A stretch of DNA of 64,000 nucleotides from a virus: positions 1 through 64,000 of IMG/VR virus record IMGVR_UViG_3300005976_000005. One strand, 5' to 3'. The translations under genes and the position numbers were made by a program. The notes beneath the pieces were generated by a model, which ran no database searches, was not told the origin of the DNA, and saw nothing but the letters and a program-made list of their open reading frames with translations. Positions 1-64,000 of the stretch are shown piece after piece (positions within the stretch are counted from its first letter, which is position 1; each line of letters begins with the position of its first letter).

Positions 1-287
1 GTAATTAATCCTTTAATTCTTTTAATAAAGTTACCTTTACCACCAAAGATAACCTTATCTTTTTTAATCAAACCTTTAGCTTTATTAACCGCTACTTTAA
101 TTATGGATGCATCAAGCATCCCTATATTGTTCATTTTCTCTTTAACAATCTTTTCAATATCGCTTAACTTAGCTTTAGGATTTTCCTTAAATCTATTATA
201 CGAAAATCTAATTACATTATTAAATTGCCTAATGTAATCTTCGTTAATGTTTATTTGATTTTGTATTTTAAATTTATAGGTTATCAT
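1..287 (-). mobile_element. tnpB: TnpB-like RNA-guided nuclease, N-terminal part, cut by window edge
   Basis: The reading frame starts at ATG 287 and runs off the left edge. Its last ~65 residues before the edge match almost residue for residue the start of the complete TnpB at 7731-9068 (shared MITYKFKI start and KAVNKAKGLIKKDKVIFGG-type stretch). TnpB proteins are guide-RNA nucleases carried by IS200/IS605 and IS607 elements. No TnpA lies upstream (positions 288-560 hold only small peptides), so this looks like a stand-alone copy or one that lost its transposase. Confidence 0.85.
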
Positions 288-423
288 AAAATATCTGTAA
301 ATGTTAAGATTTTATTATTATTTATACAATTATATTTTTACATAAAATTACAAAGAAATTAAAATTATTTATCACCAGTTATAACACCGTATCTTTCTAT
401 ATATGGCATTACTTCAGTAACCA

Positions 424-552
424 TTATATAAACATTTCTTCGTAAGGTTGACTTACTTTCTTTGGAATATTGTTTATTTTGTAAATAAATAATTTTACTA
501 AAGCCAGAAAAAATATAACTCCAATTACGATAAGTCCTTTTTTATTTTTCAT
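424..552 (-). CDS. small membrane peptide, 42 aa
   Basis: A strong ribosome site (AGGAGGT) lies 6 bases before ATG 552. The peptide starts MKNKKG and has one hydrophobic segment (residues 6-22). Its TAA overlaps the ATG of a 19-aa ORF at 365-424 that contains PYIERYG, resembling the PYVERYDE stretch of the ligase remnant at 5171. Function unknown. It lies directly upstream of the TnpB fragment and may be a remnant of the gene that element entered. Confidence 0.6.
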   Translation of the reverse strand: MKNKKGLIVIGVIFFLALVKLFIYKINNIPKKVSQPYEEMFI

Positions 553-568
553 AATTCAACCTCCTATT

Positions 569-645
569 TGGTACTGGCGGTGGGATTCGAACCCACACTG
601 TACTGGGCTTAAACCAGTTGCCTCTGCCAGTTGGGCTACGCCAGC
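569..645 (-). tRNA. tRNA-Leu (anticodon UAA), short variable loop
   Basis: A 77-nt cloverleaf with encoded CCA. Acceptor stem GCTGGCG/CGCCAGT, anticodon stem ACTGG/CCAGT around loop TTTAAGC (anticodon UAA), T arm GTGGG-TTCGAAT-CCCAC, discriminator A73. The variable loop is only 5 nt, whereas bacterial leucine tRNAs normally have a long variable arm, so the charging identity is less certain than the anticodon. Confidence 0.85.
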
Positions 646-650
646 AAAAA

Positions 651-726
651 TGGTACTCGGAGAGGGTTCGAACCCACACTGTACGGTGTTTGAAACCGTC
701 GCCTTTGCCAGTTGGGCTATCCGAGC
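651..726 (-). tRNA. tRNA-Leu (anticodon CAA), short variable loop
   Basis: A 76-nt cloverleaf with encoded CCA, closely similar to its neighbour in the D arm and variable loop. Acceptor GCTCGGA/TCCGAGT, anticodon stem ACGGT/ACCGT around TTCAAAC (anticodon CAA). The T stem GTGGG/CCCTC has one mismatch. The short variable loop is again unusual for a leucine tRNA. The pair is 5 bp apart and probably one transcript. Confidence 0.85.
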
Positions 727-742
727 ATTCGTTCTTATTTAT

Positions 743-771
743 AATATAACATTTTCATTTACTTGTGTCAA
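743..771 (-). promoter_or_regulatory. promoter for the tRNA pair
   Basis: TTGACA at 766-771, 17 bp, TATATT at 743-748. Predicted start near 736, just before the tRNA at 726. Confidence 0.75.
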
Positions 772-859
772 GATTTTTCCTTTTTCATTTTCCCAAGCCT
801 CAGTATACTTCTCGTACTCCGCAAAAAGAAAAACCATAAAGGCTGGTTATGCGAAGAGA

Positions 860-2173
860 TTAACCAGCCTTCATGTTCATGATTGGTACAACCCTATTCA
901 AAATAGAAGCGGTTGGTTCAATAGATGCTTCTATGATTGACGAACTCTTATATACCAAAGGTGATTCATCCTTTGGCTTTTCAGAAGCGAATATTCCATT
1001 CATAGCACTTTCGGCCATCTCATCTGAAATCTTCTTCCTAGCCTGAGAACGAGACATGAGCCTACCCGCTCCATGTGGAGCGGAACAGTTCCACTCTGGA
1101 TTTGACTTACCCTCGCAGATAAGAATACCATCTCTTGGATTGAAAGGAATAATCATTCGCTCACCAACATAAGAACGGATAGCACCCTTACGAATAACAA
1201 AGTCACGGAAGTCGATGAAGTTGTGAACGGTTTCAATCCTGTCAACTGGCTCTACACCAAGAATGTCAAGAATGATATCCGCAATCCTCATCCTATTAAC
1301 CTCAGCAAACTTCTGAGCAAATATCATATCGTAAAGGTATCCCATTGCGTGCTCGTCCTCGAGCCACTGAAGGTCCTTAGAAAGATTATCATTTTCAAAA
1401 ACGTCAAGACCAAGCTCCTTACGAGCCTCCTTGATCTTCTTCTTGATCTCCATTCCAGAATAGTCCTGACGAATCTTCTCGATACGATTCCTGAACTCTT
1501 CATTCTTCTGGTCACGAATAACCTTGGAAGCCATGTTCTGCCAGTAGTCACAAACACACTTACCAAAGTTACGAGAACCAGTGTGAATAACAATCCAGTA
1601 GTCACCGTTTCCGTCATGTCCAAATTCACAAAAATGATTGCCGCCGCCGATAGTTCCAATGGACTTTACAGTACGACCAAGATCAGCACCGATGGTCTTA
1701 CACTTCTGCTCGAACCAGTTGATGTCGTATCCGTCGAAGTAATGGTTGGTTCCGAACTTCTCATTGTAAGCCAAAGAGAAGTTGTGAGCAAGAGTCTTAA
1801 CATCTCGCCAAGGGAAGTTCTTCATATCGTACTTGTCATGGCTTGACTGACCGTGAACATCAAAGCCAAAAGGAACACGCTTTCGAATCTTGTGGTCAAG
1901 CTTCGACATGGTAAGAGGAAGCTCCTTACCGATATTCAATGCCAACATCCCACATCCAATGTCAACAGATACCACGGCTGGAATAATCTTATCAGTCATA
2001 GGCATCGTGAATCCGATACAGCTTGACTTTCCAGTATGACAATCTGGCATAATACGAACTGGATTAGTAAAAACAGGATGGTTAACTAAGCCGTGAATCT
2101 GTCCAACACAAGCATCCTCAACATCGTCAATCATAACCTTAGCGTTAGTATACTTTCCATTGATCTCAAACAT
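860..2173 (-). CDS. rtcB: RtcB-type RNA-splicing ligase
   Basis: RtcB joins 2',3'-cyclic phosphate or 3'-phosphate RNA ends to 5'-OH ends using GTP and Mn2+. The 437-aa product has the family signatures in order: MPDCHTG, SVDIGCGM (metal-binding Cys), GTIGGGNHFCEF, HTGSRNFG, and HGAGRLMSR near the C-terminus (guanylated His region). The start is placed at ATG 2173 because AAAGGAGA precedes it; an in-frame start 6 codons earlier lacks a site. In a phage it is a good candidate for repairing tRNAs cut by host defence nucleases. It lies downstream of the tRNA-like and ligase genes' transcription direction and shares its operon with 2185-2433. Confidence 0.95.
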   Translation of the reverse strand: MFEINGKYTNAKVMIDDVEDACVGQIHGLVNHPVFTNPVRIMPDCHTGKSSCIGFTMPMTDKIIPAVVSVDIGCGMLALNIGKELPLTMSKLDHKIRKRVPFGFDVHGQSSHDKYDMKNFPWRDVKTLAHNFSLAYNEKFGTNHYFDGYDINWFEQKCKTIGADLGRTVKSIGTIGGGNHFCEFGHDGNGDYWIVIHTGSRNFGKCVCDYWQNMASKVIRDQKNEEFRNRIEKIRQDYSGMEIKKKIKEARKELGLDVFENDNLSKDLQWLEDEHAMGYLYDMIFAQKFAEVNRMRIADIILDILGVEPVDRIETVHNFIDFRDFVIRKGAIRSYVGERMIIPFNPRDGILICEGKSNPEWNCSAPHGAGRLMSRSQARKKISDEMAESAMNGIFASEKPKDESPLVYKSSSIIEASIEPTASILNRVVPIMNMKAG

Positions 2174-2184
2174 TTTTATCTCCT

Positions 2185-2433
2185 TTACCATTCAATTCCG
2201 CGTTCGTCTTCTGCTTTACATTCCTCACATATTGTATTTTTAAGATTTATTACCAACTGTTCTCTTTTATAAAGATATAAAATAACTTCAAGCAGTTCTT
2301 CCTTAGAAAGATTTTCATCAATTTGCTTTCCTTTATAGTGAATATACTTACGCATATCATCCAAAGTTAAGCCAAGAATATATTCTTTTCTTTCTTCGAA
2401 TTCAGTAGATACTATTAGAAAACTTCCATCCAA
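2185..2433 (-). CDS. hypothetical protein, about 82 aa
   Basis: The open frame begins at a TTG (2433); no better start is visible, so the N-terminus is uncertain. Acidic and lysine-rich, with a C-terminal CEECKAEDE stretch that could bind metal. It ends 12 bp before the rtcB start and overlaps the end of the upstream small gene by 32 bp. Family not recognised. Confidence 0.6.
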   Translation of the reverse strand: MDGSFLIVSTEFEERKEYILGLTLDDMRKYIHYKGKQIDENLSKEELLEVILYLYKREQLVINLKNTICEECKAEDERGIEW

Positions 2434-2607
2434 TTGTTAGATCAGCAATACGAGTTCTTGCCGCAGTGTAATCTTTGTAGTTGTCCCATTCTCCACCACA
2501 ATTATATACAACGAATACATATTCGTTATCAGAAAGGCTTTTTACAATACCCTTTTCGTGTATGTCGAATGAGTGGTAAGTTACTTTTGTCCAACTTTGA
2601 ATTTCAT
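2402..2607 (-). pseudogene. conserved small phage protein, frameshifted near its start
   Basis: ATG 2607 opens MKFKVGQK and then meets a stop. One base later the frame continues VTYHSFDIHEKGIVKSLSD and a VVYNCGGEWDNYKDYTAARTR-type stretch to TGA 2402. That second part matches a small protein family I recognise from many phages (GIVKSLS...NYTAARTDL). One missing A in the AAAA run near 2584 explains the break. It may be a true mutation or a sequencing indel. Confidence 0.65.
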
Positions 2608-2632
2608 TATTGTACTCACTTTCAAAAATTCT

Positions 2633-2720
2633 GACACTGGTAGGGGCGGGGTTTAAGCGCCATATTGACCCGCCCTGAAGGCATCAGATACTCAGTCTAA
2701 TAACCCGATGCGCTAGTGTC
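2633..2720 (-). ncRNA. structured 5' leader, three-way junction
   Basis: Between the promoter at 2739-2767 and the first gene lies an RNA that can fold into a three-way junction: closing stem 2633-2638/2715-2720 (GACACT/AGTGTC), arm 2644-2650/2669-2675 (GGGCGGG/CCCGCCC), arm 2681-2685/2707-2711 (GCATC/GATGC). It does not match a riboswitch I can name. Confidence 0.5.
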
Positions 2721-2738
2721 CACGCATCAACATTTAAT

Positions 2739-2767
2739 AATATAATCAATGTTGAAGGAAAAGTCAA
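2739..2767 (-). promoter_or_regulatory. promoter for the rtcB operon
   Basis: TTGACT at 2762-2767, 17 bp, TATATT at 2739-2744. Start near 2732, so the structured leader is transcribed first. Confidence 0.75.
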
Positions 2768-2776
2768 TAGTTTTTT

Positions 2777-3361
2777 TCAAATCCAATGATTTTCCCATTC
2801 CTGAAGATTTTTGAATGGAGAATAGTACTTCTTACCTTCTAAAACAAGATGCCATTTATCCCAACCAGCCAAATTTTCTGGGTACCATCCAAATTCTTTG
2901 GCTAAATCTTCGGCTTTGTCCTCTGGCATTCCTTCCAATATATATTTGACCTTGAAAGCACCATAGTAAGGCTGAATGTTATTTCTGATACAGATATCAA
3001 AACCGTGCTCAAGAATATCCCAAACCTTATCAAAGTCTACTTCTCCATTCAAATAAATGTTGTAAAGTCTACTATTATGGATAAAGTTGTGACATGAGTG
3101 ACAAAGAGCAACTATTTCCTTAAGTTCTACCGTTCCCGTATTCCAATCAATGTCATAATCCTCATGTGCTTCTAACCATTTATGATAATAAGCACTTCTT
3201 TTAGGGACACCACAAGCCCAACATTTATATCCATGGGTTGCGTATGCTTCTTTTCTTTTGATATTCCACCAGTCCTTTCCAAGGATTGATCTTGGATTGA
3301 CTGTGTGAAGTGGCTTAGGAATGTTTGGTGCTGATAAAATTTCTGGTCTCCAAAAACTCAT
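2777..3361 (-). CDS. HNH-type nuclease-like protein
   Basis: 194 aa from ATG 3361 (AAGGA before it; the open frame extends 10 codons further without a site). The core has CWACG, then LEAHEDYDID, then ALCHSCHNFIH: two CxxC pairs framing His residues, the layout of an HNH zinc finger nuclease. Other phages carry similar stand-alone proteins; the target is unknown. Confidence 0.7.
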   Translation of the reverse strand: MSFWRPEILSAPNIPKPLHTVNPRSILGKDWWNIKRKEAYATHGYKCWACGVPKRSAYYHKWLEAHEDYDIDWNTGTVELKEIVALCHSCHNFIHNSRLYNIYLNGEVDFDKVWDILEHGFDICIRNNIQPYYGAFKVKYILEGMPEDKAEDLAKEFGWYPENLAGWDKWHLVLEGKKYYSPFKNLQEWENHWI

Positions 3362-3363
3362 TT

Positions 3364-3528
3364 TCAATCCTTGATGTAAACTTTGTACCAACCATTTTCA
3401 AGAGTATCGATTTTTGAAATTTCATATTCGAAGTCTTTTGCTTCTTGTGGGTTGTCAAGAATAATAAATTGCTTGCTGCTGCTACATGATAGTATCAGTA
3501 GCAAAATTATCATTATGATTTTCTTCAT
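3364..3528 (-). CDS. small lipoprotein, 54 aa
   Basis: MKKIIM, a hydrophobic run and the lipobox LILSC at residues 11-15, then SSSKQ: a signal-peptidase II substrate. The mature part is ~40 aa and acidic. It would sit in a membrane on its outer face; superinfection exclusion or envelope change is possible but unproven. Adjacent to the HNH gene (2 bp gap). Confidence 0.7.
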   Translation of the reverse strand: MKKIIMIILLLILSCSSSKQFIILDNPQEAKDFEYEISKIDTLENGWYKVYIKD

Positions 3529-3595
3529 AGCTGGTTCTCCATGTTTTGTAAGATTCCCATCTCATATCTCAACTGTAGACATTCTTGTCATCATT

Positions 3596-4360
3596 TTAAT
3601 TCTCGAAAAGTTGAGAAATTCCAGTATCATAAACACAAGATTCGTCTATTCTTTCTTTAGCAATTTTTAAATATGATTCTGAAATATCAATTCCAATATA
3701 ATGATGTCCCAATTCTTTGGCGACAACTGCTGTTGTTCCACTTCCAATATAAGGGTCTAAAATTGTTTTGTGTGAATTATTATCATATAATGACATAATT
3801 ATTCTTTTTGGTAGTTCCTTAGGAAATGGCGCAGGATGGTTTTTTATTTTTGTTTCTGGAGGAAATCTCCAAATAGAACCCATTTTTGCCCATTTAGATT
3901 TTAGCTCAATACCTCTATCATTTTTATTAAGAGGTTTATATAACCAATATATTCTTTCGTCAACATTCCAAAATCTCCATCCACGAATATTTGAAGCAAT
4001 TACTCTATCCCATATAATTTCCTGTTTTAATTTCCAAGGTGTTTTGTTTAGCCAATTAAAAGGAGATATTGCGCTTCCGTTTATATATCTTACTTTATGG
4101 TTATAAAAGCAACTTCCACCAGGAAAAGTTCCTTCCCAAATTTTGCTTAATAAATCAATTTGCTCCTGTTGATAAAATTCCTCTGGCTTACTATCCGAAA
4201 AATTGTCGTAGATTACTGCTTTGGTTATTTTACCAGAATTTTTCTTTTCATATTTATTGTATGGAGGACTTGTAATAGTACAATCTATAAACTCTCCGTT
4301 TTTTGAAATTAAATCAGATATAATTTCAATATTTGTTCCCAAAATTAAAGTATCTTTCAT
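3596..4360 (-). CDS. DNA N4/N6 methyltransferase of a type II R-M system
   Basis: 254 aa. Motif IV TSPPYN at residues 31-36 comes before motif I DPYIGSGTTA (about 202-211), followed by GIDIS: the permuted beta-class order. It would methylate A (N6) or C (N4) in a short site. Its ATG overlaps the end of the gene at 4357-4971 by 4 bp, the usual coupling of a modification gene to its restriction partner. The pair is more AT-rich than neighbouring genes, suggesting recent acquisition. Confidence 0.88.
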   Translation of the reverse strand: MKDTLILGTNIEIISDLISKNGEFIDCTITSPPYNKYEKKNSGKITKAVIYDNFSDSKPEEFYQQEQIDLLSKIWEGTFPGGSCFYNHKVRYINGSAISPFNWLNKTPWKLKQEIIWDRVIASNIRGWRFWNVDERIYWLYKPLNKNDRGIELKSKWAKMGSIWRFPPETKIKNHPAPFPKELPKRIIMSLYDNNSHKTILDPYIGSGTTAVVAKELGHHYIGIDISESYLKIAKERIDESCVYDTGISQLFEN

Positions 4361-4971
4361 TTGGAATTTTTTTCCTGTATAAAATCAAAAAGTTTTTTTG
4401 TCATGTTTTTTCTATATTTTATATAGTCACTTGACAAATATTCTAATGATAAATTTTCATTTTTAATATGAATAAATGACCAAGAGCAGCTTCTTATATA
4501 TTCATTACTTATGTCTCCGTTTGGTAATTTCTTATTGAGTTGTTTCAAAAGATGATTCTTAAACTCTTCGCAGTTGAATGGAAATGTTATTATATAAATT
4601 AATTTTCCATCTACAAAACCTGACATAATCATATTTAATTTATCAATAGAGCATTTGTTAAATTTTTTCCAAGTAAAATCACTAAAAGAACCTCCTAAGT
4701 TTAGACGGCGTTTACTATCTCTATCTACATTCTGAGGTTTTATTTCACATGGTAATTTTTCTTTATAACCATCATATCCTAGTTTTTCGGTCGAGTGTTT
4801 GTATCCAGCAATATGACAAGATACCATTTCTCTAAGAAAAGAAGAATTCTTATCAGAAACATAAGTTGATAAAATTTCTTTTACGACTTTAATTAAGTTT
4901 TGAGATTTTAAAAAATTTTCAAAATCATTATCAGACTTAGTAATAAAATTTAAAGCAATTTCTTCAATCAT
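4357..4971 (-). CDS. putative type II restriction endonuclease
   Basis: 204 aa, lysine- and asparagine-rich. Residues ~66-79 read GYDGYKEKLPCEIKPQ; D...EIK fits a PD-(D/E)xK active site. It is upstream of and overlaps the methyltransferase gene. The family is not identified with certainty, so the endonuclease call rests on motif plus position. Confidence 0.65.
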   Translation of the reverse strand: MIEEIALNFITKSDNDFENFLKSQNLIKVVKEILSTYVSDKNSSFLREMVSCHIAGYKHSTEKLGYDGYKEKLPCEIKPQNVDRDSKRRLNLGGSFSDFTWKKFNKCSIDKLNMIMSGFVDGKLIYIITFPFNCEEFKNHLLKQLNKKLPNGDISNEYIRSCSWSFIHIKNENLSLEYLSSDYIKYRKNMTKKLFDFIQEKNSK

Positions 4972-4993
4972 ATCACAATATTCTTTCTTTAAG

Positions 4994-5161
4994 TTACCAA
5001 ATTTCTTCTATAAATTCTGACAAACATTCTCCGCAATCACAAATACTATCATGACTCCAAATAGCTTGTTCAAATAAACCAGCTATTTGCTCATTTGTCA
5101 ATGAAGCAATACCATGGTCTCTGACTCTTCTTACAATTTCATTAAGTTCTTTACAGTTCAT
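4994..5161 (-). CDS. small acidic Cys-containing protein, 55 aa
   Basis: Starts ATG 5161 after GGAGATATT. MNCKELNEIVRRVRDHG, then a C-terminal CDCGEC cluster. Probably a metal-binding or adaptor peptide; family unknown. Confidence 0.6.
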   Translation of the reverse strand: MNCKELNEIVRRVRDHGIASLTNEQIAGLFEQAIWSHDSICDCGECLSEFIEEIW

Positions 5162-5170
5162 AATATCTCC

Positions 5171-5365
5171 TTACTTGTATTCTGTTCCACCTTTACGTGT
5201 AAGATACTGGTCGAAAACATACTTCATAATGACTCTCCCGACTCTTTCGTCGTATCTTTCAACGTAAGGAGTAATTACAACAGTATTCGTCCGGGTTTTT
5301 GAACTTATTAGGATTACAATGATATATGTCTCCATATACTTCAACAATTATATTGAGTTCATAAC
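5171..5365 (-). pseudogene. relic of an intein endonuclease plus C-terminal end of the RNA ligase
   Basis: Two broken pieces in different frames. About 5285-5365 encodes ELNIIVEVYGDIYHCNPNKF then KNPDEY, which resembles the core of Vsr-like homing endonucleases found with split inteins. About 5171-5300 encodes TPYVERYDERVGRVIMKYVF, DQYLTRKGGTEYK and stop, the typical C-terminal end of DraRnl-type RNA ligases (GRVILK...YLLRKGGTEF). Ligase motifs III-IV and the C-terminal intein half are missing. Confidence 0.65.
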
Positions 5366-5403
5366 AAAAAAAATGCTAAAATCAAAAATAATTTTCAATA
5401 TCA

Positions 5404-6102
5404 TCACTTTCGTTTAAATATTTTGCGCTTGATAAAAGTTTTCTTTTGACGTAAAACATTTAAGACTCTATTAATTTCAAATTCTTTTGTTTTTTCATTA
5501 AATGAAACAACAAAATCTCCTTTACAAATATCTTTTATAAATTTTTCCTCTCCATTTGCCATTAAAATCTTTGTTTGATAATTAACACACCCATGAATCT
5601 TCTCAGTAATATAAACTTTTTCACCCGGTTGAATAACATCAGGATAGTTCCTCATATTTTCAATCTCAGTATACTTGTCAAAGAGAGTATGAGGAGTTTC
5701 GGCGTCTTGAACGTTAAGCTTTACTGGAGGCTCCCATTTGGTTACACCAAGAGCCTCAGTAAGGTCCATTCCATCACTGAAACTTCTTTGGTCAGAAGGA
5801 TGAGGATAGATGTAGTCTTCAGCTTTGTTAACCGGCCAAAGCAGACCATAGGAAGGTTCTCCACGAAGCTTAGCAGCTTTTACTCTTCCGTGTGCTAGGT
5901 ACTTCGTAATTCCAATGTGGTCAGAGAGTTCTTTTGGAAGAACCGAGTCAAGAGGAAAGTAGACACAAAGGTCACCAACTTTGAACTCTTCCTTTTTGAC
6001 AGCACATTGCCAACCTTTTACGATGGCAATTTCAAGAGCATCTGCGTTTGGATGTTCTTTGATTTCGTCAATCTTTACTACTTCGACCTTTAGTGTTGCC
6101 AT
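5404..6102 (-). CDS. RNA ligase N-terminal half fused to an N-terminal intein fragment
   Basis: Residues 1-171 are the N-terminal OB-like region of a DraRnl-type RNA ligase, ending exactly at the catalytic motif I, EKIHG (K168 would carry AMP). At Cys172 an intein begins: CVNYQTKILMANGEEKF, an intein block A, then KGDFVVSFNEKTKEFEINRVL (block B region) and a stop after 61 intein residues. The next ligase residue would be Thr or Ser, a legal +1 intein position. No IntC is visible downstream, so the ligase is inactive unless a partner half exists elsewhere. Start ATG 6102 follows GGAGAAGAAG. Confidence 0.85.
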   Translation of the reverse strand: MATLKVEVVKIDEIKEHPNADALEIAIVKGWQCAVKKEEFKVGDLCVYFPLDSVLPKELSDHIGITKYLAHGRVKAAKLRGEPSYGLLWPVNKAEDYIYPHPSDQRSFSDGMDLTEALGVTKWEPPVKLNVQDAETPHTLFDKYTEIENMRNYPDVIQPGEKVYITEKIHGCVNYQTKILMANGEEKFIKDICKGDFVVSFNEKTKEFEINRVLNVLRQKKTFIKRKIFKRK

Positions 6103-6313
6103 TATACTTCTTCTCCTTCAAAAATTCTAATGATAGTTTACTAATTCCTATAGAAGTCTCAAGATATGCTACAGACTTATCTGCCTCTGATTTCATAGCA
6201 CTTTCTTTCATCAACTCATCACATGCTTCTTTCAAGATTTCAAGACCGTTCTCACAGTTCAAGAAAATCTTGGCCATTCCTTTGGTTATTTTTCTTTCTT
6301 CTTCATTCATCAT
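6068..6313 (-). CDS. hypothetical protein, about 81 aa
   Basis: Charged, mostly helical. It overlaps the ligase start by 35 bp and begins at the stop of the gene at 6303 (ATGATGAATGA). No family recognised; the coupling to both neighbours is the main evidence. Confidence 0.5.
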   Translation of the reverse strand: MMNEEERKITKGMAKIFLNCENGLEILKEACDELMKESAMKSEADKSVAYLETSIGISKLSLEFLKEKKYNGNTKGRSSKD

Positions 6314-7502
6314 TTTTAAAGACCTTACAGTTTTTGATTGTAGTGATTTTGGTTCCTTTGAACTCGTCGTGCTTCTTTACTCTACCAGAGATTACTATTT
6401 CATCTCCCTCTTTGAAGTTGAGACTTGTCGATGTCCACCAGTTCAGAATATTATTATCATTGTCTTCCAGTACGACTAAAGAAGTGTTTCCAAACATTGT
6501 TGACACTTCTTTTATGTTTCTGACTGTCGCTGCTGACTCTATCTTTTCTCCAACTGTTCCTATATAGTTACTTTCCTTTTTGGCTTCTCTTTTTCCAAAA
6601 CCCTCAACTTCTTTCATGTAGTCAAATACAGCCCAAGCAAGATATCCAAGTTGAGGTCTATTCATGTCGAGTGCTACATTGACATTGTTGGTAAAGTTAT
6701 CTTTGTTGTCCTTGCTTTTCCAATACTCAACCATTCTATCAAACTCAAATCCGTCTGAAAGCTTCAGCACATTGACAATCTCCATTCTAAGATTGTCAAT
6801 TTCTTCTGATGTTAGGAAAGAAAGTGATGGATGAAAATATTGATTAGCTTCATCCTTAGTCGATGCTCCGTGCCATCCGCCAGAGTGATACTTACCATCT
6901 CTCTTGATTATTCCATAGCACAACCTACAGAATGTTTTCTTGTCAAGAGGATTTGACTTTATCCATCTTCCTTCAAATATTCCTCTAAGAGAAGCTCCAA
7001 TTTTTCCTTTGGAGAAGAAGTCAAATAGATTTTGAACTTTGCTGGCTACATTTATACCAAAGTACTGCTTGGAGCAAGTGCTAGCAATCATCAGTTCATC
7101 ACCATCTTCATTTCTGAAGATGTGAACCGTTTTCCTTCTTCTATTTGTATGACAGTGATCGCACCTGAAGTTTGTATCAAAGTATTTGGAGAAGTCATCA
7201 TCGAGTGAAGTAAAGACCTGATTGCCTTCTTCGTCTTCACATTCCTTCTTGAGTGTAGCAATGTATTCGTATCCATTCCATTTAATGACTGGGAGATTTA
7301 CAGTGATGTCATAAACAAGAAATGTTACAGGGAACTTCAATCCAGTAGCAGATGTTTTGTAGACTTCTTTTTCGGTCTTTTTCCAAGTAACAAGTGTCGA
7401 ATACTTTTTGTCGAACTTCTTAGCTATTTTGTTAAGCTCGCTAACGATAGCTTCGTCCATATCGTATGGACTTTCGAAAGTGTACTTCTCGACATTTTTC
7501 AT
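6303..7502 (-). CDS. zinc-finger and OB-fold-like phage protein, 399 aa
   Basis: A central FRCDHCHTNRRRKTVHIF zinc finger (~residues 118-135), further Cys at CSKQYFG and CRLCYG, and a C-terminal ~90-residue part (GDEIVISGRVKKHDEFKGTK, ITTIKNCK) that reads like an OB fold. Such proteins occur on phages and plasmids without a known role; nucleic-acid binding is inferred. ATG 7502 is chosen over an upstream TTG because GAAGGGA precedes it. Confidence 0.7.
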   Translation of the reverse strand: MKNVEKYTFESPYDMDEAIVSELNKIAKKFDKKYSTLVTWKKTEKEVYKTSATGLKFPVTFLVYDITVNLPVIKWNGYEYIATLKKECEDEEGNQVFTSLDDDFSKYFDTNFRCDHCHTNRRRKTVHIFRNEDGDELMIASTCSKQYFGINVASKVQNLFDFFSKGKIGASLRGIFEGRWIKSNPLDKKTFCRLCYGIIKRDGKYHSGGWHGASTKDEANQYFHPSLSFLTSEEIDNLRMEIVNVLKLSDGFEFDRMVEYWKSKDNKDNFTNNVNVALDMNRPQLGYLAWAVFDYMKEVEGFGKREAKKESNYIGTVGEKIESAATVRNIKEVSTMFGNTSLVVLEDNDNNILNWWTSTSLNFKEGDEIVISGRVKKHDEFKGTKITTIKNCKVFKNDE

Positions 7503-7537
7503 AACGTATCCCTTCGACAAATCATTCTCATAACAAT

Positions 7538-7566
7538 AATATAATCAATTAACGGCGAATTGTCAA
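7538..7566 (-). promoter_or_regulatory. promoter upstream of 6303-7502
   Basis: TTGACA at 7561-7566, 17 bp, TATATT at 7538-7543. Confidence 0.75.
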
Positions 7567-7574
7567 TAGCTTTT

Positions 7575-7717
7575 TCAAAATTTTTGTATAAGGAAAAGCC
7601 CAGAAACAACAAGGGCTGTACCGATCCATTGAGGTAAGGAGAATCTTGTGCCAGAAAAGAACATTAGGCTGAATGTCCATGTTATTACGGCTAATGAGTC
7701 GTATAATATAGCATCAA
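7575..7717 (-). pseudogene. 3' part of a small membrane-protein gene split by IS607
   Basis: Encodes DAILYDSLAVITWTF, then FFSGTRFSLPQWIGTALVV and LFLIQKF before TGA 7575: two hydrophobic segments like the end of a small multidrug/EamA-type transporter. Joined to the piece at 9711-9881 it rebuilds one ~103-aa frame. Confidence 0.75.
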
Positions 7718-7730
7718 ACAGTTAGATATT

Positions 7731-9068
7731 TTATGTACAAATATGCAACATGATGTTGCTATTGTGAGAAAATAACCTAAAAGAATTTCCAAAGAATTTA
7801 TCTTTGGAAAAAAGAAACCTATAACTGGATTTAGATTTCTTAAAAACATTATATAGTTCTATCCATGATTTAATATTGTTTGATTTATTCTTTAGTGTTT
7901 TCTTCCAATGATCATCTAAAGAACCAATATTAAATTTTGGGAAAACTATATCTTGTTTTGGTATTGATTTTTCTTTATATATTTTATTAAATAAATATCC
8001 TCTTCTTGATAGTTCAATTGACGCACCAACAGAATCTATATCATCAGGATTATTAATTTGTCCTATAAAAGATGAATATTGGGGTGCAACCTCTTGATAC
8101 TTTATGTTCTCTATATTACATCTTTTAATTAAATTTTGTATGAACGGTTGTCTTAACCAATTATTGTTTACTAATCTGTTAAACCTTTTACCTTTTTTAT
8201 GATTTTTACTTTTCATGTTTAACTTCTCAAAACATACAAGATCACAATTATAATGTTTAACAAGATTGATAATGTATTTTGAAACATTAAAAACTTCATG
8301 TCTTCTTTTATTGTTTACCTTAATTTTCTTTTTATCAGTTGAAGGCAACATGTCGTTTAATTCTTTAAAAGAAATAATTTCCTTATGAATAACTTCTTTA
8401 TTGTCTTGATCTCTCCAATCAATTATGGATAACCCAATATAGTTTGGATTCAAATCAAATGACAAAATACGATCATTAATTACTTTACGTTCCCCTTGTT
8501 TTATTAAATTCTCATCTATAACAATCCAAACATAATCATTGTTTATCTCTATTGAAAAACAACCTTTATTCTCTTCGGACAATATCTGCACCTTACTTAA
8601 GATTGACTTTTGATTCTTGTTCATTCTTGGTAACTGAACATTTATATGTGTCTGTTTATTTAACTTTAATAATATTGAATTATCTTCTATAATTCTTAAT
8701 TCAGATTTTCTATTACCTTTATTATCTGATTTAGAACCTCTTAACATTAGAGGAAAATTCCTTAAATCTTTCCATTCATCTTTAGTAATTAATCCTTTAA
8801 TTCTTTTAATAAAGTTACCTTTACCACCAAAGATAACCTTATCTTTTTTAATCAAACCTTTAGCTTTATTAACCGCTACTTTAATTAAAGAACTATCAAG
8901 AAACTTTATATTGTTCATCCTTGACTTAACCAACTTCTCAACATCAGACAAAGATAATTTAGTGTCCTCTTGAAATCTATTATATGAAAACCTAATCACG
9001 TTATTAAACTCCCTAACGTAATCATCAATATCTATTTTATTCATTATCTTGAATTTATAGGTTATCAT
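7731..9068 (-). CDS. tnpB: TnpB-like RNA-guided nuclease, zinc ribbon missing
   Basis: 445 aa. RuvC-type residues are in place: SFDLNPNYIGLS (Asp), LVCFEKLNM (Glu), DIDSVGASIELSRRG (Asp). The usual C-terminal CxxC...CxxC zinc ribbon between the last two motifs is absent. TnpB cuts DNA guided by an RNA from the element's end and helps retain the element. Overlaps tnpA by 14 bp. Confidence 0.88.
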   Translation of the reverse strand: MITYKFKIMNKIDIDDYVREFNNVIRFSYNRFQEDTKLSLSDVEKLVKSRMNNIKFLDSSLIKVAVNKAKGLIKKDKVIFGGKGNFIKRIKGLITKDEWKDLRNFPLMLRGSKSDNKGNRKSELRIIEDNSILLKLNKQTHINVQLPRMNKNQKSILSKVQILSEENKGCFSIEINNDYVWIVIDENLIKQGERKVINDRILSFDLNPNYIGLSIIDWRDQDNKEVIHKEIISFKELNDMLPSTDKKKIKVNNKRRHEVFNVSKYIINLVKHYNCDLVCFEKLNMKSKNHKKGKRFNRLVNNNWLRQPFIQNLIKRCNIENIKYQEVAPQYSSFIGQINNPDDIDSVGASIELSRRGYLFNKIYKEKSIPKQDIVFPKFNIGSLDDHWKKTLKNKSNNIKSWIELYNVFKKSKSSYRFLFSKDKFFGNSFRLFSHNSNIMLHICT

Positions 9069-9624
9069 TATCTATTTGTTCCTTAATTTTTTTTGCCTTA
9101 TTATACCCTCTTCTTAATCCATATAATCTACAACAAAAAGAAGTTATGATAGAAATTAAATCTTTTATTAAATCCTTTTCATCTTCTTTATCTTTATTCA
9201 TGACCTCAATTTTACATCCTATTTTATTTAGTAATCGTTCAATATAATTAAAACCAAATCTTGTTAATCTATCTTTATATTCTATAACGATTATAGATGG
9301 TATTGAATCTATCATTTTCCATAATTCCCTTCTATTATCATTCATCCCAGATGCAACCTCTTTATAAACTTTTTCTATTGAATATCCTTTTGCATTTGAA
9401 TATTCTATACATCTATTAACTTGATATTCCATTTCTTCTTTTCGTGAATGATTACTGACCCGACAATAAACAACTACTTTACTTTTGGTATCTTTAGATT
9501 CCTTATCAACTAATATTGTACCCGTACTTAATTGTCTTGAATTTGGTATTAATCCATCTTTAAACCACCTATATGCAGTTCTATAACAAACCCCTTGTTC
9601 TTTAGCATAATCTGATAATTTCAT
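9055..9624 (-). CDS. tnpA: IS607-type serine transposase TnpA
   Basis: 189 aa from ATG 9624 after GGAGGGT. N-terminal MerR-like helix-turn-helix (LSDYAKEQGVCYRTAYRWF), then a serine recombinase domain with VVYCRVSNHSRKEEME (catalytic Ser), YKEVASGMNDNR and YKDRLTRFGF. This is the domain order of IS607 transposases. Confidence 0.93.
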   Translation of the reverse strand: MKLSDYAKEQGVCYRTAYRWFKDGLIPNSRQLSTGTILVDKESKDTKSKVVVYCRVSNHSRKEEMEYQVNRCIEYSNAKGYSIEKVYKEVASGMNDNRRELWKMIDSIPSIIVIEYKDRLTRFGFNYIERLLNKIGCKIEVMNKDKEDEKDLIKDLISIITSFCCRLYGLRRGYNKAKKIKEQIDNDNL

Positions 9625-9710
9625 ACTCAACCCTCCTTTATATGTATTTATATAAATTCTGGGACAAAAGTACATATTTTTTACAAAAAGTTCAAATTTT
9701 CTTTAATTAG

Positions 9711-9881
9711 TTAAAACACAATTCTGTTTGAGTATCTTGCTACCCATGGCCACATTTGAAGAAGTGATCCAGAAGCGAACAAAAGCCAGAACCAGTTCCA
9801 GCTTTCGTCACTTTTACAGCTAACCCATGACATAAAGAATATCGATGATATCAGTATAGGAATCCAAACAATGTAACTCAA
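9711..9881 (-). pseudogene. 5' part of the membrane-protein gene split by IS607
   Basis: Starts at TTG 9881, three bases after the stop of the DHH gene, preceded by AAGG. Encodes SYIVWIPILISSIFF then SWNWFWLLFASGSLLQMW and NRIVF; the frame then enters the insertion element. Confidence 0.7.
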
Positions 9882-9882
9882 T

Positions 9883-10917
9883 CTATTCGCCTTTCACGTT
9901 ATTCATTGCCTTATTCATAACCATTTTCTTGGTTACTTCCCAAATATCATTGTTTATTTCATCGTTGCCGTTCATGGAGAAGAACCCAAGAGGGATTATT
10001 GCCCTTCCTGCTCCTTGCTTTCCTCCTCCGTGACCGAACACACTTTGAATAAACTTGCTAACGTCAAGAGTAATATCTGAGCTTCTTACTGAGATATCAA
10101 TGTTATCGTCAATGATTGCGAAAACTATTGAGGTTGATATTCCATTCATTCTAAGTAGCTCATCTGCTATGATTGGTAGAGCATCTCTCTTAGATGGATT
10201 TATGATACCAATTCCGGCAATGATAGCAGACTCCTCTATTATCTGATTTTCTTTCAAGAATGCTCTTTGTCTTAGCTCGAAAAGATAACTTGGCAAAGGA
10301 TAGTTCATTATACTTTTGAGTTTTTGCTTATCAACCTTTGTAAGAAGACTTTGATATGCTTCGAAGTCAAGAGAAGATATATTATCAGACATCAAAGAGT
10401 TGGTGTCGGTAAATATACCAGCTACAAGAGCAGTAGCAAGAATTTTACCATCTTCTGTTCCGAAGTCAAAATTTGCCTTCTCAAGGTACTCCCAAATAAT
10501 AGAAGCAGAAGAACCAACGTGACGACTATCAACCTTGGCACCTTTTGGATGCTTTCCTTTGTGATGGTCTATAACAGCTACGACATTGACGCTATCCGGT
10601 TCTATTTGAGTCTGATTAGAACCTTCCCCAACATTGTTGGTATCTACAAGTATAGCATCGATACCACCATCAAATGGTTCCTTCGTGTAGTCAACAAGAT
10701 TGGCATTGAGCAATGTTACCATTGACTTTGTTTGTGGATGTGAAACTTCTCCGGTGTAATAGATGTTACCAGCCTTGAAACCAAGGGTCTTTATAAGCTG
10801 GATAACTCCCATTGCTGATGATATAGCATCAGGATCAGGAAAGTTATGAATTATAACGTGAGTTTCCTTATCACACGAAAGAACTTCTGAGAGGTTTATA
10901 AAACCATTTACCGACAT
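9883..10917 (-). CDS. DHH/DHHA1 phosphoesterase, NrnA-like
   Basis: 344 aa. N-terminal DHH domain with HNFPDPDAISSAMG, AILVDTNN, VVAVIDHHKGKH and AGIFTDTNSL; C-terminal DHHA1 domain with GHGGGKQGAGRA. NrnA-type enzymes degrade nanoRNA and dephosphorylate pAp; cyclic dinucleotide linear products are also substrates in the family. A phage copy could recycle short RNA or clear signalling nucleotides; the exact substrate is not readable here. Confidence 0.85.
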   Translation of the reverse strand: MSVNGFINLSEVLSCDKETHVIIHNFPDPDAISSAMGVIQLIKTLGFKAGNIYYTGEVSHPQTKSMVTLLNANLVDYTKEPFDGGIDAILVDTNNVGEGSNQTQIEPDSVNVVAVIDHHKGKHPKGAKVDSRHVGSSASIIWEYLEKANFDFGTEDGKILATALVAGIFTDTNSLMSDNISSLDFEAYQSLLTKVDKQKLKSIMNYPLPSYLFELRQRAFLKENQIIEESAIIAGIGIINPSKRDALPIIADELLRMNGISTSIVFAIIDDNIDISVRSSDITLDVSKFIQSVFGHGGGKQGAGRAIIPLGFFSMNGNDEINNDIWEVTKKMVMNKAMNNVKGE

Positions 10918-10919
10918 AA

Positions 10920-11015
10920 TTACCTCGTTAGCTCAGAATACCAAAATACAATTGTTATTCTAACTATAGTAACTAAAAGAAGAAAAGATTTGAATAAAAT
11001 CTTAAATATTTTCAT
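10920..11015 (-). CDS. 31-aa membrane peptide
   Basis: MKIFKILFKSFLLLVTIVR and a further hydrophobic run. Its ATG overlaps the stop of the HD gene (ATGA), and it ends 3 bp before the DHH gene start, so translation coupling supports it. Function unknown. Confidence 0.5.
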   Translation of the reverse strand: MKIFKILFKSFLLLVTIVRITIVFWYSELTR

Positions 11016-11557
11016 ACGTGTGTTTCAATCATCTTTCTTATTTTAGCAACAAGTATCTTTTGTTCTTTGTTGAGAGGTCTTCCACTATCCTCTAATGAGT
11101 CCAATATGAACTTGGTTTTGGGGGCATACTTTCTTACAAATTTTGGACTTGCTGTTGGAAAGTCAGAAACATTATTCAATCTGTCAGAAAGCTTTATTGT
11201 CAATCCATCACTAGACATAACAGCCATCTTTTTTGCTATGTATTCTGACTTCTTTTCACCACTATCTACACTTGGTGGATTTGTAAGTTCATCAACAAGG
11301 CTGGCAATCTTACTTCCAAACAAATCCTTGATCTCACTAAGTGGTGTATCAGTATCTTCCACAACATCGTGAAGCCACGCAGCAGCAATCATTTCCGGAG
11401 TCCCGCCGTGTTCATTGACAATATCAGCAACACTTGCTGGATGGTTGATGTATGGCTCTCCACTGAACTTACGTGTAACACCTTTATGTTTCTCAGTGGC
11501 ATACTCTTTTGCTTTTTCTATAAGGTCTTTTCCGTTTACAAAATCTCCAAAGCCCAT
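11012..11557 (-). CDS. RelA/SpoT-type HD hydrolase (MESH1-like)
   Basis: 181 aa. HD-domain motifs in order: GEPYINHPASVADIV, AAAWLHDVVEDTDT (HD), LTIKLSDRLNNV (the D-R-N signature of ppGpp hydrolases). There is no synthetase or TGS domain, so it matches small alarmone hydrolases that remove the 3' diphosphate of (p)ppGpp. It could blunt the host stringent response or a ppApp/ppGpp-type toxin. Operon partner of the DHH gene. Confidence 0.85.
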   Translation of the reverse strand: MGFGDFVNGKDLIEKAKEYATEKHKGVTRKFSGEPYINHPASVADIVNEHGGTPEMIAAAWLHDVVEDTDTPLSEIKDLFGSKIASLVDELTNPPSVDSGEKKSEYIAKKMAVMSSDGLTIKLSDRLNNVSDFPTASPKFVRKYAPKTKFILDSLEDSGRPLNKEQKILVAKIRKMIETHV

Positions 11558-11688
11558 TTTAATAATCTCCTGTTATACATTTCTTTCTCAATTTTGTCCA
11601 GTAACTCGGGACTCGAAGTTGAGATACAATGATCTAAAAATTTATGATGCTTGTTATTTGTTCGATGAACTTATTTGTATGTTGTCAT
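11536..11688 (-). pseudogene. small gene with an in-frame TAA at codon 6
   Basis: GGAGGTGATAGAAA then ATG 11688 gives MTTYK, TAA, then the same frame runs VHRTNNKHHKFLDHC, STSSPELLDKIEKEMYNRR to a stop at 11536. The quality of the ribosome site and the protein-like tail suggest a real gene with an early stop. Confidence 0.4.
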
Positions 11689-11721
11689 TTTCTATCACCT
11701 CCGAAGAGTATTCCAACAACT

Positions 11722-11940
11722 TTATTTTACGTCGTGCTTCTTCAAATAAGATTTTATTTTTCCAACTTCTTGGTGTGGAAATGAACAAGCACTACCACAA
11801 ACATCGCAAAACGATTGAAGTATATTTGGAATAACCTTATTGTCATATTTCAAAGTTTCATACCTAAAAGTAGTCTCCACAATGTCTTTACATTCAGGAC
11901 ATATTGCTTTTGATTTTTCACCTTCAAAATATACTTTCAT
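11722..11940 (-). CDS. MqsA/YgiT-like zinc protein, 72 aa
   Basis: MKVYFEGEKSKAICPECKD, then FCDVCGSACSF: two CxxC pairs spaced as in the N-terminal zinc domain of MqsA-type antitoxins, but without the C-terminal DNA-binding helix-turn-helix and without a toxin gene beside it. Start 11940 is chosen because GGTGGAAATG precedes. Confidence 0.6.
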   Translation of the reverse strand: MKVYFEGEKSKAICPECKDIVETTFRYETLKYDNKVIPNILQSFCDVCGSACSFPHQEVGKIKSYLKKHDVK

Positions 11941-11944
11941 TTTA

Positions 11945-12403
11945 TCATTTCCACCAATAAGGTTCTCCGTTTCTCCACTGAGCAATAGCTCTCTTCTCTC
12001 CCATATAGTAATCTCTGTAAGCCTTTACAGCATCTTCGTTCTTGTAGATGTTTGGCATAGCTTGAGCAAAAGGAGTAAGTCCAACATCTTTTATCTTTGG
12101 TAAAGGAAGAGACTTTACAACATCAAAGGACTTGTGATTTTTAGAATGTCCAAAACGTCTTTGCCATTCGATGTTAAGCTCAAGAGTTAGTCTGCGAAGC
12201 CAAAGCCAATTGCTCAAACTCTCACGTGACCATTTTGAACAAGGGTGGTTTTGATGTGTGGCTTTGTAGCCAGCATCAACTCCACTCATTCTACAAGCAG
12301 TAGAAATCATCTGAGCGCTCTCCAAAATCATTTTTACAACGTGACGGTCGTTATGGAACGAAGCACACAGCGCAACGTCATAGTCAAGCACAAAGATATT
12401 CAT
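11945..12403 (-). CDS. conserved phage protein of unknown function, 152 aa
   Basis: MNIFVLDYDVALCASFHNDR, VVKMILESAQMISTA, THQNHPCSKWSRES and a C-terminal AMPNIYKNEDAVKAYRDYY are hallmarks of a widespread phage family sometimes filed with DNA glycosylase-like proteins. The rich His/Asn/Trp conservation suggests an enzyme; no reaction is assigned. First gene after the promoter at 12433-12461. Confidence 0.75.
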   Translation of the reverse strand: MNIFVLDYDVALCASFHNDRHVVKMILESAQMISTACRMSGVDAGYKATHQNHPCSKWSRESLSNWLWLRRLTLELNIEWQRRFGHSKNHKSFDVVKSLPLPKIKDVGLTPFAQAMPNIYKNEDAVKAYRDYYMGEKRAIAQWRNGEPYWWK

Positions 12404-12432
12404 AAAGCTCTTTCTGTTGGAATGATATATAA

Positions 12433-12461
12433 AATATAACATATTCCATCCAGAAAGTCAA
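12433..12461 (-). promoter_or_regulatory. promoter for 11945-12403
   Basis: TTGACT at 12456-12461, 17 bp, TATATT at 12433-12438. Confidence 0.75.
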
Positions 12462-12501
12462 TAGCTAAATAAATATTTATCTTATAATAGGCAAAAATAT
12501 T

Positions 12502-13176
12502 TTATAATTCTTTATGTATCAAATCTTCGTCGAACTTATTGAAGAACTTTTTGAATGTATTTGGCACTTTAATATTGGTAAACTTCGACCAACCAAAAGT
12601 CTCTATAACATCCTCTCTTTTGCTGGTAGCTAAGTAAGCCACAATCTCATCTTCAAAAACAAAATTGCTATAACCGTATCCATCATCAAGTCTATAAATA
12701 GCACTATCATAGAGTTCACCATCAAGTTTGTCAAGAAGCTTCCTCATTCCTTTTCTGTATGAATCGTATAGAAAGAAGTAGGCATGAGAAAGTTCGTGCC
12801 TCAGAGCTTCGTATTCTCCTCTCACAGTACCAATCAAATAGAAAGGTTCTGTTGATGTAAGATCACATTTTTCACGAACTAAATCAAAGAGTATTCTTTC
12901 CTTCATGGTGAAGTCATATTGGAATACTTTGAAAAAGTATCTCAATGAAGTCGAAGGAATATTAAATCCACTCCAATCAGTAAAGTAGCTAAACTCTCCG
13001 TTGAATCTGGCACAAGTATCCATGTACTCTTCTACTGAAAAATGTTTTCCTTGAATGTTGCGAAAAGGAGATTCATAAAACTCCTGAGGTCTCATAAACA
13101 TTGAAGTCAAGTAATACTGACTACTGGCTTCAATAATGAATACATTTTCTCTGATTTCTCTAATATTCCAATCCAT
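12502..13176 (-). CDS. putative zinc metallopeptidase-like protein
   Basis: 224 aa with EALRHELSHAYFF near residue 125: an HExxH helix with a downstream acidic region (DEIVAYLAT) that could give the third ligand. No signal peptide. Substrate unknown. Confidence 0.6.
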   Translation of the reverse strand: MDWNIREIRENVFIIEASSQYYLTSMFMRPQEFYESPFRNIQGKHFSVEEYMDTCARFNGEFSYFTDWSGFNIPSTSLRYFFKVFQYDFTMKERILFDLVREKCDLTSTEPFYLIGTVRGEYEALRHELSHAYFFLYDSYRKGMRKLLDKLDGELYDSAIYRLDDGYGYSNFVFEDEIVAYLATSKREDVIETFGWSKFTNIKVPNTFKKFFNKFDEDLIHKEL

Positions 13177-13182
13177 TTATGA

Positions 13183-13611
13183 TTACTCCTTGCTGAGAAC
13201 TTCCTTGACCTTGGAAGATGCCTTACCCATGTCAATGTTGACACCATACTTGGCCTTGATTGCTCCCATTACCTTTCCCATTTCCTTGATCGAAGTTGCT
13301 CCAACTTCCTTGACGATTTCCGAAATAAGCTCGTCAGTAACTTCGGACTGTTGTGGGAGATAATATTCCCAGATTTTGATTTCACCTTCAATCTTTTCAG
13401 CATCACTTGGATTGTAAGAAAGAGAGTCCTGGTTCTGCTTCACAAGCTTCTTTATTATAGAGATAGTAACTTCGTCAGTTACTTCCTTTCTTGTGTCAAT
13501 TGAAGCCTGCTGAATCTTTGACTTTAGGTAACGAAGAGCGTCCCTGACTGAATTGTTACCTCCAATCATAGCCTTCTTGATGTCACTGTTAATCTTGTCG
13601 TAAATCATCAT
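13183..13611 (-). CDS. yqeY: YqeY/GatB-domain protein
   Basis: 142 aa with the family's features: IKKAMIGGNNSVRDALRYL, IKKLVKQNQDS, IWEYYLPQQ, and C-terminal GATSIKEMGKVMGAIKAKYG. YqeY resembles the tRNA-binding tail domain of GatB; its free-standing role is unsettled, probably tRNA-related, which fits the RNA-repair theme. Confidence 0.9.
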   Translation of the reverse strand: MMIYDKINSDIKKAMIGGNNSVRDALRYLKSKIQQASIDTRKEVTDEVTISIIKKLVKQNQDSLSYNPSDAEKIEGEIKIWEYYLPQQSEVTDELISEIVKEVGATSIKEMGKVMGAIKAKYGVNIDMGKASSKVKEVLSKE

Positions 13612-13620
13612 TTTCTCCTT

Positions 13621-13845
13621 TCAATTTTTACCGCAACACATTTTATACTTCTTCCCAGACCCACACGGACATGGAGAATTTCTTCCAACTTTGGAACTAA
13701 CTACCATTCTCTGCTTTAGAATTATATCAAAATTGTCAATGGCTTTTACAGTGGGATGTTTACCGTTGGCAATCTTCATAAACTCTTCAGCCAAAAATGG
13801 GTCAACCTCTTCAAGAGGTTTTGGTTTTTCAATCCATCCAAACAT
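13621..13845 (-). CDS. SEC-C motif protein, 74 aa
   Basis: Ends with [19 protein letters not shown], the zinc-binding SEC-C motif of SecA and of many small proteins. Start 13845 follows GAGGG. The motif may serve protein or ribosome contact. Confidence 0.75.
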
Positions 13846-14032
13846 CGTCGCCCTCAAATGAAGGTGGTCTTGGATCAAAGTATGGAGCACCATTAGTTAC
13901 GTTTACAGTTGCTCCGCATTCATTACATTCATACTGGTCACCTGCGTACACATGGTGACCGTTTTTGAATCGAACGTATGAACCGTTTTTGAAACACTTC
14001 ATCTCTTTTTTACAGTTAGCACAGACAATCAT
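13829..14032 (-). CDS. zinc-ribbon protein, 67 aa
   Basis: [11 protein letters not shown] and [10 protein letters not shown] form a four-Cys zinc ribbon. Overlaps both neighbours by a few bases, indicating one operon. Confidence 0.7.
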
Positions 14033-14292
14033 TTTACAATCATTCTGGAAATGATTTCGTAGAAAGCCTTCAATCTTCCTGAAGTATCATTAGGAAGGTC
14101 TCCAACGTCATCCATCCTCATATAGATTTCTTCAACTTCATCGAAGCTCGGCATTTTGGCTTTGTTACCAACCATATACATTGTCTTCAATTCTGACAGA
14201 ATAGCAGTCTTTGTGAAAGGACCGATATCCTCTTTGAAGTCCTTAGCAAAGTTTTCAATTCTTTTTTCGGATGCCCTAATGTAATATTCCAT
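14029..14292 (-). CDS. hypothetical protein, 87 aa
   Basis: Helical, with no motif I recognise. ATG 14292 overlaps the TAA of the preceding 23-aa ORF (TAATG). Confidence 0.6.
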   Translation of the reverse strand: MEYYIRASEKRIENFAKDFKEDIGPFTKTAILSELKTMYMVGNKAKMPSFDEVEEIYMRMDDVGDLPNDTSGRLKAFYEIISRMIVK

Positions 14293-14363
14293 TAGTCTTC
14301 TCCAATTCTAACTTCTAATTTAATTTTCATAGGGATTTCATAACCTTCTGTTTTCATCATCAT
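14292..14363 (-). CDS. possible 23-aa coupling peptide
   Basis: MMMKTEGYEIPMKIKLEVRI then GED. It bridges the genes at 14338 and 14292 by overlap at both ends; it could be a leader that couples translation. Confidence 0.35.
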   Translation of the reverse strand: MMMKTEGYEIPMKIKLEVRIGED

Positions 14364-14517
14364 TTGTATTGGGTGTGTCTAATCTTTCAACTCTCACCGT
14401 ATACTTTTCACCGCCTTTATAAGATTCATATTCTTTTATTAAAAGAATTTTTCCATCTTCAGATATCATAACAGCAGGATAAACATCGTGTGACCCCAAA
14501 ACATATTCAAATTTCAT
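14338..14517 (-). CDS. hypothetical protein, 59 aa
   Basis: Start ATG 14517 follows GGAGGA. MKFEYVLGSHDVYPAVMISE..., a beta-rich small protein. Family unknown. Confidence 0.6.
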   Translation of the reverse strand: MKFEYVLGSHDVYPAVMISEDGKILLIKEYESYKGGEKYTVRVERLDTPNTNDDENRRL

Positions 14518-14533
14518 CAATTCCTCCAATACA

Positions 14534-15004
14534 TTATTCCCAGCTCTTCACAACTTCTTCTTCAGGTGGTGGCATCCAGTTCGGATCGTAATTATCGTCA
14601 ATGATATACATTGGTGGATTTGTAATCGGCAATCCCCACTGATTAGGTGCCCAAGTAACAGCAATCTTCTTTTTGTCCTTCATCAACTCTTCTTTGACTT
14701 CATCTGACTTATCGTTGATAACTATTGGACCTTTGCCACTTTTTACTTTAGCAATCTTCTGGCTAATTTTGTTTTTGATTTGTGTTTCTGATACACTAAC
14801 TTTCCTGGGTTTAGCTTCTCTTGTCTTTACAGAAGCTCCACCAATATGTCTTTTCAGAACTGTGTGAACTGACTGGGGAGCTATTCCTAGCTCTTCAGCA
14901 ATTCTCTTCTTGTCATCTGAGTTTAGTGAAATTTGACCAAGGTCATAAAGCTCACGAATAACATCAGACGATTTACTATATTCCTTACCCTGGTAAACTA
15001 TCAC
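14534..15004 (-). CDS. helix-turn-helix protein, 156 aa
   Basis: Residues 8-58 (YSKSSDVIRELYDLG, KKRIAEELGIAPQSVHTVLK) form a helix-turn-helix unit of the same type as the N-terminus of the SprT-like protein at 24824-25531. A lysine-rich linker and a Pro/Asn-rich tail (ITNPPMYIIDDNYDPNW) follow. Probably a DNA-binding phage protein. Confidence 0.65.
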   Translation of the reverse strand: MIVYQGKEYSKSSDVIRELYDLGQISLNSDDKKRIAEELGIAPQSVHTVLKRHIGGASVKTREAKPRKVSVSETQIKNKISQKIAKVKSGKGPIVINDKSDEVKEELMKDKKKIAVTWAPNQWGLPITNPPMYIIDDNYDPNWMPPPEEEVVKSWE

Positions 15005-15016
15005 GACAAAATCTCC

Positions 15017-15229
15017 TTAGCTCTTTGTGTTTATATTGCTCTTGAAAAGTAGACCACTGAGAATATTAATTCCAAGAGCCTGCCAGAATGTAATCTTTGT
15101 CAAACCAAAGATAGATGGCATCAACCAGTTCCACAACCACAGTGTTGGGAACGCGAAAACCAAAGCAACCAATGTGATGAGAACCAAAGCTACAACTCCA
15201 ATGCCCAAATAAGTAACAAACTTTTCCAT
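15017..15229 (-). CDS. small membrane protein, 70 aa
   Basis: MEKFVTYLGIGVVALVLITL begins a long hydrophobic segment; the end FWQALGINILSGLLFKSN resembles short phage membrane proteins. ATG 15229 is chosen because AAGAAGGT precedes; the longer open frame overlaps the next gene. Confidence 0.65.
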   Translation of the reverse strand: MEKFVTYLGIGVVALVLITLVALVFAFPTLWLWNWLMPSIFGLTKITFWQALGINILSGLLFKSNINTKS

Positions 15230-15254
15230 TTCAGACCTTCTTAGTTTATTGAGT

Positions 15255-15431
15255 CTATTTTTCGTTAAAACAATCTGGTTTACTTGAAAACACACAGATG
15301 GGGGCATCTTCGCTGCCCCACCATTTAACGGCATCTTTTTTAACCTGATCGGTTAAAGCCATATGGCAATCTTTGCTCTTTGAGCATTTTTCGTGAAAAG
15401 GACAAAATGTCACATCTCTATAGCATATCAT
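15255..15431 (-). CDS. Cys-rich conserved phage protein, 58 aa
   Basis: MICYRDVTFCPFHEKCSKSK, then CHMALTDQVKKDAVKWWGSE, DAPICVF...PDCF. This CPFHEKC/KWWG/DAPI pattern is one I recognise from small phage proteins of unknown role; the Cys spacing suggests zinc. Overlaps a 13-aa upstream ORF. Confidence 0.7.
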   Translation of the reverse strand: MICYRDVTFCPFHEKCSKSKDCHMALTDQVKKDAVKWWGSEDAPICVFSSKPDCFNEK

Positions 15432-15490
15432 TTGACATCTCTCTTTCTATAAGGTTCAAGATATTATTCCTCCAAGTCTAAGAGTTATTA

Positions 15491-15535
15491 CTAACAACCA
15501 TTACTAGTTTCAGTTCCACCAAAATTCATACTCAT
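15491..15535 (-). CDS. 14-residue peptide
   Basis: GAGGAGATAAA precedes ATG 15535; the peptide MSMNFGGTETSNGC ends at TAG 15491. The ribosome site is among the best in the window. A leader peptide or small bioactive peptide are both possible. Confidence 0.4.
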   Translation of the reverse strand: MSMNFGGTETSNGC

Positions 15536-15578
15536 TTTATCTCCTCTGTCAACAAAAAAATATCCAATTTCTAAAAAA

Positions 15579-15669
15579 GAGTGGTGGAGCAGGACTTACA
15601 TCTGAACAGCGTTCCAAGTCTTATTCAGTTGGCCTACATACCAGAGGGTTAATGGTTGCTCCACCACTC
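15579..15669 (-). terminator. large terminator-like structured element
   Basis: A perfect 13-bp closing stem (15579-15591 with 15657-15669, GAGTGGTGGAGCA) encloses ~65 nt with further hairpins (AGGACTT/AAGTCTT; ACCA/TGGT) and is followed on the minus strand by TTTTTT. It lies after the gene at 15689, so it may terminate that operon. It has tRNA-like proportions but no proper T arm or anticodon loop. Confidence 0.55.
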
Positions 15670-15688
15670 AATAAGTTTTTTGAAAAAA

Positions 15689-16294
15689 TTAAAGACCTAA
15701 AGCTTTCTTCTCTTCTTCGGTCAACTTCGCGAGAGCTGATTTTCGAACTTTTTCTTTTCGAGAATCCTCATAATCAAATACACTTTCACTTACGTTGACT
15801 TCAATTTCATGGATACCAGTTCCGCTTTTGCTTCCCATTACACCAGTAGCATATTCTCTGAGTACATGTTCAGCTACTTCTCTATACATGAAGTGCCCGA
15901 GAATTCGATTTCCTCCACGTCCTTCAATTGTGTCCATTGGCTCATAAACCGAGTAGATCGTGATTTTCGAGCTTGTCGATGAGGACTCTTCATCTTTGTC
16001 TTCAAGACAGTTATTGTTGAATGGATCGGAATCTCGACTGTCAACCTTGGATGATACGTAAACACCCTTGATATGTGTGTGGTAATATCTTCCTACTGAA
16101 TCCGATTTTACGAGGAAACGAAACTCTTTGTAAGGAACTTTCATGTAGTCGTACACTGTTCCGTTGTGAAACACGATTCTAACGATTCCAAGGTGATATT
16201 CATTATAAATTTCATTTAGGCTGAAAAATCCGACTTCATCGATACATGAGCTATCAACATTAGCAAACACGTAATATCCTTTTCTGTTTCCCAT
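15689..16294 (-). CDS. KTSC-domain protein, 201 aa
   Basis: The first ~80 residues (SSCIDEVGFF, GIVRIVFHNGTVYDYMKVP, FLVKSDSVGRYYHTHIKGVY) fit the KTSC domain, a small fold found fused to RNA-related enzymes such as lysyl-tRNA synthetases. The C-terminal half is acidic with no clear match. Confidence 0.7.
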   Translation of the reverse strand: MGNRKGYYVFANVDSSCIDEVGFFSLNEIYNEYHLGIVRIVFHNGTVYDYMKVPYKEFRFLVKSDSVGRYYHTHIKGVYVSSKVDSRDSDPFNNNCLEDKDEESSSTSSKITIYSVYEPMDTIEGRGGNRILGHFMYREVAEHVLREYATGVMGSKSGTGIHEIEVNVSESVFDYEDSRKEKVRKSALAKLTEEEKKALGL

Positions 16295-16296
16295 GA

Positions 16297-16521
16297 TTAC
16301 ACCTTTCTGATGAATTCGTCGATGCTGTCACAAGTTCCGAGGAATATTTTGAGGTCAGTAACATCGTCCTTATTGATAGTAGTATCTCTTTCAGGACGTT
16401 TTTCTTTCTTTACATCATTTTCATCCGTATTATCATTATCCAGCTTAGCACTTTTCTTGAAGAGGTCCATAGCTTCTTCAAATTGATGTTTGCTCCATTC
16501 ATTCAAGTCATTAGGCAACAT
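16297..16521 (-). CDS. hypothetical protein, 74 aa
   Basis: Charged (KKEKRPERDTT), ending KIFLGTCDSIDEFIRKV. ATG 16521 lies 13 bp after the stop of the upstream gene. Unknown family. Confidence 0.6.
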   Translation of the reverse strand: MLPNDLNEWSKHQFEEAMDLFKKSAKLDNDNTDENDVKKEKRPERDTTINKDDVTDLKIFLGTCDSIDEFIRKV

Positions 16522-16533
16522 ATCAAATTCCTT

Positions 16534-16824
16534 TCAAAGCTCGTATATGATTTCGTCGAAGTCCACAAAATGCTTTTTGTCGTTTTCTACATCGTATTCC
16601 ACAAAAGGGCTGTACATATCTTCGATTTTTCCGTCCCAACGGATTTCATCATTGGCCCATACTTCAATGTAACTTACATCATAAGCTTCTTCTACAAGCT
16701 GGCCTTCTTTATCATACATCATTATCTGGACGCGAATGTCTTTCTCACTAACCAAAACTGAGGGATATTCGCCCTGAACAAATCCTTCATCCTTCACATT
16801 CTGAAAAAATTCTTTCTTATTCAC
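16534..16824 (-). CDS. hypothetical acidic protein, about 96 aa
   Basis: GTG 16824 is preferred because AAAGGA sits 6 bases before it; the open frame extends 8 codons further but that would begin at the transcription start. Beta-rich, acidic, unknown family. Confidence 0.6.
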   Translation of the reverse strand: MNKKEFFQNVKDEGFVQGEYPSVLVSEKDIRVQIMMYDKEGQLVEEAYDVSYIEVWANDEIRWDGKIEDMYSPFVEYDVENDKKHFVDFDEIIYEL

Positions 16825-16850
16825 ATCATATCCTTTCTCACGACACATAT

Positions 16851-16879
16851 AGTATAATCAATTACGGATGTATTGTCAA
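16851..16879 (-). promoter_or_regulatory. promoter for 16297-16824 operon
   Basis: TTGACA at 16874-16879, 17 bp, TATACT at 16851-16856. Confidence 0.7.
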
Positions 16880-16926
16880 TAGTTTTTTTGAAGTAATTGT
16901 GTTCCCGCATTTTACGATTCCCACGT

Positions 16927-17817
16927 TTACCTCAAAGGCAGTTTTTTATATGTGTCACCTCTGTAGATTTTCTTAGCTGACTTAACGTTCCTTTGGCCTT
17001 TATTATCAACAGATATGACGTAGTTAGGATCAAACCAGTCATCAGGTATACTTCCAACCACTCTCTGGTCAAACCAACAAGCAATTACATCTCCACCCTT
17101 AGGCCAAATATTTTTTTCGTCGAATCCCCTTATAAAGAGATTTTTATATCCTTTTCTACATGAGCAAGGATTTCCGTGCTTAAATTCAGGATGAACCAGT
17201 AAAATATCTATTGGAGTATATTTTTTGTACTCTTCTGAGCTTATCCCTCTATCTTCTCCCTTAAAATCCTGTATCTTAAGCTCAACGCCCTGTGACTTCC
17301 AGAACCTTTTGTATTGAAGTATGTCCTCTCTCATATCCTTTATGAGAAGTTCTTTCACATAGACCTTTATACCAGCATCCCTTAGTGCTATGACATTCTT
17401 CTCGAACATACTCTTCAGAGCATTACTTTCCGTTAGAATCTTCCTATGGAATGTTAATCCTATCTGATGAATCTTGCCTTTGTAGCTAACAATTCTATCG
17501 ATGACTGAATCATCGAACGTTCCATTGGTAAGTAAGTCTATTCTCTCCTTATCGACGTATTCGATAATATCGAATACATCCTCAATATTCTGCTTACAGA
17601 ATGGCTCACCACCATATAGATGCATGATTATCTCAGTAGCATCATTCAGGTGTTTGTCTCTCCATATTCTGTATTCTTCAAGAGAGAAAGTTCTTTTGTC
17701 ATGCCATAAGTTCTCTCCAACTCCATTATCAATGTAATTGTAGAAGTCATGGTTGAAGCAGTAAGTACACCTTAGGTTACAGTGATATGAAATTGGAAAT
17801 CCAAGGAAATACTTCAT
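16927..17817 (-). CDS. radical SAM protein
   Basis: 296 aa. SYHCNLRCTYCF holds the CxxxCxxC that binds the 4Fe-4S cluster; MHLYGGEPF is the SAM-binding GGE motif. A C-terminal Cys group (GNPCSCRKGYKN, VIACWFDQ) could hold a second cluster as in SPASM-type enzymes. Substrate unknown; such enzymes modify peptides, RNA or nucleotides. Follows the small gene at 17820 with a 2-bp gap. Confidence 0.85.
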   Translation of the reverse strand: MKYFLGFPISYHCNLRCTYCFNHDFYNYIDNGVGENLWHDKRTFSLEEYRIWRDKHLNDATEIIMHLYGGEPFCKQNIEDVFDIIEYVDKERIDLLTNGTFDDSVIDRIVSYKGKIHQIGLTFHRKILTESNALKSMFEKNVIALRDAGIKVYVKELLIKDMREDILQYKRFWKSQGVELKIQDFKGEDRGISSEEYKKYTPIDILLVHPEFKHGNPCSCRKGYKNLFIRGFDEKNIWPKGGDVIACWFDQRVVGSIPDDWFDPNYVISVDNKGQRNVKSAKKIYRGDTYKKLPLR

Positions 17818-17819
17818 TC

Positions 17820-18197
17820 TTACCAAACATCCTCTTCATTTTCATCATCAGGACCGAACTTTCTTTTGAACATATCCCTAAGCTCTGGAGGAACCTTGTC
17901 GATTACATCATTGTATAGAGCCTCTGTTACAGCCTTCTGAGCACTATCTTCGAGACTTTTAATGATCTTGACTCCCTCATCAAGACCGGCGGACTTGATG
18001 ATTACTGCCTGGTTTGCGTGGTTCAGCAAACAAACAGCCTTGTAGTTAGCAACTGACAGAGACTGTGCGTCGACTTCATCTTTTTTCATGAAGTCTGCGA
18101 AGCACTCAGTTTCATTGATTATTGACTGACGGATATAATCAACCATTTGCTCAAGCATATCCTCCAATTCACTCGACCAGATTTTTTTTCGATTCAT
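17820..18197 (-). CDS. hypothetical helical protein, 125 aa
   Basis: MNRKKIWSSELEDMLEQMV..., helical with an acidic C-terminus (DDENEEDVW). AAGGAG precedes ATG 18197. In operon with the radical SAM gene, so it might be its partner or substrate, but it has no leader-peptide features. Confidence 0.6.
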   Translation of the reverse strand: MNRKKIWSSELEDMLEQMVDYIRQSIINETECFADFMKKDEVDAQSLSVANYKAVCLLNHANQAVIIKSAGLDEGVKIIKSLEDSAQKAVTEALYNDVIDKVPPELRDMFKRKFGPDDENEEDVW

Positions 18198-18243
18198 CAA
18201 AAAACTCCTTATATTTATTGGATTACTTGAAGGTCAAAAAAAT

Positions 18244-18445
18244 TTAGAACATATTTATATTCTTTGGATCAACCTTGATTCCCGCTTTGAACATTTCAAT
18301 ACTGTTCAAAAGATGTGCTTCAAATCCATCAGGAAATGTTTTTGGGTCTATATGGTATTACATCAACCTTTCTACTACCTGAGTGAATAACCATAAGTGA
18401 AATTATCATCAATCCAATAAGAAATGCTATTGTCATATCATTCAT
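18244..18445 (-). pseudogene. small membrane protein, frameshifted
   Basis: ATG 18445 opens a 38-aa frame with a hydrophobic segment (FLIGLMIISLMVIHSG) that stops at 18329. A shift of frame near the CCCAAAAAC run (~18340) continues PKTFPDGFEAHLLNSIEMF to TAA 18244. Either a frameshift mutation or two small proteins. Confidence 0.45.
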
Positions 18446-18557
18446 CCTCACAATCAACAATTTTCATGTAACTTCCACTATTAAGTCCAAACATATTCTT
18501 TCCCTTAACAAGAACAAATTTCGCATCTCCGCTCTTTATCTTCAGGTAATCCTCCAT
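18438..18557 (-). CDS. 39-aa protein
   Basis: MEDYLKIKSGDAKFVLVKGK... ending VDCEDE; it overlaps the end of the membrane protein at 18505 and the start of the next small gene. Evidence is coupling only. Confidence 0.4.
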   Translation of the reverse strand: MEDYLKIKSGDAKFVLVKGKNMFGLNSGSYMKIVDCEDE

Positions 18558-18756
18558 TGTACTCAACAATAGCAGCAGTCGATGTAAAGTGTAATTCTGG
18601 ATCAATATTTGTCTTCTGAGTACTGACATCAATAATCATAAACATCGGAACAAAAATTCCAAACATGACCAGAGCAGGCAAAACAAGTTCGATGTAATCA
18701 TATGTAAAAATAAGGTAGGCAAAGGCAATAACAGCCATAACAAAAGCAATAAACAA
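18505..18756 (-). CDS. two-segment membrane protein, about 83 aa
   Basis: IAFVMAVIAFAYLIFTY and LVLPALVMFGIFVPMF are two membrane segments, followed by a soluble tail with CEICSC. The frame has no good start at 18756; an upstream ATG (18777, after AAAGGAGAG) in the same frame meets TAG after five codons (MLAFL), so the 5' end may be damaged. Confidence 0.5.
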   Translation of the reverse strand: MFIAFVMAVIAFAYLIFTYDYIELVLPALVMFGIFVPMFMIIDVSTQKTNIDPELHFTSTAAIVEYNGGLPEDKERRCEICSC

Positions 18757-18840
18757 TATCTACAGAAAAGCAAGCATAATACATTCTCTCCTTTACAGGG
18801 AATTTGATTTTGAATATTCCATCTCAATCATCACAACAAT

Positions 18841-18869
18841 AATATAAACAATTCACATAAAAATGTCAA
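18841..18869 (-). promoter_or_regulatory. promoter for 18244-18784 genes
   Basis: TTGACA at 18864-18869, 17 bp, TATATT at 18841-18846. Confidence 0.7.
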
Positions 18870-18887
18870 TAGTTTTTTTTATATCAA

Positions 18888-19430
18888 TCATCCTAATCCT
18901 TCAGGAAAGGCCTTAATCAATTTCTCATACTCTTCATCAAACATCTTTTTAAACAATCTTTTCTTCCCTATAAGATCAACAAATCTGCTGGTAAAATCTA
19001 TTCTGTAGATTTTACCATTATTACCCTTAATGACATTCTCTATGCTCCAATCATAAACATGAAATCCACACTTCTTTGCCAAACTCATAAACTTCTCCTC
19101 AAATGCCTTATACTCCTCACCAAACTCATCTTTAATGAATTTTCCATTAATATGCTTCATTACAATACCTACAGCCCATTTAAACTTACTCCTTTGTACC
19201 CACGTAAGACTATAGACTTTAGGAACCATTCCTGTATCCTGTAACATCTTCAAATAAACAAATTCTTCTACCATATGTTTTATGCTAAAATGATTATTCT
19301 TTATATCCTTTTTAGATAAGTTTTTCCTACACACCTTTATACCAGAATTCCTATTCAGGATATAATAAAGCGCATAGCTACCACCACCCGAAGATTTACG
19401 GGGAAGTTCTGTAATAATCTTTTTACGCAT
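18888..19430 (-). CDS. protein-kinase-like fold protein, 180 aa
   Basis: HVYDWSIENVI (~residues 136-146) fits a kinase catalytic loop (xxDxxxxN), followed by KIYRIDFTSRF in place of DFG. The N-terminal half has hydrophobic strands and KHMVEEFVYLKML helix like an N-lobe. The glycine-rich SSGGGSYALYY at the start may bind phosphate. Small for a full kinase, so activity is uncertain. ATG 19430 chosen over a longer frame through a promoter-like region. Confidence 0.6.
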   Translation of the reverse strand: MRKKIITELPRKSSGGGSYALYYILNRNSGIKVCRKNLSKKDIKNNHFSIKHMVEEFVYLKMLQDTGMVPKVYSLTWVQRSKFKWAVGIVMKHINGKFIKDEFGEEYKAFEEKFMSLAKKCGFHVYDWSIENVIKGNNGKIYRIDFTSRFVDLIGKKRLFKKMFDEEYEKLIKAFPEGLG

Positions 19431-19587
19431 AATAAAACCCCAGAAGAGATATGTCAAATAAAAAAATTCCCGCGCAAGGTAAAAATTTTCTATTAAAATT
19501 CTGGGGTACCCTATATGGTACCTTACAATGCTCTCAGAAAAGCGGTGGGGGTGTCTCAATCCCAAAAACAGTAAAAAAATGAAATTA

Positions 19588-19719
19588 TTGAAGGACTCAA
19601 ATAGAGACTCATTGGAGGACTCAAATAGAGACTCATTGGAGGACTCAAATAGAGACTCATTGGAGGACTCAAATAGAGACTCATTGGAGGACTCAAATAG
19701 AGACTCATTGGAGGACTCA
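19588..19719. repeat. 24-bp tandem repeat, 5.5 copies
   Basis: Unit TTGGAGGACTCAAATAGAGA-CTCA repeated without error (first copy has one change). It lies in a ~500-bp stretch without a convincing gene (19431-19903), downstream of the helicase operon. A multiple of three, it gives LEDSNRDS repeats on the plus strand, but no ribosome site supports that frame. Confidence 0.9.
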
Positions 19720-19903
19720 AAGGTTTTGGGTAAAAATGGACTCGATTGTCACGGCCCGGATTTTCCGAATTGTCAAGAAGTCACTTTTTTGGGAATCCTG
19801 TAACCTGGATTTTTGAGTTCCCCTCCCAGCATTTCTCATATGTCAATTCTCAATATTTCTGAAATCCCCACCAGAAAAAATCCACTATAGCATTCTCACA
19901 ACT

Positions 19904-19932
19904 AAAAAAGGAGTCCACCAAAAACAGACTCC
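19904..19932 (-). terminator. intrinsic terminator of the helicase operon
   Basis: GGAGTC (19910-19915) pairs with GACTCC (19927-19932), followed on the minus strand by TTTTTT. It sits just after the 48-aa gene. Confidence 0.75.
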
Positions 19933-19939
19933 CTCAAAA

Positions 19940-20086
19940 TCACGTTTCTGATTTTTCCAGTTTTTTACCTTTCTCAATTCCGTGAGCGAGTCCTTCTGAA
20001 TATCCTTTCTCATATTCCTGTTGTAGCATGTAACCAATGTACAACAACACTATACCAGTACCAACAATAGTACATGCCAATGTAAA
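19940..20086 (-). CDS. small membrane protein, 48 aa
   Basis: MFTLACTIVGTGIVLYIGY is a membrane anchor, followed by a charged tail with KGYSEGLAHGIEKGK. GGGGGT-type site before ATG 20086. Last gene of the helicase operon. Confidence 0.6.
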   Translation of the reverse strand, partial: FTLACTIVGTGIVLLYIGYMLQQEYEKGYSEGLAHGIEKGKKLEKSET

Positions 20087-20098
20087 CATGTTACCCCC

Positions 20099-21556
20099 TT
20101 ACTTCTGGACAAAGACGAGCTTGTCCTTGGACCGGGTGAGTGCGACATACTTCAGGTTCATTTCCTGCTCAAGCTCCCAAGGCTGCTGGTCCTTACGCAT
20201 GAGAGGGAGAAGCTCAGGTCGAATGATGTATACAGTATTGTTCTCCAGACCCTTTGCCTTGTGGACAGTCGAGAACACAGTACCCTTCAATTCGTCAGAG
20301 AATACCCGGTCGATCATGTTCACAATGTCATAGGGTGAAGATGCCTGCTTGGAAAACTCCTCAAGGACGTCTGCGTAGTCCATGATAGTTTCCTTGACAG
20401 CACTGGAAGCCCAACGCTTATTGAGAACTTCGAGCTGAGCATTCTGCCACTCAGTCACCTTCTGATTGAACTCAGAGAGAGTCTTCGCCTGAAATCCGAC
20501 AACAAGACCACGAAGGAACTTGCCAATGTCAGTCCCACGAACACAAGCCTTCTTACCATCACGAATCAACTTGATGGCATAACTGATAAGAGGAGCATTG
20601 GTTCGACAGAGGACCAGAGGCTCACAGTTGGTATCAACCTTGTCAATGAACTCTTCGGCGGTGATGTAATCGACAGTACCCTCATTCGCAGCAGGAGCAG
20701 CCTCGATGTAAGGAACAATCTCCTTGGCAAGCTCCAGATGAGAAGTAGGGCAACGATAACACACAGAGAGTGGAAGCTCAGTTGCCTTGAGGACTTCCTT
20801 CATCCGAGGCATTGCCTCGGTGTCAGCACCACGAAAACCATAGATGCTCTGCTTGGGATCACCAACAGCCACGATTCGCCCGTTGGGCTTCTTGACCATC
20901 TTCAGGACCATTTCGATCTGAGACCTGTTGAGGTCCTGGCACTCATCGACAAACACATTGTCGAAAGTAGGAACATTGAGACCAAGAGCAACGGGCATGT
21001 AGATCATATCATCGAAGTCAACGAACTTGTGGATGGCGACTGACTTCTCCATGATGGAACGAGCAATGCCAAGGACTGAGGGGTCATAGTTGACATTGTA
21101 GTAGTTGGCAGCCTTGATTACCTCATCGTTGTTCTTGTAGTCAATGAGGGTGTTCTTCCAGATTGAGACGAGCTTCGAGACCTGCTCACGAACCTGAAAG
21201 ACCTGAGCCTTCTCACGGCCAGTCATCCCGTCCAGGAATGAAGTGGCAGGGTACTTGTTCATGATCTTGTTGAGCTTGAACTTGTCAACACGAGTATACC
21301 CAAATGCCTTGATGATTGCCTTGAGTCCGAATGAGTGAAGAGTGATGGCAGTCACGTGACTGGGAACCTTCGACTCAAGCTCTGTGGCGATGGACTTGTT
21401 GAAAGCCACGAAGACAGAAACACCTTTTACTCTCCGCATCGATTCCAGCAAAGAAAAGGTCTTTCCACTTCCAGCCACAGCATTGACCATCAGGTGACCA
21501 GTCTGGGACTCGATGGCACTGAAGAGGTCTTTCTGATACTGAGAAAACTCAAACAT
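20099..21556 (-). CDS. UvrD/Rep-family SF1 DNA helicase
   Basis: 485 aa. Walker A VNAVAGSGKTFSLLE, motif II NVFVDECQDLN, motif III AVGDPKQSIYGFRGA, motif IV-like VCYRCPTSHLELA, motif V/VI GTVFSTVHKAKGLE and LKYVALTRSKDKLV. These define a 3'-5' UvrD-like helicase, used in replication, repair or recombination. ATG 21556 chosen because the longer frame runs through the promoter. Its codons are GC-richer than those of the flanking modules. Confidence 0.95.
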   Translation of the reverse strand: MFEFSQYQKDLFSAIESQTGHLMVNAVAGSGKTFSLLESMRRVKGVSVFVAFNKSIATELESKVPSHVTAITLHSFGLKAIIKAFGYTRVDKFKLNKIMNKYPATSFLDGMTGREKAQVFQVREQVSKLVSIWKNTLIDYKNNDEVIKAANYYNVNYDPSVLGIARSIMEKSVAIHKFVDFDDMIYMPVALGLNVPTFDNVFVDECQDLNRSQIEMVLKMVKKPNGRIVAVGDPKQSIYGFRGADTEAMPRMKEVLKATELPLSVCYRCPTSHLELAKEIVPYIEAAPAANEGTVDYITAEEFIDKVDTNCEPLVLCRTNAPLISYAIKLIRDGKKACVRGTDIGKFLRGLVVGFQAKTLSEFNQKVTEWQNAQLEVLNKRWASSAVKETIMDYADVLEEFSKQASSPYDIVNMIDRVFSDELKGTVFSTVHKAKGLENNTVYIIRPELLPLMRKDQQPWELEQEMNLKYVALTRSKDKLVFVQK

Positions 21557-21601
21557 TCTCTCTCCTCTGTTGGGTTTATCTCTCTCACTTCCCACACATA
21601 T

Positions 21602-21630
21602 AATATACAGCCAGACCAAGAAAAACACAA
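21602..21630 (-). promoter_or_regulatory. promoter for the helicase gene (weak -35)
   Basis: TATATT at 21602-21607, 17 bp, TTGTGT at 21625-21630. A TGGCAC-N5-TTGC box lies just upstream at 21648. Confidence 0.6.
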
Positions 21631-21662
21631 GAGCTAATTTATTTTTTTGGCACAGTGTTTGC

Positions 21663-21866
21663 TTACTTGATGCTACCGTCTGGGTAAACCTCAGCATAAT
21701 CTGTTCGACCGTTGCGATGACGAGTCATGAAGATGGAGTCACGCAGGATACCATCGGCATCCTCAGAAGCATCGAATGCCCATCCAGTCCACTCGTAGCC
21801 CTGCTTGTAGAGCTTCTGTTCGGACTTCATCTGGGCATCTGTCGGGGTAGGTATTGTTGAAGGCAT
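21663..21866 (-). CDS. hypothetical protein, 67 aa
   Basis: MPSTIPTPTDAQMKSEQKLY..., GYEWTGWAFDASEDADG. AAAGGAAAA precedes ATG 21866. Unknown family. Confidence 0.6.
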   Translation of the reverse strand: MPSTIPTPTDAQMKSEQKLYKQGYEWTGWAFDASEDADGILRDSIFMTRHRNGRTDYAEVYPDGSIK

Positions 21867-21909
21867 CTTATTTTTCCTTTGAATGGGTCACTCTCTCAAC
21901 CACATCTAT

Positions 21910-21938
21910 AATATACAGCTTTTTTGGTTGAATGTCAA
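21910..21938 (-). promoter_or_regulatory. promoter for 21663-21866
   Basis: TTGACA at 21933-21938, 17 bp, TATATT at 21910-21915. Confidence 0.8.
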
Positions 21939-21954
21939 GGTTTATTTTCAACTT

Positions 21955-22035
21955 TCTATTTAATCGTTTAAACCAGACTCCGACCGGGCGGGCTACCCCT
22001 GCCCATGGCCTCTTCTGATGGACTAGCCACCCTAT
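21955..22035 (-). ncRNA. candidate small RNA B of a three-member set
   Basis: Own promoter at 22042-22070, no ORF. It shares with RNA A (29403-29483) the segments AGGGTGGC, AGAAGAGGCCATGGGC, GGGTAGCCCGCCC, CGGAGTC and a terminal TTTA...TAAA hairpin. The first hairpin is kept by a compensating pair: GGTGG/CCATC here, GGTGG/CCACC in A. Confidence 0.6.
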
Positions 22036-22041
22036 GCTTAT

Positions 22042-22070
22042 AATATAATAAAAAAGGGCTTGAATGTCAA
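22042..22070 (-). promoter_or_regulatory. promoter for small RNA B
   Basis: TTGACA at 22065-22070, 17 bp, TATATT at 22042-22047. It is embedded in the terminator hairpin at 22053-22077. Confidence 0.8.
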
Positions 22071-22077
22071 GCCCTTT
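22053..22077 (-). terminator. terminator overlapping the next promoter
   Basis: GGGCTTGA (22056-22063) pairs with TCAAGCCC (22067-22074), loop of 3, then TTTTTT on the minus strand. The arm contains the -35 of the promoter for RNA B. The stretch 22084-22217 before it has no gene, only a small GC hairpin (22175-22190). Confidence 0.75.
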
Positions 22078-22217
22078 CTTCAAACTAAGTCATATCTAAA
22101 TAAATCAATGTATAAAATTCTAAAAGTTATCAGGGCGAATCGCGTGCCATGTTCCTTGCCTACTTGGCTTTATCCGGCGAACTCCCGCCGAGGGATTATC
22201 AAAAGGACCACTCAAAC

Positions 22218-22526
22218 TCACATAATGGAATCAATAATGTCCTTCGATTCTTTCAGGGAAAGTCCGGTGGCATATCTCAGAATCTTTATTGCCAGAATCT
22301 TGTTTCTTGTGTCGATTGCCTGCTTGATGGTCTCATCACTTCCTCCAGGACCCCGGTAAGTCCAACCGTAGGGAATGACTGCTGGACCAAAATCAAGCGG
22401 GTTGACGTAACACTTGTTCGGGTCTTGTTCACCCAAAGCACCGACAATCTTTTCGTGAAGCTCTGGATTGTCTGCGCAACCACGAAGCAGAAAAGAAACT
22501 TCTTTGACTGAAAGGTTCAAGAGCAA
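22218..22526 (-). CDS. protein with an L7/L12-like C-terminal helix, 102 aa
   Basis: The end AIKILRYATGLSLKESKDIID resembles the KxxRxxTGLGLKEAKxxVD segment of ribosomal protein L7/L12 and of small phage proteins sharing that fold. The N-terminal half (VSFLLRGCADNPELH, YGWTYRGPGGSDE) is not recognised. No clear ribosome-binding role can be read. Confidence 0.6.
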   Translation of the reverse strand: MLLNLSVKEVSFLLRGCADNPELHEKIVGALGEQDPNKCYVNPLDFGPAVIPYGWTYRGPGGSDETIKQAIDTRNKILAIKILRYATGLSLKESKDIIDSIM

Positions 22527-22544
22527 ATTAATTGTATCTTCTCA

Positions 22545-22730
22545 TCAGACGAGTTTAATGAAAATGTCGACGGGTGCGTCGAGTACTTTGTTCAAATAGG
22601 CAATGTCATTGTCGTTAATAGGACCACGGTTTGATTTGTTCATCTCCTCGGCAGCGATCAATCTTGCCTTGGTTGCCTCGAACGACTTGGGAGTGAAAAT
22701 AGTTCCTACTTTTAAGTCTTTGGGATTCAT
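22545..22730 (-). CDS. hypothetical protein, 61 aa
   Basis: MNPKDLKVGTIFTPKSFEAT... from ATG 22730 (AAGGAGAGATGAG before it; the longer frame reaches into the promoter). Unknown. Confidence 0.6.
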   Translation of the reverse strand: MNPKDLKVGTIFTPKSFEATKARLIAAEEMNKSNRGPINDNDIAYLNKVLDAPVDIFIKLV

Positions 22731-22775
22731 CTCATCTCTCCTTCGTTTGGGGGTCACTCTTTCAACCACACATAT

Positions 22776-22804
22776 AATATAATCAATTAACAGTAAGAAG
22801 TCAA
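22776..22804 (-). promoter_or_regulatory. promoter for 22218-22730
   Basis: TTGACT at 22799-22804, 17 bp, TATATT at 22776-22781. Confidence 0.8.
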
Positions 22805-22820
22805 TAGTCTTTTTCCTTCT

Positions 22821-23292
22821 CTATTTGATACCAAGTACTTTTCTTTCATACGGAGTCATCTTCGACTTGATACGTTCCTTCTCAGTCACCTTCTTCGACA
22901 ACCGTTCTTTCTCTAATTCCTTTTCGATGAACCAGTACTCTTCATTCTTCAGTCTTTCCTCGAACTCGGAGTCCGTTTCAAGTCTATGAGTCCTGAAGCA
23001 GAGTGAGTTGTCGACGGGTTGCTTTGTGTACTTGGTAGCAAAGTACTCCTCTCCGTGAACGTTACGAGACTTCCTTACAATCTGGGCACCGTGGTTCTTG
23101 GCAATCTTCGCGAGATTGGCAGCAGTCTCGGCAAAAGCATCCGGGTCTGTTTTGTTGATGAACAGAGTCAGCAGGTTCCTTGTATTCAACTCTTCAGGAA
23201 TCCAGTACTTGTAGATGACCTTCTTCTGGTGGTCCTTGGCACGGAACTGCTCGGCAAGTTCTTTCTTCAGGTTGTTTTTTGTAGTTCTTCAT
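22821..23292 (-). pseudogene. hypothetical protein, frameshifted in an A-run near the start
   Basis: ATG 23292 opens MKNYKK; removing one A from the AAAAAA run (~23276-23281) joins it to NLKKELAEQFRAKDHQKK, IPEELNTRNLLTLFINK and the rest, ending PYERKVLGIK at 22821. The intact part from 23189 downstream is 122 codons. Basic, helical; function unknown. Confidence 0.6.
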
Positions 23293-23333
23293 CTGATCTT
23301 CTTCGTTTATGTTACTCTCCCAACCACATCTAT

Positions 23334-23362
23334 AATATACAGCTAAACCAAGGAAAAGTCAA
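23334..23362 (-). promoter_or_regulatory. promoter for 22821-23292
   Basis: TTGACT at 23357-23362, 17 bp, TATATT at 23334-23339. Confidence 0.8.
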
Positions 23363-23529
23363 GGTTTATTTTCATCATCAGCAAAGAAATATTCCATATC
23401 GTTTCTGTCGTCCCAACCAGCACCATAATGGAGGTTGGCGTTGGCACAATCATTGCTACAGAATTCCTGGTCTTCGTCCTCTGGTTCGAACTCACATTGG
23501 CAGTAAAAGTATTTACAAGTCTTTTTCAT
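23359..23529 (-). CDS. Cys-rich zinc protein, 56 aa
   Basis: MKKTCKYFYCQCEFEPEDED, then EFCSNDCANANLHYG: six Cys in a short MYM/zinc-knuckle-like arrangement. The stop lies inside the -35 of the next promoter. Confidence 0.6.
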   Translation of the reverse strand: MKKTCKYFYCQCEFEPEDEDQEFCSNDCANANLHYGAGWDDRNDMEYFFADDENKP

Positions 23530-23530
23530 A

Positions 23531-23746
23531 TCACAGACCACAAGCTTTCAGAAAAGTTTCACGATTGAACTTGGAATTGTCGGCACCAAGCGAATCTGCC
23601 AGAACTATACACCCGTGCCTCCACTGCTTCACAGAGGAGTACTGGTTCCTTCTCCACTCGAGCTTCTCATTGAGATAGCTCAAATAACTCTTCGGTCTGG
23701 CAACTTCCATTGCTTTGGCAAGTTTGATGTAGTCTTTTTTTGTCAT
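23531..23746 (-). CDS. conserved small phage protein, 71 aa
   Basis: MTKKDYIKLAKAMEVARP..., QWRHGCIVLADSLGADN, FNRETFLKACG. I recognise this type (TKKDY...A.A) from many phages; role unknown. GGAGATGGG precedes ATG 23746. Confidence 0.75.
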   Translation of the reverse strand: MTKKDYIKLAKAMEVARPKSYLSYLNEKLEWRRNQYSSVKQWRHGCIVLADSLGADNSKFNRETFLKACGL

Positions 23747-23770
23747 TTCCCATCTCCTTTCTCTACATAT

Positions 23771-23799
23771 AATATAATCGATGTTGGCTAAAAAGTCAA
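23771..23799 (-). promoter_or_regulatory. promoter for 23359-23746
   Basis: TTGACT at 23794-23799, 17 bp, TATATT at 23771-23776. Confidence 0.8.
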
Positions 23800-23810
23800 T
23801 AGGAAAATAA

Positions 23811-23842
23811 AAAAAAGTCCCCACCAGGACGGCAGGGACTTT
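23811..23842 (-). terminator. terminator of the 23869-24363 gene
   Basis: AGTCCC (23816-23821) pairs with GGGACT (23835-23840), then a run of T on the minus strand. Confidence 0.75.
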
Positions 23843-23868
23843 CAGAAGAGAGGAGGGAGAGAGATTTG

Positions 23869-24363
23869 TTAGGCGTCCGAATCTTCGGAAGCCATATCGG
23901 CCATGGCGGCCTCCATTGCGGCAGTGTCCTCATCGATCACGGGAGCCTCGGTGACCTCGGCAGTCTCTGCCTTCTTGGCACGATTCTTGTGGGTACCCTT
24001 CTTGCCCTTCTTGGTCTCGGAAGCATTCTCCAGCTTTGCATTCTCTTTGGCGGAGATGACCTGAAGTCCGGCCTTCTTCAGGATGGCAACGGTACGGCTG
24101 GTGGACATTCCAACCTTGGTGGCAATCTCATCGGCAGAGAGCTTGCCCTTCTGACCGTGAGCCAGGACTCGACGTCGAGCGGCAGCCTCTACTCGCTTCT
24201 CCTTGCCCCTGGTATTGGCATACACGGTCTGGTAGGTAATCCCGGTTGCCTTTGCGGCCTCGGAAAGGGACTTGCCTGCCTCAACAAGAGCAACGGCTGC
24301 GGCAGTTGCCGAATCGTACTTCACACCGTCGATGGTCACGGACCTGAAATTCTTTTTAGCCAT
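23869..24363 (-). CDS. double helix-turn-helix regulator, 164 aa
   Basis: Two helix-turn-helix units: SLSEAAKATGITYQTVYANT (~43-62) and LSADEIATKVGMSTSRTVAI (~85-104), then a Lys/Ala-rich linker and an acidic tail (DEDTAAMEAAMADMASEDS). Probably a DNA-binding regulator. ATG 24363 follows AAGGAGT. It has its own promoter and terminator. Confidence 0.7.
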   Translation of the reverse strand: MAKKNFRSVTIDGVKYDSATAAAVALVEAGKSLSEAAKATGITYQTVYANTRGKEKRVEAAARRRVLAHGQKGKLSADEIATKVGMSTSRTVAILKKAGLQVISAKENAKLENASETKKGKKGTHKNRAKKAETAEVTEAPVIDEDTAAMEAAMADMASEDSDA

Positions 24364-24427
24364 TATTGGACTCCTTCTGATTGGTTGTTTGTTATTGAAG
24401 AAATTCAGTCTCAATCTCAACACTTAT

Positions 24428-24456
24428 AATATAATCAATTTCGGCTGGTTTGTCAA
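24428..24456 (-). promoter_or_regulatory. promoter for the regulator gene
   Basis: TTGACA at 24451-24456, 17 bp, TATATT at 24428-24433. Confidence 0.8.
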
Positions 24457-24463
24457 TAGTTTT

Positions 24464-24646
24464 TTACAAGAAAAATGAAAGAAAACCCAGAAAGAGAACC
24501 GCGGCGATAACTGCGAAGATGATTCCAGCAACGTTACTGAGCACGGCCCAGATTAGACCCAGAAGCTTTATAGCAACCATTGTGCCAACTATGGCTCCAC
24601 CAACGATCAATACTGCCCAGAGAATGAAAGACACTACTGCTGCCAT
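24464..24646 (-). CDS. two-segment membrane protein, 60 aa
   Basis: AAGGAGCC precedes ATG 24646. Almost entirely hydrophobic with two membrane segments separated by KLLG. Possible holin-like or envelope protein, but size alone does not prove it. Confidence 0.6.
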   Translation of the reverse strand: MAAVVSFILWAVLIVGGAIVGTMVAIKLLGLIWAVLSNVAGIIFAVIAAVLFLGFLSFFL

Positions 24647-24774
24647 TTGTTGGCTCCTTTGTATTTGGTTTTGCGGGTGTACTTGGTTTTGTCCCTGATG
24701 ACTTTGGTGGTTCGTCCACCCCTAAGCTTAGGGACACTTACTCCGTTTATATTCTTGAATGAGACTTCCATCAT
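24634..24774 (-). CDS. basic 46-aa protein
   Basis: GGAGGT precedes ATG 24774. VPKLRGGRTTKVIRDKTKYT and RKTKYKGANKW: strongly basic, likely nucleic-acid binding. It ends 12 bp inside the membrane-protein gene, whose ribosome site it contains. Confidence 0.6.
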   Translation of the reverse strand: MMEVSFKNINGVSVPKLRGGRTTKVIRDKTKYTRKTKYKGANKWQQ

Positions 24775-24787
24775 AACCTCCATCTAT

Positions 24788-24816
24788 AATATACAGCTTT
24801 TTTGGTTGAATGTCAA
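24788..24816 (-). promoter_or_regulatory. promoter for 24464-24774
   Basis: TTGACA at 24811-24816, 17 bp, TATATT at 24788-24793. Confidence 0.8.
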
Positions 24817-24823
24817 GGTTTAT

Positions 24824-25531
24824 TTAGCCCTGAAATTTAACCACTGTACGGCACTTCTTACAAGTATAAGGCAAACCTTTCTGAGCCCTTGTGTGTTTGA
24901 TGGCACTCAACCAGTGAGTCGAGCAAACACATTTGTACTCAAAACGACGACCACGGCAGGCATTTGAAACGTCATAGTTGTGCGTGGCCTTGGGAACCCT
25001 GTTGAACCAAACGGTCATATAGAACTTCCACTCACCACCATGGGGTCTGCTACGAGACAAACCATTCAATCTGTCATCGTTCCAGACTAGATAATGGCAG
25101 AACTCATGAGGAATGGTCTGGTTGATATAGTCTTCGAGATTTTCAGAGGCCAACTGAAGGTTGACCCTGAAGTGGGGTCTGTAGTTCATTACACGGAACT
25201 GCCCAGCCGTGGTTCCCTTGAGGTCCCAGAGAATGTCGATTTTGGGAAGATTCTTTGCTCTGGAGTAAGCAACCTCATAGCATTTGTCGAATGCCTTATT
25301 GATTGCTTCCCTAACGGATTTGAAGTTGTCCGTGGTAGTTCTGCTTACGGGTTTCCTAGCACCACCATTCAGGTAGCTAACAATGGTTGCGTGGACTGTC
25401 TGAGGAGCAACACCAAGCATTCTGGCGATCCGATTCTTGTCCTGGGGTTCGTTTCTGAGTGCTCCAGATTTGAACAACTCACGAACCACTTCAGCCTTAG
25501 ACTTATAAACAACACCATCAAAAACAACCAT
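24824..25531 (-). CDS. SprT-like zinc metalloprotease with N-terminal helix-turn-helix
   Basis: 235 aa. Residues 5-60 are a helix-turn-helix (YKSKAEVVRELFKSG, NRIARMLGVAPQTVHATI) like that at 14534. Then the SprT domain with IPHEFCHYLVW (HExxH) and HGGEWKFYM, and a zinc ribbon YKCVCSTHWLS...YTCKKCRTV. SprT/Spartan proteins cleave DNA-protein crosslinks or other DNA-bound proteins; the DNA-binding fusion suits that. Confidence 0.85.
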   Translation of the reverse strand: MVVFDGVVYKSKAEVVRELFKSGALRNEPQDKNRIARMLGVAPQTVHATIVSYLNGGARKPVSRTTTDNFKSVREAINKAFDKCYEVAYSRAKNLPKIDILWDLKGTTAGQFRVMNYRPHFRVNLQLASENLEDYINQTIPHEFCHYLVWNDDRLNGLSRSRPHGGEWKFYMTVWFNRVPKATHNYDVSNACRGRRFEYKCVCSTHWLSAIKHTRAQKGLPYTCKKCRTVVKFQG

Positions 25532-25561
25532 AACAAACTCACTTCTCAACTGTGTATCTAT

Positions 25562-25590
25562 AATATACAGCTAAACAGGAAGAATGTCAA
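25562..25590 (-). promoter_or_regulatory. promoter for the SprT-like gene
   Basis: TTGACA at 25585-25590, 17 bp, TATATT at 25562-25567. Confidence 0.8.
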
Positions 25591-25619
25591 TAGCCAATTT
25601 TGGATTTCTTCACTTTTTT

Positions 25620-25898
25620 ATTTAGGCGCCTAAATGGATTTTGAAAAAGTAAGTGGCTGATGAGGCGTCCCTCACCAGCCACCCACCCGTTGGCCAACAA
25701 CCAAGGAATTTGAGCTACCGGGCCACATGCCCAGGCGGGTTTTCCAAGTTCCCGCATCTCTCGGTAGACACCGATTGCTCTTTCTGGTACTTTCTAACAT
25801 TCCACTGGGTCCAGGGGTCTGGGTCCCTCTATAGCTTATATGTGCTGGGTGGGAACCCCATCTCTCTGCCCTTTCTTTGAATTGTTTCTCTCAACCAC
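25620..25898 (-). ncRNA. candidate ~250-nt structured RNA (RNA D)
   Basis: A strong promoter (25905-25933) drives a stretch with no minus-strand gene. Local hairpins include GCGGG/CCCGC, CGGT/ACCG and GGGC/GCCC, then a 13-bp hairpin (25653-25665 with 25670-25682, loop CGTC) followed by TTACTTTTTC that looks like the terminator. The palindrome TTTAGGCGCCTAAA follows at 25621-25634. Confidence 0.55.
25653..25682 (-). terminator. terminator hairpin of RNA D
   Basis: 13-bp stem with one G-T pair and a 4-nt loop, followed by a T-rich tract on the minus strand. Confidence 0.7.
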
Positions 25899-25904
25899 AT
25901 CTAT

Positions 25905-25933
25905 AATATAATCAATTCTGAGTGGTTTGTCAA
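25905..25933 (-). promoter_or_regulatory. promoter for RNA D
   Basis: TTGACA at 25928-25933, 17 bp, TATATT at 25905-25910. Confidence 0.8.
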
Positions 25934-25942
25934 TAGTTTTTT

Positions 25943-26152
25943 TCAGATTCCTTCGAAAAGAACGATAGCAGCTTCTGAGTCTTCGTCTGCGTTTCTCCTG
26001 GCAATCTGTATTGCTTCTGTCTCCGAGAGTATCTTAGGCCGGCAGAATCCTGATTCCTTCTTGGTGAAAATGTCCTGGCCGTTGATGGTTTGCTCATACC
26101 ACCATTCGTTTCCTTCTTCATCCAGGAGGGCTGCTATGTACTTCTTTTCCAT
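25943..26152 (-). CDS. hypothetical protein, 69 aa
   Basis: MEKKYIAALLDEEGNEWWYE..., SETEAIQIARRNADEDSEA. Reads like a small alpha/beta phage protein; family unknown. Confidence 0.6.
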   Translation of the reverse strand: MEKKYIAALLDEEGNEWWYEQTINGQDIFTKKESGFCRPKILSETEAIQIARRNADEDSEAAIVLFEGI

Positions 26153-26246
26153 TGAATTCCTCAGTTGTTGTAGATTTTGAGCTGAATGGTACTGGCATTC
26201 TCATAGATGAAGCCATTCTCTTTCTCTTCTTTCTGACTACACATAT

Positions 26247-26275
26247 AATATACAGCCGAACCAAGGAAAAGTCAA
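26247..26275 (-). promoter_or_regulatory. promoter for 25943-26152
   Basis: TTGACT at 26270-26275, 17 bp, TATATT at 26247-26252. Confidence 0.8.
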
Positions 26276-26280
26276 GAAGA

Positions 26281-26598
26281 TTATTTGATCTCCTCGAACT
26301 TTTTCATGGCAGACTCCTTGGTGCTGTATGCCCAAGCCGTGATGCCGAAATCACTGTTTCCAGGAAACTTTTCTGCGGCAGTGTAGTGGTAGACCTTACC
26401 CTTCTTCTTTCCGTGCTTCTGAACCATCGAGTAGGGCTTACATACCTTGATCTTGAATACCTCGTAGTCTATAGAAGTATCTTCCGGGTGGAGAATGTTT
26501 TCTTGTGAGTAGACTGCGGCATTCTTGGAACGGGTGACCATCTTGTACAGATACCCATTCTTCTTCTTGGTCTCGGGGAGTTTGTCGTACTTTGCCAT
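26281..26598 (-). CDS. hypothetical protein, 105 aa
   Basis: Basic N-terminus (MAKYDKLPETKKKNGYLYKM), then a beta-rich part (YEVFKIKVCKPYSMVQKHG) and a C-terminal ITAWAYSTKESAMKKFEEI that resembles the tail of its neighbours. AAAGGAGATTGAGAT precedes ATG 26598. Confidence 0.6.
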   Translation of the reverse strand: MAKYDKLPETKKKNGYLYKMVTRSKNAAVYSQENILHPEDTSIDYEVFKIKVCKPYSMVQKHGKKKGKVYHYTAAEKFPGNSDFGITAWAYSTKESAMKKFEEIK

Positions 26599-26623
26599 AT
26601 CTCAATCTCCTTTATCTACATAT

Positions 26624-26652
26624 AATATAATGGATGGGGGCTGAAATGTCAA
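26624..26652 (-). promoter_or_regulatory. promoter for 26281-26598
   Basis: TTGACA at 26647-26652, 17 bp, TATATT at 26624-26629. Confidence 0.8.
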
Positions 26653-26661
26653 CCCCCAATT

Positions 26662-26846
26662 TTACATTTTTTTCAGTGCCTTCTCGATGCCAGGAACCAC
26701 AGTGTCCCAGAACCGATCGATAACATAATGAAGAAAGGATTCTCACAGAGATGCCGAACGACTCCGACCATCACCTGTTTGGCATTCTCCAGGTCAATCT
26801 CACCATCCGTATCCATTGGCACGGAAATTGCTTTGGCCTGGTTCAT
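26662..26846 (-). pseudogene. hypothetical protein, frameshifted in the middle
   Basis: ATG 26846 gives MNQAKAISVPMDTDGEIDL...VVRHLCENPF; one missing base near 26735 joins it to HYVIDRFWDTVVPGIEKALK to TAA 26662. Unshifted, the frame ends at 26673 with a non-protein-like tail. Confidence 0.5.
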
Positions 26847-26858
26847 TTCATCTTCCTA

Positions 26859-27008
26859 CTACTCCTTGTCTTCCTCGTACTGGTGCTCCACGAAATCAGA
26901 GAATGACAAGTCCGGTTCATCCGACATTCTGTTGAAGTCCGCGTGAATCCGATGAAGTTCTCTCATCCCGTAATCATTCATCCAATCGATCATTGAGGGG
27001 AATTTCAT
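26859..27008 (-). CDS. hypothetical acidic protein, 49 aa
   Basis: MKFPSMIDWMNDYGMRELHR, then PDLSFSDFVEHQYEED. AGGATGAGAG precedes ATG 27008. Unknown. Confidence 0.55.
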   Translation of the reverse strand: MKFPSMIDWMNDYGMRELHRIHADFNRMSDEPDLSFSDFVEHQYEEDKE

Positions 27009-27062
27009 CTCTCATCCTTTCGAAGAGTGTTTGTCTCTCTCTCTCTCACTTCCCACACATAT

Positions 27063-27091
27063 AATATACAGCTAAACAGTAAAAAAATCAA
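27063..27091 (-). promoter_or_regulatory. promoter for 26662-27008
   Basis: TATATT at 27063-27068, 17 bp, TTGATT at 27086-27091. A TGGCAC-N5-TTGC box lies 30 bp upstream at 27121. Confidence 0.65.
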
Positions 27092-27139
27092 TAGGAAATT
27101 TAATCTTTTTTCATTTTTATTGGCACGATGTTTGCTTAG

Positions 27140-27159
27140 TGTGGATAACTTGTGGATAA
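27140..27159. promoter_or_regulatory. pair of DnaA-box-like sites
   Basis: TGTGGATAA twice (27140-27148, 27151-27159), the reverse complement of TTATCCACA, 11 bp apart and so on one face of the helix. A second identical pair is at 29498. Confidence 0.55.
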
Positions 27160-27176
27160 CTTTTTTAAAATAACTA

Positions 27177-27205
27177 TTGAGTTTTCCCCGGTCTTACTGT
27201 ATATT
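27177..27205 (+). promoter_or_regulatory. promoter for small RNA C
   Basis: TTGAGT at 27177-27182, 17 bp, TATATT at 27200-27205. Confidence 0.7.
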
Positions 27206-27211
27206 ATATGT

Positions 27212-27262
27212 GTGGGGTGGCCCAGTGAACGGCGAGCTCGGACTCTGGTTTAGGCGCCTAAA
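27212..27262 (+). ncRNA. candidate small RNA C
   Basis: After its own promoter: GGGGTGGCCC, then CTCGGACTCTGG and the palindrome TTTAGGCGCCTAAA (27249-27262). It keeps both ends of RNAs A and B but lacks their central GGCCATGGGC part. Confidence 0.5.
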
Positions 27263-27285
27263 TAAACAGATATAAAAAGTCCCCC

Positions 27286-27492
27286 AGTTGCTCGGTTACA
27301 AACTCCATTCCAGAATGTGGTGCTACTGATAGAATGAATCGTGTCGGTGAGAAATTTAAGTGCCTTAAATGTAACCACGAAGACAATGCTGATTTAAACG
27401 CAGCCTTAAATATTCTCAAGCGATTCGTTACCGGACCCTACGGTGCCGGTTACAAACTAGAAAACTTAGCATTTCAAAATGTCCAAGTTTGA
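27286..27492 (+). pseudogene. C-terminal remnant of a zinc-ribbon TnpB
   Basis: Encodes PECGATDRMNRVGEKFKCLK, CNHEDNADLNAALNILKRF and a tail to TGA 27492: the CxxC...CxxC ribbon and NADxNAAxNI motif of TnpB. No start or RuvC part is present. It is a different TnpB lineage from that at 7731, which lacks the ribbon. It overlaps the end of the gene at 27466. Confidence 0.85.
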
Positions 27493-27891
27493 AGGAACGG
27501 TTAGAGTGTACCACTTGCTATCGCCAAATTTACGATAAAGCCATCTGTCGATGAACATGTACTCCCACTCCTGGTCCGAATGAATATCATCAAACTCTTC
27601 CATACTCTTTGAAACAATCGGACCAACGTTCTTCTCTCCATGGTCTCGGCCGTAGTAGACAGTATAACCATCGACCGGCTTCTCGAAGGAGTGTCCCTCT
27701 GGCAGGTCACACCTTGGACCGAGACTGGACATATCACCACCTGAAACAAGGTCCTTCACCTTGTCCAGAGTGTTGTAGTTGTCCAGAAGAATCTTTCCAT
27801 TGTACGAGGGATAGCCATCCCAGTGACAGTAGACAGACACAATCTTATCAGTTTCAGGATCACGATAACCAATTCTTGAACGAGTTCCCAT
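27466..27891 (-). CDS. conserved phage protein of unknown function, 141 aa
   Basis: MGTRSRIGYRD, VSVYCHWDGYPSYNGKILLD and VSGGDMSSLG follow a family seen in many phages (MGTRS...VYxHWDGYP...GDxSSL). The C-terminal part (WEYMFIDRWLYRKFGDSKWY) is also typical. No biochemical role is known to me. Confidence 0.8.
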   Translation of the reverse strand: MGTRSRIGYRDPETDKIVSVYCHWDGYPSYNGKILLDNYNTLDKVKDLVSGGDMSSLGPRCDLPEGHSFEKPVDGYTVYYGRDHGEKNVGPIVSKSMEEFDDIHSDQEWEYMFIDRWLYRKFGDSKWYTLTVPSNLDILKC

Positions 27892-27935
27892 CTCTTCTTT
27901 CCTTTGTTTGAATGTCTCTCAATCACTACACATAT

Positions 27936-27964
27936 AATATAATGCTTGGGGACTAAAAAGTCAA
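27936..27964 (-). promoter_or_regulatory. promoter for 27466-27891
   Basis: TTGACT at 27959-27964, 17 bp, TATATT at 27936-27941. A TGGCAT-N5-TTGC box lies 30 bp upstream. Confidence 0.8.
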
Positions 27965-28007
27965 TAGCCAATATAATATTTTTTGATTTTTATTGGCATG
28001 ATGTTTG

Positions 28008-28310
28008 CTACGAAGAAGCCCAACCAAAAAAGACAAACAGACTCGGACCAATTTTCATACAACCACAAGGACCCCACTTGTTATAAATTCGACTATCATT
28101 CAAGAGGTCGCGGTCCTCTTCTACAATATACTCTTCTACGTTGGTCTCGTCGATTCCTTCGGGCGTTTCAAACATAACGAAACTATTCTTCATTCCAATC
28201 TCACCGGTGTACTCATATCCGGCCCTTTCCAGGGATTCTCTTTTGGCAAGTTGAAATGCTTCTTTTGCGTTCTCACCATTCGAGTACGTTATGAATTAAT
28301 CTGCTCCCAT
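28008..28310 (-). pseudogene. hypothetical protein with an in-frame TAA at codon 5
   Basis: ATG 28310 overlaps the upstream stop (TAATG) and reads MGAD, TAA, then in the same frame FITYSNGENAKEAFQLAKRE and GYEYTGEIGMKNSFVMFETP to TAG 28008. A 61-aa product could still start at an internal ATG (28193). Confidence 0.5.
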
Positions 28311-28537
28311 TAGAGACCATTCCTTTCATATTCCTCGTCGAGGATGACAGTCACTCTCGAAATATCTGACCCGTACTTGAATTGTTCATTGGCCTTCTTC
28401 ATAGCATATTTGTATGACAGTGGCTTTGGAGTACAAGCGTATCGAGCCATCCACTTGTTATCAGTCGACCAAACCCAGTCGATGCCACAATGATCATGGA
28501 CAAAGGCATAGAACTTTCCGGGTACTTTCTTGCTCAT
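28310..28537 (-). CDS. hypothetical protein, 75 aa
   Basis: MSKKVPGKFYAFVHDHCGID, WMARYACTPKPLSYKYAMKK: a compact alpha/beta protein with conserved-looking His/Cys. Coupled to both neighbours. Unknown family. Confidence 0.6.
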   Translation of the reverse strand: MSKKVPGKFYAFVHDHCGIDWVWSTDNKWMARYACTPKPLSYKYAMKKANEQFKYGSDISRVTVILDEEYERNGL

Positions 28538-28550
28538 ATTGAAACACTCC

Positions 28551-28772
28551 TTAGTTTTTGAAAAAGATTTTCATTCCCTTTAGGTTTCTTTTTTTGGCGG
28601 ACTCATTATACATGGCATAAGAAGGAGTCTCGAATGCCAGGTTATAGTCTGAGTGAATACCACCACCAGAAACAACAGTCATGCTCATAGGAACATTGTC
28701 CTTAATATCCATGGTACCAGTATACATTCCAGCATACTTGTTGAATGTCAGATTACTTGATTGGACTTTCAT
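28551..28772 (-). CDS. hypothetical protein, 73 aa
   Basis: Beta-rich (KYAGMYTGTMDIKDNVPMSM) with a KKRNLKGMKIFFKN tail. Its ATG overlaps the TGA of 28769-28903. Unknown. Confidence 0.6.
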   Translation of the reverse strand: MKVQSSNLTFNKYAGMYTGTMDIKDNVPMSMTVVSGGGIHSDYNLAFETPSYAMYNESAKKRNLKGMKIFFKN

Positions 28773-28903
28773 GGCAGAACTCCTTCTGAAATGTGTTTGT
28801 TATGCTCCAAAACATCAATAGGCATCTTCCAGTTGTCCTTATCGCAGACTCCATCGAATGCCCTCCGAAGTTCATCTCTGTCAAATCCATTCCATCGAAA
28901 CAT
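28769..28903 (-). CDS. 44-aa protein
   Basis: MFRWNGFDRDELRRAFDGVC then DNWKMPIDVLEHNKHI. This DELRxAF...NWKxPID pattern fits small phage proteins and is preferred over an overlapping longer frame that lacks it. ATG 28903. Confidence 0.6.
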   Translation of the reverse strand: MFRWNGFDRDELRRAFDGVCDKDNWKMPIDVLEHNKHISEGVLP

Positions 28904-28935
28904 CTCATCTCTTCTCTTGTTGAATGATCATCTAT

Positions 28936-28964
28936 AATATACAGCCAGACCAAGGAAAAGTCAA
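28936..28964 (-). promoter_or_regulatory. promoter for 28008-28903 operon
   Basis: TTGACT at 28959-28964, 17 bp, TATATT at 28936-28941. Confidence 0.8.
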
Positions 28965-28972
28965 TAGTTTTT

Positions 28973-29182
28973 TCACTCACCATTAAAATAATGTCCGAGG
29001 TCCAGGTCCACTTCATCCCTAATCATATTCCCATCTTCATCGTATTTGGTACAGGCGAATACAGTCATCTTATATGTACTCCCATCCCATCTGCGAATAT
29101 CCTCCTCCATCTCTAACGAAGCGCCGTACTTTCTGAAGAGGGCTTTCATTTCATCTAGGAACTGCTTTGAAGTATCATTCAT
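28973..29182 (-). CDS. hypothetical protein, 69 aa
   Basis: MNDTSKQFLDEMKALFRKYG, then MTVFACTKYDEDGN. Small alpha/beta protein; unknown. First gene left of the divergent control region. Confidence 0.6.
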   Translation of the reverse strand: MNDTSKQFLDEMKALFRKYGASLEMEEDIRRWDGSTYKMTVFACTKYDEDGNMIRDEVDLDLGHYFNGE

Positions 29183-29223
29183 TTCTCTTCTCCTTTATAT
29201 GAGTGTCTCTCAACCACGTCTAT

Positions 29224-29252
29224 AATATACAGCCAAACAAAGGAAAAGTCAA
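29224..29252 (-). promoter_or_regulatory. promoter for 28973-29182
   Basis: TTGACT at 29247-29252, 17 bp, TATATT at 29224-29229. Confidence 0.8.
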
Positions 29253-29321
29253 TAGCAAATTTTATTGAACCAATCTTCACAATAAAATCTATTTTTTTCT
29301 GAAAACCCACGGAAAAACAGT

Positions 29322-29349
29322 AGTTATTGTGAGAGGATTCACAATAACT
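29322..29349. promoter_or_regulatory. 11-bp inverted repeat, operator or hairpin
   Basis: AGTTATTGTGA (29322-29332) and its exact complement TCACAATAACT (29339-29349), 6 bp apart, ~20 bp upstream of the plus-strand promoter for RNA A. No T-run follows, so an operator is likelier than a terminator. Confidence 0.5.
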
Positions 29350-29368
29350 ATAAAATATTATAAAGTAC

Positions 29369-29397
29369 TTGACTTTTCAGCATCCATCATTTATATT
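29369..29397 (+). promoter_or_regulatory. promoter for small RNA A
   Basis: TTGACT at 29369-29374, 17 bp, TATATT at 29392-29397. Confidence 0.8.
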
Positions 29398-29402
29398 ATA
29401 AT

Positions 29403-29483
29403 CATAGGGTGGCAAGAAGACCACCAGAAGAGGCCATGGGCGAGGGTAGCCCGCCCACTCGGAGTCCAGTTTAGGCGCCTAAA
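29403..29483 (+). ncRNA. candidate small RNA A
   Basis: Begins AGGGTGGC, hairpin GGTGG/CCACC, core GAAGAGGCCATGGGC and GGGTAGCCCGCCC, then CGGAGTCCAG and TTTAGGCGCCTAAA (29470-29483). Matches RNA B (21955-22035) over nearly its whole length in the opposite orientation in the genome. No ORF inside. Confidence 0.6.
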
Positions 29484-29497
29484 CTTAAACGCCTAAA

Positions 29498-29517
29498 TGT
29501 GGATAACTTGTGGATAA
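29498..29517. promoter_or_regulatory. second pair of DnaA-box-like sites
   Basis: TGTGGATAA at 29498-29506 and 29509-29517 with the same 11-bp phase and the same flank (CTT between, CTTTTT after) as at 27140. Confidence 0.55.
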
Positions 29518-29610
29518 CTTTTTATGTAAGCCATCTTTCATCTGTCAATCAAGGCTCATATAAGTCAAATTCCATTTGTCAAAGTTGACTAAACACAACA
29601 CAAGATATAT

Positions 29611-29639
29611 TTGACAAGACTCCCGGAATATGTTATAAT
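29611..29639 (+). promoter_or_regulatory. consensus promoter for the plus-strand block
   Basis: TTGACA at 29611-29616, 17 bp, TATAAT at 29634-29639: a perfect match to the housekeeping consensus, stronger than the TATATT promoters elsewhere. Confidence 0.85.
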
Positions 29640-29692
29640 ATGATAGAGAGCAATACGGAGACTCTTCTACAAAGGGAAAGGAGTCTCCAGAA

Positions 29693-29926
29693 ATGGTAAG
29701 ACTTATTCAGTCAATCTTTACATGGTGTAAAGTCAACTTCATATCAATTATATTCTCAATCTGGATGTTCTGGGTCACAGCAAACATTATCCTAATACAG
29801 ATGAGACTGAATGGATTTGAGAAGGACATTGGATACATTTCAAAGTCCATTATCATTATACTGAATTCAATAGGATTCGATATACCATTAGAGATGGTCG
29901 ATGATGGTTCAGATAGCACATGTTGA
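29693..29926 (+). CDS. membrane protein, 77 aa
   Basis: AAAGGAGTCTCC precedes ATG 29693. Hydrophobic segment FISIIFSIWMFWVTANIILI (~15-34) with an amphipathic KSIIIILNSIGFDI later and an acidic end. First gene after the consensus promoter; function unknown. Confidence 0.65.
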   Translation: MVRLIQSIFTWCKVNFISIIFSIWMFWVTANIILIQMRLNGFEKDIGYISKSIIIILNSIGFDIPLEMVDDGSDSTC

Positions 29927-30035
29927 CTTGAGAGAAATGTGGGTTGACTTGAGAGAAATGTGGGTTGACTTGAGAGAAATGTGGGTTGACTTGAGAGAAA
30001 TGTGGGTTGACTTGAGAGAAATGTGGGTTGACTAA
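29923..30035. repeat. 21-bp tandem repeat, 5 copies plus partial
   Basis: Unit TTGACTTGAGAGAAATGTGG-G, each starting with a -35-like TTGACT. Scattered extra GGTTGACT copies follow at ~30108, 30127 and 30144. No -10 motif sits at 17 bp within the units, so these look like protein-binding iterons rather than promoters. Confidence 0.9.
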
Positions 30036-30192
30036 GAAGAGAATGGAGACTGTCAAATAAGAAATGACAATTTGGAAACCTGGATGGATAATCCGAGTGT
30101 GGGTTGACTAAAAGGCAAATAAAAGGTTGACTTTATATATTAGGTTGACTGGAGGAGGACTTTTTATTATATAATACAGTGGTCCTATCAGA

Positions 30193-30327
30193 GTCTACCT
30201 AGTCTACCTAGTCCACCGAGTCCACCGAGTCTACCTAGTCCACCAAGTCCACCAAGTCCACCAAGTCCACCGAGTCTACCTAGTCCACCGAGTCCACCAA
30301 GTCCACCAAGTCCACCGAGTCTACCTA
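30193..30327. repeat. 9-bp tandem repeat, 15 copies
   Basis: GTCTACCTA, GTCCACCGA and GTCCACCAA variants in mixed order, followed by an 11-bp TTCTGTGTGTG repeat (~30358-30390). It would code Gly-Leu-Gly repeats on the minus strand but no ribosome site supports a gene. 30440-30560 holds nothing clear. Confidence 0.9.
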
Positions 30328-30561
30328 GTCTTGCTGAGAGTCTACCAAGTCCTCTCTGTTCTGTGTGTGTTCTGTGTGTGTTCTGTGTATGTTTCGTAGT
30401 CATCCCATGTACACAGCAAGAGGGACGGTAGGCCCTATTTCTCATATGTTATTATCTTATTAGTAAGTGGTGGATAAATCGTGGGTAACTTTCTTTTATT
30501 TTAAGAACTTAGTTAAAATATGTTTTATACTGGAATCTCAATCAAATAAGTGTTTTGACAG

Positions 30562-30714
30562 ATGAAAGAAAGAATCGTATTAGGATATCTATGTATATGG
30601 ATGTTGGTAAATACATTGACAATCTTGTTTCCTGGGATTTCTACTACAAAACATTTGGTATTTTTTTTTGATACTCGTTACTTTCATGTTATGGGGGGGT
30701 TTCACAAGGGATGA
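30562..30714 (+). CDS. membrane peptide, 50 aa, first ORF of the plus-strand array
   Basis: MKERIVLGYLCIWMLVNTLT, one membrane segment. Overlaps the next ORF by 29 bp. The ribosome site is weak. Confidence 0.45.
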   Translation: MKERIVLGYLCIWMLVNTLTILFPGISTTKHLVFFFDTRYFHVMGGFHKG

Positions 30715-30847
30715 TTATCTTTACTTTCTGGAGTTCGGGAGTCTCGATGGATTGGATATAAGCATTATGTGCCTTTGTGGATGGACTTACTTGAGGAAAG
30801 GAATAACATATCAAGTGATCTATTTTGATGGAAGAGTACTTGATTGA
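30686..30847 (+). CDS. array ORF, 53 aa (MLWGGFT)
   Basis: Starts MLWGG and contains EFGSLDG, a string also at the end of the ORF at 31476. Overlaps the next ORF by 20 bp. Confidence 0.5.
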   Translation: MLWGGFTRDDYLYFLEFGSLDGLDISIMCLCGWTYLRKGITYQVIYFDGRVLD

Positions 30848-30935
30848 ATTGGAGTTTGGTGAAGAATGGGAAGGTGGATTTAATTTTGTTGTTGAATCAA
30901 GTAATGATGTTTTTTGGCTCATTGGCATATGTTAA
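30828..30935 (+). CDS. array ORF, 35 aa
   Basis: MEEYLIELEFGEEWEGGFNF..., ends by overlapping the next start (ATATGTTAA). Confidence 0.4.
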   Translation: MEEYLIELEFGEEWEGGFNFVVESSNDVFWLIGIC

Positions 30936-31141
30936 GGTTAGCATGGATTGACGAAAGAAATTTGGAAAGTGATCTTGAAAAGGCAAGATTACGTTTTGAG
31001 AAATATCTTTGTGAACTTGAAGAGGGGAATGAAATGGAAGTAATCTATAAGTTCGAATTGAGTTTGTGTGATTATCAGTTTGTAAGTATGCCTATTGGTT
31101 CACGTATTCTTTGCGTTAAGGAACAGAATGGTGCTATGTGA
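30929..31141 (+). CDS. array ORF, 70 aa (MLRLAW)
   Basis: MLRLAWIDERNLESDLEKAR, helical and acidic. Its end overlaps a 32-aa frame (31128-31226, MVLCDCDAEYEQRNVG...) that reads on to the next start, so the two may be one gene with a frameshift near 31125. Confidence 0.55.
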   Translation: MLRLAWIDERNLESDLEKARLRFEKYLCELEEGNEMEVIYKFELSLCDYQFVSMPIGSRILCVKEQNGAM

Positions 31142-31226
31142 TTGTGATGCTGAATACGAACAAAGGAATGTAGGAATATATGGTATTGGTCATCGGCGGA
31201 CATTTAAAGGAGAAGATATGGAATGA
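31128..31226 (+). CDS. array ORF fragment, 32 aa
   Basis: Bridges 30929-31141 and 31223 by overlaps at both ends; possible continuation of the upstream gene. Confidence 0.35.
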   Translation: MVLCDCDAEYEQRNVGIYGIGHRRTFKGEDME

Positions 31227-31495
31227 TAAGGTGGAAAATCTTTAGAAACAAGAAAGAATGTAGTGATGAAAAACTACACAGCAGTTCCTCGTTTATAAGA
31301 AAGATGGATGTCTTGGCTAAGAAATTATATCATGAAGAGATGTTTGACGGTTCTGAGATGTTGGATAGTATATGGGAATGTTTACTTGATGGAATGGAGT
31401 TTAGTGATACAATAACAACGGAGAATATTCTGTATAATGAAGTGTATTGTTTACAAACCAGAATACTAATAAAGAATGATGAGATGGATAATTGA
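31223..31495 (+). CDS. MxxW array protein, 90 aa
   Basis: Starts MIRWKIFRNKK, with the internal motif RKMDVLAKKLY (~28-38). GGAGAAG precedes ATG 31223. Confidence 0.65.
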   Translation: MIRWKIFRNKKECSDEKLHSSSSFIRKMDVLAKKLYHEEMFDGSEMLDSIWECLLDGMEFSDTITTENILYNEVYCLQTRILIKNDEMDN

Positions 31496-31676
31496 CAAGA
31501 GGTTTTTAGGTAGAGGCTTTTATGAATTGGAATATATGATTATGGAAGAGATGGATATTCTATTGAAAAAAGAGAAGATGGAAAGAACCAAATTAGATAA
31601 TGAAACATTCTATTACTCATTTGAAGAGTATGCTTACTATAATGAGTTCGGAAGTCTCGATGGATTTTCTGTATGA
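31476..31676 (+). CDS. MxxW array protein, 66 aa
   Basis: Starts MMRWIIDKRF, internal EEMDILLKKEK, ends NEFGSLDGFSV. Overlaps the upstream ORF by 20 bp. Confidence 0.6.
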   Translation: MMRWIIDKRFLGRGFYELEYMIMEEMDILLKKEKMERTKLDNETFYYSFEEYAYYNEFGSLDGFSV

Positions 31677-31840
31677 AGTACTGGAAAGCTAATAAACATC
31701 TTTACGGAATAGGAAGGGAAAGTATAGATAACTTGTTGTCGCATATGGACATAATGGTAATTAAGGAAATGTTTCCTGAAGATGACTTTGAAAGGATATC
31801 TGATTGGGTCGAAGAAAAAGAAGAAAGGAATAAACTATGA
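31673..31840 (+). CDS. MxxW array protein, 55 aa
   Basis: Starts MKYWKANKHL, internal HMDIMVIKEM. ATGA overlaps with the upstream stop. Confidence 0.6.
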   Translation: MKYWKANKHLYGIGRESIDNLLSHMDIMVIKEMFPEDDFERISDWVEEKEERNKL

Positions 31841-31958
31841 AGTCCTGGATTGTAAGAAAGAATATGAATTATCCGATAATATTATAGAAAGTCTGATAGA
31901 AATTGAATTGTTGAAACTTGAATATGGTCTGGCAGGAGAAGATCATAATGATGGTTAA
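31837..31958 (+). pseudogene. MxxW array member, frameshifted
   Basis: MKSWIVRKNMN, then a frame change near 31870 to LSDNIIESLIEIELLKLEYG. ATGA overlap upstream. Confidence 0.5.
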
Positions 31959-32209
31959 GTGACAGGCATCGAGGCAATTTTTTTAAGATTTCATTGCTTG
32001 GAATGTATTTGTGGAACTACCAAAGATGGTAGTATTGTTAAGATTGGTAATATCGTGTAATCAATTCAAAAATAGACAGTTACATAGAAACATTGATGGA
32101 CGTTTTGAAAATGAAAAAGTTCATGGAAAAGATATACGAGGCAAAGTGGACAACAGTTGACAAAGCAGAGATAACAGCAGTCTTCGAAGCAATGGTTGAC
32201 ATGTGGTAA
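31951..32209 (+). pseudogene. degenerate array members
   Basis: ATG 31951 reads MVK then TGA where the family has Trp. Later, a frame RVINSKIDSYIETLMDVLKM...AMVDMW ending TAA 32209 keeps the internal MDVLKMKK motif but has lost its start. Confidence 0.45.
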
Positions 32210-32214
32210 TTAAT

Positions 32215-32433
32215 ATGGTAAAATGGTGTAGAGCGAAAAGAGTTTCGAAACATATGGAGAATTATATGTTATTCTCTTGTCGGGAGGTAATAGATTCCGA
32301 AATGGACTTGATGAAAAAGAAAGAAATATATATGAGACATCCTGATTTAAGTCTCTCTGATTTTTCCGCATGGGTCGAAACTATAGAAAAATACGATGAG
32401 TGTGTTATCGATGACAGGAGGTACTACCCATGA
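32215..32433 (+). CDS. MxxW array protein, 72 aa
   Basis: Starts MVKWCRAKRV, internal SEMDLMKKKEIYM. The longer open frame with GTG 32203 has no ribosome site. Confidence 0.6.
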   Translation: MVKWCRAKRVSKHMENYMLFSCREVIDSEMDLMKKKEIYMRHPDLSLSDFSAWVETIEKYDECVIDDRRYYP

Positions 32434-32633
32434 TTAGGTGGAAATTTCATAAGGATTTCATGAAAATTGACAACTACAATATTCTCATGGATGCTTACAA
32501 ATCGAAAAAACAAATAAGAAGAAGAATGTGTTTAATATACAACGACGTTGACCTTAATAGTTTCAAACTTATTGTTGTAAATTCTTGTGATGATTACCTT
32601 TATAATCTGGAGAACTTGGATGATTATGTGTAA
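32430..32633 (+). CDS. MxxW array protein, 67 aa
   Basis: Starts MIRWKFHKDF; GGAGGT precedes the start; ATGA overlap upstream. Internal NILMDAYKSKKQ. Confidence 0.65.
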   Translation: MIRWKFHKDFMKIDNYNILMDAYKSKKQIRRRMCLIYNDVDLNSFKLIVVNSCDDYLYNLENLDDYV

Positions 32634-32835
32634 AATAGACAAGATAGGTAATCAAAACAATCATAACAAATTGACTCTTGACAACAAGTACATGTGGATT
32701 TACTATCCAGACGAAATTGATATAATTTTTGATATTTTAAAAGTACGTTGCGTCTTTGAGGAAATTGGAGGATTACTTGTTTGTGGAAAATTCTATAACA
32801 TATTTGAAGAATATATTGAGGATGTTGAAAAATGA
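32620..32835 (+). CDS. array protein, 71 aa (MIMC)
   Basis: Starts MIMCKIDKIG: Cys (TGT) where others have Trp (TGG). Internal DIIFDILKVRC. Overlaps upstream by 14 bp. Confidence 0.55.
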   Translation: MIMCKIDKIGNQNNHNKLTLDNKYMWIYYPDEIDIIFDILKVRCVFEEIGGLLVCGKFYNIFEEYIEDVEK

Positions 32836-32972
32836 TTAGATGGAAGATAGAGAAACTGATGATTGTTAATAAGGCAAAGAGGCACAAGAAAGAGATTGAC
32901 AAATGGATTGGTATACGGACTGACGTATTGAAGTCTAAAAAGTATAGAGAGAGAGTCAGAGAAGAAATATGA
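32832..32972 (+). CDS. MxxW array protein, 46 aa
   Basis: Starts MIRWKIEKLM; internal GIRTDVLKSKKYRE near the C-terminus. Overlap of 4 bp upstream and downstream. Confidence 0.6.
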   Translation: MIRWKIEKLMIVNKAKRHKKEIDKWIGIRTDVLKSKKYRERVREEI

Positions 32973-33016
32973 TGAGTTGGGAAGAGTGGCTTGAATGGAG
33001 TTTGGTGAATGATTAG
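32969..33016 (+). CDS. 15-aa array peptide
   Basis: MMSWEEWLEWSLVND: a truncated member that still overlaps both neighbours by the standard stop/start pattern. Confidence 0.4.
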   Translation: MMSWEEWLEWSLVND

Positions 33017-33263
33017 GTGGAAACTTTGTAAAATTTTGAAAATTGAAGGTGAATCATTACATTCTATCGTGGAACTTTCTGCTCATACCGACGTATTATT
33101 AAAACTTGATCTCATTGAGCAAAATGTAAACATTATCTTCAAGCAATGGGTTGACGAAAGAAAATGTGAAGGTGAAACATGTACTCCTAGAGATATAAAG
33201 GATTTCATTGAAATTGTTAAAATGGAAAAAGAATGTTATTTGGAGAAATTGGAAAATGATTAA
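33009..33263 (+). CDS. MxxW array protein, 84 aa
   Basis: Starts MIRWKLCKIL, internal SAHTDVLLKLDL. Overlaps upstream by 8 bp. Confidence 0.65.
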   Translation: MIRWKLCKILKIEGESLHSIVELSAHTDVLLKLDLIEQNVNIIFKQWVDERKCEGETCTPRDIKDFIEIVKMEKECYLEKLEND

Positions 33264-33453
33264 GTGGAAAATTTATAAAAGCGAAGGACATGATAGTCTA
33301 TATAACTTTGATATCAAGCCTTCTCACCTTACAGATGTATTACTTGTAGGAAACATAGTTGACTTTACAGACATGTTTTTCACTGTTGATGGACTTGGTA
33401 TATGTAATGGTTGGAATGACTTTATTAGTAAAATGGAGGATATGAATGATTAA
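33256..33453 (+). CDS. MxxW array protein, 65 aa
   Basis: Starts MIKWKIYKSE (ATG 33256 inside the end of the upstream gene, 8-bp overlap), internal SHLTDVLLVGNI. Confidence 0.65.
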   Translation: MIKWKIYKSEGHDSLYNFDIKPSHLTDVLLVGNIVDFTDMFFTVDGLGICNGWNDFISKMEDMND

Positions 33454-33664
33454 GTGGAGAGTTTACAGAACGACAAAGAATATAGATAGAGCAGTCAGAA
33501 ACCTAATGGATATTTACAACTGGAAACTGGCTGTTAAGTTTATTGAGAAGAAGTCATTGAAGGAAGATTATAGGGATAGTGAAGCTAATTGGAAGAGATG
33601 GTACAGTGAGAAACTTGACAATATGGAATCAACTGAAGTCTTCACTATAGATAGAAGAAGGTAG
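33446..33664 (+). CDS. MxxW array protein, 72 aa
   Basis: Starts MIKWRVYRTT, internal NLMDIYNWKLAVKF. 8-bp overlap upstream. Confidence 0.65.
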   Translation: MIKWRVYRTTKNIDRAVRNLMDIYNWKLAVKFIEKKSLKEDYRDSEANWKRWYSEKLDNMESTEVFTIDRRR

Positions 33665-33665
33665 T

Positions 33666-33694
33666 TTGACTAATCAAAAGGAAAATGTTATATT
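33666..33694 (+). promoter_or_regulatory. possible internal promoter
   Basis: TTGACT at 33666-33671, 17 bp, TATATT at 33689-33694. It abuts ATG 33695, so a transcript would start inside that gene and serve those after it. Confidence 0.5.
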
Positions 33695-33937
33695 ATGATA
33701 AGATGGGAATTTAAGAAACAGGGTCTTGTTTGGAATTCTAAGATAGAATATAATGATTCACCTTCAATCTCGTACAAATCAAGAAGAGGACCTTTATGTA
33801 ATACATTAATGGAAAGACACCGCAATGAATTGGAAAAGAATATTGTACTTAATAGAGTAATGGATGTTCTTGTTCACAAATCAATTTTAGAAACAAGATA
33901 TGGTACACACACAACAAGGGAGCTGCTTGACATATGA
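33695..33937 (+). CDS. MxxW array protein, 80 aa
   Basis: Starts MIRWEFKKQG, internal NRVMDVLVHKSI. The only member separated from its upstream neighbour (30 bp). Confidence 0.6.
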   Translation: MIRWEFKKQGLVWNSKIEYNDSPSISYKSRRGPLCNTLMERHRNELEKNIVLNRVMDVLVHKSILETRYGTHTTRELLDI

Positions 33938-34176
33938 TGTACTATAGAGCCGATAAAACGGATGGATTTTTCTATGAGGGATATCAAGGATACACTTTTA
34001 TGGCTATTACTGATGATTTAGAACTTATAGATGAAGGAGCCTGTACAAGAGAAGGTCCAAACAGTCTAAAGCTAAGTGCTATGACAGACGCAGTTTTATT
34101 TCAACAAGTATTCGGATACAAATGGTGGGTAGAAGATGAAGAGAGAATGGAAGATAATAAAGCCCAAACAATATAA
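33934..34176 (+). CDS. array protein, 80 aa (MMYY)
   Basis: Starts MMYYRADKTD with Tyr in place of Trp; internal SAMTDAVLFQQVF. ATGA overlap upstream. Confidence 0.6.
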   Translation: MMYYRADKTDGFFYEGYQGYTFMAITDDLELIDEGACTREGPNSLKLSAMTDAVLFQQVFGYKWWVEDEERMEDNKAQTI

Positions 34177-34372
34177 TGGATATATTACACGTCTTGAATT
34201 TAAGATTGATTATATTGGGAAAGTCACGGAAGTTATGACATCATATAACTCTGCTGATTTCAACAAGTATATTGATATCATGATGGATGAATTACTTTTC
34301 AGAGAGAAGATAATAAAGCCATCTGGTAAAAGAAGATTAGAAATTTATGAGGAGTTTATAAATCATGATTAA
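34136..34372 (+). CDS. array protein, 78 aa (MKREW)
   Basis: Starts MKREWKIIKP, internal IMMDELLFREKI. Overlaps upstream by 41 bp, the largest in the array. Confidence 0.6.
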   Translation: MKREWKIIKPKQYNGYITRLEFKIDYIGKVTEVMTSYNSADFNKYIDIMMDELLFREKIIKPSGKRRLEIYEEFINHD

Positions 34373-34577
34373 ATGGTCAATGAGGTTAAGGTCAATAGAT
34401 GAATGGCACGGAGTGGATGATTTAGAACATTATGCATTCCATGATAGTGAAGTTAAGAAAATTAAGGAAATGCTAATGGATGCTGTCAAGATGAAGAACA
34501 TTGAAGATAAATTAAGTCCATGTGACAAGTGGTTTTTTACAGGTATAAAAAATATGTACTGGAGTGAAGATGATTGA
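34365..34577 (+). CDS. MxxW array protein, 70 aa
   Basis: Starts MIKWSMRLRS, internal EMLMDAVKMKNI. 8-bp overlap upstream. Confidence 0.65.
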   Translation: MIKWSMRLRSIDEWHGVDDLEHYAFHDSEVKKIKEMLMDAVKMKNIEDKLSPCDKWFFTGIKNMYWSEDD

Positions 34578-34791
34578 GTGGAAAGTATATAAACAAACGG
34601 TGGTTCCATCACTTGCTAGCTTAAATGATTATTTTGACTCAATGAAGATGCTTAGAACAATAAAGAATTCAGAAAATCGTTTAGGGTATGTTACAGTTGG
34701 ATATATAGAAGACATAAGCAGAATATTCATATTAGGAAGTTCATCAAATAAAAGATATCTTGACCTTCTTGAGGACGGTAAAGTTGATTAA
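34570..34791 (+). CDS. MxxW array protein, 73 aa
   Basis: Starts MIEWKVYKQT at ATG 34570, internal YFDSMKMLRTI. 8-bp overlap upstream. Confidence 0.65.
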   Translation: MIEWKVYKQTVVPSLASLNDYFDSMKMLRTIKNSENRLGYVTVGYIEDISRIFILGSSSNKRYLDLLEDGKVD

Positions 34792-35014
34792 CTGGAAACT
34801 GAAAAAGCTATTTGATTTTGGGAAGACTCAGGACTTCTTCTTTTGTTATACTGATATAGTGAGAATGATTAAGGAAATAAAATTGACGACTTCACTTGGA
34901 AGATGTTTTATAACAATAGAGGACAGTAAGAGTGGTAAAAGATACACCATAAGTTCTGTAGAAGAATACCTCAATATGTTAGAGGATGGAATTAATGATA
35001 AAATGGAACTATGA
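34784..35014 (+). CDS. MxxW array protein, 76 aa, TTG start
   Basis: TTG ATT AAC TGG (34784) stands where ATG ATT would be, giving MINWKLKKLF; internal CYTDIVRMIKEI. 8-bp overlap upstream supports the TTG start. Confidence 0.6.
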   Translation: MINWKLKKLFDFGKTQDFFFCYTDIVRMIKEIKLTTSLGRCFITIEDSKSGKRYTISSVEEYLNMLEDGINDKMEL

Positions 35015-35357
35015 ACAGATAGACCTCTGGACATATTCCTTTGAAATCAAGGACGAGTATGGCAATTCCATCTACCGTATACATCTTCCAGTCACCTTCC
35101 TTACAAATAATTTTTCTACATGCTTCAAAGTCTCCGTCATTCTTATTCAGGACGAACTTCTGACCTTCTTCTTCACTTACTGCCATTGGTATGAATTTGT
35201 CCTGAAGATTAGACTTCACAAAGAGTACAATCTCATTGTCGTTACAAACTCACAAGAAGTCAATATAAGAAGTATTATAGAATTCGGTTTGAACTCTGAA
35301 TAGTCTGTAGTAATAATTTTTGAATTCCTTTAGATCAAATGATGGAATACCATCCAT
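34992..35357 (-). pseudogene. minus-strand gene with an in-frame TGA
   Basis: One frame reads MDGIPSFDLKEFKNYYYRLF...SYIDFL, TGA (35250-35252), VCNDNEIVLFVKSNLQDKF and on to GICPEVYLFIVPFYH. Both sides look like one protein. It overlaps the last plus-strand array gene head to head. Confidence 0.5.
34995..35303 (+). CDS. last MxxW array protein, about 102 aa
   Basis: Starts MIKWNYEQID. It is longer than the rest, and its 3' half lies opposite a protein-like minus-strand frame (34992-35357), so the array may have been joined here to an unrelated gene. Confidence 0.45.
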   Translation: MIKWNYEQIDLWTYSFEIKDEYGNSIYRIHLPVTFLTNNFSTCFKVSVILIQDELLTFFFTYCHWYEFVLKIRLHKEYNLIVVTNSQEVNIRSIIEFGLNSE

Positions 35358-35391
35358 TCTACCATGAAGAATCTATGTTATGTTGACTGCG

Positions 35392-35706
35392 CTAAACATT
35401 TTCTATTTTCTCCACGACAGTTGATTCAATTGCGTACTTTGCTAGTCTGCCAAGCTCTGGGTCTTCATTGTTTTTGAGATGAAGAATTCTGAATACTTTA
35501 TCATCCAGAATTCTTATCGCCGTATCAAAAGAATCATCACTTCTGAACATAAACTTCTTACAGAAGCTAATGTTATTCTTTTCTATTCTGGCTTTTATAA
35601 ATCCACCACGAATTCCTGTGAACTCAACTTTCCATTTGAGAGGACCTCTCTTATGCGTTATAGGAATCATCAAATCCTCACAATTCGATTGTAGTTCTAT
35701 CCTCAA
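35392..35706 (-). CDS. hypothetical protein, 104 aa
   Basis: Beta-rich start (LKWKVEFTGIRGGFIKARIE) and helical end. Overlaps the upstream gene by 29 bp. Unknown. Confidence 0.6.
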   Translation of the reverse strand: MRIELQSNCEDLMIPITHKRGPLKWKVEFTGIRGGFIKARIEKNNISFCKKFMFRSDDSFDTAIRILDDKVFRILHLKNNEDPELGRLAKYAIESTVVEKIENV

Positions 35707-35959
35707 TCTCGAAATCTTCTCCCTTCATGATTTTGTCAGCGAGAGTTCTTATTGACTCTTTCTTGTGCTTACAGTGGAGAACTGCGAGAGTCTTTGCTTC
35801 CTGGCTTTTCTTGTCAGCAACCATCTTTCTTATATTTTCTAAAAGGTGCTTTTCCTTTCTAACAACATCTGACCAACCAGCAACATACTCATCAGTATCT
35901 TCAGTCATACAAGCCATCTCAAAAGCGTTTTTGTACATACGGAAAACCTGTTTCATCAT
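35678..35959 (-). CDS. hypothetical helical protein, 93 aa
   Basis: CAAGGAG precedes ATG 35959. Lysine-rich helices (VVRKEKHLLENIRKMVADKK). Unknown. Confidence 0.6.
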   Translation of the reverse strand: MMKQVFRMYKNAFEMACMTEDTDEYVAGWSDVVRKEKHLLENIRKMVADKKSQEAKTLAVLHCKHKKESIRTLADKIMKGEDFEIEDRTTIEL

Positions 35960-35985
35960 CAACTCCTTGTTCGTTGTTTGAAACT

Positions 35986-36141
35986 TTACTTTTTACCAAA
36001 AAACCGATTCTCAATTCTATCCATATTTTCCAAAATAAAGGCAAGTATACACATTGTTAGTACTGCCGCTAGTACGGGAAAGAAAACTAAACAGAATGCC
36101 ATAAATCCCATTTGTAATGATTCAATAAAAGAAGGTGTCAT
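35986..36141 (-). CDS. membrane protein, 51 aa
   Basis: MTPSFIESLQ then a long hydrophobic segment (GFMAFCLVFFPVLAAVLTMC) and a charged tail RIENRFFGKK. GAGGAT precedes ATG 36141. Confidence 0.6.
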   Translation of the reverse strand: MTPSFIESLQMGFMAFCLVFFPVLAAVLTMCILAFILENMDRIENRFFGKK

Positions 36142-36143
36142 GT

Positions 36144-36365
36144 CTATCCTCTCTGTTCAATAATGTCATTACACAATTCAGATATTCCCTTATTCTTGCT
36201 TGTTCTGTAAAGTAGAGCAGTCATAAAGTCACGATCGAGAAGCTTCTCAACAATCGAAATTTCATCATCATTCAAACAATGGAAGGTAGGAGAGCTTCCT
36301 CTCCAACATTCCAATAAACCTTTTCTCTTGTTGAGCTTGAAGAAAGGTTGTATTCTTTCCATCAC
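36144..36365 (-). CDS. hypothetical protein, 73 aa
   Basis: Contains LNDDEISIVEKLLDRDFMTA then LLYRTSKNKGISELCNDII. The LLYRT/G string recurs in the gene at 36743 (GALLYRTHEKLG), suggesting the two share a helical unit. Confidence 0.6.
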   Translation of the reverse strand: MMERIQPFFKLNKRKGLLECWRGSSPTFHCLNDDEISIVEKLLDRDFMTALLYRTSKNKGISELCNDIIEQRG

Positions 36366-36637
36366 ACAGCGCTTCTTTCTGTTATGTCCTTTATATCTTC
36401 TGCTATTTGTATGATTGTTCTTTCTGTTTGTTCCATAAATGACTCAAATTCACAACCGGCAGAAGAAGGATTTTTAATATTTGTAGATTCTTTAACTGGT
36501 TCACTTTCACGAATGACTGGTCGGAAAGCATCTCTTAGTCTTGATACTGATTCACTGAGGTGACACAGAGACTTCTCAATCGTATCAATATGAGATACAA
36601 ACTTTCTTTCAGTATCAATTCTTGCTTTGTCTTTCAT
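36362..36637 (-). CDS. coiled-coil protein, 91 aa
   Basis: Heptad-like helices at both ends (VSHIDTIEKSLCHLSESVSR) around a Pro/Ser linker. Overlaps the next gene by 4 bp. Confidence 0.6.
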   Translation of the reverse strand: MKDKARIDTERKFVSHIDTIEKSLCHLSESVSRLRDAFRPVIRESEPVKESTNIKNPSSAGCEFESFMEQTERTIIQIAEDIKDITERSAV

Positions 36638-36706
36638 TGGTTCATTTATACATCTTCATGATATGTGTTCAATCTCATTCATAAACCTCCTTTTCAATTC
36701 AATAAT

Positions 36707-36735
36707 AATATAACATATTCAAGATTGATTGTCAA
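36707..36735 (-). promoter_or_regulatory. promoter for 35392-36637 operon
   Basis: TTGACA at 36730-36735, 17 bp, TATATT at 36707-36712. Confidence 0.75.
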
Positions 36736-36742
36736 TATCTTA

Positions 36743-37036
36743 TTATGGAAACTTTGCTCCATCTGGAATGGAGACTTTTTCATGTTTGTCTATTTTGAAG
36801 TAAGCAATATCACCGAGTTTCTCATGAGTCCTGTAGAGAAGAGCACCTTTATCAGATTCCATTATAGCCCTAAACATTTCAACCTCATCTTTACTTAACT
36901 CTAAGTGAAAAACTTCTCTGTAGTTCTCGTCAACTATTTTTGCTGAGAAGCTTTCATGTCTTATCAGATTGGATGAAGCACTTGACTCATATAAGTTGAT
37001 ATGAGGACCTGTTATAAAGTATTTAAAATTAGTCAA
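36743..37036 (-). CDS. hypothetical protein, 97 aa
   Basis: LSKDEVEMFRAIMESDKGAL, LYRTHEKLGDI; see 36144. Overlaps upstream gene by 8 bp. Unknown. Confidence 0.6.
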   Translation of the reverse strand: MTNFKYFITGPHINLYESSASSNLIRHESFSAKIVDENYREVFHLELSKDEVEMFRAIMESDKGALLYRTHEKLGDIAYFKIDKHEKVSIPDGAKFP

Positions 37037-37331
37037 TTATGACACCTCTATTTTTAGCTAACTCTATATTGGCTTCTTCCTGTTCTTTTATCTTCTCAAT
37101 CTTTCTTTCAAAGTCAATTTTATTTGGCTCAACTCCCTTCTTACAATCATTACATGTTGTTTGATTCGTTGACATATCAACACTAATATTAAATCCCTTA
37201 CATTCTGGGCACTGCCTTACTTTAGTAAAGTCCGGTTCTTCATCAACCATTGGTGTTGGTATATTGTGACTAAGTGACCTTCCTTTACCTTCCTTGTATC
37301 TCTTATACTCTTCGTCAAGAAAATTTCTCAT
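37029..37331 (-). CDS. zinc-ribbon protein, 100 aa
   Basis: RQCPECKGFNI and TTCNDCKKG form a four-Cys ribbon in the centre, flanked by charged helices. Confidence 0.65.
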   Translation of the reverse strand: MRNFLDEEYKRYKEGKGRSLSHNIPTPMVDEEPDFTKVRQCPECKGFNISVDMSTNQTTCNDCKKGVEPNKIDFERKIEKIKEQEEANIELAKNRGVIID

Positions 37332-37332
37332 A

Positions 37333-37569
37333 CTAACCTTCCTTTTTGAAAACTTCTATACCGCAGATATCATCTCCTTGCCAGTCAAACTCAAATCTAA
37401 ACAAATCCTTTATCTGAGTTTTTGTTGCGTCACTTCTAGCTTTATTTATCACACTTATGGTTAGTGTTTCCCTTCCTGGCTTGACACTTTTTATTGCCTT
37501 GGAAAATATTGGAAAGAAGTTTGACTCAGTTGTTACAATACATCTTTTCCAACCATTTAATTCTTCCAT
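37333..37569 (-). CDS. hypothetical protein, 78 aa
   Basis: Alpha/beta composition (TLTISVINKARSDATKTQIK, WQGDDICGIEVF). Unknown. Confidence 0.55.
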   Translation of the reverse strand: MEELNGWKRCIVTTESNFFPIFSKAIKSVKPGRETLTISVINKARSDATKTQIKDLFRFEFDWQGDDICGIEVFKKEG

Positions 37570-38030
37570 CTTTTGTTCCTCTTCAATATTGACTGAATGT
37601 TATCAATTATACTGATTCTAGTTTCCAATCCAGAAGAAACCATTCCACCTATCATATCGTTATTCAAGTCTATTGGGTGTTTCATTTCTATACGATAGTT
37701 TTCACAACCAGAGTATTCTATCAATCCTTGTATAAATGAATTCCATTTACCTAATGAATACCTTTTCCATATTACTTTATATCCAATAGTTCTTTTGATG
37801 ATGTCGGATATATTATCATTATTGATGTTCAGTATAGACTTCTTGTTGTTGTTTACAATACTCTTTATAAGCTTAGTTTCTTCGTTTGTTTTGAATGACT
37901 CATACACGACTGAGTCATCAATATCAAAATTTTCTGATATAATAGTGAAAGGAATATCATTATCAGCAAGAGCAAGAAAGCTCAATGGACTTTTACCGAA
38001 TTGAATTTGGTAGATTGTAAATGACTTCAC
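37557..38030 (-). CDS. hypothetical protein, 157 aa, GTG start
   Basis: GTG 38030 overlaps the TGA of the frameshift-corrected upstream gene (GTGA). Asn/Ile-rich; no family recognised. Confidence 0.6.
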   Translation of the reverse strand: MKSFTIYQIQFGKSPLSFLALADNDIPFTIISENFDIDDSVVYESFKTNEETKLIKSIVNNNKKSILNINNDNISDIIKRTIGYKVIWKRYSLGKWNSFIQGLIEYSGCENYRIEMKHPIDLNNDMIGGMVSSGLETRISIIDNIQSILKRNKRWKN

Positions 38031-38786
38031 ACTATCTTCTCCGGCATTATCTCATCACGCTTTGAAAAGTATTTTGAAAGAATCCATGCGAACTTAGCAA
38101 TCTCCGGGTCTGGATGTTTTATTAGAATGGGCAATCTCTGGAAGCCTCACAAATTTTTCAATGTTGTAGTCATAAGTAATTCCCCACTTATCTCTCATAT
38201 GATCCTTTACGTGAATAGGAAATCCCTGGTATATGATATAGCATCTCTGCTCAGAACAGGCAACAGGAGATTTGAAAAATCTTTTACAAAAAGACCAGTG
38301 CTTCTTGGATATCATCTTCAGCAAGAAAGGATTAGTAATATACAACGTCATTACTTCTGCTAGTTCATCAAACAAAGTCTCGTTACAATATTCGTTTAGG
38401 TAAATTCTTTCAGTGGGAAACTCTTTTCCGTATTCTGGAATTATGTTTTCGTAAACTTGATACTGAAGAAGGTGACAGAATTCGTGAATGGTGACCCCAA
38501 ACAAAGTTGAGTCCGCGCAGTATCCGGGGCAGAATGGTTCTGACTTTGTATTACTAAGTATGTCTTCCTCCGTGCTACAGTTCAATGGATTCACAAATAT
38601 CCTATGCGATTGACCTTTGTGGTTGGGCAAATACAAACCACTTTCCTCACAGTCATAAGCATATGATATTGACAAATCCATACTCAAATTGTTTACCCTA
38701 AGCAACTTAGTTATCATTTGAATAGCTGCGTTGGTGTCGCTCAAAGGTGAATCAATCTCAACAACTATCGAAATATCATTTTTCAT
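38027..38786 (-). pseudogene. metalloprotease-like gene, frameshifted near its 3' end
   Basis: ATG 38786 gives a 230-aa frame with GVTIHEFCHLLQYQVYEN (HExxH at ~residue 97) and a downstream FDELAEVMTLY that could give a third zinc ligand. Near 38131 one extra base diverts the frame; without it the protein continues PILIKHPDPEIAKFAWILSK to TGA 38027, which overlaps the next start exactly. The active region precedes the lesion, so a shortened product may still work. Confidence 0.6.
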
Positions 38787-38814
38787 TTAGTCCTCCACGC
38801 AAACTTAAAATAAT

Positions 38815-39210
38815 TTATTTTACATAATAATCGGCTAAAAGTTTCCCAAGAACTTTGAAAAAATGTTGAAGTGTACATCTAGGGCAAACATTTATGTTAC
38901 AAGGGTTTTCATCTGAGCACTTTTCAGTTGACCAAGGTATACTCGCAACCATTGTTGTAGAGTCATTTCCCTCTAAGTTTATTTCTCTTGGAGGAGGAAC
39001 CTTATGTTTCGGAGCTACCTTCTGTAAAATTGTAGGCATGTTCTGATGTACAAACCTAAACGATCCAAAGTCCTGTTGTTCTTTCAGTTCAGAAATCTGG
39101 CTGGAAATACTTTCTATTTGTTGCTTTGTTTTACTGACATTTACTTCTTGCTCTTCCAGTTCCTCAAGAAGCTTAACCTGTCTGTCAATCAATTCCTGAA
39201 TGTTGTACAT
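38815..39210 (-). CDS. coiled-coil protein with a Cys motif, 131 aa
   Basis: N-terminal coiled coil (LLEELEEQEVNVSKTKQQIE), C-terminal CSDENPCNINVCPRC. Possibly an oligomeric zinc protein. Unknown. Confidence 0.6.
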   Translation of the reverse strand: MYNIQELIDRQVKLLEELEEQEVNVSKTKQQIESISSQISELKEQQDFGSFRFVHQNMPTILQKVAPKHKVPPPREINLEGNDSTTMVASIPWSTEKCSDENPCNINVCPRCTLQHFFKVLGKLLADYYVK

Positions 39211-39877
39211 TATATAAACTCCTTTTCAAAAACGTATCAGCATTGTCTTCGCCATTGTTGAGATTCTTTTTTCCAATCTCACAAATCTTTTTGACTCCAA
39301 TCTGATAGTTGTCTATGATGACTTCGTACTGACCTTTGTAAACCGCGAGAAAAGCATCTATTGCTTCTTTTGGATGATGGAAAGTAAGTCCTTTGTATTC
39401 GCTAAACTCCTTGTGCATCATGTAGAACCAAGGGTCTCCTATTTCCATAAGGTAATCATCGAATAAGAGAATGCCACCTTTCTTTAAAATTCTCCAAGAA
39501 AGTACAGCATCCTCAAGAACACCATTAGCATTGTGGTCACCATCTATGTATATAAAGTCAAACACATGTCCTTTGAAACCTGTCAAGGCATCAAATGAAT
39601 ATTTCTCCAACCAGCTAAGTCTTCCTGAATCGAACCATCTGTCAAGATTGTGGTGAAAGTTTGGTCCTGGGTCTGGATCAACAATCACAGCATTTGAGTT
39701 GTGTACAACATCAAGAATCTTGGTTATTGTTCTTCCCTCAAATGTTCCTATTTCAAGAACTTCTACTGTACTATCTTTTGTACCTAAACTACTAAGTGAT
39801 AATTGTAGGCAAACTTCTCTAAAATTTTTATAGTGGTCTTCGTTCCAGAAATCAATCGTGAACTTATAATCACTCAT
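39185..39877 (-). CDS. class I SAM-dependent methyltransferase
   Basis: 230 aa from ATG 39877 (GAGGGAAGAAG before it). VEVLEIGTFEGRTIT is the SAM-binding glycine loop, VIVDPDPG the acidic second strand, FDFIYIDGDHNANGVLEDA typical of Methyltransf_24-type enzymes, which often modify sugars or small molecules. Confidence 0.8.
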   Translation of the reverse strand: MSDYKFTIDFWNEDHYKNFREVCLQLSLSSLGTKDSTVEVLEIGTFEGRTITKILDVVHNSNAVIVDPDPGPNFHHNLDRWFDSGRLSWLEKYSFDALTGFKGHVFDFIYIDGDHNANGVLEDAVLSWRILKKGGILLFDDYLMEIGDPWFYMMHKEFSEYKGLTFHHPKEAIDAFLAVYKGQYEVIIDNYQIGVKKICEIGKKNLNNGEDNADTFLKRSLYNVQHSGID

Positions 39878-40091
39878 CTTCTTCCCTCTCAAATTGTTCA
39901 ACCATTGAGTCAACAAGTTTTGTTACTTTACATTTGTATTCATTTTGAATTTTTTTGAACTTCTTGTTAGCTCTACATTGATTGAGAAAAGATGCGGAAC
40001 CTTTTCTATCACAAATTCTACAGCTACAGAAAAATCTCTTGCTATCCCAGTTGAAGCAACATTCGTTCTCACATGAAAAATTATCACTCAT
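39870..40091 (-). CDS. Cys-rich protein, 73 aa
   Basis: MSDNFSCENECCFNWDSKRF, FCSCRICDRKG: clustered Cys likely bind zinc. Coupled to the methyltransferase. Confidence 0.6.
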   Translation of the reverse strand: MSDNFSCENECCFNWDSKRFFCSCRICDRKGSASFLNQCRANKKFKKIQNEYKCKVTKLVDSMVEQFEREEDE

Positions 40092-40229
40092 GGAATTCTC
40101 CTTGATATGCCAAGTAATTGTTTCCTTCTCACATATTCAGTATTATCTGGATTAGTATTTTTTGTATATACCTGGTAACAATTTTCGATACTCTCTGACA
40201 AAATTGATAAAATTATTACCAAAGTTCAT
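40088..40229 (-). pseudogene. small protein, frameshifted
   Basis: MNFGNNFINFVREYRKLL and, one base on, QVYTKNTNPDNTEYVRRKQL to a TGA that overlaps the next ATG. Treating it as one gene needs one base removed near 40174. Confidence 0.4.
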
Positions 40230-40253
40230 CGGCAATTGTTATAGCGACTCCAA

Positions 40254-40601
40254 TCATTTTCCAACCTGCTTTCTGTTTATTCGTTCAACAATTTCATCAA
40301 CAAACCACTCGTTATTGATTTTGGAATCGACAACTCCTTTGACCTTACTATTGATTTTGGAATCAACAGCACAAATCAAAGCATCTTTTATAATCCTCTT
40401 GTCGAATGTTTCACGAAAGTAATTCGAATACTCTCCAGAAAGCGAAGCACTATCACTGAATGCTGATGTGATAGCATCTGCTGTCATACCGGAAACTATT
40501 TCCTTTACTTGAGACTTCATATCTTTTTTTATTTCATAAACAGCATTTTGAAGTTCTTCTCGTATCTCTTTCTTGATTTCTTCCTTCATCTTCTTGAACA
40601 T
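40254..40601 (-). CDS. hypothetical helical protein, 115 aa
   Basis: Coiled-coil N-terminus (KKMKEEIKKEIREELQNAVY); the later VDSKINSKVKGVVDSKINNE carries an internal 11-residue repeat (VDSKIN). Unknown. Confidence 0.6.
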   Translation of the reverse strand: MFKKMKEEIKKEIREELQNAVYEIKKDMKSQVKEIVSGMTADAITSAFSDSASLSGEYSNYFRETFDKRIIKDALICAVDSKINSKVKGVVDSKINNEWFVDEIVERINRKQVGK

Positions 40602-40605
40602 GTTT

Positions 40606-41205
40606 TCAATCCTTATTCAGGTTAAAGTAATCATCAAAATTATTCATATGAGCATGAGTCCAGTAAGCACCAGAGTATTCATTATCATCAATCCAAAACA
40701 TGACGCAATAGCAATCTGGTTTTGGTCTGAAAGTAACATCCATCGAATCACAGTACCCAATGACTGGAAACTTATATGGAAAAGGATAATGATTATTTTT
40801 AAAAATATAAATGTCGTTGGGCATTCCATTATGTATAAATGAATTTTTAATTGTGAAATCATCCGGACTCATTATTTTTGGAGGTTGTTTATTTTCTTCA
40901 TTTATCTTTTTATTTCTACCTTTCTCATAAGCATCTGTTTTTGATAGATAAAACCATTCAGGAGCATCATCCATTTCACTAAAATTTAGTTCGTTTTGTG
41001 TAAAGACTAGTTTTGAAACGGGAATAGAAAACCCAACTTCATAAAACCGAGGACCGGTGATTCCTGCGAATTTTCTACCGTTTTCAATTTTTATAACGAA
41101 CTTTTCTTCCATTTTCCATATATTAATCTGATCCTTATAGCAAACAATCTCATTAATCCAAACAAACTTTGTATTTGGTAGAAAATTGAATTTGAACTTT
41201 TTCAC
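40606..41205 (-). CDS. hypothetical protein, 199 aa
   Basis: Beta-rich and aromatic (GITGPRFYEVGFSIPVSKLV, DCYCVMFWIDDNEYSGAYW). No motif recognised. Confidence 0.6.
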   Translation of the reverse strand: MKKFKFNFLPNTKFVWINEIVCYKDQINIWKMEEKFVIKIENGRKFAGITGPRFYEVGFSIPVSKLVFTQNELNFSEMDDAPEWFYLSKTDAYEKGRNKKINEENKQPPKIMSPDDFTIKNSFIHNGMPNDIYIFKNNHYPFPYKFPVIGYCDSMDVTFRPKPDCYCVMFWIDDNEYSGAYWTHAHMNNFDDYFNLNKD

Positions 41206-41207
41206 TA

Positions 41208-41705
41208 TTAGTCCTCCTTATAAGCTCTGAAAACGCAACTCAGATACTTTCTTGAAACCTGAAATATTTTTGAAGACTGTATTTTTGTTTTTCCACAATT
41301 CCCAGCAACATTCAATACTTCTATTTTGTTTTTGTCAATCCATTCGACTACATCAAACAAAAAAGGTAAATCATTCAAATCACAATCAAAAGATGGCTTA
41401 TTATAAAAATTGATAGCCTTCTTAGTACAAATAGTCCCTGGTGAATTGAAGTCGTATGCCAGTATTATTGTTGCTTGTGTATCCCTGACATTAGCATAAG
41501 TTCTTGGTTGATACCTACTAGAATCATGCTCAATCAATCCTAGCTTACAAAGTTCAGGTCTAGGACCATATCTTGTTTTCCAACCCTTAGGAGCCCATCC
41601 ACCAGTTTTGATACCCATATCCCTGGCTGCGGCAAGGCCAGCAATATCGGCACCGTACTGGCCTCCACTATGGACTTCGATAAGTTTGTGTTGTTTGTAA
41701 TTCAT
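41208..41705 (-). CDS. SLOG/molybdenum-carrier-like nucleotide-binding protein
   Basis: 165 aa. SGGQYGADIAGLAAARDMGI then TGGWAPKGW, RTYANVRDTQATIILAYD, SPGTICTKKA match the Rossmann-like MoCo_carrier family of the SLOG superfamily, which binds nucleotides or nucleotide-derived signals. Role in a phage unknown; signal sensing or sequestration is possible. Confidence 0.75.
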   Translation of the reverse strand: MNYKQHKLIEVHSGGQYGADIAGLAAARDMGIKTGGWAPKGWKTRYGPRPELCKLGLIEHDSSRYQPRTYANVRDTQATIILAYDFNSPGTICTKKAINFYNKPSFDCDLNDLPFLFDVVEWIDKNKIEVLNVAGNCGKTKIQSSKIFQVSRKYLSCVFRAYKED

Positions 41706-41759
41706 ATTTTTTTACCCACTAAGTTTGTGTTGTTTGTAATTCATATTTTTTTACCCACT
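41682..41759. repeat. 39-bp tandem duplication at a gene start
   Basis: Two perfect copies (41682-41720, 41721-41759) cover the start codon and upstream region of the SLOG-like gene, so a second ATG lies upstream with the same context but a different reading length. Confidence 0.9.
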
Positions 41760-41777
41760 ATTTTTACCCACAACAAT

Positions 41778-41806
41778 AATATAATGTATTCCGGGATGTT
41801 TGTCAA
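41778..41806 (-). promoter_or_regulatory. promoter for the SLOG-like operon
   Basis: TTGACA at 41801-41806, 17 bp, TATATT at 41778-41783. It abuts the end of the CRISPR array. Confidence 0.75.
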
Positions 41807-41811
41807 TAGTT

Positions 41812-43231
41812 TTCTTCTCTCGCACCAAAGTGCGAATAGCAACCCAAGTATAGGATTTTACCAACCAAAGAACAAGACTTTCAACTCGCACGTATGTGCG
41901 AATAGCAACCCCTTGAAGGACTCCTTAACAATGGTGGTGGTGGGCGTCTTTCAACTCGCACGTATGTGCGAATAGCAACTGGTATTATACAGGTACTTGA
42001 GGACAAACCAAACCTTTCAACTCGCACGTATGTGCGAATAGCAACATCCATAATATATCCCCGGTCACAGTCCAGAAATTCTTTCAACTCGCACGTATGT
42101 GCGAATAGCAACGAGGGATGCTCCTTAACAATGGTGGTGGGCGTCTTTCAACTCGCACGTATGTGCGAATAGCAACCAATATAACGGTAGCAATGCCAAC
42201 GCATGAGCTCTTTCAACTCGCACGTATGTGCGAATAGCAACTACAAAAGCAAGAATGTTTTTGTAGTGGAGATAGCTTTCAACTCGCACGTATGTGCGAA
42301 TAGCAACGAAAAAGTACCCGAACTAATATATAATATTAGACCTTTCAACTCGCACGTATGTGCGAATAGCAACGAGACAATACGGTCCATTCTGGATATG
42401 GCGGACACTTTCAACTCGCACGTATGTGCGAATAGCAACGTCTGCTAAATCCTGTCCTCTCAGAAGTGGACTTACTTTCAACTCGCACGTATGTGCGAAT
42501 AGCAACGTCCAGAGTATACGAAGATGATTGAGCACCTGCGCTTTCAACTCGCACGTATGTGCGAATAGCAACCTGACTAAAAGGCATTTTTTTCCTGCTT
42601 TTAGACTTTCAACTCGCACGTATGTGCGAATAGCAACACCGTTACAACCGTTACAAATTAGATACTCCTCGCTTTCAACTCGCACGTATGTGCGAATAGC
42701 AACGCTGAAGAAAACGAAGTCATAAAGCGAGACATAACTTTCAACTCGCACGTATGTGCGAATAGCAACTATCGTATTCAAAAATCGTTTATCTAGTCTA
42801 TCCTCTTTCAACTCGCACGTATGTGCGAATAGCAACTATACTTCCCTAGCGAAATGAAGTCAGGATACCTTTCAACTCGCACGTATGTGCGAATAGCAAC
42901 ATTTTGGACTGGAGACTTGGAAAAGGACTGTAACTTTCAACTCGCACGTATGTGCGAATAGCAACTCAAGGAGAAGGGTTTTCTCTCAGAAGAAGATTGT
43001 CTTTCAACTCGCACGTATGTGCGAATAGCAACCCCTTTCAAACTCACTAAGTGCCCCGAAAATGTGCTTTCAACTCGCACGTATGTGCGAATAGCAACAT
43101 CCAAACAGCCCATAAGTTGTTTAGCGAAGATACTTTCAACTCGCACGTATGTGCGAATAGCAACACTTTACGAGTCTCACCGGCCAAAAACAAGGGAAAC
43201 TTTCAACTCGCACGTATGTGCGAATAGCAAC
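41812..43231 (-). CRISPR. CRISPR array, 22 repeats of 32 bp, 21 spacers
   Basis: Repeats at 41812, 41878, 41948, 42014, 42081, 42145, 42210, 42276, 42342, 42408, 42475, 42541, 42606, 42672, 42738, 42805, 42869, 42934, 43001, 43067, 43133, 43200. All are identical except the first, whose loop and tail differ, marking the trailer end; spacers are 32-38 bp. Read with the cas genes (minus strand) the repeat starts GTTGCTAT, holds the hairpin TCGCAC-ATAC-GTGCGA and ends GTTGAAAG, a typical crRNA 5' handle. The leader is then 43232-43397. Identical repeats indicate recent use or array turnover. Confidence 0.98.
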
Positions 43232-43397
43232 CATTCATTTGTAAGTCCTTGATTTCAAATGTCCCAAAACCAGGTTTCCGGGAACCACCCAAAAATCAGG
43301 CTTACAATCACAACAAACAACCATAAGAATTACATAACTCATTGATTTGAAACAAGCGCGAAACCTCCAGTCTTTTTATGATAGATTGTGGTTCCCG

Positions 43398-43916
43398 CTA
43401 TTCAAATATGTTTATCATTCCATATCCAACAAACTTGAGATTTCCTATTCCATTTGTCAATGCTTCTCTGAACTTTTCAGAATCTATAACAGTAAGAAAA
43501 CCTTTCACCATCACAGTCCAAGCAGGAACCTCCAATCCATTCTTTGAGTATGTCCTGTACCCATCAAAGGATAATTTGAACTTAGCATCAACACCAGATT
43601 CCTTGAGTTTTCTATTCACCCATTCATTTGTTTTGTCATTATCAATCTTAATTTTCTTTCTTGTCTTTGTATCCCTGTAAACAGGATTCATTCTTATACT
43701 GAATATATGTTGCTCGCCTTTCTGAGTAACATCACCAATGTCAATCTGACGGCAATCATCCAATTCTTTACCAGGAGCAATTTCACTCAATACATATAAA
43801 GAATGACTATTCTGTTGCCAAAGAACCTTTTGATCTCCCTCAAATAATGACTTCACCTTCTGATGAATCTTGTAGTCATTACTTTCGTTTATTGGGCTTC
43901 TTCTCGATATGTACAT
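43398..43916 (-). CDS. cas6: Cas6e-like crRNA-processing endonuclease
   Basis: 172 aa. MYISRR start and YKIHQKVKSLF (His18, placed like the catalytic His of CasE), FSIRMNPVYRDTK, TNEWVNRKLKESG, and the C-terminal TVMVKGFLTVIDSEKFREAL, NGIGNLKFVGYGM follow the Cas6e (Cse3/CasE) pattern rather than Cas6f. It would cut the repeat after the hairpin. It overlaps cas5 by 38 bp and is the last cas gene before the array. Confidence 0.75.
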   Translation of the reverse strand: MYISRRSPINESNDYKIHQKVKSLFEGDQKVLWQQNSHSLYVLSEIAPGKELDDCRQIDIGDVTQKGEQHIFSIRMNPVYRDTKTRKKIKIDNDKTNEWVNRKLKESGVDAKFKLSFDGYRTYSKNGLEVPAWTVMVKGFLTVIDSEKFREALTNGIGNLKFVGYGMINIFE

Positions 43917-44808
43917 AACATTCTTCTCCCTTCATAAGAGGCAATGTTTCTTTCTCAATTATGTTTGTCCAATGATGAATACCAACAATCTTGACAAGTC
44001 CACCTTCCATAAATGTGGCTGTGCCAGTACCCATAGAAATTCTCTTTTCAAGTTCATCATCCATTGGTACAACAATAGTGGCATTTATCTTTGATATAGA
44101 CTCAGGCCATCTACCAACCATTAGTCCATTAAGTTTCTTACAAGCACAATGAATACTTATTGAGTCAGCCATATGTGCCTTATTATTTTTCTTAGTTATT
44201 ATCTCATCGTTCAGGATGGCATTACTTATAGAAGTCTTTCTATTGGATTTGAGCAAATCACACAGATTTTTGACTTCCTTAGTCTTCTTCTTTGTATTGA
44301 GAAAACTAATAGCATCTTTCATACGCGAAACATCACTAAACTCAAAACCAAGATTAGTTAGTGTTTCTTTTATCTTCTCAAAGATTTCATCACCAACTTC
44401 TCTTCTTACTCTTTCCCAAGTAAAGAAACCTCTAACAGGATAGTTCACTCCATTCAGTCTAATAGATTCCTTTACTGGACTCCAGGCTTGTAATGATGAC
44501 TTTTGTGATGCCTTCGTTTCTCTTGGGTAAGGAGCCTTCATTTCATTATCATCAAAATAAAATGAGTGGACTAATGCTCTTGACTTTTCAGCAAGATCAT
44601 CAAAGTACTTGTCTCCAGTATATTCAACCTTTCTTAGTGAAGGTACTGGTCTCTGTCCACATAAGACTCTCAGTAAGTTGGCAACTTGATTCGTTGCCAA
44701 CCTACCAGGAGGAATTTTGTAGTGGCTGACCTGTTTTTTCATCATACCATTCGGTCTATGATATGGAAAAATACCAGCACCCCTAACTTCAAGTATCAAA
44801 GCTTTCAT
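43879..44808 (-). CDS. cas5: Cas5-like protein, candidate large Cas5 of a type I-F2-like complex
   Basis: 309 aa between cas7 and cas6. Motifs are weak; YHRPNGMMKKQVSHYKIPPG and the long middle insertion fit a Cas5 enlarged to take over Cas8 functions, as in type I-F2 (I-Fv). The call rests mostly on position and size. Overlaps cas7 by 4 bp. Confidence 0.6.
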   Translation of the reverse strand: MKALILEVRGAGIFPYHRPNGMMKKQVSHYKIPPGRLATNQVANLLRVLCGQRPVPSLRKVEYTGDKYFDDLAEKSRALVHSFYFDDNEMKAPYPRETKASQKSSLQAWSPVKESIRLNGVNYPVRGFFTWERVRREVGDEIFEKIKETLTNLGFEFSDVSRMKDAISFLNTKKKTKEVKNLCDLLKSNRKTSISNAILNDEIITKKNNKAHMADSISIHCACKKLNGLMVGRWPESISKINATIVVPMDDELEKRISMGTGTATFMEGGLVKIVGIHHWTNIIEKETLPLMKGEECYVHIEKKPNKRK

Positions 44809-45959
44809 ATGATTTCTCCAAGAATATTCTCTTTCTTAGCAGTTTTCTTTTTAGTTGTCTTCTTGGCTGCCTTTTTAGCAAGAGCAACTTCCTTAGCAGA
44901 TGCTTTTGAATCCGATATATTATCATAGAGAGCAACAGCATCTTCTTCTGATACTTGATTGTAGAAAACCTCAAGGTCGCTCGGTTTGACTTTGATATCT
45001 TTTATTGAACTGATAGAATGATAATTGCTCTCATTGGATGGATTATCATTCAGTGGGTCCTTCAGATACATAATCTTTACATCTTCAACTCTGGCATATG
45101 CCTTAGTCTTTTCTATACGGAGACTCATTAGTCTTTTCAGAAATTCCTTTACAAGAAACAAACACTGTTCTTGACTAAGAAGAATACCTTCTTCTGGAAG
45201 TTCATTGACAGCAGTCTTCTTCTGATACCATCCCCAATCACTCACTTCGGAACCAAGATTCTTACTGAGATTCTTGATAAAGAATTCTACGTGATCTGGA
45301 TGAACTGCCATTCTGTCGTACCTATTTGACATTGAGATGAACTGAAGATTATCGATATCAATACTACCCTCGAAAAGGTACTCAATGTCACCAACAGATT
45401 CCTTATAGTAGAGTGAAGTGTTACCTTCATCATCATTGGACTTCTTTCTATTCTTTGGTACTCTGGCACTGTGGACCTCGAAGTTGGGATGAGTCTCGCT
45501 TGTTTGAACAGCATCACAAGTATTCACAGGAGACTTTCTTTTCAATGTAGAATCATCCTTGATTGTAAACATATGTCCCTTCAAAAGATTAGCAGGAGAA
45601 GCCAACAGCTTTACCAAAGCAGTTGGTGCGTGAACTATATCATTGTTGTGAAAAGGGAAGTCATCTCCAAGAATATGACTACGAAGACACTCAGCAGAAA
45701 TCTTGACCTTTGCCTCGCATTCATAAACTTCATCTCCATTGTCAAAAGTCTTCTTGATTCTGTTACCATTACTATCAGTCTTGTAGGTATACTCGTGTTT
45801 AGCAAGCATTATGTTTTTCGCTTGCTTTCCATTATTGTTGAATACTGCGCTGAATTCTGGAAAGCATCTCCTTACAATTGTAACAGAGTCCTTAGAATCA
45901 TAGTTGACAATACCTCTTCCGACAATCTTTGCTCTGAAATAAATTGACCTAATTCCCAT
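44805..45959 (-). CDS. cas7: Cas7fv-like CRISPR backbone protein
   Basis: 384 aa. IRSIYFRAKIVGRGIVNYDS, KVKISAECLRSHILGDDF, NLLKGHMFTIKDDSTLKRKS, SIDIDNLQFISMSNRYDRM and LRIEKTKAYARVEDVKI line up, by my recall, with Cas7fv of the minimal type I-F2 system. The end is a Lys/Ala-rich tail (KKAAKKTTKKKTAKKEN). Cas7 binds along the crRNA. Overlaps cas3 by 11 bp. Confidence 0.7.
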   Translation of the reverse strand: MGIRSIYFRAKIVGRGIVNYDSKDSVTIVRRCFPEFSAVFNNNGKQAKNIMLAKHEYTYKTDSNGNRIKKTFDNGDEVYECEAKVKISAECLRSHILGDDFPFHNNDIVHAPTALVKLLASPANLLKGHMFTIKDDSTLKRKSPVNTCDAVQTSETHPNFEVHSARVPKNRKKSNDDEGNTSLYYKESVGDIEYLFEGSIDIDNLQFISMSNRYDRMAVHPDHVEFFIKNLSKNLGSEVSDWGWYQKKTAVNELPEEGILLSQEQCLFLVKEFLKRLMSLRIEKTKAYARVEDVKIMYLKDPLNDNPSNESNYHSISSIKDIKVKPSDLEVFYNQVSEEDAVALYDNISDSKASAKEVALAKKAAKKTTKKKTAKKENILGEII

Positions 45960-48267
45960 TTTCTGACATCCTTTCTTTGAGTGTTTTCAAATCATCCTTT
46001 TCAATAATACCTAACTCATGACTATAGACTCTGGAAACATCCGGCAAAGGTGTATCCGGGTCTAAAGAAATTCTAAACCACTGCGCTATACTTTTAGGAA
46101 ACTTCTTCTTTTTGAGCATTGATTCTATTTCTTCGAATCCTGCTCTGGCTAGTGCCTTCATACAAAACTTTGAATCAATTTGGTAACCCTTATTTTCATA
46201 CCTCCTTTTCAATTCAAAACCATCACTGAGTCCAACAATCTCATCTGGTCCTAACCAATCATCAGAGTCTACCTTCTGTAAAGAAAAGTTGTATGATAAT
46301 CCCGGACTTCTTAGAGACTTGTTATTCACAGTTTTTGAAAATCCATCTTTATCTTTCTTTTTGGTTGGAGCAAAAGTATTCAAACCAACTTTAGAGTTCA
46401 GACCATTTATGTAAGAATCCCTTATATAGTTGTAAACATCATTTCCATACTTCTCATAGAAGCTATTGTATATGTTGTAAAGGTCATTCTGAGTAATAAG
46501 CGAATCATTCTTTATCGAATTTCTAAGATGGCCAATCCACAATTCTCTGAGCTTCAGATTGTATGTACACATTATAGACATTCTTTCAGAAGCATCTTGA
46601 GAAATATCAAGAGATACAAAATTTATAGTTGGATTGAAATTCTGTAAATTTCCCCATCTATCTATTCTTCCACATATTTGTACATCCGACTCAGGTGAAT
46701 GTATGGAAGTAGAAAGGTGAGCAAAAGAAATATCCATTGCTGCTTGTACAACCATAGCTGAAGAAAGGTTTTTACCATCATTGATACCACTACCTTTCTT
46801 ACCGAATATATCCAATATTCTTTCTTGTTTGGCGCTCCTGTCTATATCATTGAATTTACTATGAAGAATATTATCATATCCTTCAACATATTCAAATTGA
46901 GTATTCCTTACTGAGTTATGCTTTGTGAGCTTTCCTTTTTCACAATTACCCATTGTGTTTGAAAATCTTGCTTTGTACACACCAACATGTGCCGAAGGAT
47001 AGTGACTATTCTTACTAGGAAGAATCAGTGTTTTGTTATAGTCGTCCCATAATTCGTTTATATTCATTGGAGTGGCACTAAGAAGCATCGTCCTGGAATT
47101 TTTAGCAACCTGATGTCTTGCCTTCATAAATGTTATGAATGCCGCAAACAAAGGCTGATTCGATACTAACTCGTGGAACTCGTCAAAAATAACATCAGAA
47201 CCAATGGTTGTAAAAAGTCTATGTCCAGTCTTATTCTTTACCATTGGAGAAAGTAAGTTGTCTATGTTAGTCACAACTATATCCGAGTTGAACTCATCAT
47301 CTTCATCTTCTCGAATATTAATTCCATCAACTCTTCTTCCAGTTAGATAAAGCTCAACACTACATTTTACATCAAGTAAATCCATTTCACTTTTTATGTT
47401 TCTGTAAACTGCTTCTGCTACTGAGTTTCTTGGACAAACCCAAATTATCTTTCTCTTTCTATCCAATGCCCAGTTTATTCCTATAAGTGTTTTACCAAAA
47501 CCTGCTGGAGCCTTTATAATAGTAGTCTTGGAATTTTTAGAATCATCGATACATTTCTGCTGTATAGAAAATCTTTCTTTGTCATAAGTATCAGGACATT
47601 TTATGATACCTGATATACTACTCGATACCAATTCTTTTATTGCTATTTCATCTCTTTCATGTGATGAAACATATCTGTCAGCAGAAATCAAACAAGTTCT
47701 GAGTATCAACTGGACAGAATTGAAGTCATTGTTCATTGATATTATTCTATTACCTGTCTGTATCTTTCCGTAAAGACGCGGCACATTGATACTTTCTTCT
47801 GGTTCCCAATCTCTGGTTCCTGGTATGTTGACATTACCAACCACAATATCCCAAAACTCATTCATTATTCTTTCATCTGAATCGGAAATCAGCGAAAGAA
47901 TATTGTCATGAGTGTCGTAACAACTCCCGTCTGGAAGTTTTGGCTTTGGGTGATGCCAATATATAGGATTCAGTATCTTACTTGACGATATTCTCTGGGC
48001 ACAATAAGCCCAGGAAATCTCGTGGTGGCCTGGAAAATTTACATCATAGTTAGATAAATCAATACCATTCATAGCATTGTTGAGAAATGACTGAAAGTAA
48101 TCAGTACATTTTCCAATGTCGTGAAGTAAACCAGAATAGTAAACACATTCAACCAAGTCATTCGACAGACCTATATACTCTGCCATTTCCTTGGCTAAGT
48201 TTGCTACTCTGGTGCTATGCTCAATAAGAGTTTGACCGTTTGATTTAGCAAGTAGATTTTCAATCAT
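45949..48267 (-). CDS. cas3: Cas3 HD nuclease-helicase
   Basis: 772 aa from ATG 48267 (AAAGGA precedes). HD part: EHSTRVANLAKEM, GLLHDIGKCTDYF, IYWHHPKPK. Helicase: IIKAPAGFGKTLIG (Walker A), VIFDEFHELV, LLSATPMN, QICGRIDRWG. Cas3 unwinds and degrades DNA recruited by the crRNA complex. Lacks an N-terminal Cas2 fusion, unlike normal type I-F. Confidence 0.92.
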   Translation of the reverse strand: MIENLLAKSNGQTLIEHSTRVANLAKEMAEYIGLSNDLVECVYYSGLLHDIGKCTDYFQSFLNNAMNGIDLSNYDVNFPGHHEISWAYCAQRISSSKILNPIYWHHPKPKLPDGSCYDTHDNILSLISDSDERIMNEFWDIVVGNVNIPGTRDWEPEESINVPRLYGKIQTGNRIISMNNDFNSVQLILRTCLISADRYVSSHERDEIAIKELVSSSISGIIKCPDTYDKERFSIQQKCIDDSKNSKTTIIKAPAGFGKTLIGINWALDRKRKIIWVCPRNSVAEAVYRNIKSEMDLLDVKCSVELYLTGRRVDGINIREDEDDEFNSDIVVTNIDNLLSPMVKNKTGHRLFTTIGSDVIFDEFHELVSNQPLFAAFITFMKARHQVAKNSRTMLLSATPMNINELWDDYNKTLILPSKNSHYPSAHVGVYKARFSNTMGNCEKGKLTKHNSVRNTQFEYVEGYDNILHSKFNDIDRSAKQERILDIFGKKGSGINDGKNLSSAMVVQAAMDISFAHLSTSIHSPESDVQICGRIDRWGNLQNFNPTINFVSLDISQDASERMSIMCTYNLKLRELWIGHLRNSIKNDSLITQNDLYNIYNSFYEKYGNDVYNYIRDSYINGLNSKVGLNTFAPTKKKDKDGFSKTVNNKSLRSPGLSYNFSLQKVDSDDWLGPDEIVGLSDGFELKRRYENKGYQIDSKFCMKALARAGFEEIESMLKKKKFPKSIAQWFRISLDPDTPLPDVSRVYSHELGIIEKDDLKTLKERMSENGN

Positions 48268-48610
48268 TGAATATCCTTTTCCCAAATTCATACAACTTTA
48301 CTGGATACCTTCTATGGATAAGCCTCAAAGCAAAGTACTCCCTCAAGTTCCTTCTGACGACCTCAAGAAAATCTGTAGCAATTGTTGAATCGTTGCTTCT
48401 TCCCTCAACAAGTAATGGATGTTTTATATGAGTCACACAGAATACTAAGTCAGGAGATTTAGTTATAATCATATCCAAATCAGCCATTGTTTCCTTTGGG
48501 ATTGAGTTCATATAGATATCCCAGGAACCAATCATTACATCCTGTTGGACTCCAAATTCATAAGTATAAATATCTTTTTTAGTTGAACCTCTATCTACAA
48601 TTAAAATCAT
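48260..48610 (-). CDS. small protein upstream of cas3, 116 aa
   Basis: MILIVDRGSTKKDIY, later DLVFCVTHIKHPLLVEGRSN. It overlaps cas3 by 8 bp. In type I-F the Cas2 domain lies N-terminal to Cas3; a detached, changed Cas2 is conceivable but unsupported by a clear motif. Confidence 0.5.
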   Translation of the reverse strand: MILIVDRGSTKKDIYTYEFGVQQDVMIGSWDIYMNSIPKETMADLDMIITKSPDLVFCVTHIKHPLLVEGRSNDSTIATDFLEVVRRNLREYFALRLIHRRYPVKLYEFGKRIFND

Positions 48611-48649
48611 AGTAGACTTCTTTTCTGTCAACCATACCAACTATACATG

Positions 48650-48958
48650 TCATTTGCTTTCCTCCTGAAGCTCATTGAGTTCCCTCTCTATCTTCTCAAT
48701 CTCAACTTCGATACGGCTCTTGTCAACAGTCAGCTTATCCAACTGCGCACGGAGATTGATGGCTTTGTCTTCACTCGAAATCTGTTTACAATGTGGACAA
48801 CGACGTTCTCTCTTGAAGTCAAAAGTATCCATTACTCGGGTTACGTGAATATCAGTATTCTTTCCACACAAACTACAGTGGAACTCAGCAAAGACCTTAT
48901 CACGCGGGTCTCTACGATTCTTGTCCAAACCAGAACCAAATAACCGTAAAAAATACAT
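48650..48958 (-). CDS. zinc-finger coiled-coil protein, 102 aa
   Basis: FHCSLCGKN and RRCPHCKQ (two CxxC) followed by a coiled coil (DKSRIEVEIEKIERELNELQ). Possibly the promoter-proximal cargo of the cas operon, but unrelated to known Cas proteins. Confidence 0.6.
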   Translation of the reverse strand: MYFLRLFGSGLDKNRRDPRDKVFAEFHCSLCGKNTDIHVTRVMDTFDFKRERRCPHCKQISSEDKAINLRAQLDKLTVDKSRIEVEIEKIERELNELQEESK

Positions 48959-49171
48959 TCAGTCCTCCTTGCTATAATCCCAGTTCTCGTTGAAGACCCC
49001 AGTACCATTACACGCCTGACATTTCCTGTACATTGAAAACAATTCGTTTCCGGTACCTCCACATCTAGTACAAAGCTTTTCACCTTTGTCAATGTTCTCG
49101 TTTCTTGTCATAGCATCACCCCTCATATGAAGTGGGTATCTTTTTACGTCTTCCTTTTTATCTGACATCAT
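48959..49171 (-). CDS. DnaJ-type zinc-finger protein, 70 aa
   Basis: CTRCGGTGNE and CQACNGTG: two CxxCxGxG repeats as in the DnaJ central domain, without J domain. Confidence 0.65.
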   Translation of the reverse strand: MMSDKKEDVKRYPLHMRGDAMTRNENIDKGEKLCTRCGGTGNELFSMYRKCQACNGTGVFNENWDYSKED

Positions 49172-49326
49172 TCCTCCAAATATTCTCTGACAATGTACCA
49201 GGGATTAGACCTTTCAATTAATTTCTTTACCTTCACAATTCCAGCCCATATCAGGATGTAAACTAAACCAACAGCAAATGATATACCAAATCCTGTAAGC
49301 ATTGACTTGACTACTATATCAATCAT
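49168..49326 (-). CDS. membrane protein, 52 aa
   Basis: MIDIVVKSMLTGFGISFAVG, one membrane segment, basic tail. ATG 49326 overlaps the end of the upstream gene. Confidence 0.6.
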   Translation of the reverse strand: MIDIVVKSMLTGFGISFAVGLVYILIWAGIVKVKKLIERSNPWYIVREYLEE

Positions 49327-49489
49327 ATTCTTGTACTCCGATAAGTATAAGATTCTTCTCGTTCGGATCGACAACGACTTCAGTAATCACGTTGAAAGAA
49401 TGTACAACAAGATAATCTCCGTAACCGGAATCATCTGCTTTTTTCAGTACTTCAATAAGTTTCTTGACATTCAAAGACTCATTCTTCAT
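49319..49489 (-). CDS. hypothetical protein, 56 aa
   Basis: MKNESLNVKKLIEVLKKADD, YGDYLVVHSFNVITEVVVDP. Alpha/beta, acidic; unknown. Confidence 0.6.
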   Translation of the reverse strand: MKNESLNVKKLIEVLKKADDSGYGDYLVVHSFNVITEVVVDPNEKNLILIGVQEYD

Positions 49490-49818
49490 TTGACAATATC
49501 TCCCAAATTGTTTTCTTTCTTTGGCTTCTTTTTCTTAGAACCTTTCTTCTGTCCCTTGTCAGAACGCGTCTTCCTTTTTTCCTTCTTGGCTTTCTCTATC
49601 TCAGATGGAGTTCTCCTGCCGCTTCTTCTGGCAAGCTCTCCAAGAACTCCACCTTTGTTTTTGAATTCCTCAAATGACTTTTGAAAGTTATCATCGAATA
49701 ACTCACAAGAGACTTTGTTGGGAGACAGCTTTTGAACTATTGTTGGAATAAAAATAGAGCACTTGCCTTTATCGTTGTTGAGGCAAGTCTTTATTTTACA
49801 TTTTATTTCCTTTCCCAT
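49486..49818 (-). CDS. Cys-containing protein with a basic tail, 110 aa
   Basis: CKIKTCLNNDKGKCSIF, then VSCELF; the C-terminal ~45 residues are strongly basic (KKGSKKKKPKKEN). Likely binds nucleic acid. Confidence 0.6.
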   Translation of the reverse strand: MGKEIKCKIKTCLNNDKGKCSIFIPTIVQKLSPNKVSCELFDDNFQKSFEEFKNKGGVLGELARRSGRRTPSEIEKAKKEKRKTRSDKGQKKGSKKKKPKKENNLGDIVK

Positions 49819-50191
49819 TTATAGCAAGATTCCTTTTGTACTCGTTACGATGTTCAGGGCAATACTTTGGATAGACAAACAGGTGGGGGAATACCCTTAT
49901 CTTGTACTTGTTGTCACAACATTCAAGGTCGCATTCCCTTATAATGTCACGAGGCTCTGTGAATCCATGATTGAAGATAAGATTGGTGTTAGTCTTATCT
50001 GCTTCCTTCTTAGCAGCGACTTTCTTTGAGTCGATTTGCTTGCGGTACTTTCTTTTTCTATGTTCATCACAATATTTTGACTTAGCTGTTCCAAAGAAAG
50101 TCTCTTTACAACCGGGAAAACTACAAAGTTTAGGCTTGAGCTTTTCTCTATGCCTTTTTCCAACTTTTTCCGGGACCACAAAATTTTTCAT
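49796..50191 (-). CDS. zinc-binding protein, 131 aa
   Basis: LCSFPGCKETFFGTAKSKYC and CDLECCDNKY...KYCPEHR: two Cys/His clusters resembling small zinc fingers. Unknown role. Confidence 0.6.
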   Translation of the reverse strand: MKNFVVPEKVGKRHREKLKPKLCSFPGCKETFFGTAKSKYCDEHRKRKYRKQIDSKKVAAKKEADKTNTNLIFNHGFTEPRDIIRECDLECCDNKYKIRVFPHLFVYPKYCPEHRNEYKRNLAINGKGNKM

Positions 50192-50267
50192 CTAAAACCT
50201 CGCCAGAAAATATAAATATGTAGAGAAGGTTATTATTGTCAACAACATATATAAGGATTAAAACAGA

Positions 50268-50519
50268 TGTCGAAAAAATATACCACACAGTCGTTTATAG
50301 AAATATCTAATAAAATTCATAACAACTTTTACTCATACGACAAAACAAAATACATATTGGACTACAGAAGCTAAATGAGACTAAGTTTCGTGACAACATA
50401 AAAAATAAATTTTGTAAAGACAATAACATATTTCTACTGAGAATACCATTTTGGCAAAAGAATGACATACACAAAATCCTATCAACGATGTTTAACGGTT
50501 CGCAATCCACGATACAATA
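50268..50519 (+). pseudogene. deleted stand-alone homing-type endonuclease
   Basis: MSKKYTTQSFIEISNKIHNN matches the start of the complete gene at 53498 (TTEQFIQKAIKIHGE), and LNETKFRDNIKNKFCKDNNI, LLRIPFWQKNDIHKIL matches its end; the middle is missing and the halves are out of frame. Plus strand amid minus-strand genes. Confidence 0.7.
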
Positions 50520-50575
50520 AATCCAAACATAAACGGTAGCACAACATAGAGCAGAATAAACTCAGCATCAATCAT
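50492..50575 (-). CDS. 27-aa membrane peptide
   Basis: GAGGGAG precedes ATG 50575. MIDAEFILLYVVLPFMFGFI then VSWIANR. First ORF after the structured leader. Confidence 0.5.
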   Translation of the reverse strand: MIDAEFILLYVVLPFMFGFIVSWIANR

Positions 50576-50599
50576 AAAAAACTCCCTCAAGTTAAAGTA

Positions 50600-50714
50600 T
50601 TGTGAGAGTATGCCCACATTCAACACCATCTTTTCATTTAAGGGTTACAGTTTCCCACCATTGAATGGCTGAGCGATTGCTGGCTGGGTCTTGTTTCTTC
50701 GTCAACTCTCACAA
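50600..50714 (-). ncRNA. structured 5' leader closed by a 10-bp stem
   Basis: TTGTGAGAGT (50600-50609) pairs with ACTCTCACAA (50705-50714), enclosing ~95 nt, just after the promoter at 50730-50758. Confidence 0.5.
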
Positions 50715-50729
50715 TCTACCAACAATAAT

Positions 50730-50758
50730 AATATAATGGATGGACAGAAAAATGTCAA
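50730..50758 (-). promoter_or_regulatory. promoter for the 48.2-50.6 kb operon
   Basis: TTGACA at 50753-50758, 17 bp, TATATT at 50730-50735. It may also serve the cas genes. Confidence 0.75.
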
Positions 50759-50777
50759 TAGTTTTCTTCATCTTTTT

Positions 50778-51659
50778 TCAGATGACTATTAATGGCTGTT
50801 TAGCCATTCTTTCTCCGAACTCTTTATAATCAGAAATATATTTGACTCCATCAAGCTTATCCATTTTCTTAGGAATAGTAGTGTCCCAATACCTCATTGA
50901 TATCACACCATTAGAGTTCCTTGCCAGTTTTTCCAATGCTCCAACTTGCTCTGACTTTGATTGTTCTCTTGCCAATCCACCATCACCCAAGTCAAAAAAC
51001 TCCATGAGTTGTCTTGCTGTCCTGTACTTCAAAGCCTTTTCATATGGAATGTTTTCATCGGAACTACCAGTTCCAATAACATCAAAATGCCAAGGATCAT
51101 CAGGCCAAAGAAGACTTGCTTCTACTAAGGCATATACAATAGGAGTATTAGCCAAACCCATTCCACCGTCGAACCAAACACATTGGTTCTTTGGATCAGG
51201 TATTGCTCCAAAATATAATGGTGCTGCGAACGACTTACAAACTTCGCTTACAAGATACTGCTCACCATCCTCCGTCCATGACTTAAAGAAGTGATTTCTC
51301 TTATCGCAAAGATTTAGCGATGTAATCTGTACCTTTGTTTTACATTCCTTCATCTTAATCATTCCAACTTCAGCTATGAATGAGTCAATGAAGTTCCTTC
51401 TGTCATACATTGGGATTCTGAACCATCTTCTTTTGAAGACTCTTTTTATCATGTTTGTGTATATCTTGTCAAGTCTCTCCATCGAAATCTTTCCAGAAGC
51501 AATCATCGATCCATTTATAGCACCAACAGAGCTTCCACAAACAAGATCATAATAATCGCAAAGAGGACCATACTTTTTTTCAAGCTCTTTCAAAACCTGA
51601 ACCTGAGCATATCCTTTTACTCCACCGCCCGACAACACGCATATTCTATGCTTCTCCAT
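50778..51659 (-). CDS. patatin-like phospholipase
   Basis: 293 aa. LSGGGVKGYAQV (oxyanion loop), GSSVGAING (GxSxG, catalytic Ser) and WFDGGMGLANTP (Asp of the dyad). Such enzymes hydrolyse phospholipid acyl chains; in a phage it could act on the host membrane at lysis or be a defence factor. Confidence 0.88.
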   Translation of the reverse strand: MEKHRICVLSGGGVKGYAQVQVLKELEKKYGPLCDYYDLVCGSSVGAINGSMIASGKISMERLDKIYTNMIKRVFKRRWFRIPMYDRRNFIDSFIAEVGMIKMKECKTKVQITSLNLCDKRNHFFKSWTEDGEQYLVSEVCKSFAAPLYFGAIPDPKNQCVWFDGGMGLANTPIVYALVEASLLWPDDPWHFDVIGTGSSDENIPYEKALKYRTARQLMEFFDLGDGGLAREQSKSEQVGALEKLARNSNGVISMRYWDTTIPKKMDKLDGVKYISDYKEFGERMAKQPLIVI

Positions 51660-52311
51660 AGTTCTCTCCTCCTGATTCAATCATTTCCTTTGCCCTCTGT
51701 AATTCTTCTTTCCAGTACTTTAGCTGAGGGTCTTTAAGCTCTCTCTCAATGTCAATCTTTTCAAGTATATATTCGTCCCATTTCAAGTGACGTATCACGA
51801 CATTGGATGGAAGATTTGGATTGTATTTCTGACCTTCCAACATATGATGTCCAACATCCATTTTGTATATGGCTTTACAAGCACAAATCTTTCTATCCCA
51901 TGCTCCACATCTCAGTGAGAAGTCGCTTGTAATTATGCCAGGTCCAAACTTTTTTATGAATCCATTTGTAGGAGTGTCATACAAAATTCCACCTAACCAG
52001 TCTCGGTTCTTTGTACAATCTTCATAAATGTCTGTTGGTTCTTGTAACTCGTCAGGATCAGCATATATTACCCATTCATCTGGATCGCATCTTGATGATA
52101 CTAATTCGTATTCCAGATCAATTCTTTTCCTTTCGTTGAACTCCTCATTCCAATGATAGTATTCTATGTCTTCCTTATCCAATGGAATATCGTTATAGTT
52201 GTTAAGTATGAATATGAAATTGCTTACTCCCAAATTCTTATAATGTTCGTAAAAGTCTGGGAGTTTCTTAATGTTCCATTCTTGACCAAATACGGATATT
52301 AGATGGATCAT
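51646..52311 (-). CDS. glycosyltransferase (GT2/GT92-like)
   Basis: 221 aa. WVIYADPDELQEP is the DxD-like metal site, with WNEEFNERKR before and HHMLEGQKY after, typical of glycosyltransferase family 2/92-type proteins. Possible surface-sugar modification. Confidence 0.7.
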   Translation of the reverse strand: MIHLISVFGQEWNIKKLPDFYEHYKNLGVSNFIFILNNYNDIPLDKEDIEYYHWNEEFNERKRIDLEYELVSSRCDPDEWVIYADPDELQEPTDIYEDCTKNRDWLGGILYDTPTNGFIKKFGPGIITSDFSLRCGAWDRKICACKAIYKMDVGHHMLEGQKYNPNLPSNVVIRHLKWDEYILEKIDIERELKDPQLKYWKEELQRAKEMIESGGENYGEA

Positions 52312-53126
52312 TATTGACCTTTATAGAAATTGTACAATTTCATAATTTCATCTTTTTGTTTTTCTGGTACCCAGTTCCATTTATCAAATTCTTCTGTCCC
52401 TGGTTTCTTTGGACTTGAGAAATGTAAAATCTTTGCTTCATCTAATGATATATCAAATCCGGGCACACTGTAGTTTGAAGGTTGAACATTGTACTTCAGT
52501 GAATCTCTATCCGATCTTATCTCAATGTTGAAATAATGGCACCACAAACTGATTATGCTTTGATCGTCATAAGCAGCATACTTACCGAAATCATTATGAA
52601 AATCTATTAGCTTTCTAAAATACATCTCAGTTCTATACTTCTTGGGTATCATAAAGACACCAGCATTGCCCATGTCATGCTGTCCGTCTGGATACCTGAT
52701 ATAATATCTATTAAGTAAACTGTCTACAGCAGTCCTATCAGAATCGTTTGATATTACTCTTATGGAATTGTGAGGATCATAGTTGCTTGCTATAAAGAAA
52801 TCATTGCTCTCAAAAAGATCGTCAAGAGATTTTAATACTAAAACGTCAATGTCAAGATAAAGTATATTATCTGATTGAACTAAGTCGCAAGGGTCCCATA
52901 GTCTATACCTTTGGAGAACTAACTTCTTTCCAAAGGTTTTTTCTCTAAATGATATTGGTACTACGTTTGATAATTTCCTAATGTAATTACCTGTGTATAG
53001 ATTACATTTATAACAGGCAACATATATGGTGGGATGATTTGGATAATTTGATTTAATGCTGTTTATAAAAGTTTTAAACAGAGGCAAGTATTCATCATTC
53101 AACACTGTGAAAATAGCATTGGTCAT
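52311..53126 (-). CDS. GT8-like glycosyltransferase
   Basis: 271 aa from ATG 53126. NAIFTVLNDEYLPLFKTFIN, ILYLDIDVLVLKSLD (DxD), MGNAGVFMIPKKY and ILHFSSPKKPG follow the family 8 layout. Its ATG-proximal end overlaps nothing; its stop overlaps the next gene by 1 bp. Confidence 0.78.
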   Translation of the reverse strand: MTNAIFTVLNDEYLPLFKTFINSIKSNYPNHPTIYVACYKCNLYTGNYIRKLSNVVPISFREKTFGKKLVLQRYRLWDPCDLVQSDNILYLDIDVLVLKSLDDLFESNDFFIASNYDPHNSIRVISNDSDRTAVDSLLNRYYIRYPDGQHDMGNAGVFMIPKKYRTEMYFRKLIDFHNDFGKYAAYDDQSIISLWCHYFNIEIRSDRDSLKYNVQPSNYSVPGFDISLDEAKILHFSSPKKPGTEEFDKWNWVPEKQKDEIMKLYNFYKGQ

Positions 53127-53145
53127 TATGTTTCCTTTCAAAAGA

Positions 53146-53421
53146 TTATAAGTCTTCGCTTTCTAAACTCTCAATCTCCTCATCTTTGTCAGGCTCGAAG
53201 TCGATACAATCTTGTTTTACTAAATGTCCACAGACTCTCCAGAAATTACAATGCTGACACTTTGATAAATCCCACTTGGCTCTTAATTTGGCAGCATTAT
53301 CTTGTATCCATTGACAAACAAAAAAATTTCCGGGGTCTTTATTTAATTTAATACCTTCAAAAAATTTAGCAGTTTCGATGTACTCTATCTCAATTTGAAG
53401 AAATTTTTGATTTTTATCCAT
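53146..53421 (-). CDS. Cys-containing protein, 91 aa
   Basis: FVCQWIQDNAAKLRAKWDLSK, CQHCNFWRVCGHLVKQDC: Cys/His cluster, acidic end. Unknown. Confidence 0.6.
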   Translation of the reverse strand: MDKNQKFLQIEIEYIETAKFFEGIKLNKDPGNFFVCQWIQDNAAKLRAKWDLSKCQHCNFWRVCGHLVKQDCIDFEPDKDEEIESLESEDL

Positions 53422-53497
53422 TTTTACTCCGAAAATAATAAAGGGACAAAAACATGTTAAGACCTTTGGTAAAAATTAATAAAGGAAACCAATTCAA

Positions 53498-53896
53498 ATG
53501 AGACAATTAACTACTGAACAATTTATTCAAAAAGCAATTAAAATTCATGGTGAAAAATATAATTACTCTAAAGTTATTTATACAACCAGTCGTTCTCCTG
53601 TTATAATTATATGTCCAGTTCATGGAAAATTTAAACAAATCCCGAATAATCATTTAAATGGAGGTGGTTGTAAAAAATGTGCAACCGAACAATATTATAA
53701 TACTTGTATTGAATATGATGGTGAACAACATTTCTTTCCAATATTTAATATGGATGAATCTGATATGAAAAAAAGAATCAAAAATGATTTAATCAAAACA
53801 AAATATTGTCAAAATAAAAGTATAAAACTAATACGGATAAATTTCAAAGAACAGAAGAATATTATAGAAATATTAAAAAAAGAAATATACCAATAA
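53498..53896 (+). CDS. stand-alone homing-type endonuclease, 132 aa
   Basis: TTEQFIQKAIKIHGEKYNYS, VIIICPVHGKFKQIPNNHLN, GGGCKKC is a DUF723-type DNA-recognition unit; IEYDGEQHFFPIFNMDES, KTKYCQNKSIKLIRI a Vsr/EDxHD-type nuclease half. Shorter than usual, so perhaps an internal deletion. It sits on the opposite strand, 3 bp beyond the end of the VWA gene. Confidence 0.7.
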   Translation: MRQLTTEQFIQKAIKIHGEKYNYSKVIYTTSRSPVIIICPVHGKFKQIPNNHLNGGGCKKCATEQYYNTCIEYDGEQHFFPIFNMDESDMKKRIKNDLIKTKYCQNKSIKLIRINFKEQKNIIEILKKEIYQ

Positions 53897-53899
53897 CCT

Positions 53900-55201
53900 T
53901 TACCCAATACGACTATCACCAAATCTATCTAAATGAACTTTAAAACCCCATGATGTAGGAGGGTTTTGATCTTTCTGAGACATCAACCAAAGTACTTTAC
54001 ATCTTGGCTGATGTGGTGCCGGTGCAAAACCATCCGTATAAATAATAGCCCCATCAACATTTTCTTCATCTGCCATATTCATTATCTGTTCAAAGTCAGT
54101 TCCTCCTCTTCCATGAACCTTAAATGTCTTTTTTGCTTTGTTGAAGTTCTTCTCAACAGATTTGATCTCAGTATCAAATTGAACAAAAGTTATTTTAGCA
54201 AAATTAAGCAGACGATTAATTGTATTAAGTCCATAAGCTAAATCTTCATCACTCATACTTCCAGAAACGTCAATAGCAAAGATAACGCGAGGTTGATACA
54301 ATCTTCTATAACCCGGTCGCTCAAGGTCCCATCTACGGTTAATCTTTAGCCTGCTTGTTTCAGTTCTACACGTCACAACTGAAGAACCAAATCTTCTTAT
54401 TACATCACGGCAATCGACTTTTGGATCAAGCGCAGCCATAATAGACGCTTGTGCTGTTCCGGAATATTTTCCCCACATTCTGGTCTTGCTTCTGACTTTA
54501 TTGACGAAGTTCTTTACATCAGCATCGAACCCGTTATTTTTACCCCATGCTTGATTGGCATTACCATTTGGATTAGTGTGGGCTTTCATTGCTTCATCTT
54601 CGCTTTCAAACTGTTGGAAGCCCTGTTCGTCAGCATTCTCTTCCTTCTTATCAAACTGTTGCTCGGCAGATTGAATAGCCTTCTTTACGAAGTCCTGCTT
54701 CTCTTCATCTGACATCGAACCCCAAATTTGCTGAATCTTCTCTTCAGTCTCTTCTGCCTTCTCAAGCAATCCACGATAGTATTCCTCAAAAGCAAGGTTC
54801 TGTCCAAGACCAAACCTTTCAGGTGCTGGAGATATTTCATCCAAACCTTGAAGTAACTTTTCAAGATCGGAATTCATGAGCTGGTTTATAGTAAGAGAAG
54901 AAGCAAGCTGAGAGATATTTCCAGGCTCTCTCAACCTTGTCGTACAATGTCGAAGAAGAACTCTGAACCCCTCAATGACAAGACACAGCTCAAGTCTCTC
55001 AAGAGAGATTTGATTTACGAAGTTAGGGTTGTATCTCAAGGAGACTCTATCGCTCCTTGAGACATCAATTCCCATCGTATCAAAACCCTGGTCTGGTATC
55101 TTGTCAAGAAGGCTAAGTGCTCTAAACATAACATTATCCTTGCGCCAAAGGCTGAATGTTACTCTGTCTATTCTTTGTTTAGCTTTTTCGATGTCTGCCA
55201 T
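53900..55201 (-). CDS. VWA-domain protein with N-terminal metallopeptidase-like region
   Basis: 433 aa. C-terminal von Willebrand A domain with the MIDAS DVSGSMSDEDLAY and GRGGTDFEQIMNMA, YTDGFAP. The N-terminal half (LCLVIEGFRVLLRHCTTRLR) resembles DUF2201-type proteins, with the HExxH altered to VIEGFRVLLRH. Works with MoxR ATPases; the gene lies 15 bp downstream of one. Confidence 0.82.
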   Translation of the reverse strand: MADIEKAKQRIDRVTFSLWRKDNVMFRALSLLDKIPDQGFDTMGIDVSRSDRVSLRYNPNFVNQISLERLELCLVIEGFRVLLRHCTTRLREPGNISQLASSLTINQLMNSDLEKLLQGLDEISPAPERFGLGQNLAFEEYYRGLLEKAEETEEKIQQIWGSMSDEEKQDFVKKAIQSAEQQFDKKEENADEQGFQQFESEDEAMKAHTNPNGNANQAWGKNNGFDADVKNFVNKVRSKTRMWGKYSGTAQASIMAALDPKVDCRDVIRRFGSSVVTCRTETSRLKINRRWDLERPGYRRLYQPRVIFAIDVSGSMSDEDLAYGLNTINRLLNFAKITFVQFDTEIKSVEKNFNKAKKTFKVHGRGGTDFEQIMNMADEENVDGAIIYTDGFAPAPHQPRCKVLWLMSQKDQNPPTSWGFKVHLDRFGDSRIG

Positions 55202-55215
55202 CTCAGTTCCCTTCC

Positions 55216-56454
55216 TTACAAAAGATCGTTAATGTCTGGGTCCTTGAAATGATCTTCCTCAGCTTTCTTTTCATCAGGAGTCTTCCCGTGAAGTATATCT
55301 ATAAAATCTTGAACAAATCCAGCATTGGAAGAAAGCAACTTCTGAGGCCATGTCTTCTTGTGTTCAACAGTTGCCTCTCCGATATAATCCATGAAGTCAG
55401 CAAGAATCTCCCTTGGTACTGACTTGAGGTACTGCCAGATGTTGAATGCGTAAGTGTCTCGACTCTTGGAGCTTGACATCTCGCCGAAGTACTGATCCTC
55501 TTCTTCCTCAAGGTGCATAGCAAGCTCTGCGTTGAGCATGAGAAGTTCCTGGTTGTTAAGCTCACGAACCATCTGCTCGACCTTTTCATCCCAAGCAGTA
55601 ACAATACGACCAGGATGGATTCCCTTCTTCTGTTCCTTGATGAAAGCATAGAATGCTGCTGCCGAAGACTCTCCAACAATTCCAATAGCTACGTTTCGAA
55701 GAGTCACAAAATCTTCTTCGTTGAGTATTGAAGGATTGTTTTTGATTATGTCGCTAACCCTAACCCATGAGCGACGAGATGGGTAAACAACTCCCATCTT
55801 ACCATTAGAAGGTGGGTCAAGATGGATTGCACCATTCTTAGCAACAAATCCAATCACGAGTTTGTGAACCTTATTGTCAACAGCCCAGTGAATCCAGTCA
55901 TTTCTCGTTGGTCTGAATCCATACACATTGAACCTGTCAAGAAGTGCGGGATCGAGTTCTGTTACCTGGTAACCATACTTGTCATCAAGCGGGTTTATAG
56001 CTGCGATAATCCTTGTGTGTTCAGGAAGCTTCAAACCATTCAACTGACGGTTGAGAGCCATATCCATAATACACTGGTAGACTTCCTGCTTTCCACGGTT
56101 GAACTCATCCAAGAAGATAACGAGCTTGGATTTCTCACTGCGAGGCCACCACTTCGGAGGACAGAACTCGGTAATCTTCTGAGTAATCTTCTCACCGTTA
56201 TACTCAAAAGTAACCTGGCTTCTGTCAGGCAAACCGATAAGGTCACCAGCATCGGCCATCTGTCCAAGGAAAAGCATAATGATAGCATAACCCTTCTCGA
56301 CGAAGTACTGCTTTATGAACTCGGACTTTCCGATTCCGTGAATACCAACAAACATGACTGCTTGATCTTCTGGAGTAATGTCCAGAATTTTCTTACAATC
56401 CTTGGCATTAAGCTCACTAAAGCTATCAAGTTGAACTGCGTCCATCTCACTCAT
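55216..56454 (-). CDS. MoxR-family AAA+ ATPase
   Basis: 412 aa. Walker A FVGIHGIGKSEFIKQYF, Walker B KLVIFLDEFNRGKQEVYQCI, sensor 1 RIIAAINPLDDKYGY, arginine finger region ALLDRFNVYGF. MoxR ATPases act with VWA partners to remodel or assemble protein complexes. The pair is common in phages. Confidence 0.92.
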   Translation of the reverse strand: MSEMDAVQLDSFSELNAKDCKKILDITPEDQAVMFVGIHGIGKSEFIKQYFVEKGYAIIMLFLGQMADAGDLIGLPDRSQVTFEYNGEKITQKITEFCPPKWWPRSEKSKLVIFLDEFNRGKQEVYQCIMDMALNRQLNGLKLPEHTRIIAAINPLDDKYGYQVTELDPALLDRFNVYGFRPTRNDWIHWAVDNKVHKLVIGFVAKNGAIHLDPPSNGKMGVVYPSRRSWVRVSDIIKNNPSILNEEDFVTLRNVAIGIVGESSAAAFYAFIKEQKKGIHPGRIVTAWDEKVEQMVRELNNQELLMLNAELAMHLEEEEDQYFGEMSSSKSRDTYAFNIWQYLKSVPREILADFMDYIGEATVEHKKTWPQKLLSSNAGFVQDFIDILHGKTPDEKKAEEDHFKDPDINDLL

Positions 56455-56479
56455 TAAAAACTCCTTTCAAGAGGTTTTA

Positions 56480-56650
56480 TTATTTGTCAAAAATTTCTTC
56501 TAACTCATCATCATCAAAGTCTTCGCCGTGTTCTATTAATCTAAGGTATTCGTTTACCTTTGTTCTTTTTTGCTTATGAGACTTTCCATTCTTTCGCTTT
56601 CCCCAGTTGTCATCTTCATTGAAGTAATTCTCCTTAAAAGTCTTACTCAT
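56480..56650 (-). CDS. hypothetical charged protein, 56 aa
   Basis: MSKTFKENYFNEDDNWGKRK, basic middle, acidic end (DFDDDELEEIFDK). Overlaps the upstream gene by 8 bp. Confidence 0.6.
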   Translation of the reverse strand: MSKTFKENYFNEDDNWGKRKNGKSHKQKRTKVNEYLRLIEHGEDFDDDELEEIFDK

Positions 56651-57179
56651 TTCCTGTGCTCCTTTTACTAGTTCCTTCTACAATTTTGTTGGGCGTTGAA
56701 ATATTTTTCTTTCTTTTTATCATTTTTGAGAGCCAACATTTGTCGCACGTTGTTACGTTTGTAGCATCAATCTGTCTCAAAAAATACTTTTTACAAAACT
56801 TACATCGGCAAATCTTTCCGTGAAGGACAATATCAACCTTCTCACGAAACGTATAAGTTTCTGTGATAATTCCCCACAAAGATATCTTTTTGAATAATGT
56901 TTTCATTTTACTATGAATGTTATAGTTGTATTCGTTGATTTCAGTGAACATTGTACAGTTATAACACTCTTTGACTTGGTTCCATATCAAACTTATGTGT
57001 TCGAACTGCCAGTCTCCCCTCTTCATAAAGTGACAACATCCATTCATCTGGTACGGCTTGTCCTTCCTGATAGTCCAGTAAGGACATAAACCTTCTTCAT
57101 CGTAACAGTAGCATCCTTGAGGTATTGATTCAATAAGAGGCGCTTTATTTGATTTGTTGTATTTTCCTATTCCAAACAT
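56643..57179 (-). CDS. zinc-cluster protein, 178 aa
   Basis: GCYCYDEEGLCPYW, GCCHFM, ECYNC, then ICRCKFCKKYFLRQ and TTCDKC: many Cys pairs, likely several zinc sites. Unknown. Confidence 0.6.
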   Translation of the reverse strand: MFGIGKYNKSNKAPLIESIPQGCYCYDEEGLCPYWTIRKDKPYQMNGCCHFMKRGDWQFEHISLIWNQVKECYNCTMFTEINEYNYNIHSKMKTLFKKISLWGIITETYTFREKVDIVLHGKICRCKFCKKYFLRQIDATNVTTCDKCWLSKMIKRKKNISTPNKIVEGTSKRSTGNE

Positions 57180-57206
57180 CCTACTAGAACCTTTCCGTCC
57201 ACATAT

Positions 57207-57235
57207 AATATAACATTAATATTTATTGGTGTCAA
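57207..57235 (-). promoter_or_regulatory. promoter for 53.9-57.2 kb genes
   Basis: TTGACA at 57230-57235, 17 bp, TATATT at 57207-57212. Confidence 0.75.
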
Positions 57236-57263
57236 TAGTTTCTCATAAAAAATATAAATACTA

Positions 57264-57450
57264 ATTGAAGTATGGAGACAGCTCCGGCCAGAGTTTCTTT
57301 GCTTACTCAAGGATTATCCTTACTTCAATACTTCGATACAAGAAGCTTATACTATTCAAAAAGTATAGAATACAATGACAAAATTAAATCTAAGTTTTGT
57401 GTCAACAATAACATAAAACTTTTACAGAATTCAAACGTATTAATATAATT
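57264..57450 (+). pseudogene. remnant of a homing-type endonuclease, with a hairpin
   Basis: YNDKIKSKFCVNNNIKLL in the plus strand matches the C-terminal part of the gene at 53498 and the remnant at 50268 (NIKNKFCKDNNIFLL). Before it a 9-bp stem (57264-57272 with 57321-57329, ATTGAAGTA/TACTTCAAT) encloses ~48 nt. Confidence 0.5.
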
Positions 57451-57982
57451 TTAGAATTCTATATGAGTCGACTACAAACCTAATTTGGAATTTACAATCG
57501 GAAACGGCGCTGTGCTTAACATCAAGTTTATCTTCAAACTTTTTAACAGAAACTTTAGATAGCCAAGATATAGTACGACAGTCCATAATTCTTTTGTAAC
57601 TCCAAGGAGTTTTCAAACCAAAGGAGGAATATGCTTGATTTAGTAATGGAATATCAAATCCATTACCCCAAACTTTGAAATCGTCAATTAAATTATCTTT
57701 ACAGAACTCAGACAACTTGTAAAGAGAATTCTTCAAATCAAATTCTCTGTGTGCTTGTATCTGTTTATTTCTAGCTTCAAATTCCTGACTCATCCAAAAC
57801 TTTATAGTACTCCACTCAACCTTCCTATTTCCAATTTGTTCTTGAACTTCTGGATAAATCTCAAATTCATTTCCAGTCTCTCCTTCAAAATTGAAGGGAA
57901 CTGCTCCTATTTCTATGACAACAGCATCGGCACAGACTCCAAATGTTTCTAGGTCAATCATAAGATTATCAAACTTATTCAT
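57440..57982 (-). CDS. 3'-5' exonuclease, DnaQ-like (RNase H fold)
   Basis: 180 aa. NLMIDLETFGVCADAVVIEIG is the ExoI DxE motif; VWGNGFDIPLLNQAY the ExoII Asp; VKHSAVSDCKFQIRFV the ExoIII HxxxxxD. Similar to phage RecE/exonuclease VIII-like proteins. May degrade DNA or RNA 3' ends. Confidence 0.85.
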   Translation of the reverse strand: MNKFDNLMIDLETFGVCADAVVIEIGAVPFNFEGETGNEFEIYPEVQEQIGNRKVEWSTIKFWMSQEFEARNKQIQAHREFDLKNSLYKLSEFCKDNLIDDFKVWGNGFDIPLLNQAYSSFGLKTPWSYKRIMDCRTISWLSKVSVKKFEDKLDVKHSAVSDCKFQIRFVVDSYRILKLY

Positions 57983-58118
57983 CATTCAAACCTTTCTCTA
58001 AACGTTCTCTGGTTTCTTCTACTATCTTTTCGTATTCGTTTATCCAATCAACAATCTCGTTTATCTTATCGAGGATGTCATTGTCGTCAACTAGATATTT
58101 ACTTTTTAGTCTTTCCAT
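57975..58118 (-). CDS. coiled-coil protein, 47 aa
   Basis: ILDKINEIVDWINEYEKIVE forms an amphipathic helix. Ends inside the start of the exonuclease gene. Confidence 0.55.
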   Translation of the reverse strand: MERLKSKYLVDDNDILDKINEIVDWINEYEKIVEETRERLEKGLNDE

Positions 58119-58185
58119 GAGCAATTCTCTCCAATACATTTTCTAAACAAAGTGTTAATTTATCGATGTTTTCTAACAGCACCAT
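58099..58185 (-). CDS. possible 28-aa peptide or end of a broken membrane gene
   Basis: MVLLENIDKLTLCLENVLER from 58185; upstream in frame AFIFLAITF hints at a membrane segment cut off from the ATG at 58255 by a stop/frame change. Low certainty. Confidence 0.3.
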   Translation of the reverse strand: MVLLENIDKLTLCLENVLERIAHGKTKK

Positions 58186-58295
58186 AAATGTGATAGCTAA
58201 GAAAATGAAAGCTAGACACGGAAAAAATAAACAAGAATTTCTATGAAATTTGAATACATAATTTATCTCCCACTCGTTTTAATAATGAATACGAT

Positions 58296-58487
58296 TTATG
58301 CTTTACCAATGGGCATTCCAGCTTTTATGTAGCAATCAGTACAGTAGAATAAACCAGTTTCTCTGTTGAATGTTCCTTCGTTGTACCTTACATATTCCTC
58401 AGGTGTGCATTCACAATCTTCAGCTTCAATGATGTACTCTTTCAATTCTGAAGGATTCTTGTTACAAACCTTACATCTCATTTCCAT
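58296..58487 (-). CDS. zinc protein, 63 aa
   Basis: MRCKVCNKN, DCECTPEE, FYCTDCYIKA: three CxxC-type pairs. Overlaps the ATP-grasp gene. Confidence 0.6.
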   Translation of the reverse strand: MEMRCKVCNKNPSELKEYIIEAEDCECTPEEYVRYNEGTFNRETGLFYCTDCYIKAGMPIGKA

Positions 58488-59301
58488 AATCTCTCCTTAC
58501 TATCTGTAAAGCTCTTTCTACGACTGGCTTCAAGTCACATCCATATAAACCGGCACAACTGAAACTATTAAGTTCCATAACGTGAAACTTGTAGTCAGAA
58601 GTTTGGCAAATATCAACGGTATACATTGGGTCTGGCTGGTAAACCATAGCAGTGTCAGCAGCCAATTCAAATGCTTCATCTTCCCACTTAGCAACATATT
58701 CAGATTCGTAATCTCTTTTGTATTGACTTCCTGAAATGATTTCACCTTCAGAAGCAATGAACCTCCACTCTGCTATAATGTCGTACCAGCTTGGTTTGGC
58801 TATAAGAAGTATATCATCTTCCTTACATCCCATCCTTACCCAGAACCAATCCTGGTTCCAGTAAGGTTCTCTGTACATAAAGACCATTCCTGTAAATGGC
58901 TTTAGTCCTGATGAAGGTCTTATGAATATCCTGTTAGTCTTATCCTCACCATACTCTTTGAGAATTGAGGGCATGTTTTTCTCTACGTTAGCTCTTGTCT
59001 CAAACAGACAATCACCATTGAAGAGAGGTAATCCAGCTTCTTTGAGAATTGGATAGTATTTGACACACTCGTAGTTATCAACTGTCAACCAAGGACCTGG
59101 CTTCCAGTTGGTTTCCTTCTTTATTTGAAGAGCTAAGTTGATTGAGGTCTGAGCCAATACAATGTCATCATCGTCGAAGAAGTTGAGCTTAGCACCATCG
59201 AATGGGATGTACTTCTCAGAACGGACAACACAACCTTGATTTCTTGCTTCTTCAGCAAGCACATCAAACTTATTGTCCATAAACCATTTTGAATTTATCA
59301 T
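58471..59301 (-). CDS. ATP-grasp enzyme (DUF4343-like)
   Basis: 276 aa from ATG 59301. IFIRPSSGLKPFTGMVF, IIAEWRFIASEGEIISGSQY and TVDICQTSDYKFHVMELNSF are ATP-grasp signatures; the family makes carboxylate-amine bonds. The open frame extends to ATG 59442, but a full promoter (59332-59360) lies inside that extension, so the shorter start is preferred. Confidence 0.75.
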   Translation of the reverse strand: MINSKWFMDNKFDVLAEEARNQGCVVRSEKYIPFDGAKLNFFDDDDIVLAQTSINLALQIKKETNWKPGPWLTVDNYECVKYYPILKEAGLPLFNGDCLFETRANVEKNMPSILKEYGEDKTNRIFIRPSSGLKPFTGMVFMYREPYWNQDWFWVRMGCKEDDILLIAKPSWYDIIAEWRFIASEGEIISGSQYKRDYESEYVAKWEDEAFELAADTAMVYQPDPMYTVDICQTSDYKFHVMELNSFSCAGLYGCDLKPVVERALQIVRRDYGNEM

Positions 59302-59331
59302 GTAATACCTACCATCTCTTTCTTTTATTAT

Positions 59332-59360
59332 AATATAACATATTATACCAATGCTGTCAA
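59332..59360 (-). promoter_or_regulatory. promoter for the ATP-grasp gene
   Basis: TTGACA at 59355-59360, 17 bp, TATATT at 59332-59337. Confidence 0.7.
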
Positions 59361-59434
59361 GATGCTTCTTCCACATCTCTGTTTCTTTTCTAACGCATTC
59401 TGATTTCCATTCTCCAAAACCTTCTATAACGAAC

Positions 59435-59638
59435 TTAATCATTTTTCTTCCTTATTTCATATCCAAGCTCATGAAGCTCATAAATAAGTTCACAGACAAG
59501 CGAAGCTCTTGTTGCTTGTTCTATGTAGTTGTAAAGTTTACCACTCTCGTCAAATTTAGCATTAGCAGCATTATGAAAAGAAGTATATAATGCGTTATAC
59601 TCATCATGACCAAACATCTTACATAACTTATTCTTCAT
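59435..59638 (-). CDS. hypothetical protein, 67 aa
   Basis: MKNKLCKMFGHDEYNALYTS..., LVCELIYELHELGYEIRKK. Helical; unknown. Confidence 0.6.
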   Translation of the reverse strand: MKNKLCKMFGHDEYNALYTSFHNAANAKFDESGKLYNYIEQATRASLVCELIYELHELGYEIRKKND

Positions 59639-59788
59639 CTTTCTTCTCCACAAATTCTAGACAATCACAATATTTACATCCAACATTTTCCATATTATCG
59701 TATGAGTCAAAATGTCCACACTTACATATTCTATCGTCACCATAGTAAGGATTGTAAACATCGAGAACTATTTCTTTATATTATTCAT
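59628..59788 (-). pseudogene. zinc protein, frameshifted in an A-run near its start
   Basis: MNNIK, then with one A restored near 59773 the frame reads EIVLDVYNPYYGDDRICKCG, GCKYCDCLEFVEKKDEE. Ends at TAA 59628 inside the next gene's start. Confidence 0.5.
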
Positions 59789-59924
59789 CATCCTCTATCT
59801 TTTGTATCTTTACAGAAGAAGCTGTCATATTCAACTGATCGTAAATAAACTCCTCACAAGCTTCTTCCATCTCTTCTTCAGTTTCATAACCATCCAACCA
59901 CAAATCAACAATAAACTTTGGCAT
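59781..59924 (-). CDS. hypothetical acidic protein, 47 aa
   Basis: MPKFIVDLWLDGYETEEEME..., a phage-type small protein. GGAGTAATT precedes ATG 59924. Confidence 0.6.
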   Translation of the reverse strand: MPKFIVDLWLDGYETEEEMEEACEEFIYDQLNMTASSVKIQKIEDDE

Positions 59925-59926
59925 AA

Positions 59927-60727
59927 TTACTCCTTATCAACGTCTACAAATTTCTGAATGTAATCTCTATCCTTAGTAAAGATTGGAGGTTCTTTGTCAA
60001 TGTAATACTCAGTTCTGATAGTCCCATCGTAATCGTAACCGACTGACACTGCTTTATTATCAACCACATTTATAGATGTCTGTTTCATTTCGGATACAAA
60101 GTACCTTTTATAAACACAACTACCCATCTTCTTCTCTGTATCAATGTCGTTCCAGTTGATGCCTTTCTGACTCCAAAGCATCTCCTGAATTTCATCACAT
60201 GACTTTCCATGAAGTTCCTTGTGAGAAAAGACGGATTGACCTACCATTTGAATACTGTTTCTTGTGGCATCTTGTTGGCGCCAGATGAAGTAGTTCACCA
60301 CTTCTTCTTTTGGAATACTAAAAACACGGGCATCAAAGAATGCTGGTTTACCAAATCCATAATTCTTGAAGAATATTCTGTTAAAATAAGCCGTACACAT
60401 AGAAGCAGCAACAGAAACTATCTTCTGAACCTTATAGTCGAACCATGCCTGAGTCTTAAACTTTTTATAGTCAGTCAGGAGAAGGCTAATTTCATCTGAC
60501 TGTGTGTACCCAAACTCACAACCTTCGATATTTTCTACCAAATTTCTTGTGGTGGTTGTCATACATTGTATTAAGTTTTCATCAAAAGGTCTTTTCATTC
60601 CTTTTGTGAATGTATGAAAAGCTTTACCGTCTAAACGAATTATAACAGGAGTCCTGCGAGTAAGTCTCGTTTGTGAGACAGACTCGTAGTTTGTTTTCAT
60701 TCTGTCACCAAGTGAAGTTTTATCCAT
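59927..60727 (-). CDS. Thg1-like 3'-5' RNA polymerase
   Basis: 266 aa. VIIRLDGKAFHTFTKGMKRP, then GYTQSDEISLLL (paired Asp) match the catalytic palm of tRNA-His guanylyltransferases and Thg1-like proteins, which add nucleotides to the 5' end of RNAs; Thg1-like proteins of phages and bacteria repair 5'-truncated tRNAs. KMGSCVYKRYF and SHKELHGKS are also typical. Confidence 0.93.
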   Translation of the reverse strand: MDKTSLGDRMKTNYESVSQTRLTRRTPVIIRLDGKAFHTFTKGMKRPFDENLIQCMTTTTRNLVENIEGCEFGYTQSDEISLLLTDYKKFKTQAWFDYKVQKIVSVAASMCTAYFNRIFFKNYGFGKPAFFDARVFSIPKEEVVNYFIWRQQDATRNSIQMVGQSVFSHKELHGKSCDEIQEMLWSQKGINWNDIDTEKKMGSCVYKRYFVSEMKQTSINVVDNKAVSVGYDYDGTIRTEYYIDKEPPIFTKDRDYIQKFVDVDKE

Positions 60728-60734
60728 TATTCAT

Positions 60735-60779
60735 TTACCTCTTTTTAAATCCATTTTCAAAATATACTGCAGGTTCCAT
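60735..60779 (-). CDS. 14-aa bridging peptide
   Basis: MEPAVYFENGFKKR between two genes, coupled by TAATG overlap upstream. Possible leader of the Thg1-like gene. Confidence 0.35.
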   Translation of the reverse strand: MEPAVYFENGFKKR

Positions 60780-60991
60780 TATCTTTTCCTCTTTGGGCAC
60801 CACTTTGGTACTGGTGGAAGTTTCTCATGCCAATCAACATATCCTGCTATTAGCCTTGGTAATTCCTTAGGTGTTTTTTTATAGCAATAATAGTCAAAGG
60901 CTACCTCAAAAGAATCTCCAGTGTAGGTTCTCTTCTTTTGGCATTCTTTACATTCCAAACAATCCTTTATATAGATTGCTGTCTTACTCAT
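60779..60991 (-). CDS. Cys-rich protein, 70 aa
   Basis: IKDCLECKECQKKRTYTGDS, DYYCYKKTPKELPRLI, WCPKRKR. Likely zinc; recalls small phage proteins. ATG 60991 overlaps the upstream gene end. Confidence 0.6.
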   Translation of the reverse strand: MSKTAIYIKDCLECKECQKKRTYTGDSFEVAFDYYCYKKTPKELPRLIAGYVDWHEKLPPVPKWCPKRKR

Positions 60992-61274
60992 TACTTTCTC
61001 CAAATGCTCTTACGAAAGCTTTTCCAAAATCTTTTTCTGAGTCTTCATCCTCAGTTTCTTCACTCTCACTTTCAATGTCTCTCTCGCTGTCAGTTGTAAA
61101 TTCTGTTACAAAACACTTCTTGCCTTTTATCTCAGAGAAGTCATTACTATTATTGAATTGACAATGCTCAACATTCACTCCGAACTTCTCTAGTGCTTTT
61201 GATATAATAGAAACTAACTTCGTTTTACCTGATCTTTCCGCTCCAATCACCTGAATAATAAAATCATTTTTCAT
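60984..61274 (-). CDS. P-loop protein, 96 aa
   Basis: IIQVIGAERSGKTKLVSIIS is a Walker A motif, but the rest is short, with an acidic Ser/Glu tail. May be a truncated kinase or ATPase. Confidence 0.6.
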   Translation of the reverse strand: MKNDFIIQVIGAERSGKTKLVSIISKALEKFGVNVEHCQFNNSNDFSEIKGKKCFVTEFTTDSERDIESESEETEDEDSEKDFGKAFVRAFGESNE

Positions 61275-61309
61275 TGTTATTTCCTCATCTATTCTCCGAT
61301 CGTATAAAG

Positions 61310-61711
61310 TTAAGTTCTTTCATAGCCCTTCACAAGCGTATCGTTGTACCACTTTCTTCTTTCCAAGTTCATAGCAGTACCCGACTTCTCGCAACCAGGT
61401 CTAACCCAAGCAATGTCAGCATCGGATGCCTTTGTCATTGCGAAGTCTCTATCCGCACCGCTATTGAAATTTCCGATGAGAGTAAACCCTGCGTTGTGTC
61501 TGGGATTGTCAAACATATGGTAAATGGTTACTTCCTTTACACCCATAGCCTTTAGATACTTTTGTGCCAAATCATCAACACCCTCACAATCACCAACCAC
61601 GAAACTTACATCTGATTCGTTGATCTTATTCCACAGAACAGGTTCGTAATGCTTAATGAATTCTTCTTCAGTAATGTTCCTGTGACCCGAAATGAAATAA
61701 GTCTTACTCAT
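61310..61711 (-). CDS. SLOG-superfamily protein (YspA-like)
   Basis: 133 aa. ISGHRNITEEEFIKHY, FVVGDCEGVDDLAQKYL, TIYHMFDNPRHN, ADADIAWVRPG fit the nucleotide-binding SLOG fold of DprA/YspA-type proteins. Second SLOG protein in the window (see 41208). Possibly senses signalling nucleotides. Confidence 0.7.
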   Translation of the reverse strand: MSKTYFISGHRNITEEEFIKHYEPVLWNKINESDVSFVVGDCEGVDDLAQKYLKAMGVKEVTIYHMFDNPRHNAGFTLIGNFNSGADRDFAMTKASDADIAWVRPGCEKSGTAMNLERRKWYNDTLVKGYERT

Positions 61712-61910
61712 TAAACCTCCATATAAATGCGTGCGTTATTTATAACAACAAATCCCCATGTAACAATTGCTAAACCGTCAATGAATGTTGTGAACTCAGG
61801 TGTAAAGTTGAGTAAATATACCTCTCTTTACATGTTGATGGAAACAAAAACATGGAGCCTATGTTCATCACTAACAGAGCTACAAGAATGATGTTAATTG
61901 TGTGGATCAT
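61711..61910 (-). pseudogene. small membrane protein, frameshifted
   Basis: MIHTINIILVALLVMNIGSM then, one base missing near 61806, LNFTPEFTTFIDGLAIVTWG and FVVINNARIYMEV. The end overlaps the next start (TAATG), supporting one original gene. Confidence 0.5.
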
Positions 61911-61939
61911 ATAGAACCTTTCGTCGATTGTTTATAAAA

Positions 61940-61981
61940 AATATAACATGTTATGGCTCCCATGTCAAGAAGCCATAACAT
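61940..61981 (-). promoter_or_regulatory. promoter inside a terminator hairpin
   Basis: TTGACA at 61963-61968, 17 bp, TATATT at 61940-61945. The -35 lies in the loop of an 11-bp hairpin (ATGTTATGGCT pairs across 61947-61981) followed by TATATTTTTT; it probably ends the nucleotidyltransferase transcript and starts the next. Confidence 0.65.
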
Positions 61982-61985
61982 TTGA

Positions 61986-62930
61986 TTAGCACGAAGCAGG
62001 ACCTCCTGCCCAACGTGATTCCATCTTGTCAAGCCTTTCCCAAACATCTTTGGCTGTTATGTACTCTGATTGTACTTTACCAAAATTATCAAAGCTACCA
62101 TACCAACTCTCAATACATTCTGCGAGAAGAACTTTTAGTTCTCCAAGACGAGGCTTTGGTGAAATAGCATTTTGAGTTAGTGCCTTCTTCTCAAGAGCTT
62201 CAAGTCTTTCACTTACAACTCTTTCAAATGTCTTCCATTCGCCCCATTCACCCTTTCTCATTGCCTTACACTCTTCCTTGTTTCTCATAAGGTCAATGGT
62301 TCCCTCGTCAAGAAGTTGGTTGAGTTGGTCAAGAAGTCTCAATGAATGATAAGCCATCTTGGTATCGTAACCCCACTTGTCAAGGTACTCCTGTCTTTTA
62401 GGAGTCTCTGCTTTACCTCTTTCAACACAACGACGGATTCGAGCAACTTGCTGAAATAAGTATCCTTTGAAGGCATTGAATGTCCTCATAGAAAGAAACT
62501 TATGCTTGTTATCTCTGAGCATCCAAGCAATGTCAGTTCCAAATGTAACAAGATGTCTCCTTACAAAAAGAACTTCAATAAGGTTTGGAGAACCCTTTAC
62601 TCCAGCAAGATAGAAAAATCTTACGAGACTGTTCCATTCACCTTCAACATCTGAATGAGTACTATCTGGAATAACAATACGCTTGTTCTCACCCTTGACT
62701 TCCTTGAACTCAAAGTTTGGAACAGTCTCAAATCCAGGAATGTATCCGTACCTTTGAGGCCATAGATGTTCCTCTTTTGGCATAACAAGAGCAACAATGT
62801 CAACGTCTGATTCTGGAGTTGCCAATCCGTAAGCCTGGCTTCCCATAATACATTCGTAAAGAAGATTTGACGAAAGCCATTGCTCGTCCTTATTGAATCT
62901 CTCTCTTGCGAAGAGTTCAGTATAAATCAT
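61986..62930 (-). CDS. repair-type nucleotidyltransferase (YcgL/NTransf_3-like)
   Basis: 314 aa. CIMGSQAYGLATPESDVDIV gives the G-S...DxD of the polymerase-beta superfamily; the long helical C-terminal domain matches proteins annotated as RNA-repair pathway nucleotidyltransferases. It may add nucleotides to broken RNA ends. Fits RtcB, ligase and Thg1-like genes nearby. Confidence 0.85.
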   Translation of the reverse strand: MIYTELFARERFNKDEQWLSSNLLYECIMGSQAYGLATPESDVDIVALVMPKEEHLWPQRYGYIPGFETVPNFEFKEVKGENKRIVIPDSTHSDVEGEWNSLVRFFYLAGVKGSPNLIEVLFVRRHLVTFGTDIAWMLRDNKHKFLSMRTFNAFKGYLFQQVARIRRCVERGKAETPKRQEYLDKWGYDTKMAYHSLRLLDQLNQLLDEGTIDLMRNKEECKAMRKGEWGEWKTFERVVSERLEALEKKALTQNAISPKPRLGELKVLLAECIESWYGSFDNFGKVQSEYITAKDVWERLDKMESRWAGGPASC

Positions 62931-62952
62931 TTTTTACCACTCCTTTTATCAT

Positions 62953-63015
62953 TTAATCCAATAGTTCCTCAGCATCTCCTCCATATATACTTCTTATCAT
63001 TTCTCTCAAAGTCAT
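62953..63015 (-). CDS. 20-aa peptide
   Basis: GAGGTAGAA precedes ATG 63015; MTLREMIRSIYGGDAEELLD. Sits between ligase and nucleotidyltransferase; coupling role likely. Confidence 0.4.
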   Translation of the reverse strand: MTLREMIRSIYGGDAEELLD

Positions 63016-63017
63016 TT

Positions 63018-63653
63018 CTACCTCAGTTCATTTCTAACAACCTTCTCATTCATCCAATGTGTTCCTGTCTGTACGTGGTTCTCTCTCACGTACTTTACTA
63101 CTGAGGTTCCAAAATCATCGATTCTGAACCTATCAAAAAGCCTCACAACATATCCTTCGACTTCATCCTTTGAAGTCCTAACATAATCATTGAAAGCTTT
63201 CTGGATTGCTGAGATGTTATATTCTCCCGTGTAAATTACGGGAACTGTAGCAAGCTCCAAAATATCTGAAATCAGTTTGGTTTCATTCCAATCAAGACAA
63301 ACGTCGTTTTCCCAAGCAGAAAAAACAAGGAAGTAGTCTTCTAAGTTCTTGTAATGAATGGAGTGCTTGGCATAAAGGTTCTCACCACATACCCTGACAT
63401 TCTCTCCAATAATACCCATTACTTTCTCTGCCCAAATCCTTTTTACAAATGTACGTGAAGGATGATTAGCAGAGTCCATAGAACGAGCATGGATACCTTT
63501 ATGATACATTGAAGTATTCTCACCATCCATCTTTATGGTTACAACAACTTCCTTATCAATAAAGTGCTCATCAGTGCTTAGCACCTTATCATCATTGGTT
63601 GCTCCCGGAGACCAAGGGAGATGAAATGTTCTCGGATACTTGTACGTTCTCAT
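63018..63653 (-). CDS. RNA ligase (Rnl-type), 211 aa
   Basis: VVVTIKMDGENTSMY holds motif I (Lys of KxDGxN), VCGENLYAKHSIHY motif III-like, VEGYVVRLF motif IV and VVKYVRENHV motif V. This is an intact ATP-type RNA ligase, in contrast to the broken one at 5404. Probably reseals nicked RNA. Confidence 0.88.
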   Translation of the reverse strand: MRTYKYPRTFHLPWSPGATNDDKVLSTDEHFIDKEVVVTIKMDGENTSMYHKGIHARSMDSANHPSRTFVKRIWAEKVMGIIGENVRVCGENLYAKHSIHYKNLEDYFLVFSAWENDVCLDWNETKLISDILELATVPVIYTGEYNISAIQKAFNDYVRTSKDEVEGYVVRLFDRFRIDDFGTSVVKYVRENHVQTGTHWMNEKVVRNELR

Positions 63654-63663
63654 AATGACAATC

Positions 63664-63936
63664 CTATTTGACCTTCAGATTCAATCCTCTCTTTTTCCAT
63701 TCTCCAGTACCAAAGCACCAATTACACAAAACCTTATTGGGACATGCTACAAAGCAATCGAAAAGTTCGCTGAACTCAACTTCAATAGCCATCCACCTTC
63801 CATCAAGTTTATAGCTACTATTCCAAAAAGTTTCAAGCTTTTTTCCACAACACATACAGATATGAATAATTTTGAAGTGTCTTATCTTATCAACCTTGTT
63901 CTTTCTTTCTTGCCAAGTAGTCGCATAGTCAAACAT
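63664..63936 (-). CDS. zinc protein, 90 aa
   Basis: ICMCCGKKLETFW and CPNKVLCNWCFGTGEWKK: Cys pairs, phage-type small protein. ATG 63936. Confidence 0.6.
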   Translation of the reverse strand: MFDYATTWQERKNKVDKIRHFKIIHICMCCGKKLETFWNSSYKLDGRWMAIEVEFSELFDCFVACPNKVLCNWCFGTGEWKKRGLNLKVK

Positions 63937-63942
63937 TGTATT

Positions 63943-64000
63943 CTATTCAAGACCGTGACCAAGAATAGTTCCTATCACACCCACAAATTCTACTTCACTG
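63943..64000 (-). CDS. C-terminal end of an upstream gene, cut by window edge
   Basis: Reads SEVEFVGVIGTILGHGLE to TAG 63943. Too short to identify. Confidence 0.4.
   Translation of the reverse strand, partial: SEVEFVGVIGTILGHGLE

Follow-up and report, generated by a model that had tools for sequence, protein, structure and literature searches.

The window analysed here is the first 64,000 bases of a virus record of 149,281 bases, a record that may itself be a fragment of its phage genome. Structural genes of this genome are of T4 type and its tail sheath matches the sheaths of T4-like phages; it is a large T4-like phage carrying about 16 short, distantly related genes in one cluster. The cluster occupies 31,223-35,014 of the plus strand as 16 mostly overlapping ORFs of 46-90 amino acids (W01 to W16), accompanied by one truncated copy (34,995) and by remnants (30,710, 31,837 and 32,072). 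Features of the locus are as follows.

29611-29639 (+): predicted sigma70-type promoter, TTGACA-17-TATAAT, 1.6 kb upstream of the array
29693-29926 (+): 77-aa hydrophobic protein, probably membrane, first ORF past the promoter
29922-30330 (+): leader with short tandem repeats (21 bp x5.3; 9 bp x15.4)
30562-31222 (+): decayed stretch, with a C-terminal fragment of a member at 30710-30753
31223-31495 (+): W01, MIRWKIF.., 90 aa, weak fit to the family
31476-31676 (+): W02, MMRWIID.., 66 aa, profile match
31673-31840 (+): W03, MKYWKAN.., 55 aa, profile match
31837-31887 (+): remnant MKSWIVRK.., 16 aa
32072-32203 (+): member remnant without a start, ..LMDVLKMKKFMEKI.., 25.6 bits
32215-32433 (+): W04, MVKWCRA.., 72 aa, profile match
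32430-32633 (+): W05, MIRWKFH.., 67 aa, profile match
32626-32835 (+): W06, MCKIDKI.., 69 aa, W start lost, later motifs retained
32832-32972 (+): W07, MIRWKIE.., 46 aa, C-terminus lost
33009-33263 (+): W08, MIRWKLC.., 84 aa, weak fit to the family
33256-33453 (+): W09, MIKWKIY.., 65 aa, profile match
33446-33664 (+): W10, MIKWRVY.., 72 aa, profile match
33695-33937 (+): W11, MIRWEFK.., 80 aa, profile match
33934-34176 (+): W12, MMYYRAD.., 80 aa, weak fit to the family
34136-34372 (+): W13, MKREWKI.., 78 aa, weak fit to the family
34365-34577 (+): W14, MIKWSMR.., 70 aa, weak profile fit, clear ortholog in the relative G001
34570-34791 (+): W15, MIEWKVY.., 73 aa, profile match
34784-35014 (+): W16, TTG start, INWKLKK.., 76 aa, profile match
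34995-35057 (+): last copy, cut short, MIKWNYEQIDLW.., followed by sequence antisense to a minus-strand gene
35392-36365 (-): three small neighbour genes, beside the array in both phages, the block being inverted in the relative

The initial annotation had described about 25 small plus-strand ORFs here. The array itself stands, while the count falls to the 16 members, the truncated copy and the remnants, since the higher figure had taken in remnants and spurious ORFs. Its limits also contract at both ends: the block had been drawn from 30562, where the DNA is decayed up to the first intact member at 31223 (the fragment at 30710-30753 is 80% identical over 44 nt to 31623-31666), and the last ORF listed, 34986-35303, is coding-like for about its first 21 codons, the remainder being antisense to a minus-strand gene. 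That the block points right among left-pointing genes is borne out. Nearly all long ORFs of the window lie on the minus strand with the array as the clear exception, and the sign of the plus-strand GC skew flips as well, from −0.13 and −0.17 in the flanks to +0.37 within the array, indicating that the plus strand has long been the coding strand there.

In the window genome and in its relative, the 264-kb phage IMGVR_UViG_3300018080_000099 (G001), the array follows a site resembling a promoter, a hydrophobic ORF and a leader rich in repeats. The exact promoter consensus has four matches in 149 kb, the one at 29611 being the sole plus-strand match. G001 has a 127-aa hydrophobic ORF in the equivalent place, a likeness of position without sequence homology shown, and a Pfam search with the 77-aa protein (29693-29926) returned no match. 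Paired DnaA-box-like 9-mers (TTATCCACA) set 11 nt apart were also seen at 27140/27151 and 29498/29509 of the window and at 49643/49654 of G001; each phage has one such pair upstream of its array, and the pairs could be a replication origin or a protein-binding site. An intergenic element starting with GGGTGGC is found at 29407-29490 (+), 21969-22036 (-), 27215-27270 (+) and 25620-25684 (-). At least three copies come after sigma70-like promoters, and the copies at 29407 and 22032 are 83% identical over 71 nt. The element matched no Rfam family above threshold; its fold z-score of −2.5 applies to the 29407 copy only, and it is possibly a small phage RNA.

The genes are joined by a constant start seam, ATGATTARRTGG. 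The repeated start sequence noted initially is confirmed at DNA level, with nine copies of ATGATHARRTGG in the window, all on the plus strand and all inside the block, against 0.27 expected. M-x-x-W starts, as had been claimed, are the rule (14 of 17), the exceptions being those at 32626 (MCKI), 33934 (MMYY) and 34136 (MKREW). Stop/start overlaps, likewise proposed before, exist at 13 of 16 junctions and measure 4, 8, 20 or 41 nt. A Shine-Dalgarno sequence precedes 12 of the 16 window starts (background 17%), lying inside the preceding gene, and 13 of 18 starts in G001 (background 26%). When scored with codon usage trained on the phage's long genes, all 15 ORFs covered (W06 was left out) were best in their own frame. 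The second motif of the initial annotation (RKMDVLAKK, SAHTDVLLKL, HLTDVLLVG, RVMDVLVHK) proved real, and a third, a C-terminal F..YL...E segment, can now be added. The shared core thus consists of the M-x-x-W start, the middle D-[VIL]-L..K and the C-terminal segment, with variable stretches between them. Predicted isoelectric points range from 4.2 to 10.4, which argues against a common role based on charge; acidic members are numerous, and cysteines number 0-3 in most.

A held-out profile built solely from G001 served as the independent test of kinship, with each window member's own shuffles as controls. At full length 11 of the 16 members beat at least 99.5% of their shuffles, with W01, W08 and W12-W14 fitting weakly. 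After removal of the first six residues on both sides, 8 of the 16 still did so; similarity therefore extends past the first four residues, the test set in advance by the initial annotation. A joint profile, which matches its own building members by construction, gave 13 matches in the window genome (12 in the array, the other one marginal at 14.8 bits) and 18 in G001, all within 43-48 kb. Save for that marginal match, its matches were confined to the two arrays and contig L015. Judged by these profile comparisons, the array members are one divergent protein family, the copies being mostly about 15-40% identical in pairs.

The two full arrays and one contig edge are everything found of this family. 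Scanning a viral collection for paired M-x-x-W starts yielded true members in G001 and L015 only; the same start pattern in 84,980 bacterial and archaeal genomes gave 37 matches and no profile match, with L015 as positive control. No close relatives of W09 were found in IMG/VR, and a composite-query search gave no real matches, a result that counts little because the query was self-assembled. Small paralogs beginning M-I-[KR]-W (..NCTYD..SCSEEDF..) also occur on another phage contig (L011:6510-11621); by profile they have no relation to the present family. Three contigs of one Bacteroidales metagenome-assembled genome (L133, L136 and L140; JAIPAE01) carry the paired-start DNA pattern without matching the protein profile.

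The search for tandem arrays in other phages that had been proposed was productive. G001, whose tail sheath is 70% identical to that of the window phage, has an array of about 20 members on its minus strand (48.1-42.7 kb), many starting MWKW and headed by a methyltransferase gene and then an N-terminally truncated member. The profile is matched best by its members at 46704-46904 and 45474-45689. Its profile-level matches indicate conservation as coding sequence in a related genome, the opposite of which the initial annotation had named as a refutation. The closest pairs of the window are W03-W04 and W15-W16. The strongest pairs of G001, G03-G07 (z 9.6) and G04-G08 (z 11.0), are each four genes apart and in register, indicating duplication of multi-gene blocks; in the tree, G04, G06 and G08 group together. 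Together with the remnants of the window, this agrees with the earlier view of a family that grows by duplication and decays. Genes next to the array are overall 28-63% identical between the two phages (28-42% for the three small neighbour genes). The second small neighbour family, of TTALLYR type, was located at 36144-36365 and 35678-35962 of the window and at 41434-41664, 41161-41427 and 40869-41198 of G001, which has two tandem copies; its proteins have weak C-terminal similarity to the next gene. Kinship of the array family with these proteins was looked for by comparison and none was found.

Window members have no clear one-to-one partners within the G001 array. The sole clear ortholog is that of W14, at 144034-144264 of G001 (38% identity, E 4e-15; z 12.6, the next best being 5.9), which lies just downstream of the primase gene and 100 kb from the G001 array. 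Given the 70% identical sheaths and the 28-63% identical neighbours, this single ortholog indicates turnover of the array. In L015 at least two members directly follow a primase-like gene, whose product is 58% identical to that of G001, close to a gp32-like gene. Because the W14 ortholog and the L015 members both sit behind primase genes, the family is present at two loci or more, with members apparently moving from one to another; W14 fits the profile weakly, so that this proposal leans on the shared M-x-x-W start and a D-A-V-K-M segment. On comparison of the two genomes, the relative carries the same cluster rebuilt, with hardly any member pairing one to one, a picture that a fast-changing kit of small proteins would give.

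Pfam, PHROG, PDB and fold searches with the members matched no family. Single-member matches to DUF7687, DUF7642, CarD_C and phrog_11729 were isolated and in disagreement and were rejected as the family. The best PDB profile hit had an E of 0.039 over 16 residues. Structure prediction, another suggested check, contributed little: the two AlphaFold models were weak (mean pLDDT 65 and 73) and fold searches with both gave nothing below E 1. A PADLOC scan of two members produced one weak match only (E 0.0027), and a match to a known inhibitor, sought by sequence and by fold with these low-confidence models, was not found.

The initial statement that no named system resembles this one holds for the family and not for the architecture. 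Phage G and Escherichia phage 121Q have been reported to carry tandem arrays of more than 30 similar genes (PMC5646251), Bacillus phage G having about 35 zinc ribbons in tandem (PMC7824862), and Salmonella phage Munch has a tandem array of 13 predicted DNA condensation genes (PMC8273493). With 16 members in the window and about 20 in G001, the present arrays likewise have more than ten head-to-tail paralogs on one strand of a large myovirus, an arrangement read as tandem duplication in G and 121Q. By contrast, the copies in those phages are 'very similar' and the present ones are mostly about 15-40% identical, overlap and have coupling signals. Munch shares the tandem paralogs of a jumbo phage but has a different protein family. 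The profile found no match in the genomes of G, 121Q and Munch, with G001 and L015 matched as positive controls, nor was the family found in T4, BUCT-ZZ01 or RaK2, the last giving two marginal matches (13.6-14.2 bits). Tandem arrays in jumbo phages being known, what appears to be new, as far as sequence can tell, is the protein family, its degree of divergence and its translational coupling.

Two other elements of the window were noticed. A CRISPR repeat array with cas genes and a further, unassigned 309-aa gene lies on the minus strand at 42145-48291; its best matches are Cas3fv for Cas3, Cas7fv/Cas7f for Cas7 and Cas6/Cas6e for Cas6. In G001 the two genes flanking this locus are separated by about 270 bp, a gap free of cas genes. 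A serine-resolvase gene adjoins a TnpB-like gene at 7731-9675, IS607-type by layout, and an apparent C-terminal TnpB fragment lies near 27.4 kb (about 27320-27470).

Computation shows a family, its coding, coupling signals, duplication and turnover. The account we prefer, with roughly even confidence, is that of a multigene family in one coupled operon that changes by recombination and whose variable parts bind different host proteins; as to function, the members are most likely early proteins directed at host factors and undergoing diversification. Host RNA polymerase would start at the strong promoter (29,611) and read through the operon, presumably early in infection, and ribosomes would move from gene to gene via the stop/start overlaps and the Shine-Dalgarno sequences inside each previous gene. 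Each protein would present the shared core with variable stretches between, and the near-identical start seam at the junctions would permit unequal recombination, so that cassettes could be added, lost or swapped with coupling intact. The variable parts would most likely bind different host proteins, being defence or host-takeover targets. Anti-CRISPR and other anti-defence genes of phages lie in operons whose products are small, evolve fast and show no recognisable domains, and these clusters usually combine unrelated families. The size, coupling signals and turnover of the array would fit this pattern if, as predicted, it is co-transcribed; it differs from such clusters in being one family. 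The closest experimental precedent is found in T4, where the 85-aa inhibitor gene tifA is amplified in tandem through microhomology and the phage thereby escapes the toxIN defence (PMC9391042). Both cases involve tandem copies of a small gene, that of T4 for counter-defence, but the dmd-tifA copies are recent and arose under laboratory selection, whereas the present array is old and diversified, with no T4 homology found. Counted against our preferred account are the weak models, the weak fit of W01, W08 and W12-W14, that no member resembles a known counter-defence protein, and that divergence at such low pairwise identities could reflect relaxed constraint. In a more specific and tentative version, recombination would have built a library of binders with a fixed scaffold, seam-bounded cassettes and variable segments that switch targets, that is, an inhibitor set that is re-tooled.

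Alternatively, all members could be adapters that bind one partner through the start and the D-[VIL]-L motif, their variety tuning one phage process such as replication or transcription. Constant motifs within an otherwise varying sequence favour this, as do the position of the L015 members, after a primase-like gene and close to one resembling gp32, and that of the W14 ortholog just downstream of the G001 primase; yet the conserved positions may merely be the fold core, the isoelectric points span 4.2-10.4 and the main G001 array is about 100 kb from its primase, so we regard this as rather unlikely. We are still more doubtful of a mostly neutral expansion, in which tandem duplication given spare capsid room was followed by drift, leaving few members functional. 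Truncated and broken copies are indeed common, most residues are weakly constrained, and spare room has been argued for jumbo phages (PMC5646251). Against it, codon usage and frames are intact in all 15 scored ORFs, the motifs are retained across two genomes otherwise little alike, and the W14 ortholog is 38% identical.

Nucleic-acid-binding or condensation proteins multiplied for quantity, as in phage G and Munch, are improbable here. Published jumbo-phage tandem arrays are such proteins (PMC7824862, PMC8273493), but many of the present members are acidic and most have few cysteines, profile searches gave no DNA-binding domain match, G, 121Q, RaK2 and Munch contain no significant homology, and the copies have diverged strongly, as copies retained for dosage would not. 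A sequence artefact or non-coding repeat, which the short ORFs and the repeated start motif in the DNA might suggest, has next to no chance of being right: the same protein motifs arise from different codons in G001 (ATGTGGAARTGG vs ATGATHARRTGG), and the frame and strand signals, the profile and the codon results contradict it.

The array provides a profile for a protein family missing from the libraries searched. Amplification of the tifA type is known from the laboratory, and the array looks like its natural, long-lived outcome, a diversified family in one operon. If the reading of recombining binders is true, the cassette seam doubles as the translation-coupling signal. If the members hit different host proteins, as in the account we prefer, they would constitute a ready set of some 35 small candidate inhibitors, and the array would serve as a model of family building in phages as opposed to the acquisition of single genes.
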